Shown here: piece by piece, positions 1 through 64,000 of the stretch | Numbering within the stretch: the first letter of the stretch is position 1 | How the letters are laid out: each line of letters starts with the position of its first letter | Assembly (NCBI GenBank): GCA_921293015.1 | Contig: OV121090.1 | Span: 1 to 64,000, forward strand | DNA: 64,000 nucleotides | Direction of reading: 5' to 3' | Origin: Phorcus lineatus | Lineage: Eukaryota > Mollusca > Gastropoda > Trochida > Trochidae | Program-made: the position numbers and the translations under genes | Notes under the pieces: model-generated | The model's database searches: none | The model's input: only the letters and a program-made list of their open reading frames with translations | Told to the model about the DNA's origin: nothing

Positions 1-2399
1 CCTCTTTTAGACTTGTTTATAACCTTTGTCCAATTAGATTAGTCACTTATCTTGCAGAACATGCCAAATAAACTGTGTTTTTGTCAGAAAAGATCTTTGA
101 ATTAGCAAATGCGTTCACAAACAGGCGTAGTACTCTGTTAATCTGAGTTGAACGCATTTTCATTTTTCGACTGTTTAACCCTCATTTAGACCCGTTTATA
201 ACCTTTGCCCAACTAGATTAGTCACTTATCTTGCATAACATGCCAAATAAACTGTGTTTTTGTCAGAAAAGATCTTTGAATTAGCAAATGCGTTCACAAA
301 CAGGCGTTGTACTGTGTATATCTGAGTTGAACGCATTTTCATTATTCGACTGTATAACCCTCATTTAGACCTGTTTATAACCTTTGCCCAACTAGATTCG
401 TCACTTATCTTGCAGAACATGCCAATTAAACTGTGTTTTTGTAAGAAAAGATCTTTGAATTAGCAAATGCGTTCACAAACAGGCGTAATACTGTGTATAT
501 CTGAGTTAAACGCATTTTCATTTTTCGACTGGATAACCCTCTTTTAGACTTGTTTATAACCTTTGCCCAACTAGATTAGTCACTTATCTTGCAGAACATG
601 CCAAATAAACTGTTTTTTTGTCACACAAGTTCTTTGAATTAGCAAATGCGTTCTCAAACAGGCGTAGTACTCTGTTAATCTGAGTTGAACGCATTTTCAT
701 TTTCCTAATAAATTACCTTCATTTAGTCCCGTTTATAACCTTTTGCCCAACTAGATTAGTCACTTATCTTGCAGAACATGCCAAATAAACTGTGTTTTTG
801 TCAGAAAAGATCTTTGAATTAGCAAATGCGTTCACAAACAGGCGTTGTACTGTGTATATCTGAGTTGAACGCATTTTCATTATTCGACTGTATAACCCTC
901 ATTTAGGCCTGTTTATAACCTTTGCCCAACTAGATTCGTCACTTATCTTGCAGAACATGCCAATTAAACTGTGTTTTTGTAAGAAAAGATCTTTGAATTA
1001 GCAAATGCGTTCACAAACAGGCGTAATACTGTGTATATCTGAGTTGAACGCATTTTCATTTTTCGACTTGATAACCCTCTTTTTTTAGACTTGTTTATAA
1101 CCTTTGTCCAACTTGATTAGTCACTTATCTTGCATAACATGCCAAATAACCTGTGGTTTTGTCACACAAGTTATTTGAATTACCAAATGCGTTCACAAAC
1201 AGACGTAATAATGTGTATATCTGAGTTGAACGCATTTTCATTTTTCGACTGTATAACCCTTATTAAGCCCGTTTATAACCTTTGCCCAACTAGATTCGTC
1301 ACTTATCTTGCAGGCCATGCAAAATAAACTGTGTTTTTGTCAGAAAAGATATTTGATTTAGCAAATGCGTTCACAAACAGGCGTAATACTCTGTATCTCT
1401 GAGTTTAAAGCTATTTCATTTTTCAACTGTATAACCCTCATTTAGACCCGTTTATAACCTTTGCTCAACTAGATTCGTCACTTATCTTGCAGAACATGCC
1501 ACATAAACTGTGTTTTTGTCAGAAAAGATCTTTGATTTAGCAAATGCGTTCACAAACAGGCATAAAACTGTATATATCTGAGTTGAACGCATTTTTATTT
1601 TTCGACTGTATAACCCTCATTTAGACCCGTTTATAACTTTTGCCCAACTAGATTAGTCACTTATCTTGCAGAACATGCCAAATAAACTGTGTTTTTGTCA
1701 GAAAAGATCTTTGAATTAGCAAATGCGTTCACAAACAGGCGTAGTACTCTGTTAATCTGAGTTGAACGCATTTTCATTTTTCGACTGTTTAACCCTCATT
1801 TAGACCCGTTTATAACCTTTGCCCAACTAGATTAGTCACTTATTTTGCATAACATGCCAAATAAACTGTGTTTTTGTCAGAAAAGATCTTTGAATTAGCA
1901 AATGCGTTCACAAACAGGCGTAGTACTGTGTATATCTGAGTTGAACGCATTTTCATTTTTCGAATGTATAACCCTCATTTAGACCCGTTTATAACCTTTG
2001 CCCAACTAGATTCGTCACTTATCTTGCAGAACATGCCAATTAAACTGTGTTTTTGTAAGAAAAGATCTTTGAATTAGCAATTGCGTTCACAAACAGGCGT
2101 AATACTGTGTATATCTGAGTTGAACGCATTTTCATTTTTCGACTGGATAACCCTCTTTTAGACTTGTTTATAACCTTTGTCCAACTTGATTAGTCACTTA
2201 TCTTGCAGAACATGCCAAATAACCTGTGGTTTTGTCACACAAGTTCTTTGAATTACCAAATGCGTTCACAAACAGACGTAATAATGTGTATATCTGAGTT
2301 AAACGCATTTTCATTTTTCGACTGTATAACCCTCTTTTAGACCCGTTTATAACTTTTGCCCAACTAGATTAGTCACTTATCTTGCAGAACATGCCAAAT

Positions 2400-3790
2400 A
2401 AACTGTCTTTTTGTCAGAAAAGATCTTTGAATTAGCAAATGCGTTCTCAAACAGGCGTAGTACTCTGTTAATCTGAGTTGAAAGCATTTTCATTTTCCTA
2501 ATAAATAATCTTCTTTTAGTCCCGTTTATAACCTTTTGCCCAACTAGATTAGTCACTTATCTTGCAGAACATGCCAAATAAACTGTGTTTTTGTCAGAAA
2601 AGATTTTTGAATTAGCAAATGCTTTTACAAACAGGCGTGGTAATGTGTATATCTGAGTTGAACGCATTTTCATTTTTCGACTGTATAACCCTCATTTAGA
2701 CCCGTTTAAAACCTTTGCCAACTAGATTCGTCACTTATCTTGCAGAACATGCCAAATAAACTGTGTTTTTGTAAGAAAAGATCTTTGAATTAGCAAATGC
2801 GTTCACAAACAGGCGTAATACTGTGTATATCTGAGTTGAACGCATTTTCATTTTTCGACTGTATAACCCTCTTTTAGACTTGTTTATAAATTTTGCCCAA
2901 CTAGATTAGTCACTTATCTTGCAGAACATGCCAAATAAACTGTGTTATTGTCACACAAGTTCTTTGAATTAGCAAATGCGTTCTCAAACAGGCGTAGTAC
3001 TCGCATTTTTATTTTTCGACGGTATAACCCTCATTTAGACCCGTTTATAACCTTTGCCCAACTAGATTAGTCACTTATCTTGCATAACATGCGAAATAAA
3101 CTGTGTTTTTGTCAGAAAAGATCTTTGAATTAGCAAATGCGTTCTCAAACAGGCGTAGTACTCTGTTAATCTGAGTTGAAAGCATTTTCATTTTCCTAAT
3201 AAATAATCTTCATTTAGTCCCGTTTATAACCTTTTGCCCAACTAGATTAGTCACTTATCTTGCAGAACATGCCAAATAAACTGTGTTTTTGTCAGAAAAG
3301 ATTTTTGAATTAGCATATGCTTTCACAAACAGGCGTGGTAATGTGTATATCTGAGTTGAACGCATTTTCATTTTTCGACTGTATAACCCTCATTTAGACC
3401 CGTTTAAAACCTTTGCCAACTAGATTCGTCACTTATCTTGCAGAACATGCCAAATAAACTGTGTTTTTGTAAGAAAAGATCTTTGAATTAGCAAATGCGT
3501 TCACAAACAGGCGTAATACTGTGTATATCTGAGTTGAACGCATTTTCATTTTTTGACTGTATAACCCTCTTTTAGACTTGTTTATAAAGTTTGCCCAACT
3601 AGATTAGTCACTTATCTTGCAGAACATGCCAAATAAACTGTGTTATTGTCACACAAGTTCTTTGAATTAGCAAATGCGTTCTCAAACAGGCGTAGTACTC
3701 GCATTTTTATTTTTCGACGGTATAACCCTCATTTAGACCCGTTTATAACTTTTGCCCAACTAGATTAGTCACTTATCTTGCAGAACATGC
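2400..3790 (+). repeat. Four-monomer tandem duplication in satellite A, 698-bp period
   Basis: Two adjacent blocks share private variants at a 698-bp offset: GCGTTCTCAA at 2441 and 3139, followed in both by AAAGCATTTTC, CCTAATAAATAATC, a mutated ATGCTTT...ACAAACAGGCGTGG segment, and the short monomer joining GTACTC to GCATTTTTATTTTTCGACGG. The period equals three 179-bp monomers plus one 161-bp monomer. The shared rare variants show block duplication rather than chance similarity. Confidence 0.8.
2928..3088 (+). repeat. Short satellite A monomer (161 bp, 18-bp internal deletion)
   Basis: The interval between successive ATGCC/ATGCG landmarks is 161 bp instead of 179. The stretch between GTACTC and GCATTTTT lacks 18 bp that normally hold the TCTGAGTTGAA segment, and it is linked to the variant TTTTTCGACGGTATAACC. 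The same derivative recurs near 3.70, 15.31, 23.69, 24.57, 32.24 and 33.30 kb. It is therefore an amplified subtype and a useful marker of block duplication. Confidence 0.85.
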
Positions 3791-6700
3791 CAAATAACTT
3801 GTGTTTTTGTCAGAAAAGATCTTTTAGTTACCAAATGCGTTCACAAACGGGCATAATGCTGTGTATATCTGAGTTGAACGCATTTTCATTTTTCGACTGT
3901 ATAACCCTCATTTAGACCCGTTTATAACCTTTGCACAACTAGATTCGTCACTTATCTTGCAGAACATGCCACATAACTTGTGTTTTTGTCAGAAAAGATC
4001 TTTGAATTAGCAAATGAGTTCACAAAAAGGCGTAGTACTCTGTTAGTCTCAGTTGAACGCATTTTCATTTTTCGACTGTTTAACCCTCATTTAGACCCGT
4101 TTATAACCTTTGCCCAACTAGATTCGTCACTTATCTTGCAGAACATGCCAATTAAACTGTGTTTTTGTAAGAAAAGATCTTTAAATTAGCAAATGCGTTC
4201 ACAAACAGGCGTAATACTGTGTATATCTGAGTTGAACGCATTTTCATTTTCCTAATAAATAACCCTCATTTAGTCCCGTTTATAACCTTTGCCCAACTAG
4301 ATTAGTCACTTATCTTGCAGAACATGCAAAATAAACTGTGTTTTTGTCAGAAAAGATCTTTGATTTAGCAATTGCGTTCACAAACAGGCGTAGTACTATG
4401 TATATCTGAGTTGAACGCATTTTCATTTTTCAACTGTATAACCCTCATTTAGACCCGTTTATAACCTTTGCACAACTAGATTCGTCACTTATCTTGCAGA
4501 ACATGCCACATAACTTGTGTTTTTGTCAGAAAAGATCTTTGAATTAGCAAATGAGTTCACAAAAAGGCGTAGTACTCTGTTAGTCTCAGTTGAACGCATT
4601 TTCATTTTTCGACTGTTTAACCCTCCTTTAGACCCGTTTATAACCTTTGCCCAACTAGATTCGTCACTTATCTTGCAGAACATGCCAATTAAACTGTGTT
4701 TTTGTAAGAAAATATCTTTAAATTAGCAAATGCGTTCACAAACAGGCGTAATACTGTATATATCTGAGTTGAACGCATTTTCATTATTCGACTGTATAAC
4801 CCTCTTTTAGACTTGTTTATAACCTTTGTCCAACTAGATTTGTCAATAATCTTGCATAACATGCCAAATAACCTGTGGTTTTGTCACAAAAGTTCTTTGA
4901 ATTAGCAAATGCGTTCACAAACAGGCGTAATACTGTGTATATCTGAGTTGAACGCATTTTCATTTTTCGACTGTATAACCCTTATTTAGACCCGTTTATA
5001 ACCTTTGCCCAACTAGATTAGTCACTTATCTTGCAGAACATGCAAAATAAACTGTGTTTTTGTCAGAAAAGATCTTTGATTTAGCAAATGCGTTCACAAA
5101 CAGGGGTAGTACTGTGTATATCTGAGTTGAACGCATTTTCATTTTTCGACTGTATAACCCTCATTTAGACCCGTTTATAACCTTTGCCCAACTAGATTAG
5201 TCACTTATCTTGCAGAACATGCAAAATAAACTGTGTTTTTGTCAGAAAAGATCTTTGATTTAGCAAATGCGTTCACAAACAGGCGTAGTACTGTGTATAT
5301 CTGAGTTGAACGCATTTTCATTTTTCAACTGTATAACCTTCATTTAGACCCGTTTATAACCTTTGCACAACTAGATTCGTCACTTATCTTGCAGAACATG
5401 CCACATAACTTGTGTTTTTGTCAGAAAAGATCTTTGAATTAGCAAATGAGTTCACAAAAAGGCGTAGTTTTCTGTTAGTCTCAGTTGAACGCATTTTCAT
5501 TTTTCGACTGTATAACCCTCATTTAGACCCGTTTATAACCTTTGCCCAACTAGATTAGTCACTTATCTTGCAGAACATGCAAAATAAACTGTGTTTTTGT
5601 CAGAAAAGATCTTTGATTTAGCAAATGCGTTCACAAACAGGCGTAGTACTGTGTATATCTGAGTTGAACGCATTTTCATTTTTCAACTGTATAACCTTCA
5701 TTTAGACCCGTTTATAACCTTTGCACAACTAGATTCGTCACTTATCTTGCAGAACATGCCACATAACTTGTGTTTTTGTCAGAAAAGATCTTTGAATTAG
5801 CAAATGAGTTCACAAAAAGGCGTAGTTTTCTGTTAGTCTCAGTTGAACGCATTTTCATTTTTCGACTGTATAACCCTCTTTTAGACTTGTTTATAACCTT
5901 TGTCCAACTAGATTTGTCAATAATCTTGCATAACATGCCAAATAACCTGTGGTTTTGTCACAAAAGTTCTTTGAATTAGCAAATGCGTTCACAAACAGGC
6001 GTAATACTGTGTATATCTGAGTTGAACGCATTTTCATTTTTCGACTGTATAACCCTTATTTAGACCCGTTTATAACCTTTGCCCAACTAGATTAGTCACT
6101 TATCTTGCAGAAAATGCCAAATAACTTGTGTTTTTGTCAGAAAAGATCTTTTAATTACCAAATGCGTTCACAAACGGGCATAATGCTGTGTATATCTGAG
6201 TTGAACGCATTTTCATTTTCCTAATACATAACCCTCATTTAGTCCCGTTTATAACCTTTGCCCAACTAGATCAGTCACTTATCTTGCAGAACATGCCAAA
6301 TAAACTGTGTTTTTGTCAGAAAAGATCTTTGAATTAGCAAATGCGTTCACAAACAGGCGTGGTAATGTGTATATCTGAGTTGAACGCATTTTCATTTTTC
6401 GACTGTATAACCCTCTTTTAGACCCGTTTAAAACCTTTGCCCAACTAGATTTGTCACTTATCTTGCAAAACATGCCAAATAAACTGTGTTTTTGTCAGAA
6501 AAGATCTTTGAATTAGCAAATGCGTTCACAAACAGGCGTAATACTGTGTATATCTGAGTTGAACGCATTTTCATTTTTCGACTGTATAACCCTCTTTTAG
6601 ACTTGTTTATAACCTTTGTCCAACTAGATTTGTCAATAATCTTGCATAACATGCCAAATAACCTGTGGTTTTGTCACAAAAGTTCTTTGAATTAGCAAAT

Positions 6701-9700
6701 GCGTTCACAAACAAGCGTAATAATGTGTATATCTGAGTTGAACGCATTTTCATTTTTCGACTGTATAACCCTCATTTAGACCCGTTTATAACCTTTGCCC
6801 AACTAGATTAGTCACTTATCTTGCAGAACATGCAAAATAAACTGTGTTTTTGTCAGAAAAGATCTTTGATTTAGCAAATGCGTTCACAAACAGGCGTAGT
6901 ACTGTGTATATCTGAGTTGAACGCATTTTCATTTTTCAACTGTATAACCCTCATTTAGACCCGTTTATAACCTTTGCACAACTAGATTCGTCACTTATCT
7001 TGCAGAACATGCCACATAACTTGTGTTTTTGTCAGAAAAGATCTTTGAATTAGCAAATGAGTTCACAAAAAGGCGTAGTACTCTGTTAGTCTCAGTTGAA
7101 CGCATTTTCATTTTTCGACTGTTTAACCCTCATTTAGACCCGTTTATAACCTTTGCCCAACTAGATTCGTCACTTATCTTGCAGAACATGCCAATTAAAC
7201 TGTGTTTTTGTAAGAAAAGATCTTTAAATTAGCAAATGCGTTCACAAACAGGCGTAATACTGTGTATATCTGAGTTGAACGCATTTTCATTTTTCGACTG
7301 TATAACCCTCTTTTAGACTTGTTTATAACCTTTGTCCAACTAGATTTATCAATAATCTTGCATAACATGCCAAATAACCTGTGGTTTTGTCACAAAAGTT
7401 CTTTGAATTAGCAAATGCGTTCACAAACAGGCGTAATACTGTGTATATCTGAGTTGAACGCATTTTCATTATTCGACTGTATAACCCTCATTTAGACCCG
7501 TTTATAACCTTTGCCCAACTAGATTAGTCACTTATCTTGCAGAACATGCCAATTAAACTGTGTTTTTGTCAGAAAAGATCTTTGAATTAGCACATGCGTT
7601 CACAAACAGGCGTAGTACTGTGCATATCTGAGTTGAACGCATTTTCATTATTCGACTGTATAACCCTCATTTAGACCCGTTTATAACCTTTACCCAACTA
7701 GATTAGTCACTTATCTTGCAGAACATGCCAATTAAACTGTGTTTTTGTAAGAAAAGATCTTTGAATTACCAAATGCGTTCACAAACAGGCATAATGCTGT
7801 GTATATCTGAGTTGAACGCATTTTCATTTTCCTAATAAATAACCCTCATTTAGTCCCGTTTATAACCTTTGCCCAACTAGATCAGTCACTTATCTTGCAG
7901 AACATGCCAAATAAACTGTGTTTTTGTGAGAAAAGATCTTTGAATTAGCAAATGCGTTCACAAACAGGCGTGGTAATGTGTATATCTGAGTTGAACGCAT
8001 TTTCATTTTTCGACTGTATAACCCTCTTTTAGACCCGTTTAAAACCTTTGCCCAACTAGATTCGTCACTTATCTTGCAAAACATGCCAAATAAACTGTGT
8101 TTTTGTCAGAAAAGATCTTTGAATTAGCAAATGCGTTCACAAACAGGCGTAATACTGTGTATATCTGAGTTGAACGCATTTTCATTTTTCGACTGTATAA
8201 CCCTCTTTTAGACTTGTTTATAACCTTTGTGCAACTAGATTAGTCACTTATCTTGCATAACATTCTATCAGAAAAGATCTTTGAATTAGCAATTGCGTTC
8301 ACAAACAGGCCTGTTACTGTATTTATCTGAGTTGAACAAATTTTCATTTTTCGACTGTATAACCCTCATTTAGACCCGTTTATGACCTTTGCCCAACTAG
8401 ATTAGTCACTTATCTTGCAGAACATGCCAAATAAACTGTGTTTTTGTCAGAAAAGATCTTTGAATTAGCAAATGCGTTCACAAACAGGCGTAGTACCGTG
8501 TATATCTGAGTTGAACACATTTTCATTTTTCGACTGTATAACCCTCTTTTAGACTTGTTTATAACCTTTGTGCAACTAGATTAGTCACTTATCTTGCATA
8601 ACATGCCAAATAACCTGTGGTTTTGTGAGAAAAGATCTTTGAATTAGCAAATGCGTTCACAAACAGGAGAAATACTATGTATATCTGAGTTGAACGCATT
8701 TTCATTTTTCGACTGTATAACCCTCATTTAGACCCGTTTATAACATTTGCCCAACTAGATTAGTCACTTATCTTGCAGAACATGCCACATAAACTGTGTT
8801 TTTGTAAGAAAAGATCTTTGAATTAGCAAATGCGTTCACAAACAGGCGTAATACTGTGTATATCTGAGTTGAACACATTTTCATTTTTCGACTGTATAAC
8901 CCTTATTTAGACCCGTTTATAACCTTTGCCCAACTAGATTCGTCACTTATCTTGCAGAACATGCAAAATAAACTGTTTTTGTCAGAAAAGATATTTGATT
9001 TAGCAAATGCGTTCACAAACAGGCGTAGTACTGTGTATCTCTGAGTTTAAAGCTTTTTTATTATTCGACTGTATAACCCTCATTTAGACCCGTTTTTAAC
9101 CTTTGCACAAATAGATTCGTCACTTATCTTGCAGAACATTCCACATAAACTGTGTTTTTGTCAGAAAAGATCTTTGAATTAGCAAATGCGTTCACAAACA
9201 GGCATAAAATTGTATATATCTGAGTTGAACGCATTTTTATTTTTTGACTGTATAACCCTCATCTAGACCCGTTTATAACTTTTGCCCAACTAGATTAGTC
9301 ACTTATTTTGCAGAACATGCCAAATAAACTGTGTTATTGTCACACAAGTTCTTTGAATTAGCAAATGCGTTCTCAAACAGGCGTAGCACTCTGTTAATCT
9401 GAGTTGAACGCATTTTCATTTTCCTAATAAATAACCTTTATTTAGTCCCGTTTATAACCTTTGCCCAACTAGATTAGTCACTTATCTTGCAGAACATGCC
9501 AAATAAACTGTGTTTTTGTCAGAAAAGATCTTTGAATTAGCAAATGCGTTCACAAACAGGCGTAGTACTGTGTATATCTGAGTTGAACGCATTTTCATTT
9601 TCCTAATAAATAAACCTCATTTAGTCCCGTTTATAACCTTTGCCCAACTAGATTAGTCACTTATCTTGCAGAACATGCCACATAAACTGTGTTTTTGTAA

Positions 9701-9744
9701 GAAAAGATCTTTGAATTAGCAAATGCGTTCACAAACAGGCGTGT

Positions 9745-9747
9745 TAC
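9745..9747 (+). other. Target-site duplication TAC, left side of copy 1
   Basis: The trinucleotide TAC directly precedes the CACTA terminus and recurs directly after the right terminus at 14589-14591. Removing the element and one TAC restores GCGTGTTACTGTGTATAT, which is an ordinary satellite A variant present as an empty site elsewhere in the window (for example near 31.87 and 35.24 kb). A 3-bp duplication is characteristic of EnSpm/CACTA elements. Confidence 0.9.
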
Positions 9748-9771
9748 CACTACAGAAATGACTTGGTTTCC
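9748..9771 (+). repeat. Left terminal inverted repeat of CACTA copy 1
   Basis: 24 bp beginning CACTACAG, the hallmark CACTA terminus. It matches the reverse complement of 14565-14588 except at position 14 (A on the left, T when the right end is read inward). Its last ten bases, CTTGGTTTCC, are also the core of the subterminal repeat, so the TIR merges into the subterminal array. The same TIR starts copies 2 (18135) and 3 (26700). Confidence 0.92.
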
Positions 9772-9841
9772 GGATCACTGAAACCACCATGAAACGACAT
9801 GGAAACCAGTATTTCCACTTGGTATCCAGATAGGTTTCTAT

Positions 9842-10191
9842 AGTTTCATGTTGGTTTCCATGAAAACTGAAACCTACTTTTGCCCCAGACCCGGATTGTA
9901 TCCATCACCGTTCTTTACACACTCCTCCAAGTAGGATCCACTTGGTTTCCGTGATTGAAGTTTCATGTTGGTTTCCATGAAAACTGAAACCTACTTTTGC
10001 CCCAGATCCGGACGGTATCCATCACCGTTCTTTACACACTCCTCCAAGTAGGATCCACTTGGTTTCCGTGATTGAAGTTTCATGTTGGTTTCCATGAAAC
10101 TGAAACCTACTTTTGCCCCAGATCCGGACGGTATCCATCACCGTTCTTTACACACTCCTCCAAGTAGGATCCACTTGGTTTCCATGATTTT
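9842..10191 (+). repeat. Subterminal tandem repeat, 3 x about 117 bp, left arm of copy 1
   Basis: Three units start with AGTTTCATGTTGGTTTCC at 9842, 9959 and 10076. Each contains CTACTTTTGCCCCAGA, a CACCGTTCTTTACACACTCC segment and a closing CCACTTGGTTTCC. Each unit thus carries two TTGGTTTCC cores. Unit 3 lost two A residues after CCATG. Equivalent blocks are at 18229-18578 and 26794-27143. CACTA subterminal repeats typically bind the element's accessory protein; that role is inferred here. Confidence 0.9.
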
Positions 10192-10425
10192 AGTTTACTG
10201 TAGATTTCCACTTGGTTTCCTTGTTTAGTCAGTTTATTGTATGTTTCAACCTGGTTTCCATATTCAGGTTTATTGTAGGTTTCAACTTGGTTTCCGTGTT
10301 TTGTAAGTTTATCGTAGGTTTCAAATTAGTTTCCATAACCTTATATATTATAGGTTTCAACTTGGTTTCCGTGTTTTGTAAGTTTATCGTAGGTTTCAAA
10401 TTAGTTTCTATGTAGTGTTTATTGT
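10186..10425 (+). repeat. Second subterminal array, about 6 units of 36-40 bp, left arm of copy 1
   Basis: Degenerate units of the form AGTTTATTGTAGGTTTCAACTTGGTTTCC (given as its parts AGTTTATYGTAGGTTTCAA and CTTGGTTTCC or ATTAGTTTCC) repeat six or seven times. Two adjacent units are duplicated as a pair, so GTGTTTTGTAAGTTTATCG occurs twice. The apparent repetitive peptides in both strands here (FIVGFNLVS-like and its antisense) are a by-product of this array, not a gene. Equivalent arrays are at 18573-18812 and 27138-27377. Confidence 0.85.
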
Positions 10426-10639
10426 GTGTTACGTAGGTTGTACAATGAACAAACACATTAATTGCCATAAATTATTTATTGCAATAAAGACAAAAAACAT
10501 CCATGGAAAGCTAAATACCTACATGGTAAAATGTAAGTGTGAATTTAAGGTGGTTCACAGTGTATGCCGATCTTTTAAAAAGCATTACTCCTATAAAAAC
10601 ATTTTATAGAAAATATTACCAATCCATTCACTATCAACG

Positions 10640-10645
10640 TTTATT
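10640..10645 (-). promoter_or_regulatory. Possible polyadenylation signal AATAAA for the candidate minus-strand transcript
   Basis: AATAAA on the minus strand lies about 185 bp beyond the TAA of the candidate spliced ORF. A second minus-strand AATAAA is at 10475-10480. The hexamer is common by chance in AT-rich DNA, so it is supportive only if the transcript is real. Confidence 0.2.
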
Positions 10646-10827
10646 CAAACACACAATTTCTAAGAATGAATTCATCTTTAAACGAGTAGTAAGAAAACGT
10701 AAGTTTACAAATTAATCCCTTTTAATTAAATCTCCAATCTTCATTGAAATAATTATTCTATGACAGCTATGAATATAAATTTATGCATATGATTTTTTAG
10801 AAATGCCTTTAGTTATTCATTGCAAAA

Positions 10828-13139
10828 TTAACAATCTACAAAAGTGCAAAATATACACAATTCACCCTGGTCACTTTTCAGATGTTTTGGATTGGTCTTT
10901 ATTCTGAAACAGAAAACAATTGTATAGATATTTAAAATATTCATATGAATACATGAAGATGAGACACTTTCAATCTTCCACGGTTACTTCTTTTCGCAAG
11001 CATACATATCAATTAGGGAGAGTAGTTAACAATCAATCCGTATGCTTACTTAACAATTGAATGTACTTACGGCCTTGCAACCCTCCTTGTTGCTTCAGTG
11101 AACACCTCAGATAAGCAAATTGAATTGAAAATGAAATTGATATATCTCTAATTTTGAATTTCGATAAAAATCAGTAATTTAATTTGATAAAAATGAGGAA
11201 AAAATATTTTACAAAGCCGTCATAAAATCAAAATATGTTGATAACAAAAGAACTTACTGTATGTTTAATTGAATAAACTGTATAAACCACAACAATTATT
11301 TCTCACAGCAGTCTTCAATTGCCCAACTTGCAACCAAGTGCTGGAGTAATATCAGTAAAACTTACAATAGTAACACTGATTGGTAAATAGAGAGCAACTC
11401 ACATTGAATAAGCATTACTGTGAGGCACTGCATGTATCTTGATGGTTCACACTAAAATTAACATCAGCAACATAGTTAATCTTTTAAAAGTTTACATAAG
11501 TCGAGCAGTTTTAAAAACCAATTGTTTCATTTTCATCTAGCAAAATAATATTCTTTTGCATTAGTTATATTTTTAAAAAATATCTCATTTTACAATATTC
11601 TTATAAGTTGAATAAAGAAAAACCATTGAGTTTGTGACTTGCACCTTAAATAGTATCCAAAGAAAAACACAAACATTTAGTTGAAATCGAAAGTTAAGTT
11701 GTTTAGTAACAACTGTTACTGTTCCCATCTTGTTGAAATTCTACTATTACACAGAAAACCTACATACTTTCAATGAAAACAAATAGATATAGTAGAAATT
11801 GACGGAAATATGAAATCCCAAAATAAATTCTTGTTCTAAGTCAAAAGCAATTGATGTTGAGTACTCCCATATCAAAACACATGCAGTTACAGTAGATTAA
11901 ACAAATCAATCAATTTCGACCACCAATTGCCTTGGTTGCATTACCTATTGAATTTTCCAATCTAAACAGTTAAGTAATACACTGGGTGATTATTCAAGAA
12001 TTAGGTCAGCCTGCTGACTGTGATGTTACCTGTTGCATAATCCACTTCCTTTGTCTCAGCTCACGGCTGTCATGGTTCAGTGCACCCTTGTGTAAACAAT
12101 GTCGTATCTTCGGCTGAAAATTGTTAAATAAAGGGAACTAAGTGACTCATCTATATACAGGTCAACATAATACATACAAACCTGATGGCAATGCAAATTT
12201 AACATTCTTATAAACACACCAATCCATAAAGCTTGTCAGTTAAAAACACTCATTTCGACTGAGTGTGAAGCCAACATTTAAGAATGATTTTATTCAGTTC
12301 TCTCACGGGAGTTTAAAAAAACAGTTTATAAGAACAATGTAAGTGAGTTTGATGCAGTTAAGGGGTACTTACTTTGATATCCTTTACTGTAGAGCTGCCT
12401 ATGAACTTATTACTCAGCTCATAGATTATCTACAGTCGTTTATGTTGATGGCGGCCATGTTTGTCCCCTTCATTAGTGACTGACCTGTGTCCGGTAAGGC
12501 CAGGTGTCAAGCAGGAAGTGTTATGCAATCAGCCAGTTCAATTACAGAAGTCTGATCGATTTGAAATTTCATAAGCACATTCATTTTATAACGACTGCCA
12601 AATAAACAAATGGTATACATGCAATATCAGTGTATATTTCTTCGAAATTGAATAACGATTTGTCATACGTCACTCACTTTAATTTGTTTGTATATATTTA
12701 CATATGTGATTGTATTGGAGCGGCCTTAAAATAAGCTCTTTTGAGCTTGTTGGCCAATCCCTTCATGTACTATATCATGAATAAATATGTTTAAAGCAAT
12801 TACAGAGGTTTGTCTAGCCTCTTAAGGAGTGAAGCGTGTTGTAGAGATACGATGAAGGTGATGATTTACTAACAGAAGAGTATTTGAAAGGGTTATGTTT
12901 TTCAGAAAGTAATATAGTATTCCATGAACATCTTTTTAGCTGAAATAAGGAAATGATGTATCAAATACAAGATATTCCTAATTTTATTTTTGTTTCTATT
13001 GAATATTGAATTGTTAGTTTCATTTACTTAATTCTTTAACAAAATTATTTGTTATCTTTAATATTTTATCTGTTTACAAATGAAATACGCATATGTTTGA
13101 AAAAGTTACCTGATGATTCAAAAGAAATAAAGAGGCCAT
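10828..13139 (-). other. Candidate five-exon 93-codon ORF inside CACTA copy 1 (unrecognised)
   Basis: Minus-strand segments join into one open frame: exon 1 13139-13110 (ATG, MASLFLLNHQ, then CAG|GTAACT); exon 2 12429-12373 (after ACTGTAG, starts IIYELSNKF, ends AAA|GTAAGT); exon 3 12113-12030 (after ATTTTCAG, 28 codons, ends CAACAG|GTAACA); exon 4 11105-11071 (after ATCTGAG, VFTEATRRVAR, ends GGCC|GTAAGT); exon 5 10903-10828 (after TTCTGTTTCAG, ends IFCTFVDC then TAA). Introns 1-3 are phase 0; the last is phase 2 and resolves to a proline codon. Exons 3 and 5 have strong borders. The acceptors of exons 2 (poor pyrimidine tract) and 4 (GAG) are weak. I recognise no domain. It could be a captured gene fragment, an element accessory protein, or a chance assembly, since the borders were chosen by eye. 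Confidence 0.3.
12733..12748 (+). other. Perfect 6-bp stem / 4-nt loop hairpin inside CACTA copy 1
   Basis: AAGCTC-TTTT-GAGCTT is a perfect inverted repeat, nested inside an outer GGCC (12722-12725) / GGCC (12752-12755) pair. The geometry equals that of the histone mRNA 3' stem-loop, but stem bases and flanks do not match that consensus and no histone gene is present. Function is unknown; chance is possible. Confidence 0.35.
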
Positions 13140-13718
13140 CAGCTCTGAATCTTGTGATAGAGAATTCGACACAATCCGTGTTTACACTATACAATAAAAT
13201 ATCTATTAGGGAAACTTAAAAGCTATAGCGCATGCCAATAATACCTATCTTTCTATAATATTATCTCTAACGACCAACACTAAGGTAACCTATCAAAGAT
13301 ATTATTCGGCAAATATGTACGCATACAGGTTTCAAAGCCTATTTTATAAGACCGGAAATATTTAATGCAACTGTGCTTAAGAAATCGGTTCATTTTCAGG
13401 GGTGTCGTAAACATATTTCTTCCTTAATTATGAGTTCAAATATTAACGCTAACTCAAAAGCTGCACATGTTACTAATTCAGGCGTTTTCAACAGTCCATA
13501 TCTAATCATTTGTTTGCAAGCTGATCATAGAGATTATATTTCTCTATGCTGAGTAACTGGTGTCACTTACTAAACAAACAACCAAATCTGTTTACAACTT
13601 ATTGACCGATAAAGGGATTTAGCAATAATGGTAACAATCAACATTCAAGACTATTTACCGTGGTGGACAATTGATACTTTTTCACTTCACATTTCTTTCG
13701 TCCATTAATAAATTATAG

Positions 13719-13730
13719 GCTCCGCCCATC
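13719..13730 (-). promoter_or_regulatory. GC-box-like motif with adjacent TATA-like run, minus strand
   Basis: The minus strand reads GATGGGCGGAGCC followed at once by TATAATTTATTAATGG. A GGGCGG box beside a TATA-like run in otherwise AT-rich sequence resembles a small promoter. It lies about 580 bp upstream of the candidate exon 1 ATG and points the same way. This is a weak, motif-level observation. Confidence 0.2.
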
Positions 13731-14129
13731 TCCATCAATATAGCCGATTACTGTTCATGTCAAGAACATTCACTTTAATCCTTTTGTAACTGAATATGAA
13801 ACGTAAATTTCTTATTACGACGATATCATTGATTCATAACACACTAAAGGAAAACATCTATTCTATTCAATTAAACATATCGATAAGATGAGTGTTCTTA
13901 TGTAAACTTTGATGCATTGTTTTTATCTTGCATATCAAATCTTGTCCGTTGATGTTAATAATTTGTTAACGATCTTAAGATGATGGAAAACTATTTTGTT
14001 CCTTAAACAGGATTTGACTCAAAGTTTAAACATTGCCACGATGTAGCCGAAGTATTGCAATTTTCTAGATGTTTTCTAGGGTTAATCTTGAAGCCACACA
14101 GTCAGAGTATAGATACGCGCAACCATCGT

Positions 14130-14564
14130 ATCTTGTTGGTTTCCATTCCGGAAATATATAAAACCTGAATGCCAAATGGATTCAAGTAGGAAACCAAGTT
14201 ACCCAGTTTCAGTGGATGAATACCAAGTGGATGCCATACTAGTCAAACAAAAATGCTTATGATAAAACTAAATAATTTGTCAATCTATTCATTTAGTTCA
14301 AAACAAGATTGGAAACCAACATGAAACTTAACGTTATGGTTTCATGTTAGTTTCCATTCAAAGAAATCATCATTTTCACTTTCCAGAAATGGAAACGACC
14401 ACGATACTTATGACCACAGTTTCATGTTGGTTTCCATATATGGATATATACAAATCAAAGAATCCAAAATGGATTGTAGCTGGAAACCAAGTTACTTAGT
14501 TTCAGTGAATGGATACCAACTGGATACCCTAATTACCCACTTTACTTGTGGTTTCCAGGATTCA
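14130..14564 (+). repeat. Right subterminal repeats of CACTA copy 1
   Basis: About ten scattered motifs in both orientations: GTTGGTTTCCAT at about 14136, GGAAACCAAGTTACCCAG near 14191, GGAAACCAACATGAAAC near 14310, TTTCATGTTAGTTTCC and TTTCATGTTGGTTTCC near 14340 and 14421, and GGAAACCAAGTTACTTAG near 14481, together with diverged GGATACCAACTGGATACC forms. They share the TTGGTTTCC core with the left arm but are not in tandem. The 61-codon ORF crossing this arm and the TIR into the satellite is incidental. Confidence 0.85.
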
Positions 14565-14588
14565 GGAAACCAAGACATTTCTGTAGTG
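14565..14588 (-). repeat. Right terminal inverted repeat of CACTA copy 1
   Basis: Reads inward on the minus strand as CACTACAGAAATG, T, CTTGGTTTCC, matching the left terminus with one mismatch. It is followed by the TAC duplication at 14589-14591. The same right terminus ends copy 2 at 22975 and copy 3 at 31520. Confidence 0.92.
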
Positions 14589-14591
14589 TAC

Positions 14592-17500
14592 TGTGTATAT
14601 CTGAGTTGAATGCATTTTCATTTGTCGACTGTATAACCCTCATTTAGACCCGTTTATAACCTTTGCCCAACTAGATTAGTTACTTATCTTACAGAACATG
14701 CCATATAAACTGTGTTTTTGTCAGAAAAGATCTTTGAATTAGCAAATGCGTTCACAAACAGGCGTAAAACTGTGTATATCTGAGTTGAACGCATTTTCAT
14801 TTTTCGACTGTATAACCCTCATTTAGACCCGTTTATAACCTTTGCCCAACTAGATTAGTCACTTATCTTGCATAACATGCCAAATAAACTGTGTTTTTGT
14901 CAGAAAAGATCTTTGAATTAGCAAATACGTTCACAAACAGGCGTAATACTGTGTATATCTGAGTTGAACGCATTTTCATTTTTCGACTGTATAACCCTCA
15001 TTTAGACCCGTTTATAACCTTTGCCCAACTAGATTAGTCACTTTTCTTGCAGAAAATGCCAAATTAACAGTGTTTTTGTCAGAAAAGATCTTTGAATTAG
15101 CAAATGCGTTCACAAACAGGCGTAGTACTGTGTATATCTGAGTTGAACGCATTTTCATTATTCGACTGTATAACCCTCATTTAGACCCGTTTAAAACCTT
15201 TGCCCAACTAGATTAGTCACTTATCTTGCAGAACATGCCAAATAAACTGTGTTATTGTCACACAAGTTCTTTGAATTAGCAAATGCGTTCTCAAACAGGC
15301 GTAGTACTCGCATTTTTATTTTTCGACGGTATAACCCTCATTTAGACCCGTTTATAACTTCTGCCCAACTAGATTAGTCACTTATCTTGCAGAACATGCC
15401 AAAAAACTTGTGTTTTTGTCAGAAAAGATCTTTGAATTACCAAATGCGTTTACAAACGGGCATATTGCTGTGTATATCTGAGTTGAACGCATTTTTATTT
15501 TCCTAATAAATAACCCTCATTTAGTCCCGTTTATAAACTTTGCCCAACTAGATTTGTCACTTATCTTGCAGAACATGCCAAATAAACTGTGTTTTTGTGA
15601 GAAAAGATCTTTGAATTAGCAAATGAGTTCACAAACAGGCATGGTAATGTGTATATCTGAGTTGAATGCATTTTCGTTTTTCGACTGTATAACCCTCATT
15701 TAGACCTTTTTAAAACCTTTTCCCAACTAGATTCGTCACTTATCTTGCAAAACATGCCAAATAAACTGTGTTTTTGTCAGAAAAGATCTTTGAATTAGCA
15801 AATGCGTTCACAAACAGGCGTGATACTGTGTATATCTGAGTTGAACCCATTTTCATTTTTCGACTGTATAACCCTCAGTTAGACCCGTTTATAACATTTG
15901 CCCAACTAGATTAGTCACTTATCTTGCATAACATGCCAAATAAACTGTGTTTTTGTCAGAAAAGATCTTTGAATTAGCAAATACGTTCACAAACAGGCGT
16001 GATACTGTGTATATCTGAGTTGAACGCATTTTCATTTTTCGACTGTATAACCCTCATTTAGACCCGTTTATAACCTTTGCCCAACTAGATTAGTCACTTA
16101 TCTTGCAGAACATGCCAATTAAACTGTGTTTTTGTCAGAAAAGATCTTTGAATTAGCACATGCGTTCACAAACAGGCGTAGTACTGTGCATATCTGAGTT
16201 GAACGCATTTTCATTATTCGACTGTATAACCCTCATTTAGACCCGTTTATAACCTTTACCCAACTAGATTAGTCACTTATCTTGCAGAACATGCCAATTA
16301 AACTGTGTTTTTGTAAGAAAAGATCTTTGAATTACCAAATGCGTTCACAAACAGGCATAATGCTGTGTATATCTGAGTTGAACGCATTTTCATTTTCCTA
16401 ATAAATAACCCTCATTTAGTCCCGTTTATAACCTTTGCCCAACTAGATCAGTCACTTATCTTGCAGAACATGCCAAATAAACTGTGTTTTTGTCAGAAAA
16501 GATCTTTGAATTAGCAAATGCGTTCACAAACAGGCGTGGTAATGTGTATATCTGAGTTGAACGCATTTTCATTTTTCGACTGTATAACCCTCTTTTAGAC
16601 TTGTTTATAACCTTTGTGCAACTAGATTAGTCACTTATCTTGCATAACATTCTATCAGAAAAGATCTTTGAATTAGCAATTGCGTTCACAAACAGGCCTG
16701 TTACTGTATTTATCTGAGTTGAACAAATTTTCATTTTTCGACTGTATAACCCTCATTTAGACCCGTTTATGACCTTTGCCCAACTAGATTAGTCACTTAT
16801 CTTGCAGAACATGCCAAATAAACTGTGTTTTTGTCAGAAAAGATCTTTGAATTAGCAAATGCGTTCACAAACAGGCGTAGTACCGTGTATATCTGAGTTG
16901 AACACATTTTCATTATTCGACTGTATAACCCTCTTTTAGACTTGTTTATAACCTTTGTGCAACTAGATTAGTCACTTATCTTGCATAACATGCCAAATAA
17001 CCTGTGGTTTTGTGAGAAAAGATCTTTGAATTAGCAAATGCGTTCACAAACAGGAGAAATACTATGTATATCTGAGTTTAACGCATTTTCATTTTTCGAC
17101 TGTATAACCCTCATTTAGACCCGTTTATAACATTTGCCCAACTAGATTAGTCACTTATCTTGCAGAACATGCCACATAAACTGTGTTTTTGTAAGAAAAG
17201 ATCTTTGAATTAGCAAATGCGTTCACAAACAGGCGTAATACTGTGTATATCTGAGTTGAACACATTTTCATTTTTCGACTGTATAACCCTTATTTAGACC
17301 CGTTTATAACCTTTGCCCAACTAGATTCGTCACTTATCTTGCAGAACATGCAAAATAAACTGTTTTTGTCAGAAAAGATATTTGATTTAGCAAATGCGTT
17401 CACAAACAGGCGTAGTACTGTGTATCTCTGAGTTTAAAGCTTTTTTATTATTCGACTGTATAACCCTCATTTAGACCCGTTTTTAACCTTTGCACAAATA

Positions 17501-18131
17501 GATTCGTCACTTATCTTGCAGAACATTCCACATAAACTGTGTTTTTGTCAGAAAAGATCTTTGAATTAGCAAATGCGTTCACAAACAGGCATAAAATTGT
17601 ATATATCTGAGTTGAACGCATTTTTATTTTTTGACTGTATAACCCTCATCTAGACCCGTTTATAACTTTTGCCCAACTAGATTAGTCACTTATTTTGCAG
17701 AACATGCCAAATAAACTGTGTTATTGTCACACAAGTTCTTTGAATTAGCAAATGCGTTCTCAAACAGGCGTAGCACTCTGTTAATCTGAGTTGAACGCAT
17801 TTTCATTTTCCTAATAAATAACCTTTATTTAGTCCCGTTTATAACCTTTGCCCAACTAGATTAGTCACTTATCTTGCAGAACATGCCAAATAAACTGTGT
17901 TTTTGTCAGAAAAGATCTTTGAATTAGCAAATGCGTTCACAAACAGGCGTAGAACTGTGTATATCTGAGTTGAACGCATTTTCATTTTCCTAATAAATAA
18001 ACCTCATTTAGTCCCGTTTATAACCTTTGCCCAACTAGATTAGTCACTTATCTTGCAGAACATGCCACATAAACTGTGTTTTTGTAAGAAAAGATCTTTG
18101 AATTAGCAAATGCGTTCACAAACAGGCGTGT
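14592..18131 (+). repeat. Satellite A array, segment 2 (about 20 monomers)
   Basis: Same orientation and 179-bp monomer as segment 1. It begins part way through the monomer that the transposon interrupts. Its 3' part (from about 16.03 kb) copies the 7.46-9.74 kb region; its 5' part (to about 16.07 kb) matches the start of segment 3. It contains one 161-bp short monomer near 15.31 kb and one missing monomer relative to the other transposon-bearing units. No gene is seen. Confidence 0.96.
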
Positions 18132-18134
18132 TAC

Positions 18135-21100
18135 CACTACAGAAATGACTTGGTTTCCGGATCACTGAAACCACCATGAAACGACATGGAAACCAGTATT
18201 TCCACTTGGTATCCAGATAGGTTTCTATAGTTTCATGTTGGTTTCCATGAAAACTGAAACCTACTTTTGCCCCAGACCCGGATTGTATCCATCACCGTTC
18301 TTTACACACTCCTCCAAGTAGGATCCACTTGGTTTCCGTGATTGAAGTTTCATGTTGGTTTCCATGAAAACTGAAACCTACTTTTGCCCCAGATCCGGAC
18401 GGTATCCATCACCGTTCTTTACACACTCCTCCAAGTAGGATCCACTTGGTTTCCGTGATTGAAGTTTCATGTTGGTTTCCATGAAACTGAAACCTACTTT
18501 TGCCCCAGATCCGGACGGTATCCATCACCGTTCTTTACACACTCCTCCAAGTAGGATCCACTTGGTTTCCATGATTTTAGTTTACTGTAGATTTCCACTT
18601 GGTTTCCTTGTTTAGTCAGTTTATTGTATGTTTCAACCTGGTTTCCATATTCAGGTTTATTGTAGGTTTCAACTTGGTTTCCGTGTTTTGTAAGTTTATC
18701 GTAGGTTTCAAATTAGTTTCCATAACCTTATATATTATAGGTTTCAACTTGGTTTCCGTGTTTTGTAAGTTTATCGTAGGTTTCAAATTAGTTTCTATGT
18801 AGTGTTTATTGTGTGTTACGTAGGTTGTACAATGAACAAACACATTAATTGCCATAAATTATTTATTGCAATAAAGACAAAAAACATCCATGGAAAGCTA
18901 AATACCTACATGGTAAAATGTAAGTGTGAATTTAAGGTGGTTCACAGTGTATGCCGATCTTTTAAAAAGCATTACTCCTATAAAAACATTTTATAGAAAA
19001 TATTACCAATCCATTCACTATCAACGTTTATTCAAACACACAATTTCTAAGAATGAATTCATCTTTAAACGAGTAGTAAGAAAACGTAAGTTTACAAATT
19101 AATCCCTTTTAATTAAATCTCCAATCTTCATTGAAATAATTATTCTATGACAGCTATGAATATAAATTTATGCATATGATTTTTTAGAAATGCCTTTAGT
19201 TATTCATTGCAAAATTAACAATCTACAAAAGTGCAAAATATACACAATTCACCCTGGTCACTTTTCAGATGTTTTGGATTGGTCTTTATTCTGAAACAGA
19301 AAACAATTGTATAGATATTTAAAATATTCATATGAATACATGAAGATGAGACACTTTCAATCTTCCACGGTTACTTCTTTTCGCAAGCATACATATCAAT
19401 TAGGGAGAGTAGTTAACAATCAATCCGTATGCTTACTTAACAATTGAATGTACTTACGGCCTTGCAACCCTCCTTGTTGCTTCAGTGAACACCTCAGATA
19501 AGCAAATTGAATTGAAAATGAAATTGATATATCTCTAATTTTGAATTTCGATAAAAATCAGTAATTTAATTTGATAAAAATGAGGAAAAAATATTTTACA
19601 AAGCCGTCATAAAATCAAAATATGTTGATAACAAAAGAACTTACTGTATGTTTAATTGAATAAACTGTATAAACCACAACAATTATTTCTCACAGCAGTC
19701 TTCAATTGCCCAACTTGCAACCAAGTGCTGGAGTAATATCAGTAAAACTTACAATAGTAACACTGATTGGTAAATAGAGAGCAACTCACATTGAATAAGC
19801 ATTACTGTGAGGCACTGCATGTATCTTGATGGTTCACACTAAAATTAACATCAGCAACATAGTTAATCTTTTAAAAGTTTACATAAGTCGAGCAGTTTTA
19901 AAAACCAATTGTTTCATTTTCATCTAGCAAAATAATATTCTTTTGCATTAGTTATATTTTTAAAAAATATCTCATTTTACAATATTCTTATAAGTTGAAT
20001 AAAGAAAAACCATTGAGTTTGTGACTTGCACCTTAAATAGTATCCAAAGAAAAACACAAACATTTAGTTGAAATCGAAAGTTAAGTTGTTTAGTAACAAC
20101 TGTTACTGTTCCCATCTTGTTGAAATTCTACTATTACACAGAAAACCTACATACTTTCAATGAAAACAAATAGATATAGTAGAAATTGACGGAAATATGA
20201 AATCCCAAAATAAATTCTTGTTCTAAGTCAAAAGCAATTGATGTTGAGTACTCCCATATCAAAACACATGCAGTTACAGTAGATTAAACAAATCAATCAA
20301 TTTCGACCACCAATTGCCTTGGTTGCATTACCTATTGAATTTTCCAATCTAAACAGTTAAGTAATACACTGGGTGATTATTCAAGAATTAGGTCAGCCTG
20401 CTGACTGTGATGTTACCTGTTGCATAATCCACTTCCTTTGTCTCAGCTCACGGCTGTCATGGTTCAGTGCACCCTTGTGTAAACAATGTCGTATCTTCGG
20501 CTGAAAATTGTTAAATAAAGGGAACTAAGTGACTCATCTATATACAGGTCAACATAATACATACAAACCTGATGGCAATGCAAATTTAACATTCTTATAA
20601 ACACACCAATCCATAAAGCTTGTCAGTTAAAAACACTCATTTCGACTGAGTGTGAAGCCAACATTTAAGAATGATTTTATTCAGTTCTCTCACGGGAGTT
20701 TAAAAAAACAGTTTATAAGAACAATGTAAGTGAGTTTGATGCAGTTAAGGGGTACTTACTTTGATATCCTTTACTGTAGAGCTGCCTATGAACTTATTAC
20801 TCAGCTCATAGATTATCTACAGTCGTTTATGTTGATGGCGGCCATGTTTGTCCCCTTCATTAGTGACTGACCTGTGTCCGGTAAGGCCAGGTGTCAAGCA
20901 GGAAGTGTTATGCAATCAGCCAGTTCAATTACAGAAGTCTGATCGATTTGAAATTTCATAAGCACATTCATTTTATAACGACTGCCAAATAAACAAATGG
21001 TATACATGCAATATCAGTGTATATTTCTTCGAAATTGAATAACGATTTGTCATACGTCACTCACTTTAATTTGTTTGTATATATTTACATATGTGATTGT

Positions 21101-22975
21101 ATTGGAGCGGCCTTAAAATAAGCTCTTTTGAGCTTGTTGGCCAATCCCTTCATGTACTATATCATGAATAAATATGTTTAAAGCAATTACAGAGGTTTGT
21201 CTAGCCTCTTAAGGAGTGAAGCGTGTTGTAGAGATACGATGAAGGTGATGATTTACTAACAGAAGAGTATTTGAAAGGGTTATGTTTTTCAGAAAGTAAT
21301 ATAGTATTCCATGAACATCTTTTTAGCTGAAATAAGGAAATGATGTATCAAATACAAGATATTCCTAATTTTATTTTTGTTTCTATTGAATATTGAATTG
21401 TTAGTTTCATTTACTTAATTCTTTAACAAAATTATTTGTTATCTTTAATATTTTATCTGTTTACAAATGAAATACGCATATGTTTGAAAAAGTTACCTGA
21501 TGATTCAAAAGAAATAAAGAGGCCATCAGCTCTGAATCTTGTGATAGAGAATTCGACACAATCCGTGTTTACACTATACAATAAAATATCTATTAGGGAA
21601 ACTTAAAAGCTATAGCGCATGCCAATAATACCTATCTTTCTATAATATTATCTCTAACGACCAACACTAAGGTAACCTATCAAAGATATTATTCGGCAAA
21701 TATGTACGCATACAGGTTTCAAAGCCTATTTTATAAGACCGGAAATATTTAATGCAACTGTGCTTAAGAAATCGGTTCATTTTCAGGGGTGTCGTAAACA
21801 TATTTCTTCCTTAATTATGAGTTCAAATATTAACGCTAACTCAAAAGCTGCACATGTTACTAATTCAGGCGTTTTCAACAGTCCATATCTAATCATTTGT
21901 TTGCAAGCTGATCATAGAGATTATATTTCTCTATGCTGAGTAACTGGTGTCACTTACTAAACAAACAACCAAATCTGTTTACAACTTATTGACCGATAAA
22001 GGGATTTAGCAATAATGGTAACAATCAACATTCAAGACTATTTACCGTGGTGGACAATTGATACTTTTTCACTTCACATTTCTTTCGTCCATTAATAAAT
22101 TATAGGCTCCGCCCATCTCCATCAATATAGCCGATTACTGTTCATGTCAAGAACATTCACTTTAATCCTTTTGTAACTGAATATGAAACGTAAATTTCTT
22201 ATTACGACGATATCATTGATTCATAACACACTAAAGGAAAACATCTATTCTATTCAATTAAACATATCGATAAGATGAGTGTTCTTATGTAAACTTTGAT
22301 GCATTGTTTTTATCTTGCATATCAAATCTTGTCCGTTGATGTTAATAATTTGTTAACGATCTTAAGATGATGGAAAACTATTTTGTTCCTTAAACAGGAT
22401 TTGACTCAAAGTTTAAACATTGCCACGATGTAGCCGAAGTATTGCAATTTTCTAGATGTTTTCTAGGGTTAATCTTGAAGCCACACAGTCAGAGTATAGA
22501 TACGCGCAACCATCGTATCTTGTTGGTTTCCATTCCGGAAATATATAAAACCTGAATGCCAAATGGATTCAAGTAGGAAACCAAGTTACCCAGTTTCAGT
22601 GGATGAATACCAAGTGGATGCCATACTAGTCAAACAAAAATGCTTATGATAAAACTAAATAATTTGTCAATCTATTCATTTAGTTCAAAACAAGATTGGA
22701 AACCAACATGAAACTTAACGTTATGGTTTCATGTTAGTTTCCATTCAAAGAAATCATCATTTTCACTTTCCAGAAATGGAAACGACCACGATACTTATGA
22801 CCACAGTTTCATGTTGGTTTCCATATATGGATATATACAAATCAAAGAATCCAAAATGGATTGTAGCTGGAAACCAAGTTACTTAGTTTCAGTGAATGGA
22901 TACCAACTGGATACCCTAATTACCCACTTTACTTGTGGTTTCCAGGATTCAGGAAACCAAGACATTTCTGTAGTG
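18135..22975. mobile_element. Non-autonomous CACTA transposon, copy 2, 4841 bp
   Basis: Same length, termini, TAC duplications (18132-18134 and 22976-22978) and internal arrays as copy 1. No differences were noticed in the stretches compared, which implies a very recent duplication. It sits at the identical monomer position as copy 1, so it arose by duplication of the host array, not by a new insertion. The candidate minus-strand exons map to 21526-21497, 20816-20760, 20500-20417, 19492-19458 and 19290-19215, all with the same borders. Confidence 0.9.
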
Positions 22976-22978
22976 TAC

Positions 22979-25900
22979 TGTGTATATCTGAGTTGAATGC
23001 ATTTTCATTTGTCGACTGTATAACCCTCATTTAGACCCGTTTATAACCTTTGCCCAACTAGATTAGTTACTTATCTTACAGAACATGCCATATAAACTGT
23101 GTTTTTGTCAGAAAAGATCTTTGAATTAGCAAATGCGTTCACAAACAGGCGTAAAACTGTGTATATCTGAGTTGAACGCATTTTCATTTTTCGACTGTAT
23201 AACCCTCATTTAGACCCGTTTATAACCTTTGCCCAACTAGATTAGTCACTTATCTTGCATAACATGCCAAATAAACTGTGTTTTTGTCAGAAAAGATCTT
23301 TGAATTAGCAAATACGTTCACAAACAGGCGTAATACTGTGTATATCTGAGTTGAACGCATTTTCATTTTTCGACTGTATAACCCTCATTTAGACCCGTTT
23401 ATAATCTTTGCCCAACTAGATTAGTCACTTTTCTTGCAGAAAATGCCAAATGAACAGTGTTTTTGTCAGAAAAGATCTTTGAATTAGCAAATGCGTTCAC
23501 AAACAGGCGTAATACTGTGTATATCTGAGTTGAACGCATTTTCATTATTCGACTGTATAACCCTCATTTAGACCCGTTTAAAACCTTTGCCCAACTAGAT
23601 TAGTCACTTATCTTGCAGAACATGCCAAATAAACTGTGTTATTGTCACACAAGTTCTTTGAATTAGCAAATGCGTTCTCAAACAGGCGTAGTACTCGCAT
23701 TTTTATTTTTCGACGGTATAACCCTCATTTAGACCCGTTTATAACTTCTGCCCAACTAGATTAGTCACTTATCTTGCAGAACATGCCAAAAAACTTGTGT
23801 TTTTGTCAGAAAAGATCTTTGAATTACCAAATGCGTTTACAAACGGGCATATTGCTGTGTATATCTGAGTTGAACGCATTTTTATTTTCCTAATAAATAA
23901 CCCTCATTTAGTCCCGTTTATAAACTTTGCCCAACTAGATTTGTCACTTATCTTGCAGAACATGCCAAATAAACTGTGTTTTTGTGAGAAAAGATCTTTG
24001 AATTAGCAAATGAGTTCACAAACAGGCATGGTAATGTGTATATCTGAGTTGAATGCATTTTCGTTTTTCGACTGTATAACCCTCATTTAGACCTTTTTAA
24101 AACCTTTTCCCAACTAGATTCGTCACTTATCTTGCAAAACATGCCAAATAAACTGTGTTTTTGTCAGAAAAGATCTTTGAATTAGCAAATGCGTTCACAA
24201 ACAGGCGTGATACTGTGTATATCTGAGTTGAACCCATTTTCATTTTTCGACTGTATAACCCTCAGTTAGACCCGTTTATAACATTTGCCCAACTAGATTA
24301 GTCACTTATCTTGCATAACATGCCAAATAAACTGTGTTTTTGTCAGAAAAGATCTTTGAATTAGCAAATACGTTCACAAACAGGCGTGATACTGTGTATA
24401 TCTGAGTTGAACGCATTTTCATTTTTCGACTGTATAACCCTCATTTAGACCCGTTTATAACCTTTGCCAAACTAGATTAGTCACTTATCTTGCAGAACAT
24501 GCCAAATAAACTGTGTTATTGTCACACAAGTTCTTTGAATTAGCAAATGCGTTCTCAAACAGGCGTAGTACTCGCATTTTTATTTTTCGACGGTATAACC
24601 CTCATTTAGACCCGTTTATAACTTTTGCCCAACTAGATTAGTCACTTATCTTGAAGAACATGCCAAAAAACTTGTGTTTTTGTCAGAACAGATCTTTGAA
24701 TTACCAAATGCGTTTACAAACGGGCATATTGCTGTGTATATCTGAGTTGAACGCATTTTTATTTTCCTAATAAATAACCCTCATTTAGTCCCGTTTATAA
24801 ACTTTGCCCAACTAGATTTGTCACTTATCTTGCAGAACATGCCAAATAAACTGTGTTTTTGTGAGAAAAGATCTTTGAATTAGCAAATGAGTTCACAAAC
24901 AGGCGTGGTAATAAGTATATCTGAGTTGAATGCATTTTCATTTTTCGACTGTATAACCCTCATTTAGACCTTTTTAAAACCTTTGCCCAACTAGATTCGT
25001 CACTTATCTTGCAAAACATGCCAAATAAACTGTGTTTTTGTCAGAAAAGATCTTTGAATTAGCAAATGCGTTCACAAACAGGCGTGATACTGTGTATATC
25101 TGAGTTGAACCCATTTTCATTTTTCGACTGTATAACCCTCAGTTAAACCCGTTTATAACATTTGCCCAACTAGATTAGTCACTTATCTTGCAGAACATGC
25201 CAAATAAACTGTGTTTTTGTCAGAAAAGATCTTTGAATTTGCAATTGCGTTCACAAACAGGCCTGTTACTGTATATATCTGAGTTGAACACATTTTCATT
25301 TTTCGACTGTATAACCCTCATTTAGACCCGTTTATGACCTTTGGCCAACTAGATTAGTCACTTATCTTGCATAACATGCCAAATAAACTGTGTTTTTGTC
25401 AGAAAAGATCTTTGAATTAGCAAATGCGTTCACAAACAGGCGTAGTACCGTGTATATCTGAGTTGAACACATTTTCATTATTCGACTGTATAACCCTCTT
25501 TTAGACTTGTTTATAACCTTTGTGCAACTAGATTAGTCACTTATCTTGCATAACATGCCAAATAACCTGTGGTTTTGTGAGAAAAGATCTTTGAATTAGC
25601 AAATGCGTTCACAAACAGGAGAAATACTATGTATATCTGAGTTTAACGCATTTTCATTTTTCGACTGTATAACCCTCATTTAGACCCGTTTATAACCTTT
25701 GCCCAACTAGATTAGTCACTTATCTTGCAGAACATGCCACATAAACTGTGTTTTTGTAAGAAAAGATCTTTGAATTAGCAAATGCGTTCACAAACAGGCG
25801 TAATACTGTGTATATCTGAGTTGAACACATTTTCATTTTTCGACTGTATAACCCTTATTTAGACCCGTTTATAACCTTTGCCCAACTAGATTCGTCACTT

Positions 25901-26696
25901 ATCTTGCAGAACATGCAAAATAAACTGTTTTTGTCAGAAAAGATATTTGATTTAGCAAATGCGTTCACAAACAGGCGTAGTACTGTGTATCTCTGAGTTT
26001 AAAGCTTTTTCATTATTCGACTGTATAACCCTCATTTAGACCCGTTTATAACCTTTGCACAAATAGATTCGTCACTTATCTTGCAGAACATTCCACATAA
26101 ACTGTGTTTTTGTCAGAAAAGATCTTTGAATTAGCAAATGCGTTCACAAACAGGCATAAAATTGTATATATCTGAGTTGAACGCATTTTTATTTTTTGAC
26201 TGTATAACCCTCATTTAGACCCGTTTATAACTTTTGCCCAACTAGATTAGTCACTTATTTTGCAGAACATGCCAAATAAACTGTGTTATTGTCACACAAG
26301 TTCTTTGAATTAGCAAATGCGTTCTCAAACAGGCGTAGCACTCTGTTAATCTGAGTTGAACGCTTTTTCATTTTCCTAATAAATAACCTTCATTTAGTCC
26401 CGTTTATAACCTTTGCCCAACTAGATTAGTCACTTATCTTGCAGAACATGCCAAATAAACTGTGTTTTTGTCAGAAAAGATTTTTGAATTAGCAAATGCG
26501 TTCACAAACAGGCGTAGTACTCTGTATATCTGAGTTGAACGCATTTTCATTTTCCTAATAAATAAACCTCATTTAGTCCCGTTTATAACCTTTGCCCAAC
26601 TAGATTAGTCACTTATCTTGCAGAACATGCCACATAAACTGTGTTTTTGTAAGAAAAGATCTTTGAATTAGCAAATGCGTTCACAAACAGGCGTGT
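22979..26696 (+). repeat. Satellite A array, segment 3 (about 21 monomers)
   Basis: 179-bp monomers in the same orientation as before, bounded by copies 2 and 3 of the transposon. It carries 161-bp short monomers near 23.69 and 24.57 kb. The block around 23.58-24.2 kb is repeated near 24.47-25.1 kb, again a local multimer duplication. Its right part (25.4-26.69 kb) matches the flank left of copies 1 and 2. No gene is seen. Confidence 0.96.
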
Positions 26697-26699
26697 TAC

Positions 26700-29600
26700 C
26701 ACTACAGAAATGACTTGGTTTCCGGATCACTGAAACCACCATGAAACGACATGGAAACCAGTATTTCCACTTGGTATCCAGATAGGTTTCTATAGTTTCA
26801 TGTTGGTTTCCATGAAAACTGAAACCTACTTTTGCCCCAGACCCGGATTGTATCCATCACCGTTCTTTACACACTCCTCCAAGTAGGATCCACTTGGTTT
26901 CCGTGATTGAAGTTTCATGTTGGTTTCCATGAAAACTGAAACCTACTTTTGCCCCAGATCCGGACGGTATCCATCACCGTTCTTTACACACTCCTCCAAG
27001 TAGGATCCACTTGGTTTCCGTGATTGAAGTTTCATGTTGGTTTCCATGAAACTGAAACCTACTTTTGCCCCAGATCCGGACGGTATCCATCACCGTTCTT
27101 TACACACTCCTCCAAGTAGGATCCACTTGGTTTCCATGATTTTAGTTTACTGTAGATTTCCACTTGGTTTCCTTGTTTAGTCAGTTTATTGTATGTTTCA
27201 ACCTGGTTTCCATATTCAGGTTTATTGTAGGTTTCAACTTGGTTTCCGTGTTTTGTAAGTTTATCGTAGGTTTCAAATTAGTTTCCATAACCTTATATAT
27301 TATAGGTTTCAACTTGGTTTCCGTGTTTTGTAAGTTTATCGTAGGTTTCAAATTAGTTTCTATGTAGTGTTTATTGTGTGTTACGTAGGTTGTACAATGA
27401 ACAAACACATTAATTGCCATAAATTATTTATTGCAATAAAGACAAAAAACATCCATGGAAAGCTAAATACCTACATGGTAAAATGTAAGTGTGAATTTAA
27501 GGTGGTTCACAGTGTATGCCGATCTTTTAAAAAGCATTACTCCTATAAAAACATTTTATAGAAAATATTACCAATCCATTCACTATCAACGTTTATTCAA
27601 ACACACAATTTCTAAGAATGAATTCATCTTTAAACGAGTAGTAAGAAAACGTAAGTTTACAAATTAATCCCTTTTAATTAAATCTCCAATCTTCATTGAA
27701 ATAATTATTCTATGACAGCTATGAATATAAATTTATGCATATGATGGTTTAGAAATGCCTTTAGTTATTCATTGCAAAATTAACAATCTACAAAAGTGCA
27801 AAATATACACAATTCACCCTGGTCACTTTTCAGATGTTTTGGATTGGTCTTTATTCTGAAACAGAAAACAATTGTATAGATATTTAAAATATTCATATGA
27901 ATACATGAAGATGAGACACTTTCAATCTTCCACGGTTACTTCTTTTCGCAAGCATACATATCAATTAGGGAGAGTAGTTAACAATCAATCCGTATGCTTA
28001 CTTAACAATTGAATGTACTTACGGCCTTGCAACCCTCCTTGTTGCTTCAGTGAACACCTCAGATAAGCAAATTGAATTGAAAATGAAATTGATATATCTC
28101 TAATTTTGAATTTCGATAAAAATCAGTAATTTAATTTGATAAAAATGAGGAAAAAATATTTTACAAAGCCGTCATAAAATCAAAATATGTTGATAACAAA
28201 AGAACTTACTGTATGTTTAATTGAATAAACTGTATAAACCACAACAATTATTTCTCACAGCAGTCTTCAATTGCCCAACTTGCAACCAAGTGCTGGAGTA
28301 ATATCAGTAAAACTTACAATAGTAACACTGATTGGTAAATAGAGAGCAACTCACATTGAATAAGCATTACTGTGAGGCACTGCATGTATCTTGATGGTTC
28401 ACACTAAAATTAACATCAGCAACATAGTTAATCTTTTAAAAGTTTACATAAGTCGAGCAGTTTTAAAAACCAATTGTTTCGTTTTCATCTAGCAAAATAA
28501 TATTCTTTTGCATTAGTTATATTTTTAAAAAATATCTCATTTTACAATATTCTTATAAGTTGAATAAAGAAAAACCATTGAGTTTGTGACTTGCACCTTA
28601 AATAGTATCCAAAGAAAAACACAAACATTTAGTTGAAATCGAAAGTTAAGTTGTTTAGTAACAACTGTTACTGTTCCCATCTTGTTGAAATTCTACTATT
28701 ACACAGAAAACCTACATACTTTCAATGAAAACAAATAGATATAGTAGAAATTGACGGAAATATGAAATCCCAAAATAAATTCTTGTTCTAAGTCAAAAGC
28801 AATTGATGTTGAGTACTCCCATATCAAAACACATGCAGTTACAGTAGATTAAACAAATCAATCAATTTCGACCACCAATTGCCTTGGTTGCATTACCTAT
28901 TGAATTTTCCAATCTAAACAGTTAAGTAATACACTGGGTGATTATTCAAGAATTAGGTCAGCCTGCTGACTGTGATGTTACCTGTTGCATAATCCACTTC
29001 CTTTGTCTCAGCTCACGGCTGTCATGGTTCAGTGCACCCTTGTGTAAACAATGTCGTATCTTCGGCTGAAAATTGTTAAATAAAGGGAACTAAGTGACTC
29101 ATCTATATACAGGTCAACATAATACATACAAACCTGATGGCAATGCAAATTTAACATTCTTATAAACACACCAATCCATAAAGCTTGTCAGTTAAAAACA
29201 CTCATTTCGACTGAGTGTGAAGCCAACATTTAAGAATGATTTTATTCAGTTCTCTCACGGGAGTTTAAAAAAACAGTTTATAAGAACAATGTAAGTGAGT
29301 TTGATGCAGTTAAGGGGTACTTACTTTGATATCCTTTACTGTAGAGCTGCCTATGAACTTATTACTCAGCTCATAGATTATCTACAGTCGTTTATGTTGA
29401 TGGCGGCCATGTTTGTCCCCTTCATTAGTGACTGACCTGTGTCCGGTAAGGCCAGGTGTCAAGCAGGAAGTGTTATGCAATCAGCCAGTTCAATTACAGA
29501 AGTCTGATCGATTTGAAATTTCATAAGCACATTCATTTTATAACGACTGCCAAATAAACAAATGGTATACATGCAATATCAGTGTATATTTCTTCGAAAT

Positions 29601-31520
29601 TGAATAACGATTTGTCATACGTCACTCACTTTAATTTGTTTGTATATATTTACATATGTGATTGTATTGGAGCGGCCTTAAAATAAGCTCTTTTGAGCTT
29701 GTTGGCCAATCCCTTCATGTACTATATCATGAATAAATATGTTTAAAGCAATTACAGAGGTTTGTCTAGCCTCTTAAGGAGTGAAGCGTGTTGTAGAGAT
29801 ACGATGAAGGTGATGATTTACTAACAGAAGAGTATTTGAAAGGGTTATGTTTTTCAGAAAGTAATATAGTATTCCATGAACATCTTTTTAGCTGAAATAA
29901 GGAAATGATGTATCAAATACAAGATATTCCTAATTTTATTTTTGTTTCTATTGAATATTGAATTGTTAGTTTCATTTACTTAATTCTTTAACAAAATTAT
30001 TTGTTATCTTTAATATTTTATCTGTTTACAAATGAAATACGCATATGTTTGAAAAAGTTACCTGATGATTCAAAAGAAATAAAGAGGCCATCAGCTCTGA
30101 ATCTTGTGATAGAGAATTCGACACAACAAAATATCTATTAGGGAAACTTAAAAGCTATAGCGCATGCCAATAATACCTATCTTTCTATAATATTATCTCT
30201 AACGACCAACACTAAGGTAACCTATCAAAGATATTATTCGGCAAATATGTACGCATACAGGTTTCAAAGCCTATTTTATAAGACCGGAAATATTTAATGC
30301 AACTGTGCTTAAGAAATCGGTTCATTTTCAGGGGTGTCGTAAACATATTTCTTCCTTAATTATGAGTTCAAATATTAACGCTAACTCAAAAGCTGCACAT
30401 GTTACTAATTCAGGCGTTTTCAACAGTCCATATCTAATCATTTGTTTGCAAGCTGATCATAGAGATTATATTTCTCTATGCTGAGTAACTGGTGTCACTT
30501 ACTAAACAAACAACCAAATCTGTTTACAACTTATTGACCGATAAAGGGATTTAGCAATAATGGTAACAATCAACATTCAAGACTATTTACCGTGGTGGAC
30601 AATTGATACTTTTTCACTTCACATTTCTTTCGTCCATTAATAAATTATAGGCTCCGCCCATCTCCATCAATATAGCCGATTACTGTTCATGTCAAGAACA
30701 TTCACTTTAATCCTTTTGTAACTGAATATGAAACGTAAATTTCTTATTACGACGATATCATTGATTCATAACACACTAAAGGAAAACATCTATTCTATTC
30801 AATTAAACATATCGATAAGATGAGTGTTCTTATGTAAACTTTGATGCATTGTTTTTATCTTGCATATCAAATCTTGTCCGTTGATGTTAATAATTTGTTA
30901 ACGATCTTAAGATGATGGAAAACTATTTTGTTCCTTAAACAGGATTTGACTGAAAGTTTAAACATTGCCACGATGTAGCCGAAGTATTGCAATTTTCTAG
31001 ATGTTTTCTAGGGTTAATCTTGAAGCCACACAGTCAGAGTATAGATACGCGCAACCATCGTATCTTGTTGGTTTCCATTCCGGAAATATATAAAACCTGA
31101 ATGCCAAATGGATTCAAGTAGGAAACCAAGTTACCCAGTTTCAGTGGATGAATACCAAGTGGATGCCATACTAGTCAAACAAAAATGCTTATGATAAAAC
31201 TAAATAATTTGTCAATCTATTCATTTAGTTCAAAACAAGATTGGAAACCAACATGAAACTTAACGTTATGGTTTCATGTTAGTTTCCATTCAAAGAAATC
31301 ATCATTTTCACTTTCCAGAAATGGAAACGACCACGATACTTATGACCACAGTTTCATGTTGGTTTCCATATATGGATATATACAAATCAAAGAATCCAAA
31401 ATGGATTGTAGCTGGAAACCAAGTTACTTAGTTTCAGTAAATGGATACCAACTGGATACCCTAATTACCCACTTTACTTGTGGTTTCCAGGATTCAGGAA
31501 ACCAAGACATTTCTGTAGTG
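26700..31520. mobile_element. Non-autonomous CACTA transposon, copy 3, 4821 bp
   Basis: Same termini and TAC duplications (26697-26699 and 31521-31523) as copies 1 and 2, but 20 bp shorter. The deletion follows GACACAA at about 30127, removing the sequence between GACACAA and AAAATATC. Other private differences include GATGGTTTAG for GATTTTTTAG near 27743, TTTCGTTTTC near 28480, GACTGAAAG near 30950 and TTTCAGTAAATGG near 31436. It is therefore the most diverged of the three. The candidate minus-strand exons remain intact at 30091-30062, 29381-29325, 29065-28982, 28057-28023 and 27855-27780. Confidence 0.9.
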
Positions 31521-33889
31521 TACTGTGTATATCTGAGTTGAATGCATTTTCATTTGTCGACTGTATAACCCTCATTTAGACCCGTTTATAACCTTTGCCC
31601 AACTAGATTAGTTACTTATCTTACAGAACATGCCATATAAACTGTGTTTTTGTCAGAAAAGATCTTTGAATTAGCAAATGCGTTCACAAACAGGAGTAAA
31701 ACTGTGTATATCTGAGTTGAACGCATTTTCATTTTTCGACTGTATAACCCTCATTTAGACCCGTTTATAACCTTTGCCCAACTAGATTAGTCACTTATCT
31801 TACAGAACATGCCAATTAAACTGTGTTTTTGTCAGAAAAGATCTTTGAATTTGCAATTGCGTTCACAAACAGGCGTGTTACTGTGTATATCTGAGTTGAA
31901 CGCATTTTCATTTTTCGACTGTTTAACCCTCATTTAGACCCGTTTATAACCTTTGCCCAACTAGATTAGTCACTTATCTTGCAGAACATGCCAAATAAAC
32001 TGTGTTTTTGTCAGAAAAGATCTCTGAATTAGCAAATGCGTTCACAAACAGGCGTAGTACTGTGTATATCTGAGTTGAACGCATTTTCATTATTCGACTG
32101 TATAACCCTCATTTAGACCCGTTTAAAACCTTTGCCCAACTAGATTAGTCACTTATCTTGCAGAACATGCCAAATAAACTGTGTTATTGTCACACAAGTT
32201 CTTTGAATTAGCAGATGCGTTCTCAAACAGGCGTAGTACTCGCATTTTTATTTTTCGACGGTATAACCCTCATTTAGACCCGTTTATAACTTCTGCCCAA
32301 CTAGATTAGTCACTTATCTTGCAGAACATGCCAAAAAACTTGTGTTTTTGTCAGAAAAGATCTTTGAATTACCAAATGCGTTTACAAACGGGCATATTGC
32401 TGTGTATATCTGAGTTGAACGCATTTTTATTTTCCTAATAAATAACCCTCATTTAGTCCCGTTTATAACCTTTGCCCAACTAGATTTGTCACTTATCTTG
32501 CAGAACATGCCAAATAAACTGTGTTTTTGTGAGAAAAGATCTTTAAATTAGCAAATGAGTTCACAAACAGGCGTGGTAATGTGTATATCTGAGTTGAATG
32601 CATTTTCATTTTTCGACTGTATAAACCTCATTTAGACCTTTTTAAAACCTTTTCCCAACTAGATTCGTCACTTATCTTGCAAAACATGCCAAATAAACTG
32701 TGTTTTTGTCAGAAAAGATCTTTGAATTAGCAAATGCGTTCACAAACAGGCGTGATACTGTGTATATCTGAGTTGAACGCATTTTCATTTTTCGACTGTA
32801 TAACCCTCAGTTAGACCCGTTTATAACATTTGCCCAACTAGATTAGTCACTTATCTTGCATAACATGCCAAATAAACTGTGTTTTTGTCAGAAAAGATCT
32901 TTGAATTAGCAAATACGTTCACAAACAGGCGTAATACTGTGTATATCTGAGTTGAACGCATTTTCATTTTTCGACTGTATAACCCTCATTTAGACCCGTT
33001 TATAACCTTTGCCAAACTAGATTAGTCACTTTTCTTGCAGAAAATGCCAAATAAACTGTGTTTTTGTCAGAAAAGATCTTTGAATTAGCAAATGCGTTCA
33101 CAAACAGGCGTAGTACTGTGTATATCTGAGTTGAACGCATTTTCATTATTCGACTGTATAACCCTCATTTAGACCCGTTTAAAACCTTTGCCCAACTAGA
33201 TTAGTCACTTATCTTGCAGAACATGCCAAATAAACTGTGTTATTGTCACACAAGTTCTTTGAATTAGCAAATGCGTTCTCAAACAGGCGTAGTACTCGCA
33301 TTTTTATTTTTCGACGATATAACCCTCATTTAGACCCGTTTATAACTTTTGCCCAACTAGATTAGTCACTTATCTTGCAGAACATGCCAAAAAACTTGTG
33401 TTTTTGTCAGAAAAGATCTTTGAATTACCAAATGCGTTTACAAACGGGCATATTGCTGTGTATATCTGAGTTGAACGCATTTTTATTTTCCTAATAAATA
33501 ACCCTCATTTAGTCCCGTTTATAAACTTTGCCCAACTAGATTTGTCACTTATCTTGCAGAACATGCCAAATAAACTGTGTTTTTGTCAGAAAAGATCTTT
33601 GAATTAGCAAATACGTTCACAAACAGGCGTAATACTGTGTATATCTGAGTTGAACGCATTTTCATTTTTCGACTGTATAACCCTCATTTAGACCCGTTTA
33701 TAACCTTTGCCCAACTAGATTAGTCACTTTTCTTGCAGAAAATGCCAAATTAACAGTGTTTTTGTCAGAAAAGATCTTTGAATTAGCAAATGCGTTCACA
33801 AACAGGTGTGGTACTCTGTATATCTGAGTTGAATGCATTTTCATTTGTTGACTGCATAACCCTCATTTAGACCCATTTATATAGCCTTT

Positions 33890-35150
33890 GCCCAACTAGA
33901 TTAGTCACTTATCTTGCAGAAAATGCCAAATAAACTGTGTTTTTGTCAGAAAAGATCTTTGAATTAGCATTTGCGTTTACAAACAGGCATAGTACTGTGT
34001 ATATCTGAGTTAAACGCATTTTCATTTTTCGACTGTATAACCCTCATTTAGACCCGTTTATAACCTTTGCTCAACTAGATTAATCACTTATCTTGCAGAA
34101 CATGCCATATAACTTGTGTTTTTGTCAGAAAAGGTCTTTGAATTAGCAAATGCGTTCACAAACGGGAATAGTGCTGTCTATATCTGAGTTGAACGCATTT
34201 TTATTTTCCTAATAAATAACCCTCATTTAGTGCCGTTTATAACCTTTGCCCAACTAGATTAGTCACTTATCTTGCATAACATGCCAAATAAACTGTGTTT
34301 TTGTCAGGAAAAGATCTTTGAATTAGCAAATGCGTTCACAAACGGGCATAATGCTGTCTATATCAGAGTTGAACGCATTTTCATTTTCCTAATAAATAAC
34401 CCTCATTTAGACCCGTTTATAGCCTTTGCCAAATTAGATTAGTCATTTATCTTTCAGAAATTGCGAAATAAACTGTGTTTTTGTCAGAAAAGATCTTTGA
34501 ATTAGCAAATGCGTTCACAAACAAACGTAATAATGTGTATATCTGAGTTGAACGCATTTTCATTTTTGGACTGTATAACCCTCATTTAGACCCATTTATA
34601 ACCTTTGCCCAACTAGATTAGTCACTTATCTTGCAGAAAATGCCAAATAAACTGTGTTTTTGTCAGAAAAGATCTTTGAATTAGCATTTGCGTTTACAAA
34701 CAGGCATAGTACTGTGTATATCTGAGTTAAACGCATTTTCATTTTTCGACTGTAAAACCCTCAGTTAGACCCGTTTATAACCTTTGCTCAACTAGATTAG
34801 TCACTTATCTTGCAGAAGATGCCATATAACTTGTGTTTTTGTCAGAAAAGGTCTTTGAATTAGCAAATCCGTTCACAAACGGGAATAGTGCTGTCTATAT
34901 CTGAGTTGAACGCATTTTTATTTTCCTAATAAATAACCCTCATTTAGTCCCGTTTATAACCTTTGCCCAACTAGATTAGTCACTTATCTTGCATAACATG
35001 CCAAATAAACTGTGTTTTTGTCAGGAAAAGATCTTTGAATTAGCAAATGCGTTCACAAACGGGCATAATGCTGTCTATATCAGAGTTGAACGCATTTTCA
35101 TTTTCCTAATAAATAACCCTCATTTAGACCCGTTTATAACCTTTGCCCAA
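33890..35150 (+). repeat. Tetramer-step duplication in satellite A, 717-bp offset
   Basis: TTAGCATTTGCGTTTACAAA occurs near 33964 and again 717 bp later. It is followed in both units by GAAAAGGTCTTTG, AAACGGGAATAGTGCTGTC (34161 and 34878), GTCAGGAAAAGATC and TATATCAGAGTTG. The offset corresponds to four monomers plus one base. Confidence 0.8.
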
Positions 35151-36315
35151 CTAGATTAGTCACTTATCTTGCAGAAAATGCCAAATAAACTGTGTTTTTG
35201 TCAGAAAAGATCTTTGAATTTGCAATTGCGTTCACAAACAGGCGTGTTACTGTGTATATCTGAGTTGAACTCTTTTTTATTTTTCGACTGTATAACCCTC
35301 ATTTAGACCCGTTTATAACCTTTGCCCAAATAGATTCGTCATTTATCTTGCAGAAAATGCCAAATAAACTGTGTTTTTGTCAGAAAAGATCTTTGAATTT
35401 GCGTTCACAAACAGGCTTGTTACTGTCTATATCTGAGTTGAACGCATTTTCATTTTTCGACTGTAAAACCCTCAGTTAGTCCCGTTTATAACCATTGCCC
35501 AACTAGATTAGTCACTTATCTTGCAGAAAATGCCAAATAAACTGTGTTTTTGTCATTAAAATTTTTTGAATTCGCAAATTCGTTCACAAACAGGCTTTGT
35601 ATTGTGTATATCTGAGTTAAATGCATTTTCATTTTTCGACTATACACCCCTCATTTAGACCCGTTTATAACCTTTGCCCAACTAGATTAGTCATTTATCT
35701 TGCAGAAATTGCGAAATAAACTGTGTTTTTGTCAGAAAAGATCTTTGAATTAGCAAATGCGTTCACAAACAAGTGTGGTAATCTGTATATCTGAGTTGAA
35801 TGCATTTTCATTTGTCGACTGCAAAACCCTCATTTAGACCCGTTTATAACCTTTGCCCAACTAGGTCAGTCACTTATCTTGCAGAACATGCCAAATAAAC
35901 TGTGTTTTTGTCAGAAAAGATCTTTGAATTAGCAAATGCGTTCACAAACAGGCGTAATACTGTGTATAATTTTATCTGAGTTAAACGCATTTTTATTTTT
36001 CGACTGTATAACCCTCATTTATACCCGTTTATAACCTTTGCCCAACTAGATTAGTCACTTATCTTGCATAACATGCCAAATAAACTGTGTTTTTATCAGA
36101 AAAGATCTTTGAATTAGCAAATGCGTTCACAAACGGGCATAGTGCTGTGTATATCTGAGTTGAACGCATTTTAATTTTTCTTATAAATAACCCTCATTTA
36201 GTCCCGTTTATAACCTTTGCCCAACTAGATTAGTCACTTTTCTTGCAGAAAATGCCAAATAAACTGTGTTTTTGTCAGAAAAGATCTTTGAATTAGCAAA
36301 TGCGTTCACAAACAG
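34081..36315 (+). repeat. 2.2-kb satellite block, first copy (repeated at 38477-40711)
   Basis: Begins at the private variant TAATCACTTATC (34081; second copy 38477). It keeps a 4396-bp offset through AACGGGAATAG (34161/38557 and 34878/39274) and the odd GTATAATTTTATCTGAG insertion (about 35965/40360). It ends where the first copy has CAGGTTTGTTAG and the second CAGAAAAAGTACTG. A single G insertion near 40298 changes the offset to 4397. Confidence 0.85.
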
Positions 36316-36601
36316 GTTTGTTAGTGTGTATATCTGAGTTGAACGCATTTTCATTTTTCGACTGTATAATTCTCATTTAGACCCGTTTATAACCTTTGCT
36401 CAACTAGATTCGTCACTTATCTTGCATAACATGCCAAATAAACTGTGTTTTTGTCAGAAAAGATCTTTGAATTAGCAAATGCGTTCACAAACAGAAAAAG
36501 TACTGTGTATATATGAGATGAACGCATTTTAATTTTTCGACTGTAAAACCCTCAGTTAGACCCGTTTATATAGCCTTTGCCCAACTAGATTAGTCACTTA
36601 T

Positions 36602-38480
36602 CTTGCAGAACATGCCAAATAAACTGTGTTTTTGTCAGAAAAGATCTTTGAATTAGCAAATGCGTTCACAAACAAGCGTAATAATGTGTATATCTTAGTT
36701 GAATGCATTTTCATTTTTCGACTGTATAACCCTCATTTAGACCCGTTTATAACCTTTGCCCAACTAGATTATTCACTTATCTTGCAGAATATGCCAAAAA
36801 AACTGTGTTTTTGTAAGAAAAGATCTTTAAATTTGCAATTGCGTTCACAAACAAGCGTAATAATGTGTATATCTGAGTTGAATGCATTTTCATTTTTCGA
36901 CTGTATAACCCTCATTTAGACCCGTTTATAACCTTTGCCCAACTAGATTATTCACTTATCTTGCAGAATATGCCAAAAAAACTGTGTTTTTGTAAGAAAA
37001 GATCTTTGAATTTGCAATTGCGTTCACAAACAGGCGTGTTACTGTGTATATCTGAGTTGAACGCATTTTCATTTTTCGACTGTAAAACCCTCATTAAGAC
37101 CCGTTTATAACCTTTGCCCAACTAGATTAGTCACTTATCTTGCAGAATATGCCACATAAACTGTGTTTTTGTCAGAAAAGATCTTTGAATTAGCAAATGC
37201 GTTCACAAACGGGCATAGTGCTGTCTATATCTGAGTTGAACGCATTTTCATTTTTCGACTGTAAAACCCTCATTTAGACCCGTTTATAACCTTTGCCCAA
37301 CTAGATTCGTCACTTATCTTGCAGAATATGCCACATAAACTGTGTTTTTGTCAGAAAAGATCTTTGAATTAGCAAATGCGTTCACAAACGGGCATAGTGC
37401 TGTCTATATCTGAGTTGAACGCATTTTCATTTTCCTAACAAATAACCCTCATTTAATCTTTGAATTTGCAATTGCGTTCACAAACAGGCGTGTTACTGTG
37501 TATATCTGAGTTGAACGCATTTTCATTTTTCGACTGTAAAACCCTCATTTAGACCCGTTTATAACCTTTGCTCAACTAGATTAGTCACTTATCTTGCAGA
37601 ATATGCCACATAAACTGTGTTTTTGTCAGAAAAGATCTTTGAATTAGCAAATGCGTTCACAAACGGGCATAGTGCTGTCTATATCTGAGTTGAACGCATT
37701 TTCATTTTCCTAACAAATAACCCTCATTTAGACCCGTTTATAACCTTTGCCCAACTAGATTAGTCACTTTTCTTGCAGAACATGCCAAATAAACTGTGTT
37801 TTTGTCAGAAAAGATCTTTGAATTAGCAAATGCGTTCACAAACAGAAAAAGTACTGTGTATATATGAGATGAACGCATTTTAATTTTTCGACTGTAAAAC
37901 CCTCAGTTAGACCCGTTTATAACCATTGCCCAACTAGATTATTCACTTATATTGCAGAACATGCCAAATAAACTGTGTTTTTGTCAGAAAAGATCTTTGA
38001 ATTAGCAAATGCGTTCACAAACAGGTGTGGTACTCTATATATCTGAGTTGAATGCATTTTCATTTGTCGACTGCATAACCCTCATTTAGACCCGTTTATA
38101 ACCTTTGCCCAACTAGATTAGTCACTTTTCTTGCAGAACATGCCAAATAAACTGTGTTTTTGTCAGAAAAGATCTTTGAATTAGCAAATGCGTTCACAAA
38201 CAGAAAAAGTACTGTTTATATATGAGATGAACGCATTTTAATTTTTCGACTGTAAAACCCTCAGTTAGACCCGTTTATAACCATTGCCCAACTAGATTAT
38301 TCACTTATCTTGCAGAAAATGCCAAATAAACTGTGCTTTTGTCAGAAAAGATCTTTGAATTAGCAAATGCGTTCACAAACAGGCATAGTGCTGTGTATAT
38401 CTGAGTTGAACGCATTTTCATTTTTCGACTGTATAACCCTCATTTGGACCCGTCTATAACCATTGCCCAACTAGATTAAT
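36602..38480 (+). repeat. 1.9-kb satellite block, first copy (repeated at 45391-47270)
   Basis: An 8790-bp offset is kept by several rare markers: TCATTAAGAC at 37091/45881, the truncated monomer ATTTAATCTT at 37451/46241, CAGGTGTGGTACTCTATAT near 38021/46811, and CCCGTCTATAACC near 38450/47240. The two blocks diverge just after the last marker. Confidence 0.85.
37378..37473 (+). repeat. Truncated satellite A monomer (96 bp, 83-bp deletion)
   Basis: CCCTCATTTA is joined directly to ATCTTTGAATTTGC, so the GCGTTCAC landmark recurs after 96 bp instead of 179. The same junction occurs at 44354, 46241 and 49919 (ATTTAATCTT). An identical deletion junction in four places must be copied, not recurrent, so it tags block duplications. 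Confidence 0.9.
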
Positions 38481-41249
38481 CACTTATCTTGCAGAACATG
38501 CCATATAACTTGTGTTTTTGTCAGAAAAGGTCTTTGAATTAGCAAATGCGTTCACAAACGGGAATAGTGCTGTCTATATCTGAGTTGAACGCATTTTTAT
38601 TTTCCTAATAAATAACCCTCATTTAGTCCCGTTTATAACCTTTGCCCAACTAGATTAGTTACTTATCTTGCATAACATGCCAAATAAACTGTGTTTTTGT
38701 CAGGAAAAGATCTTTGAATTAGCAAATGCGTTCACAAACGGGCATAATGCTGTCTATATCAGAGTTGAACGCATTTTCATTTTCCTAATAAATAACCCTC
38801 ATTTAGACCCGTTTATAGCCTTTGCCAAATTAGATTAGTCATTTATCTTTCAGAAATTGCGAAATAAACTGTGTTTTTGTCAGAAAAGATCTTTGAATTA
38901 GCAAATGCGTTCACAAACAAACGTAATAATGTGTATATCTGAGTTGAACGCATTTTCATTTTTGGACTGTATAACCCTCATTTAGACCCATTTATAACCT
39001 TTGCCCAACTAGATTAGTCACTTATCTTGCAGAAAATGCCAAATAAACTGTGTTTTTGTCAGAAAAGATCTTTGAATTAGCATTTGCGTTTACAAACAGG
39101 CATAGTACTGTGTATATCTGAGTTAAACGCATTTTCATTTTTCGACTGTATAACCCTCATTTAGACCCGTTTATAACCTTTGCTCAACTAGATTAGTCAC
39201 TTATCTTGCAGAACATGCCATATAACTTGTGTTTTTGTCAGAAAAGGTCTTTGAATTAGCAAATCCGTTCACAAACGGGAATAGTGCTGTCTATATCTGA
39301 GTTGAACGCATTTTTATTTTCCTAATAAATAACCCTCATTTAGTCCCGTTTATAACCTTTGCCCAACTAGATTAGTCACTTATCTTGCATAACATGCCAA
39401 ATAAACTGTGTTTTTGTCAGGAAAAGATCTTTGAATTAGCAAATGCGTTCACAAACGGGCATAATGCTGTCTATATCAGAGTTGAACGCATTTTCATTTT
39501 CCTAATAAATAACCCTCATTTAGACCCGTTTATAACCTTTGCCCAACTAGATTAGTCACTTATCTTGCAGAACATGCCAAATAAACTGTGTTTTTGTCAG
39601 AAAAGATCTTTGAATTTGCAATTGCGTTCACAAACAGGCGTGTTACTGTGTATATCTGAGTTGAACTCTTTTTTATTTTTCGACTGTATAACCCTCATTT
39701 AGACCCGTTTATAACCTTTGCCCAAATAGATTCGTCATTTATCTTGCAGAAAATGCCAAATAAACTGTGTTTTTGTCAGAAAAGATCTTTGAATTTGCGT
39801 TCACAAACAGGCTTGTTACTGTCTATATCTGAGTTGAACGCATTTTTATTTTTCGACTGTAAAACCCTCAGTTAGTCCCGTTTATAACCATTGCCCAACT
39901 AGATTAGTCACTTATCTTGCAGAAAATGCCAAATAAACTGTGTTTTTGTTATTAAAATTTTTTGAATTCGCAAATTCGTTCACAAACAGGCTTTGTATTG
40001 TGTATATCTGAGTTAAATGCATTTTCATTTTTCGACTATACACCCCTCATTTAGACCCGTTTATAACCTTTGCCCAACTAGATTAGTCATTTATCTTGCA
40101 GAAATTGCGAAATAAACTGTGTTTTTGTCAGAAAAGATCTTTGAATTAGCAAATGCGTTCACAAACAAGTGTGGTAATCTGTATATCTGAGTTGAATGCA
40201 TTTTCATTTGTCGACTGCAAAACCCTCATTTAGACCCGTTTATAACCTTTGCCCAACTAGGTCAGTCACTTATCTTGCAGAACATGCCAAATAAACTGTG
40301 GTTTTTGTCAGAAAAGATCTTTGAATTAGCAATTGCGTTCACAAACAGGCGTAATACTGTGTATAATTTTATCTGAGTTAAACGCATTTTCATTTTTCGA
40401 CTGTATAACCCTCATTTATACCCGTTTATAACCTTTGCCCAACTAGATTAGTCACTTATCTTGCATAACATGCCAAATAAACTGTGTTTGTATCAGAAAA
40501 GATCTTTGAATTAGCAAATGCGTTCACAAACGGGCATAGTGCTGTGTATATCTGAGTTGAACGCATTTTAATTTTTCTTATAAATAACCCTCATTTAGTC
40601 CCGTTTATAACCTTTGCCCAACTAGATTAGTCACTTTTCTTGCAGAAAATGCCAAATAAACTGTGTTTTTGTCAGAAAAGATCTTTGAATTAGCAAATGC
40701 GTTCACAAACAGAAAAAGTACTGTGTATATATGAGATGAACGCATTTTAATTTTTCGACTGTAAAACCCTCAGTTAGACCCGTTTATAACCATTGCCCAA
40801 CTAGATTATTCACTTATCTTGCAGAAAATGCCAAATAAACTGTGCTTTTGTCAGAAAAGATCTTTGAATTAGCAAATGCGTTCACAAACAGGCATAGTGC
40901 TGTGTATATTTGAGTTGAACGCATTTTCATTTTTCGACTGTATAACCCTCATTTAGACCCGTCTATAACCATTGCCCAACTAGATTAGTCACTTATCTTG
41001 CAGAAAATGCCAAATAAACTGTGTTTTTGTCAGAAAAATTCTTTGAATTAGCAAATTCGTTCACAAACAGGCTTTGTATTGTGTATATCTGAGTTAATTG
41101 CATTTTCATTTTTCGACTATACACCCCTCATTTAGACCCGTTTATAACCTTTGCCCAACTAGATTAGTCATTTATCTTGCAGAAATTGCGAAATAAACTG
41201 TGTTTTTGTCAGAAAAGATCTTTGAATTAGCAAATGCGTTCACAAACAA

Positions 41250-44200
41250 GTGTGGTACTCTGTATATCTGAGTTGAATGCATTTTCATTTGTCGACTGCA
41301 TAACCCTCATTTAGACCCGTTTATAACCTTTGCCCAACTAGATTAGTCACTTTTCTTGCAGAACATGCCAAATAAACTGTGTTTTTGTCAGAAAAGATCT
41401 TTGAATTAGCAAATGCGTTCACAAACAGAAAAAGTACTGTGTATATATGAGATGAACGCATTTTAATTTTTCGACTGTAAAACCCTCAGTTAGACCCGTT
41501 TATAACCATTGCCCAACTAGATTATTCACTTATCTTGCAGAAAATGCCAAATAAACTGTGCTTTTGTCAGAAAAGATCTTTGAATTAGCAAATGCGTTCA
41601 CAAACAGGCATAGTGCTGTGTATATCTGAGTTGAACGCATTTTCATTTTTCGACTGTATAACCCTCATTTAGACCCGTCTATAACCATTGCCCAACTAGA
41701 TTAGTCACTTATCTTGCAGAAAATGCCAAATAAACTGTGTTTTTGTCAGAAAAATTCTTTGAATTAGCAAATTCGTTCACAAACAGGCTTTGTATTGTGT
41801 ATATCTGAGTTAATTGCATTTTCATTTTTCGACTATACACCCCTCATTTAGACCCGTTTATAACCTTTGCCCAACTAGATTAGTCATTTATCTTGCAGAA
41901 ATTGCGAAATAAACTGTGTTTTTGTCAGAAAAGATCTTTGAATTAGCAAATGCGTTCACAAACAAGTGTGGTACTCTGTATATCTGAGTTGAATGCATTT
42001 TCATTTGTCGACTGCAAAACCCTCATTTAGACCCGTTTATAACCTTTGCCCAACTAGGTCAGTCACTTATCTTGCAGAACATGCCAAATAAACTGTGGTT
42101 TTTGTCAGAAAAGATCTTTGAATTAGCAAATGCGTTCACAAACAAGCGTAATAATGTGTATATCTGAGTTGAATGCATTTTCATTTTTCGACTGTATAAC
42201 CCTCATTTAGACCCGTTTATAACCTTTGCCCAACTAGATTAGTCACTTATCTTGCAGAATATGCCAAAAAAACTGTGTTTTTGTAAGAAAAGATCTTTGA
42301 ATTTGCAATTGCGTTCACAAACAGAAAAAGTACTGTGTATATATGAGATGAACGCATTTTAATTTTTCGACTGTAAAACCCTCAGTTAGACCCGTTTATA
42401 ACCATTGCCCAACTAGATTATTCACTTATATTGCAGAACATGCCAAATAAACTGTGTTTTTGTCAGAAAAGATCTTTGAATTAGCAAATGCGTTCACAAA
42501 CAGGTGTGGTACTCTATATATCTGAGTTGAATGCATTTTCATTTGTCGACTGCATAACCCTCATTTAGACCCGTTTATAACCTTTGCCCAACTAGATTAG
42601 TCACTTTTCTTGCAGAACATGCCAAAAAAACTGTGTTTTTGTCAGAAAAGATCTTTGAATTAGCAAATGCGTTCACAAACAGAAAAAGTACTGTGTATAT
42701 ATGAGATGAACGCATTTTAATTTTTCGACTGTAAAACCCTCAGTTAGACCCGTTTATAACCATTGCCCAACTAGATTATTCACTTATATTGCAGAAAATG
42801 CCAAATAAACTGTGCTTTTGTCAGAAAAGATCTTTGAATTAGCAAATGCGTTCACAAACAGGCATAGTGCTGTGTATATCTGAGTTGAACGCATTTTCAT
42901 TTTTCGACTGTATAACCCTCATTTAGACCCGTCTATAACCATTGCCTAACTAGATTAGTCACTTATCTTGCAGAAAATGCCAAATAAACTGTGTTTTTGT
43001 CAGAAAAATTCTTTGAATTAGCAAATTCGTTCACAAACAGGCTTTGTATTGTGTATATCTGAGTTAATTGCATTTTCATTTTTCGACTATACACCCCTCA
43101 TTTAGACCCGTTTATAACCTTTGCCCAACTAGATTAGTCATTTATCTTGCAGAAATTGCGAAATAAACTGTGTTTTTGTCAGAAAAGATCTTTGAATTAG
43201 CAAATGCGTTCACAAACAAGTGTGGTACTCTGTATATCTGAGTTGAATGCATTTTCATTTGTCGACTGCAAAACCCTCATTTAGACCCGTTTATAACCTT
43301 TGCCCAACTAGGTCAGTCACTTATCTTGCAGAACATGCCAAATAAACTGTGGTTTTTGTCAGAAAAGATCTTTGAATTAGCAAATGCGTTCACAAACAAG
43401 CGTAATAATGTGTATATCTGAGTTGAACGCATTTTCATTTTTCGACTGTATAACCCTCATTTAGACCCGTTTATAACCTTTGCCCAACTAGATTAGTCAC
43501 TTATCTTGCAGAATATGCCAAAAAAACTGTGTTTTTGTAAGAAAAGATCTTTGAATTTGCAATTGCGTTCACAAACAAGCGTAATAATGTGTATATCTGA
43601 GTTGAATGCATTTTCATTTTTCGACTGTATAACCCTCATTTAGACCCGTTTATAACCTTTGCCCAACTAGATTATTCACTTATCTTGCAGAATATGCCAA
43701 AAAAACTGTGTTTTTGTAAGAAAAGATCTTTGAATTTGCAATTGCGTTCACAAACAGGCGTGTTACTGTGTATATCTGAGTTGAACGCATTTTCATTTTT
43801 CGACTGTATAACCCTCATTTAGACCCGTTTATAACCTTTGCCCAACTAGATTAGTCACTTATCTTGCAGAATATGCCACATAAACTGTGTTTTTGTCAGA
43901 AAAGATCTTTGAATTTGCAATTGCGTTCACAAACAGGCGTGTTACTGTGTATATCTGAGTTGAACGCATTTTCATTTTTCGACTGTAAAACCCGCATTTA
44001 GACCCGTTTATAACCTTTGCCCAACTAGATTAGTCACTTATCTTGCAGAATATGCCACATAAACTGTGTTTTTGTCAGAAAAGATCTTTGAATTAGCAAA
44101 TGCGTTCACAAACGGGCATAGTGCTGTCTATATCTGAGTTGAACGCATTTTCATTTTTCGACTGTAAAACCCTCATTTAGACCCGTTTATAACCTTTGCC

Positions 44201-44730
44201 CAACTAGATTAGTCACTTATCTTGCAGAATATGCCACATAAACAGTGTTTTTGTCAGAAAAGATCTTTGAATTAGCAAATGCGTTCACAAACGGGCATAG
44301 TGCTGTCTATATCTGAGTTGAACGCATTTTCATTTTCCTAACAAATAACCCTCATTTAATCTTTGAATTTGCAATTGCGTTCACAAACAGGCGTGTTACT
44401 GTGTATATCTGAGTTGAACGCATTTTCATTTTTCGACTGTAAAACCCTCATTTAGACCCGTTTATAACCTTTGCTCAACTAGATTAGTCACTTATCTTGC
44501 AGAATATGCCACATAAACTGTGTTTTTGTCAGAAAAGATCTTTAAATTAGCAAATGCGTTCACAAACGGGCATAGTGCTGTCTATATCTGAGTTGAACGC
44601 ATTTTCATTTTCCTAACAAATAACCCTCATTTAGTCCCGTTTATAACCTTTGCCCAACTAGATTAGTCACTTTTCTTGCAGAACATGCCAAATAAACTGT
44701 GTTTTTGTCAGAAAAGATCTTTGAATTAGC
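41250..44730 (+). repeat. 3.5-kb satellite block, first copy (repeated at 46815-50300)
   Basis: A 5565-bp offset is constant across the block: GTCGACTGCA 41291/46856, CTGTGCTTTT 41556/47121, GCAAATTCGT 41767/47332 and 43021/48586, and the truncated-monomer junction 44354/49919. The blocks diverge at about 44.74 kb (CAGAAAAAGTACTG) versus 50.31 kb (CAGGTGTGGTACTC). This is the largest clean higher-order repeat in the right part of the array. Confidence 0.88.
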
Positions 44731-47700
44731 AAATGCGTTCACAAACAGAAAAAGTACTGTGTATATATGAGATGAACGCATTTTAATTTTTCGACTGTAA
44801 AACCCTCAGTTAGACCCGTTTATAACCATTGCCCAACTAGATTTTTCACTTATATTGCAGAACATGCCAAATAAACTGTGTTTTTGTCAGAAAAGATCTT
44901 TGAATTAGCAAATGCGTTCACAAACAGGCATAGTGCTGTGTATATCTGAGTTGAACGCATTTTCATTTTTCGACTGTATAACCCTCATTTAGACCCGTCT
45001 ATAACCATTGCCCAACTAGATTAGTCACTTATCTTGCAGAAAATGCCAAATAAACTGTGTTTTTGTCAGAAAAATTCTTTGAATTAGCAAATTCGTTCAC
45101 AAACAGGCTTTGTATTGTGTATATCTGAGTTAATTGCATTTTCATTTTTCGACTATACACCCCTCATTTAGACCCGTTTATAACCTTTGCCCAACTAGAT
45201 TCGTCACTTATCTTGCAGAAATTGCGAAATAAACTGTGTTTTTGTCAGAAAAGATCTTTGAATTAGCAAATGCGTTCACAAACAAGTGTGGTACTCTGTA
45301 TATCTGAGTTGAATGCATTTTCATTTGTCGACTGCAAAACCCTCATTTAGACCCGTTTATAACCTTTGCCCAACTAGGTCAGTCACTTATCTTGCAGAAC
45401 ATGCCAAATAAACTGTGGTTTTTGTCAGAAAAGATCTTTGAATTAGCAAATGCGTTCACAAACAAGCGTAATAATGTGTATATCTGAGTTGAACGCATTT
45501 TCATTTTTCGACTGTATAACCCTCATTTAGACCCGTTTATAACCTTTGCCCAACTAGATTATTCACTTATCTTGCAGAATATGCCAAAAAAACTGTGTTT
45601 TTGTAAGAAAAGATCTTTAAATTTGCAATTGCGTTCACAAACAACCGTAATAATGTGTATATCTGAGTTGAATGCATTTTCATTTTTCGACTGTATAACC
45701 CTCATTTAGACCCGTTTATAACTTTTGCCCAACTAGATTATTCACTTATCTTGCAGAATATGCCAAAAAAACTGTGTTTTTGTAAGAAAAGATCTTTGAA
45801 TTTGCAATTGCGTTCACAAACAGGCGTGTTACTGTGTATATCTGAGTTGAACGCATTTTCATTTTTCGACTGTAAAACCCTCATTAAGACCCGTTTATAA
45901 CCTTTGCCCAACTAGATTAGTCACTTATCTTGCAGAATATGCCACATAAACTGTGTTTTTGTCAGAAAAGATCTTTGAATTAGCAAATGCGTTCACAAAC
46001 GGGCATAGTGCTGTCTATATCTGAGTTGAACGCATTTTCATTTTTCGACTGTAAAACCCTCATTTAGACCCGTTTATAACCTTTGCCCAACTAGATTAGT
46101 CACTTATCTTGCAGAATATGCCACATAAACTGTGTTTTTGTCAGAAAAGATCTTTGAATTAGCAAATGCGTTCACAAACGGGCATAGTGCTGTCTATATC
46201 TGAGTTGAACGCATTTTCATTTTCCTAACAAATAACCCTCATTTAATCTTTGAATTTGCAATTGCGTTCACAAACAGGCGTGTTACTGTGTATATCTGAG
46301 TTGAACGCATTTTCATTTTTCGACTGTAAAACCCTCATTTAGACCCGTTTATAACCTTTGCTCAACTAGATTAGTCACTTATCTTGCAGAATATGCCACA
46401 TAAACTGTGTTTTTGTCAGAAAAGATCTTTGAATTAGCAAATGCGTTCACAAACGGGCATAGTGCTGTCTATATCTGAGTTGAACGCATTTTCATTTTCC
46501 TAACAAATAACCCTCATTTAGACCCGTTTATAACCTTTGCCCAACTAGATTAGTCACTTTTCTTGCAGAACATGCCAAATAAACTGTGTTTTTGTCAGAA
46601 AAGATCTTTGAATTAGCAAATGCGTTTACAAACAGAAAAAGTACTGTGTATATATGAGATGAACGCATTTTAATTTTTCGACTGTAAAACCCTCAGTTAG
46701 ACCCGTTTATAACCATTGCCCAACTAGATTATTCACTTATATTGCAGAACATGCCAAATAAACTGTGTTTTTGTCAGAAAAGATCTTTGAATTAGCAAAT
46801 GCGTTCACAAACAGGTGTGGTACTCTATATATCTGAGTTGAATGCATTTTCATTTGTCGACTGCATAACCCTCATTTAGACCCGTTTATAACCTTTGCCC
46901 AACTAGATTATTCACTTATATTGCAGAACATGCCAAATAAACTGTGTTTTTGTCAGAAAAGATCTTTGAATTAGCAAATGCGTTCACAAACAGAAAAAGT
47001 ACTGTGTATATATGAGATGAACGCATTTTAATTTTTCGACTATAAAACCCTCAGTTAGACCCGTTTATAACCATTGCCCAACTAGATTATTCACTTATCT
47101 TGCAGAAAATGCCAAATAAACTGTGCTTTTGTCAGAAAAGATCTTTGAATTAGCAAATGCGTTCACAAACAGGCATAGTGCTGTGTATATCTGAGTTGAA
47201 CGCATTTTCATTTTTCGACTGTATAACCCTCATTTAGACCCGTCTATAACCATTGCCCAACTAGATTAGTCACTTATCTTGCAGAAAATGCCAATTAAAC
47301 TGTGTTTTTGTCAGAAAAATTCTTTGAATTAGCAAATTCGTTCACAAACAGGCTTTGTATTGTGTATATCTGAGTTAATTGCATTTTCATTTTTCGACTA
47401 TACACCCCTCATTTAGACCCGTTTATAACCTTTGCCCAACTAGATTAGTCATTTATCTTGCAGAAATTGCGAAATAAACTGTGTTTTTGTCAGAAAAGAT
47501 CTTTGAATTAGCAAATGCGTTCACAAACAAGTGTGGTACTCTGTATATCTGAGTTGAATGCATTTTCATTTGTCGACTGCAAAACCCTCATTTAGACCCG
47601 TTTATAACCTTTGCCCAACTAGGTCAGTCACTTATTTTGCAGAACATGCCAAATAAACTGTGGTTTTTGTCAGAAAAGATCTTTGAATTAGCAAATGCGT

Positions 47701-50700
47701 TCACAAACAATCGTAATAATGTGTATATCTGAGTTGAATGCATTTTCATTTTTCGACTGTATAACCCTCATTTAGACCCGTTTATAACCTTTGCCCAACT
47801 AGATTAGTCACTTATCTTGCAGAATATGCCAAAAAAACTGTGTTTTTGTAAGAAAAGATCTTTGAATTTGCAATTGCGTTCACAAACAGAAAAAGTACTG
47901 TGTATATATGAGATGAACGCATTTTAATTTTTCGACTGTAAAACCCTCAGTTAGACCCGTTTATAACCATTGCCCAACTAGATTATTCACTTATATTGCA
48001 GAACATGCCAAATAAACTGTGTTTTTGTCAGAAAAGATCTTTGAATTAGCAAATGCGTTCACAAACAGGTGTGGTACTCTATATATCTGAGTTGAATGCA
48101 TTTTCATTTGTCGACTGCATAACCCTCATTTAGACCCGTTTATAACCTTTGCCCAACTAGATTAGTCACTTATCTTGCAGAACATGCCACATAAACTGTG
48201 TTTTTGTCAGAAAAGATCTTTGAATTAGCAAATGCGTTCACAAACAGAAAAAGTACTGTGTATATATGAGATGAACGCATTTTAATTTTTCGACTGTAAA
48301 ACCCTCAGTTAGACCCGTTTATAACCATTGCCCAACTAGATTATTCACTTATCTTGCAGAAAATGCCAAATAAACTGTGCTTTTGTCAGAAAAGATCTTT
48401 GAATTAGCAAATGCGTTCACAAACAGGCATAGTGCTGTGTATATCTGAGTTGAACGCATTTTCATTTTTCGACTGTATAACCCTCATTTAGACCCGTCTA
48501 TAACCATTGCCCAACTAGATTAGTCACTTATCTTGCAGAAAATGCCAAATAAACTGTGTTTTTGTCAGAAAAATTCTTTGAATTAGCAAATTCGTTCACA
48601 AACAGGCTTTGTATTGTGTATATCTGAGTTAAATGCATTTTCATTTTTCGACTATACACCCCTCATTTAGACCCGTTTATAACCTTTGCCCAACTAGATT
48701 AGTCATTTATCTTGCAGAAATTGCGAAATAAACTGTGTTTTTGTCAGAAAAGATCTTTGAATTAGCAAATGCGTTCACAAACAAGTGTGGTACTCTGTAT
48801 ATCTGAGTTGAATGCATTTTCATTTGTCGACTGCAAAACCCTCATTTAGACCCGTTTATAACCTTTGCCCAACTAGGTCAGTCACTTATCTTGCAGAACA
48901 TGCCAAATAAACTGTGGTTTTTGTCAGAAAAGATCTTTGAATTAGCAAATGCGTTCACAAACAAGCGTAATAATGTGTATATCTGAGTTGAATGCATTTT
49001 CATTTTTCGACTGTATAACCCTCATTTAGACCCGTTTATAACCTTTGCCCAACTAGATTAGTCACTTATCTTGCAGAATATGCCAAAAAAACTGTGTTTT
49101 TGTAAGAAAAGATCTTTGAATTTGCAATTGCGTTCACAAACAAGCGTAATAATGTGTATATCTGAGTTGAATGCATTTTCATTTTTCGACTGTATAACCC
49201 TCATTTAGACCCGTTTATAACCTTTGCCCAACTAGATTATTCACTTATCTTTCAGAATATGCCAAAAAAACTGTGTTTTTGTAAGAAAAGATCTTTGAAT
49301 TTGCAATTGCGTTCACAAACAGGCGTGTTACTGTGTATATCTGAGTTGAACGCATTTTCATTTTTCGACTGTAAAACCCTCATTTAGACCCGTTTATAAC
49401 CTTTGCCCAACTAGATTAGTCACTTATCTTGCAGAATATGCCACATAAACTGTGTTTTTGTCAGAAAAGATCTTTGAATTTGCAATTGCGTTCACAAACA
49501 GGCGTGTTACTGTGTATATCTGAGTTGAACGCATTTTCATTTTTCGACTGTAAAACCCTCATTTAGACCCGTTTATAACCTTTGCCCAACTAGATTAGTC
49601 ACTTATCTTGCAGAATATGCCACATAAACTGTGTTTTTGTCAGAAAAGATCTTTGAATTAGCAAATGCGTTCACAAACGGGCATAGTGCTGTCTATATCT
49701 GAGTTGAACGCATTTTCATTTTTCGACTGTAAAACCCTCATTTAGACCCGTTTATAACCTTTGCCCAACTAGATTAGTCACTTATCTTGCAGAATATGCC
49801 ACATAAACTGTGTTTTTGTCAGAAAAGATCTTTGAATTAGCAAATGCGTTCACAAACGGGCATAGTGCTGTCTATATCTGAGTTGAACGCATTTTCATTT
49901 TCCTAACAAATAACCCTCATTTAATCTTTGAATTTGCAATTGCGTTCACAAACAGGCGTGTTACTGTGTATATCTGAGTTGAACGCATTTTCATTTTTCG
50001 ACTATAAAACCCTCATTTAGACCCGTTTATAACCTTTGCTCAACTAGATTAGTCACTTATCTTGCAGAATATGCCACATAAACTGTGTTTTTGTCAGAAA
50101 AGATCTTTGAATTAGCAAATGCGTTCACAAACGGGCATAGTGCTGTCTATATCTGAGTTGAACGCATTTTCATTTTCCTAACAAATAACCCTCATTTAGT
50201 CCCGTTTATAACCTTTGCCCAACTAGGTCAGTCACTTTTCTTGCAGAACATGCCAAATAAACTGTGTTTTTGTCAGAAAAGATCTTTGAATTAGCAAATG
50301 CGTTCACAAACAGGTGTGGTACTCTATATATGTGAGTTGAATGCATTTTCATTTGTCGACTGCATAACCCTCATTTAGTCCCGTTTATAACCTTTGCCCA
50401 ACTAGATTAGTCACTTTTCTTGCAGAACATGCCAAATAAACTGTGTTTTTGTCAGAAAAGATCTTTGAATTAGCAAATGCGTTCACAAACAGAAAATGTA
50501 CTGTGTATATATGAGATGAACGCATTTTAATTTTTCGACTGTAAAACCCTCAGTTAGACCCGTTTATAACCATTGCCCAACTAGATTATTCACTTATCTT
50601 GCAGAACATGCCAAATAAACTGTGTTTTTGTCAGAAAAGATCTTTGAATTAGCAAATGCGTTCACAAACAGGTGTGGTACTCTATATATCTGAGTTGAAT

Positions 50701-53700
50701 GCATTTTCATTATTCGACTGCATAACCCTCATTTAGACCCGTTTATATGGCCTTTGCCCAACTAGATTAGTCACTTATCTTGCAGAAAATAACAAATAAA
50801 CTGTGCTTTTGTCAGAAAAGATCTTTGAATTAGCAAATGCGTTCACAAACAGGCATAGTGCTGTGTAAATCTGAGTTGAACGCATTTTCATTTTTCGACT
50901 GTATAACCCTCATTTAGACCCGTCCATAACCTTTGCCCAATTAGATTAGTCATTTATCTTGCAGAATATGCCAAAAAAAATGTGTTTTTGGCAGAAAAGA
51001 TCTTTGAATTAGCAAATGCGTTCACAAACATGCGTGTTACTGTGTATATCTGAGTTGAATGCATTTTCATTTGTCGAATGCATAACCCTCATTTAGACCT
51101 GTTTATAACCTTTGCCCAACTAGGTTAGTCACTTATCTTGCAGAACATGCCAAATAAACTGTGTTTTTGGCAGAAAATATCTTTGAATTTGCAATTGCGT
51201 TCACAAACAGGCGTGTTACTGTGTATATCTGAGTTGAACTCATTTTCATTTTTCGACTGTATAACCCTCATTTAGACCCGTTTATAACCTTTGCCCAACT
51301 AGATTCGTCATTTATCTTGCAGAAAATGCCAAATAAACTGTGTTTTTGTCAGAAAAGATCTTTGAATTTGCAATTGCGTTCACAAACAGGCGTGTTACTG
51401 TGTATATCTGAGTTGAACTCATTTTTATTTTTCGACTGTATAACCCTCATTTAGACCCGTTTATAACCTTTGCTCAAATAGATTCGTCATTTATCTTGCA
51501 GAAAATGCCAAATAAACTGTGTTTTTGTCAGAAAAGATCTTTGAATTTGCGTTCACAAACAGGCTTGTTACTGTCTATATCTGAGTTGAACGCATTTTCA
51601 TTTTTCGACTGTAAAACCCTCAGTTAGTCCCGTTTATAACCATTGCCCAACTAGATTAGTCACTTATCTTGCAGAAAATGCCAAATAAACTGTGTTTTTG
51701 TCAGAAAAATTCTTTGAATTAGCAAATTCGTTCACAAACAGGCTTTGTATTGTGTATATCTGAGTTAAATGCATTTTCATTTTTCGACTATACACCCCTC
51801 ATTTTTACCCGTTTATAACATTTGCCCAACTAGATTAGTCACTTATCTTGCAGAACATGCCAAATAAACTGTGTTTTTGTCAGAAAAGATCTTTGAATTA
51901 CCAAATGCGTTCACAAACGGGCATAGTGCTGTGTATATCTGAGTTGAACGCATTTTAATTTTTCTTATAAATAACCCTCATTTATTCCCGTTTATAACCT
52001 TTGCCCAACTAGATTAGTCACTTTTCTTGCAGAAAATGCCAAATAAACTGTGTTTTTATCAGAAAAGATCTTTGAATTAGCAAATGCGTTCACAAACAGG
52101 CGTGTTACTGTGTATATCTGAGTTGAACGCATTTTCATTTTTCGACTGTATAATTCTCATTTAGACCCGTTTATAACCTTTGCCCAACTAGATTCGTCAC
52201 TTATCTTGCATAACATGCCAAATAAACTGTGTTTTTGTCAGAAAAGATCTTTGAATTAGCAAATGCGTTCACTGCGTTCACAACAGGTGTGGTACTCTGT
52301 ATATCTGAGCTTGAATGCATTTTCATTTGTCGACTGCATAAACCCTCATTTTAGACCCGTTTATATAGCCTTTGCCCAATTAGATTAGTCACTTATCTTG
52401 AAGAAAATGTCAAATAAACTGTGCTTTTGTCAGAAAAGATCTTTGAATTAGCAAATGCGTTCACAAACAAGCGTAATAATGTGTATATCTGAGTTGAACG
52501 CATTTTCATTTTTCGACTATATAACCCTCATTTAGACCCGTTTATAACCTTTGCCCAACTAGATTATTCACTTATCTTTCAGAATATGCCAAAAAAACTG
52601 TGTTTCGGTAAGAAAAGATCTTTGAATTTGCAATTGCGTTCACAAACAGGCGTGTTACTGTGTATATCTGAGTTGAACGCATTTTCCTTTTTCGACTGTA
52701 TAACCCTCATTTAGACCCGTTTATAACCTTTGCCCAACTAGATTAGTCATTTATCTTACAGAATATGCCAAAAAAACAGTGTTTTTGGCAGAAAAGATCT
52801 TTGAATTTGCAATTGCGTTACAAACAGGCGTGTTACTGTGTATATCTGAGTTGAATGCATTTTCATTTGTCGAATGCATAACCCTTATTTAGACCTGTTT
52901 ATAACCTTTGCCCAACTAGGTTAGTCACTTATCTTGCAGAACATGCCAAATAAACTGTGTTTTTGTCAGAAAAGATCTTTGAATTAGCAAATGCGTTCAC
53001 AAACAGGTGTGGTACTCTGTATATCTGAGTTGAATGCATTTTCATTTGTCGACTGCATAACCCTCATTTAGACCCGTTTATATAGCCTTTGCCCAATTAG
53101 ATTAGTCACTTATCTTGAAGAAAATGTCAAATAAACTGTGCTTTTGTCAGAAAAGATCTTTGAATTAGCAAATGCGTTCACAAACAAGCGTAATAATGTG
53201 TATATCTGAGTTGAACGCATTTTCATTTTTTCGACTATATAACCCCTCATTTAGACCCGTTTATAACCTTTGCCCACCTAGATTAGTAATTTATCTTACA
53301 GAATATGCCAAAAAAAACTGTGTTTTTGGCAGAAAAGATCTTTGAATTTGCAATTGCGTTTACAAACAGGCGTGTTACTGTGTATATCTGAGTTGAATGC
53401 ATTTTCATTTGTCGAATGCATAACCCTTATTCAGACCTGTTTATAACCTTTGCCCAACTAGGTTAGTCACTTATCTTGCAGAACATGCCAAATAAACTGT
53501 GGTTTTTGTCAGAAAAGATCTTTGAATTAGCAAATGCGTTCACAAACAGGCGTGATACTGTGTTTATCTCAGTTGAACACATTTTCATTTTTCGACTGTA
53601 AAACCCTCATTTAGACCCGTTTATAACCATTGCCCAACTAGATTAGTCATTTATCTTGCAGAATATGCAAAAAAACACTGTGTTTTTGGCAGAAAAGATC

Positions 53701-55029
53701 TTTGAATTTGCAATTGCGTTCACAAACAGGCGTGTTACTGTGTATATCTGAGTTGAACGCATTTTCATTTTTCGACTGTATAACCCTCATTTAGACCCGT
53801 TTATAACCTTTGCCCAACTAGATTAGTCATTTATCTTACAGAATATGCCAAAAAAACTGTGTTTTTGGCAGAAAAGATCTTTGAATTTGCAATTGCGTTT
53901 ACAAACAGGCGTGTTACTGTGTATATCTGAGTTGAATGCATTTTCATTTGTCGAATGCATAACCCTTATTTAGACCTGTTTATAACCTTTGCCCAACTAG
54001 GTTAGTCACTTATCTTGCAGAACATGCCAAATAAACTGTGGTTTTTGTCAGAAAAGATCTTTGAATTAGCAAATGCGTTCACAAACAGGCGTGATACTGT
54101 GTTTATCTCAGTTGAACACATTTTCATTTTTCGACTGTATAACCCTCATTTAGACCCGTTTATAACCATTGCCCAACTAGATTAGTCATTTATCTTGCGG
54201 AATATGCAAAAAAACACTGTGTTTTTGTGAGAAAAGATCTTTGAATTTGCAATTGCGTTCACAAACAGGCGTGTTACTGTGTATATCTGAGTTGAACGCA
54301 TTTTTATTTTTCGACTGTAAAACCCTCAGTTAGACCCGTTTATAACCATTGCCCAACTAGATTAGTCACTTATCTTGCAGAACATGCCAAATAAACTGTG
54401 GTTTTTTTCAGAAAAGATCTTTGAATTAGCAAATACGTTCACAAACAGGCGTGTTACTGTGTATATCTGAGTTGAACGCATTTTCATTTTTCGACTGTAT
54501 AACCCTCATTTAGACCCGTTTATAACCTTTGCCCAACTAGATTAGTCACTTATCTTGCAGAACATGCCAAATAAACTGTGTTTTTGTCAGAAAAGATCTT
54601 TGAATTAGCAAATGCGTTCACAAACAGGTGTGGTACTCTGTATATCTGAGTTGAATGCATTTTCATTTGTCGACTGCATAACCCTCATTTAGACCCGTTT
54701 ATATAGCCTTTGCCCAATTAGATTAGTCACTTATCTTGAAGAAAATGTCAAATAAACTGTGCTTTTGTCTGAAAAGATCTTTGAATTAGCAAATGCGTTC
54801 ACAAACAAGCGTAATAATGTGTATATCTGAGTTGAACGCATTTTCATTTTTCGACTATATAACCCTCATTTAGACCCGTTTATAACCTTTGCCCAACTAG
54901 ATTAGTCATTTATCTTACAGAATATGCCAAAAAAACTGTGTTTTTGGCAGAAAAGATCTTTGAATTTGCAATTGCGTTTACAAACAGGCGTGTTACTGTG
55001 TATATCTGAGTTGAATGCATTTTCATTTT

Positions 55030-56500
55030 TCGACTGTATAACCCTCATTTAGACCCGTTTATAACCTTTGCCCAACTAGATTAGTCACTTATCTTGCATA
55101 ACATGCCAAATAAACTGTGTTTTTATCAGAAAAGATCTTTGAATTAGCAAATGCGTTCACAAACGGGCATAGTGCTGTGTATATCTGAGTTGAACGCATT
55201 TTAATTTTTCTTATAAATAACCCTCATTTAGTCCCGTTTATAACCTTTGCCCAACTAGATTAGTCACTTTTCTTGCAGAAAATGCCAAATAAACTGTGTT
55301 TTTATCAGAAAAGATCTTTGAATTAGCAAATGCGTTCACAAACAGGCGTGTTACTGTGTATATCTGAGTTGAACGCATTTTCATTTTTCGACTGTATAAT
55401 TCTCATTTAGACCCGTTTATAACCTTTGCCCAACTAGATTCGTCACTTATCTTGCATAACATGCCAAATAAACTGTGTTTTTGTAAGAAAAGATCTTTGA
55501 ATTAGCAAATGCGTTCACAAACAGGTGTGGTACTCTGTATATCTGAGTTGAATGCATTTTCATTTGTCGACTGCATAACCCTCATTTAGACCCGTTTATA
55601 TAGCCTTTGCCCAACTAGATTAGTCACTTATCTTGCAGAAAATGTCAAATAAACTGTGCTTTTGTCAGAAAAGATCTTTGAATTAGCAAATGCGTTCACA
55701 AACAAGCGTAATAATGTGTATATCTGAGTTGAACGCATTTTCATTTTTCGACTGTATAACCCTCATTTAGACCCGTTTATAACCTTTGCCCAACTAGATT
55801 AGTCACTTATCTTGCATAACATGCCAAATAAACTGTGTTTTTATCAGAAAAGATCTTTGAATTACCAAATGCGTTCACAAACGGGCATAGTGCTGTGTAT
55901 ATCTGAGTTGAACGCATTTTCATTTTTCTTATAAATAACCCTCATTTAGTCCCGTTTATAACCTTTGCCCAACTAGATTAGTCACTTTTCTTGCAGAAAA
56001 TGCCAAATAAACTGTGTTTTTATCAGAAAAGATCTTTGAATTAGCAAATGCGTTCACAAACAGGCGTGTTACTGTGTATATCTGAGTTGAACGCATTTTC
56101 ATTTTTCGACTGTATAATTCTCATTTAGACCCGTTTATAACCTTTGCCCAACTAGATTCGTCACTTATCTTGCATAACATGCCAAATAAACTGTGTTTTT
56201 TGTAAGAAAAGATCTTTGAATTAGCAAATGCGTTCACAAACAGGTGTGGTACTCTGTATATCTGAGTTGAATGCATTTTCATTTGTCGACTGCATAACCC
56301 TCATTTAGACCCGTTTATATAGCCTTTGCCCAACTAGATTAGTCACTTATCTTGCAGAAAATGTCAAATAAACTGTGCTTTTGTCAGAAAAGATCTTTGA
56401 ATTAGCAAATGCGTTCACAAACAAGCGTAATAATGTGTATATCTGAGTTGAACGCATTTTCATTTTTCGACTATATAACCCTCATTTAGACCCGTTTATA
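55030..56500 (+). repeat. Tetramer tandem duplication in satellite A, 719-bp period
   Basis: Two adjacent four-monomer units share GTTTTTATCAGAAAAG, TTTTTCTTATAAATAACC, GACTGTATAATTCTC and GTTTATATAGCC in the same order. TAGCCTTTGC is at 55601 and 56320. The period is 4 x 179 plus the 2-bp TATATAG insertion plus one extra T in the second unit. Confidence 0.82.
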
Positions 56501-58169
56501 ACCTTTGCCCAACTAGATTATTCACTTATTTTTCAGAATATGCCAAAAAAACTGTGTTTCTGTAAGAAAAGATCTTTGAATTTGTAATTGCGTTCACAAA
56601 CAGGCGTGATACTGTGTATATCTGAGTTGAACGCATTTTCATTTTTCGACTGTATAACCCTCATTTAGACCCGTTTATAACCTTTGCCCAACTAGATTAG
56701 TCATTTATCTTACAGAATATGCCAAAAAAACTGTGTTTTTGGCAGAAAAGATCTTTGAATTTGCAATTGCGTTTACAAACAGGCGTGTTACTGTGTATAT
56801 CTGAGTTGAATGCATTTTCATTTGTCGAATGCATAACCCTCATTTAGACATGTTTATAACCTTTGCCCAACTAGGTTAGTCACTTATCTTGCAGAACATG
56901 CCAAATAAACTGTGGTTTTTGTCAGAAAAGATCTTTGAATTAGCAAATGCGTTCACAAACAGGCGTGATACTGTGTATATCTCAGTTGAACTTATTTTCA
57001 TTTTTCGACTGTATAACCCTCATTTAGACCCGTTTATAACCATTGCCCAACTAGATTAGTCATTTATCTTGCAGAATATGAAAAAAAACACTGTGTTTTT
57101 GGCAGAAAAGATCTTTGAATTTGCAATTGCGTTCACAAACAGGCGTGTTACTGTGTATATCTGAGTTGAACGCATTTTTATTTTTCGACTGTAAAACCCT
57201 CAGTTAGACCCGTTTATAACCATTGACCAACTAGATTAGTCACTTATCTTGCAGAACATGCCAAATAAACTGTGGTTTTTGTCAGAAAAGATCTTTGAAT
57301 TAGCAAATACGTTCACAAACAGGCGTGTTACTGTGTATATCTGAGTTGAACGTATTTTCATTTTTCGACTGTATAACCCTTATTTAGACCCGTTTATAAC
57401 CTTTGCCCAACTAGATTAGTCACTTATCTTGCATAACATGCCAAATAAACTGTGTTTTTGTCAGAAAAGATCTTTGAATTAGCAAATGCGTTCGCAAACA
57501 GAAAAAGTACTGTGTATATATGAGATGAACGCATTTTAAATTTCGACTGTATAACCCTCATTTATATTGTTTATAACCTTTGCCCAACTAGATTAGTCAC
57601 TTATCTTGCAGAACATGCCAAATAAACTGTGCTTTTGTCAGAAAAGATCTTTGAATTCCCAAATGCGTTCACAAACAAGGGTAATACTGTGTATATCTGA
57701 GTTGAACGCATTTTCATTTTTCGACTGGATAACCCTCTTTTAGACCCGATTATAACCTTTGCCCAACTAGATTAGTCACTTATCTTGCAGAATATGCCAA
57801 AAAAACTGTGTTTTTGTCAGAAAAGATCTTTGAATTTGCAATTGCGTTCACAAACATATCTGAGTTGAACGCATTTTCATTTTTCGACTGTAAAACCCTC
57901 ATTTAGACCCGTTTATAACCTTTGCCCAACTAGATTAGTCACTTATCTTGCAGAATATGCCACATAAACTGTGTTTTTGTCAGAAAAGATCTTTGAATTA
58001 GCAAATGCGTTCACAAACAGAAACAGTACTGTGTATATATGAGATGAACGCATTTTCATTTGTCGACTGCATAACCCTCATTTAGACCCGTTTATAACCT
58101 TTGCCCAACTAGATTAGTCACTTATCTTGCAGAAAATGCCAAATAAACTGTGCTTTTGTCAGAAAAGAT

Positions 58170-58180
58170 CTTTGTTGACC
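58170..58180. other. Abrupt junction between satellite A and satellite B
   Basis: Satellite A ends inside a monomer at AGATCTTTG and satellite B starts at TTGACCGAC (58175). Normal satellite B reads TCTTTGTGGGTTGACC; the junction reads TCTTTGTTGACC. The hexamer TCTTTG is thus shared by both satellites at the breakpoint, with four bases missing, which suggests a microhomology-mediated or illegitimate join. No transposon or unique spacer intervenes. Confidence 0.9.
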
Positions 58181-61100
58181 GACTATGTCTAAGGAGCATA
58201 TACATAGGTCACACGCCTATTTTTGAAAACTTTGATTTTCGCGCGTCGAGGGTTACGGAGCGACTAAAATGGCGATTACGTCAAAATTAACGAAAATCGA
58301 TGAAATTTTTTGCATTGTTTGTCTTTGTGGGTTGACCGACTATGTCTAAGGAGCATATACATAGGTCACACGCCTATTTTTGAAAACTTTGATTTTCGCG
58401 CGTCGAGGGTTACGGAGCGACTAAAATGGCGATTACGTCAAAATTAACGAAAATCGATGAAATTTTTTGCATTGTTTGTCTTTGTGGGTTGACCGACTAT
58501 GTCTAAGGAGCATATACATAGGTCACACGCCTATTTTTGAAAACTTTGATTTTCGCGCGTCGAGGGTTACGGAGCGACTAAAATGGCGATTACGTCAAAA
58601 TTAACGAAAATCGATGAAATTTTTTGCATTGTTTGTCTTTGTGGGTTGACCGACTATGTCTAAGGAGCATATACATAGGTCACACGCCTATTTTTGAAAA
58701 CTTTGATTTTCGCGCGTCGAGGGTTACGGGGCGACTAAAATGGCGATTACGTCAAAATTAACGAAAATCGATGAAATTTTTTGCATTGTTTGTCTTTGTG
58801 GGTTGACCGACTATGTCTAAGGAGCATATACATAGGTCACACGCCTATTTTTGAAAACTTTGATTTTCGCGCGTCGAGGGTTACGGAGCGACTAAAATGG
58901 CGATTACGTCAAAATTAACGAAAATCGATGAAATTTTTTGCATTGTTTGTCTTTGTGGGTTGACCGACTATGTCTAAGGAGCATATACATAGGTCACACG
59001 CCTATTTTTGAAAACTTTGATTTTCGCGCGTCGAGGGTTACGGAGCGACTAAAATGGCGATTACGTCAAAATTAACGAAAATCGATGAAATTTTTTGCAT
59101 TGTTTGTCTTTGTGGGTTGACCGACTATGTCTAAGGAGCATATACATAGGTCACACGCCTATTTTTGAAAACTTTGATTTTCGCGCGTCGAGGGTTACGG
59201 AGCGACTAAAATGGCGATTACGTCAAAATTAACGAAAATCGATGAAATTTTTTGCATTGTTTGTCTTTGTGGGTTGACCGACTATGTCTAAGGAGCATAT
59301 ACATAGGCCACACGCCTATTTTTGAAAACTTTGATTTTCGCGCGTCGAGGGTTACGGAGCGACTAAAATGGCGATTACGTCAAAATTAACGAAAATCGAT
59401 GAAATTTTTTGCATTGTTTGTCTTTGTGGGTTGACCGACTATGTCTAAGGAGCATATACATAGGTCACACGCCTATTTTTGAAAACTTTGATTTTCGCGC
59501 GTCGAGGGTTACGGAGCGACTAAAATGGCGATTACGTCAAAATTAACGAAAATCGATGAAATTTTTTGCATTGTTTGTCTTTGTGGGTTGACCGACTATG
59601 TCTAAGGAGCATATACATAGGTCACACGCCTATTTTTGAAAACTTTGATTTTCGCGCGTCGAGGGTTACGGAGCGACTAAAATGGCGATTACGTCAAAAT
59701 TAACGAAAATCGATGAAATTTTTTGCATTGTTTGTCTTTGTGGGTTGACCGACTATGTCTAAGGAGCATATACATAGGTCACACGCCTATTTTTGAAAAC
59801 TTTGATTTTCGCGCGTCGAGGGTTACGGAGCGACTAAAATGGCGATTACGTCAAAATTAACGAAAATCGATGAAATTTTTTGCATTGTTTGTCTTTGTGG
59901 GTTGACCGACTATGTCTAAGGAGCATATACATAGGTCACACGCCTATTTTTGAAAACTTTGATTTTCGCGCGTCGAGGGTTACGGAGCGACTAAAATGGC
60001 GATTACGTCAAAATTAACGAAAATCGATGAAATTTTTTGCATTGTTTGTCTTTGTGGGTTGACCGACTATGTCTAAGGAGCATATACATAGGTCACACGC
60101 CTATTTTGGAAAACTTTGATTTTCGCGCGTCGAGGGTTACGGAGCGACTAAAATGGCGATTACGTCAAAATTAACGAAAATCGATGAAATTTTTTGCATT
60201 GTTTGTCTTTGTGGGTTGACCGACTATGTCTAAGGAGCATATACATAGGTCACACGCCTATTTTTGAAAACTTTGATTTTCGCGCGTCGAGGGTTACGGA
60301 GCGACTAAAATGGCGATTACGTCAAAATTAACGAAAATCGATGAAATTTTTTGCATTGTTTGTCTTTGTGGGTTGACCGACTATGTCTAAGGAGCATATA
60401 CATAGGTCACACGGCCTATTTTTGAAAACTTTGATTTTCGCGCGTCGAGGGTTACGGAGCGACTAAAATGGCGATTACGTCAAAATTAACGAAAATCGAT
60501 GAAATTTTTGCATTGTTTGTCTTGTGGGTTGACCGACTATGTCTAAGGAGCATATACATAGGTCACACGCCTATTTTTGAAAACTTTGATTTCGCGCGTC
60601 GAGGGTTACGGAGCGACTAAAATGGCGATTACGTCAAAATTAACGAAAATCGATGAAATTTTTTGCATTGTTTGTCTTTGTGGGTTGACCGACTATGTCT
60701 AAGGAGCATATACATAGGTCACACGCCTATTTTTGAAAACTTTGATTTTCGCGCGTCGAGGGTTACGGAGCGACTAAAATGGCGATTACGTCAAAATTAA
60801 CGAAAATCGATGAAATTTTTTGCATTGTTTGTCTTTGTGGGTTGACCGACTATGTCTAAGGAGCATATACATAGGTCACACGCCTATTTTTGAAAACTTT
60901 GATTTTCGCGCGTCGAGGGTTACGGAGCGACTAAAATGGCGATTACGTCAAAATTAACGAAAATCGATGAAATTTTTTGCATTGTTTGTCTTTGTGGGTT
61001 GACCGACTATGTCTAAGGAGCATATACATAGGTCACACGCCTATTTTTGAAAACTTTGATTTCCGCGCGTCGAGGGTTACGGAGCGACTAAAATGGCGAT

Positions 61101-64000
61101 TACGTCAAAATTAACGAAAATCGATGAAATTTTTTGCATTGTTTGTCTTTGTGGGTTGACCGACTATGTCTAAGGAGCATATACATAGGTCACACGCCTA
61201 TTTTTGAAAACTTTGATTTTCGCGCGTCGAGGGTTACGGAGCGACTAAAATGGCGATTACGTCAAAATTAACGAAAATCGATGAAATTTTTTGCATTGTT
61301 TGTCTTTGTGGGTTGACCGACTATGTCTAAGGAGCATATACATAGGTCACACGCCTATTTTTGAAAACTTTGATTTTCGCGCGTCGAGGGTTACGGAGCG
61401 ACTAAAATGGCGATTACGTCAAAATTAACGAAAATCGATGAAATTTTTTGCATTGTTTGTCTTTGTGGGTTGACCGACTATGTCTAAGGAGCATATACAT
61501 AGGTCACACGCCTATTTTTGAAAACTTTGATTTTCGCGCGTCGAGGGTTACGGAGCGACTAAAATGGCGATTACGTCAAAATTAACGAAAATCGATGAAA
61601 TTTTTTGCATTGTTTGTCTTTGTGGGTTGACCGACTATGTCTAAGGAGCATATACATAGGTCACACGCCTATTTTTGAAAACTTTGATTTTCGCGCGTCG
61701 AGGGTTACGGAGCGACTAAAATGGCGATTACGTCAAAATTAACGAAAATCGATGAAATTTTTTGCATTGTTTGTCTTTGTGGGTTGACCGACTATGTCTA
61801 AGGAGCATATACATAGGTCACACGCCTATTTTTGAAAACTTTGATTTTCGCGCGTCGAGGGTTACGGAGCGACTAAAATGGCGATTACGTCAAAATTAAC
61901 GAAAATCGATGAAATTTTTTGCATTGTTTGTCTTTGTGGGTTGACCGACTATGTCTAAGGAGCATATACATAGGTCACACGCCTATTTTTGAAAACTTTG
62001 ATTTTCGCGCGTCGAGGGTTACGGAGCGACTAAAATGGCGATTACGTCAAAATTAACGAAAATCGATGAAATTTTTTGCATTGTTTGTCTTTGTGGGTTG
62101 ACCGACTATGTCTAAGGAGCATATACATAGGTCACACGCCTATTTTTGAAAACTTTGATTTTCGCGCGTCGAGGGTTACGGAGCGACTAAAATGGCGATT
62201 ACGTCAAAATTAACGAAAATCGATGAAATTTTTTGCATTGTTTGTCTTTGTGGGTTGACCGACTATGTCTAAGGAGCATATACATAGGTCACACGCCTAT
62301 TTTTGAAAACTTTGATTTTCGCGCGTCATGGGTTACGGAGCGACTAAAATGGCGATTACGTCAAAATTAACGAAAATCGATGAAATTTTTTGCATTGTTT
62401 GTCTTTGTGGGTTGACCGACTATGTCTAAGGAGCATATACATAGGTCACACGCCTATTTTTGAAAACTTTGATTTTCGCGCGTCGAGGGTTACGGAGCGA
62501 CTAAAATGGCGATTACGTCAAAATTAACGAAAATCGATGAAATTTTTTGCATTGTTTGTCTTTGTGGGTTGACCGACTATGTCTAAGGAGCATATACATA
62601 GGTCACACGCCTATTTTTGAAAACTTTGATTTTCGCGCGTCGAGGGTTACGGAGCGACTAAAATGGCGATTACGTCAAAATTAACGAAAATCGATGAAAT
62701 TTTTTGCATTGTTTGTCTTTGTGGGTTGACCGACTATGTCTAAGGAGCATATACATAGGTCACACGCCTATTTTTGAAAACTTTGATTTTCGCGCGTCGA
62801 GGGTTACGGAGCGACTAAAATGGCGATTACGTCAAAATTAACGAAAATCGATGAAATTTTTTGCATTGTTTGTCTTTGTGGGTTGACCGACTATGTCTAA
62901 GGAGCATATACATAGGTCACACGCCTATTTTTGAAAACTTTGATTTTCGCGCGTCGAGGGTTACGGAGCGACTAAAATGGCGATTACGTCAAAATTAACG
63001 AAAATCGATGAAATTTTTTGCATTGTTTGTCTTTGTGGGTTGACCGACTATGTCTAAGGAGCATATACATAGGTCACACGCCTATTTTTGAAAACTTTGA
63101 TTTTCGCGCGTCGAGGGTTACGGAGCGACTAAAATGGCGATTACGTCAAAATTAACGAAAATCGATGAAATTTTTTGCATTGTTTGTCTTTGTGGGTTGA
63201 CCGACTATGTCTAAGGAGCATATACATAGGTCACACGCCTATTTTTGAAAACTTTGATTTTCGCGCGTCGAGGGTTACGGAGCGACTAAAATGGCGATTA
63301 CGTCAAAATTAACGAAAATCGATGAAATTTTTTGCATTGTTTGTCTTTGTGGGTTGACCGACTATGTCTAAGGAGCATATACATAGGTCACACGCCTATT
63401 TTTGAAAACTTTGATTTTCGCGCGTCGAGGGATTACGGAGCGACTAAAATGGCGATTACGTCAAAATTAACGAAAATCGATGAAATTTTTTGCATTGTTT
63501 GTCTTTGTGGGTTGACCGACTATGTCTAAGGAGCATATACATAGGTCACACGCCTATTTTTGAAAACTTTGATTTTCGCGCGTCGAGGATTACGGAGCGA
63601 CTAAAATGGCGATTACGTCAAAATTAACGAAAATCGATGAAATTTTTTGCATTGTTTGTCTTTGTGGGTTGACCGACTATGTCTAAGGAGCATATACATA
63701 GGTCACACGCCTATTTTTGAAAACTTTGATTTTCGCGCGTCGAGGGTTACGGAGCGACTAAAATGGCGATTACGTCAAAATTAACGAAAATCGATGAAAT
63801 TTTTTGCATTGTTTGTCTTTGTGGGTTGACCGACTATGTCTAAGGAGCATATACATAGGTCACACGCCTATTTTTGAAAACTTTGATTTTCGCGCGTCGA
63901 GGGTTACGGAGCGACTAAAATGGCGATTACGTCAAAATTAACGAAAATCGATGAAATTTTTTGCATTGTTTGTCTTTGTGGGTTGACCGACTATGTCTAA
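58175..64000 (+). repeat. Satellite B array (157-bp monomer, 37 full copies plus 18 bp)
   Basis: TTGACCGAC recurs at 58175, 58332, 58489, 58646 and so on to 63983. The net length is one base short of 37 x 157 because a few single-base indels occur. Monomers are almost identical; isolated variants are seen at 58730, 59308, 60108, 61063, 62328-62329, about 63431 and about 63589. The monomer is about 39% GC with 12 CpG dinucleotides, concentrated in TTTTCGCGCGTCGAGGG. It shares no evident similarity with satellite A or the transposon. 157 is not a multiple of 3, and the 65-codon frame at 63332-63529 results from a one-base insertion. The array continues beyond the window. I do not recognise the family by name. 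Confidence 0.97.
58237..58253 (+). other. CENP-B-box-like 17-mer, first of 37 periodic copies
   Basis: TTTCGCGCGTCGAGGGT aligned to the CENP-B box core nTTCGnnnnAnnCGGGn matches 7 of the 9 fixed bases: TTCG and GGG are kept, A is T, and the C of CGGG is A. The motif lies 62 bp into each monomer, so it recurs every 157 bp. Two mismatches may abolish binding by the vertebrate protein; similarity may be fortuitous. Confidence 0.3.

Follow-up and report, generated by a model that had tools for sequence, protein, structure and literature searches.

Three CACTA elements in a 179-bp satellite array as copies of one insertion multiplied with its satellite flanks

Three CACTA elements interrupt a 179-bp satellite array at the start of contig C16, and our analysis supports the view that they are copies of one insertion, multiplied together with its satellite flanks and without new transposition. 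The window analysed here is the first 64 kb of this contig, which opens inside the array (1..58173, comprising 247 monomers or part-monomers and beginning at base 1; this and all other features lie on the forward strand). Arrays of the 179-bp satellite are also present on C15, C17 and C33. The elements are E1 (9748..14588, 4841 bp), E2 (18135..22975, 4841 bp) and E3 (26700..31520, 4821 bp). The evidence is good for a single insertion and two later duplications of the surrounding block, both in register, and we assign a probability of about 0.9 to the complete account, which adds conversion of the satellite between these events.

The preliminary description had reported identical termini, identical TAC duplications and the same monomer position for the three elements, and each of these observations was confirmed. 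The TAC duplication stands at 9745-9747 and 14589-14591 around E1 and likewise on both sides of E2 and E3. The left junction (caggcgtgttac joined to CACTACAG) and the right junction (CTGTAGTG joined to tactgtgtatat) are common to all three, the insertion occupies the same base of the 179-bp monomer, and in silico excision of the element and one TAC leaves identical sequences for the host monomers m54, m74 and m95. E1 and E2 show 0 differences over 4841 bp, with a run of exact identity around E1 that extends from 9567 to 15017. E3 is set apart from both by six substitutions and one 20-bp deletion, of which four substitutions and the deletion are derived in E3, the polarity being read by eye from outgroup columns. 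Start-to-start distances of 8387 and 8565 bp between the elements reproduce the steps given earlier.

The elements belong to the CACTA type. Their terminal inverted repeats (TIRs) start with CACTA (CACTACAGAAATG... at both ends, about 24 bp), and the right TIR carries one mismatch, with the same changed base in E1, E2 and E3. Matches to the 24-mer terminus with at most one mismatch number 264 + 276 in the genome and 0 in the controls. Like the TAC of the three window copies, target site duplications (TSDs) of 3 bp were found in all nine dispersed copies of which both ends were read, each copy having its own and eight different sequences being represented; a tenth copy, which lacks its first 13 bases, was left unscored. 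Subterminal repeats of E1 (9842..10408) form 117-bp and 39/75-bp arrays with the motif GGTTTCC/GGAAACC, and the same arrays are listed for E2 and E3. Consistent with clustering at the ends, TGGTTTCC/GGAAACCA occurs 12 times in the first 800 bp and 7 times in the last 800 bp of E1, and at no point between 800 and 4200.

The copies in the window are non-autonomous, the longest open reading frame in a scan of E1 (identical to E2) being 79 aa. The ready set of CACTA ends that the preliminary description ascribed to each composite unit is putative, in view of this coding capacity and of the changed base in the right TIR of all three copies. The PF02992 (Transposase_21) profile has 10 genome matches, one of which, at C2:20.66 Mb (41.2 bits, cut-off 28.6), is a Transposase_21 fragment inside a relative with matching ends; in this relative the 24-bp TIR is intact at one end, about 20 bp are missing from the other terminus, and the two subterminal regions are present (90% and 76%). 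At four other PF02992 loci of the ten the family terminus is absent within 1.5 kb, and no complete autonomous copy was found among five of the ten loci and the TIR pairs L041, L042 and L047. A search with a generic CACTA terminus yielded 12 matches against 6.2 expected and was uninformative. L041, a 9.9-kb TIR pair at C1:42.2 Mb, includes a frame of 148 aa whose match to Mutator is weak (Pfam E 0.0061, 16 bits against a cut-off of 26.5) and which has 97-98% matches at four loci elsewhere; at the DNA level three of these match L041 solely from base 4943 to the retrieved end at about 6815, a stretch inside the portion that E1 lacks. The frame was rejected as a CACTA transposase, and the roughly 5-kb part was taken as a different, nested element because TTAA and similar inverted ends, judged by eye, lie on both sides. 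L042 (longest stop-to-stop frame 133 aa) and L047 (no frame of 90 aa) have only their end regions in common with E1 and were also discarded as transposase sources.

The single origin of E1-E3 is documented on the scale of the 958-Mb assembly, which was searched with reversed patterns as controls. With up to two mismatches, the left 17-base junction occurs three times in the window (0.02 expected in shuffles); exact matches number three in the whole assembly, all in the window, with 0 in the controls. The right 30-base junction, at up to three mismatches, gave the same result (three in the assembly, all in the window; controls 0). The genome-wide junction count that the preliminary description had proposed thus returns exactly three for each junction. 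Its statement that rare flank variants were copied along is borne out by a 36-base variant stretch of monomer m55 (14677..14712), which at up to one mismatch has three matches in the assembly, only beside E1, E2 and E3.

The elements themselves carry a further record of common descent. E1-E3 have in common 36 substitutions and a 258-bp segment (12539..12796 in E1, flanked by a CAATTACAGA direct repeat), all of which are absent from 10 of 10 aligned dispersed copies, these being the copies with both halves retrieved and a subset of the family. The nearest of the ten reaches 98.05% identity, compared with 99.88-100% among E1-E3. Of 4417 ungapped columns, 35 are private to the stem of the three elements, and later changes amount to two bases in E1/E2 and to four plus the deletion in E3. 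Relationships were read from pairwise identities and private changes, without a tree; the separation of U3, the composite unit around E3, came first, and that of U1 and U2, the units around E1 and E2, second. The copies agree in their TSD, in the two junctions, in the variants of the flanks and in the changes private to the element, as expected of tandem duplication, and the earlier claim of a single insertion replicated without transposition stands. That three elements inserted independently at the same favoured monomer site is barely credible, even though the host sequence is present many times in the array and target preference is possible for transposons. The private substitutions and the 258-bp segment speak against it, as do flanks that match far past the insertion site, an m55 variant that occurs nowhere else, and dispersed copies whose retrieved surroundings lie outside the satellite and show other TSDs. 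The common flanks refute independent insertion; only conversion that copied the element with both flanks could mimic them, which is single insertion and duplication in other words.

The block structure of the array agrees with this single origin. Composite unit U1 (7459..16024) spans monomers m42-m62 with E1 within m54, and U2 (16025..24411) spans m63-m82, without an equivalent of m45, with E2 within m74. U3 (25289..32956) comprises m88-m103 with E3 within m95; its monomers m97-m98 (31722-32079) are nearer to other array monomers than to their own counterparts. Between U2 and U3 lies a linker, m83-m87 (24412..25288), which looks like a local 5-monomer duplication, m83-m86 being 98-99% like m78-m81. 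The U1/U2 junction at 16024/16025 is in register, and the monomer register is preserved across the unit junctions. Pairwise comparison of the units, suggested earlier as a check, shows flanks matching monomer for monomer (m46-62 with m66-82, m67-82 with m88-103); this, with the identical host monomers, excludes the different monomer contexts that were to count against a single insertion.

The proposal of a composite repeat of the satellite higher-order type held in part: one insertion was carried with its flanks, but "higher-order repeat" is too strong a term because just three units were found, in which 21, 20 and 16 monomers can be recognised. In satellite higher-order repeats, such as those of alpha satellite and others, a multi-monomer block is tandemly repeated. 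The present units resemble these as multi-monomer blocks in tandem, but differ in that only three unequal units exist in the assembly and the array is not homogenised. Elsewhere in the array, duplicated blocks of various other sizes lie scattered, and no one period recurs regularly.

We consider it improbable that the assembler placed one or two real units end to end, through expansion or allelic stacking, although the identity of E1 and E2 with its long exact run, and the position of the elements close to the beginning of a contig whose first base already lies in the array, a setting prone to misassembly, would fit such an error. U1 and U2 differ in their flanks by one whole monomer and eight substitutions, and U3 is distinct in both element and flanks; unless the assembler stacked haplotypes, no fewer than two of the units must be real. 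Still less probable is amplification driven by the element, with 4.8 kb of identity anchoring unequal exchange between copies. Homologous exchange does proceed well between long stretches of identity, but U2 reproduces U1 to the left and to the right of the element (m42-62) and does not follow U3 on the left, which places the last exchange point in the satellite near m62/m63. With the breakpoint there, element-driven amplification was rejected for the last step; for the first step, the single-insertion account has only one element present. The element looks rather like a passenger in array duplications, because the breakpoint of the last unit falls within satellite and TE-free blocks were duplicated as well (m153-168 as m185-200, mean 0.995; m108-123 versus m133-148, 0.9745).

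The satellite has changed more than the inserts. Between U2 and U3, 37 of 2843 satellite positions differ, compared with 6 of 4821 in the element (10.6 times, Fisher p = 4e-11); 16 of the 37 fall in m97 and m98, which may have been paired with the wrong monomers, and the excess without these two is 6.8 times (p = 4e-6). The corresponding values for U1 and U2 are 8 of 3542 and 0 of 4841 (p = 0.001). The U2-U3 satellite differences cluster by monomer (p = 1e-4), and for 24 of the 37 both alleles occur in at least two of 180 outside monomers, where 0.26 would be expected (p = 1e-6). Such variants, found elsewhere in the array, form a pattern as gene conversion would leave. The other 13 are not known variants, yet still exceed the element rate 3.7 times (p = 0.007), so that conversion may not be all, or donors may lie outside the assembled array. 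Between U1 and U2 the shared variants make up just three of the eight differences.

These values suggest roughly tenfold faster change in the surrounding repeats than in the insert. Satellite exchange rates are hard to measure because any given monomer can exchange with many others; an insert that is unique and was copied with its flanks dates each duplication independently of the satellite. By a narrow margin we favour reading the embedded transposon as a clean natural clock, in which monomer exchange changed the satellite some ten times faster than mutation changed an insert that, lacking a homologue in the array, was shielded from conversion.

We posit the following history. A non-autonomous CACTA element landed once in one 179-bp monomer, creating the TAC duplication, and was probably single-copy in the array through most of its history. 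Against this, some of the 35 stem changes may be older than the insertion. A misaligned, in-register exchange, by unequal sister exchange or break-induced replication, would then have duplicated the element block into U3 and the ancestor of U1/U2, and a second, very recent duplication would have produced U2 from U1. In the intervals the satellite may have been altered by gene conversion in short tracts and by the gain or loss of a few monomers in register, while the element, with no similar neighbour in the array besides its own copies, would have changed by mutation only. Duplication of in-register blocks of 20-21 monomers and, seemingly, short-tract conversion operate here on one stretch of DNA, and a transposon is multiplied as a passenger of the satellite array. 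Copy counts and ages of transposons in satellites need not reflect transposition.

Duplication of transposons after integration within satellites is already known as a kind of event. It is reportedly found for ATHILA in the satellite arrays of Arabidopsis. CRM copies in Brachypodium centromeres are described as multiplied after integration by array recombination and not by transposition (PMC10910784). The present case is alike in this respect, but involves a non-autonomous DNA transposon instead of centromeric retrotransposons, the 179-bp array concerned lies at the beginning of a contig, and the steps can be ordered from the common TSD, flanks and private changes. The literature searched, mainly titles and abstract openings, contained no recognised case of a CACTA element within a higher-order or composite repeat of satellite DNA, which leaves absence unproven. 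For maize centromeres, PMC2834710 relates how Shi et al. followed gene conversion by means of CRM2 insertions; there too transposon insertions served as unique markers of satellite exchange, but by presence or absence across inbred lines, where we compare divergence of insert and flank. For Arabidopsis centromeres, a review (PMC12321929, on Dong et al. 2025) reports indels that span 1-31 monomers and keep the frame, and a 9-fold excess of point changes over the arms, mostly from conversion tracts under one monomer. The in-register units of 20-21 monomers and the 10.6-fold excess found here are similar, although those data, as reviewed, come from mutation-accumulation lines and ours from one assembly with an embedded transposon as internal control. 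If the clock reading is true, a ratio of the same order as that reviewed for Arabidopsis centromeres would hold in another genome.

The three CACTA elements lie in the first 64 kb of a 49.55-Mb contig, C16, in an assembly of 957.8 Mb and 74 contigs. This contig begins inside an array of 179-bp satellite (1-58173; 247 monomers or part-monomers, here m1 to m247, with a mean pairwise identity of 0.88), which is followed on the + strand by a 157-bp satellite (58174-64000) that runs on with 99% matches to about C16:70,593. Five 2-kb samples from C16:84,001-502,000 had no 14-mer overlap with the 179-bp or the 157-bp satellite that could be measured. The last 2 kb of the contig are again 157-bp satellite on the + strand, and this identical orientation at both ends is unlike the expectation for a mirror-image subtelomeric repeat. 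The same satellite opens six of the 16 other chromosome-scale contigs checked at their starts (C2, C5, C11, C25, C29 and C37), always on the + strand, while the 179-bp satellite is also present at the start of C15, of C17 (in a divergent form) and of the 44-kb contig C33. A truncated 96-bp monomer with the same number of bases deleted recurs four times within the array (37420-37515, 44323-44418, 46210-46305 and 49888-49983) and is perhaps a marker of common block ancestry.

The elements E1 (9748-14588), E2 (18135-22975) and E3 (26700-31520) are each bounded by TAC on both sides and are inserted after the same base of the 179-bp monomer. Their ends (CACTA termini, a 3-bp duplication, inverted repeats some 24 bp long, and subterminal GGTTTCC/GGAAACC repeats in clusters) identify the family as CACTA, as does, in a single case, a transposase. 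Ten matches to Transposase_21 (the tnp2-type CACTA transposase) occur in the genome. The one at C2:20.66 Mb, whose frame exceeds the Pfam cut-off, sits in a relative with both subterminal regions, one intact terminus and another lacking about 20 bp; no family terminus was found within 1.5 kb of four other matches inspected. The ORF scan of E1 gave none over 79 aa, and the window copies are therefore non-autonomous members. Genome-wide, the 24-bp terminus has 264 forward and 276 reverse matches at up to one mismatch (reversed control, 0), and the whole element at least 102 matching stretches on 14 contigs (best 32 of 2459 first-look candidates scored); repeat counts are lower bounds, as the search gives scores to its top candidates alone and passes over words that are very frequent. 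Each of the nine dispersed copies for which both ends were read is flanked by its own perfect 3-bp duplication, and at 27 dispersed-copy loci 14-mers in common with the 179-bp satellite were not measurable, save for 0.001 at one. A right and a left family terminus lie 40 bp apart at C5:62218456-62218543, as though two family members had landed next to each other. The 9.9-kb inverted-repeat pair L041 contains a nested segment of about 5 kb (~2955-8015) bounded by TTAA, with a weakly Mutator-like frame (Pfam E 0.0061, below cut-off).

Descent of E1-E3 from one insertion rather than three is well supported. They share 36 substitutions found in none of the ten dispersed copies aligned (those with both element halves covered), which are unanimous at 35 of these sites. 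A 258-bp segment of E1-E3 is missing from all ten; because a 10-bp direct repeat bounds it, this may reflect loss in the other copies rather than gain. Identity among E1-E3 is 99.88-100%, compared with 98.05% for the nearest aligned dispersed copy. The flanks correspond monomer for monomer, with 17 of 17 pairs at 0.983 or more between m46-m62 and m66-m82, and 14 of 16 at 0.97 or more between m67-m82 and m88-m103 (m76/m97 and m77/m98, 0.955). The monomer next to the element carries a 36-base variant that, at up to one mismatch, occurs exactly three times in the assembly, always in the window; no empty counterpart with this variant was found. Private substitutions, flank pairs and this variant agree with the preliminary description, which had proposed a single insertion with flank variants copied along. 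The genome search for satellite/transposon junctions that it called for likewise returned the left junction (exact) and the right junction (up to three mismatches) three times each in the whole assembly, all in the window. The host monomer of E1, m54, and its neighbor m53 have changes in common against the majority at positions 14, 16, 18, 20, 21 and 37, each present in 30-51 of the 247 monomers, perhaps representing two monomer classes.

Three composite units carry the elements: U1 (7459-16024; m42-m62), U2 (16025-24411; m63-m82, without an equivalent of m45) and U3 (25289-32956; m88-m103). U2 and U3 are separated by a linker of five monomers, four resembling m78-m81, and the monomer register is kept across the unit junctions. 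With the dispersed copies as outgroup and polarity read by eye, E1/E2 have two derived bases, which are adjacent, whereas the derived changes of E3 are a 20-bp deletion and four substitutions, one of them beside the deletion and perhaps belonging to the same change. The split of U3 is therefore the earlier step and U1/U2 the newest, with unit order and copy number taken from one assembly, near the start of a contig that begins inside the array. The common stem of E1-E3 has 35 private changes over 4417 columns, a number comparable to those of the nearest two dispersed copies (38 and 49; range over all ten 8-66); if the stem changes mostly arose after insertion, the element would have remained a single copy during about nine tenths of its stay in the array. 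Element-free blocks were also duplicated, at lags of 32, 25 and 50 monomers, including pairs of at least 16 monomers (m153-168/m185-200, mean identity 0.995; m108-123/m133-148, 0.9745). Since such blocks duplicated too, and satellite contains the exchange point of the latest duplication, the simplest view of the element is that of a passenger.

The satellite of the units has diverged more than the elements, by 37 of 2843 sites against 6 of 4821 between U2 and U3 (odds ratio 10.6, p 4e-11) and by 8 of 3542 against 0 of 4841 between U1 and U2 (p 0.001), indels being excluded from both counts. For 24 of the 37 U2-U3 differences, each of the two alleles is carried by two or more of the 180 array monomers that do not belong to the units (random expectation 26%, p 1e-6); the changes are concentrated in a few monomers (p 1e-4), and m97 and m98 of U3 are nearer to other array monomers than to their own counterparts. 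Excess, shared variants and clustering are the pattern that gene conversion would leave. However, even the other 13 differences alone give a higher rate than that of the element (p 0.007), shared variants make up only 3 of the 8 U1-U2 differences, and m97 and m98, which may have been replaced, account for 16 of the 37; without these two monomers the ratio is 6.8. Judged from these sequence comparisons, the embedded element seems to work as a clock inside the satellite array.

Similar processes are described for centromeres. For Arabidopsis, a review reports in-frame indels of 1-31 monomers and point changes at nine times the arm level, mostly by short non-allelic conversion (PMC12321929). Duplication after centromere integration is stated for CRM elements of Brachypodium (PMC10910784), and in maize centromeres conversion was revealed by CRM2 markers (PMC2834710). 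The E1-E3 case works like these systems; it differs from them in that the element is a DNA transposon whose successive duplications can be traced one at a time.
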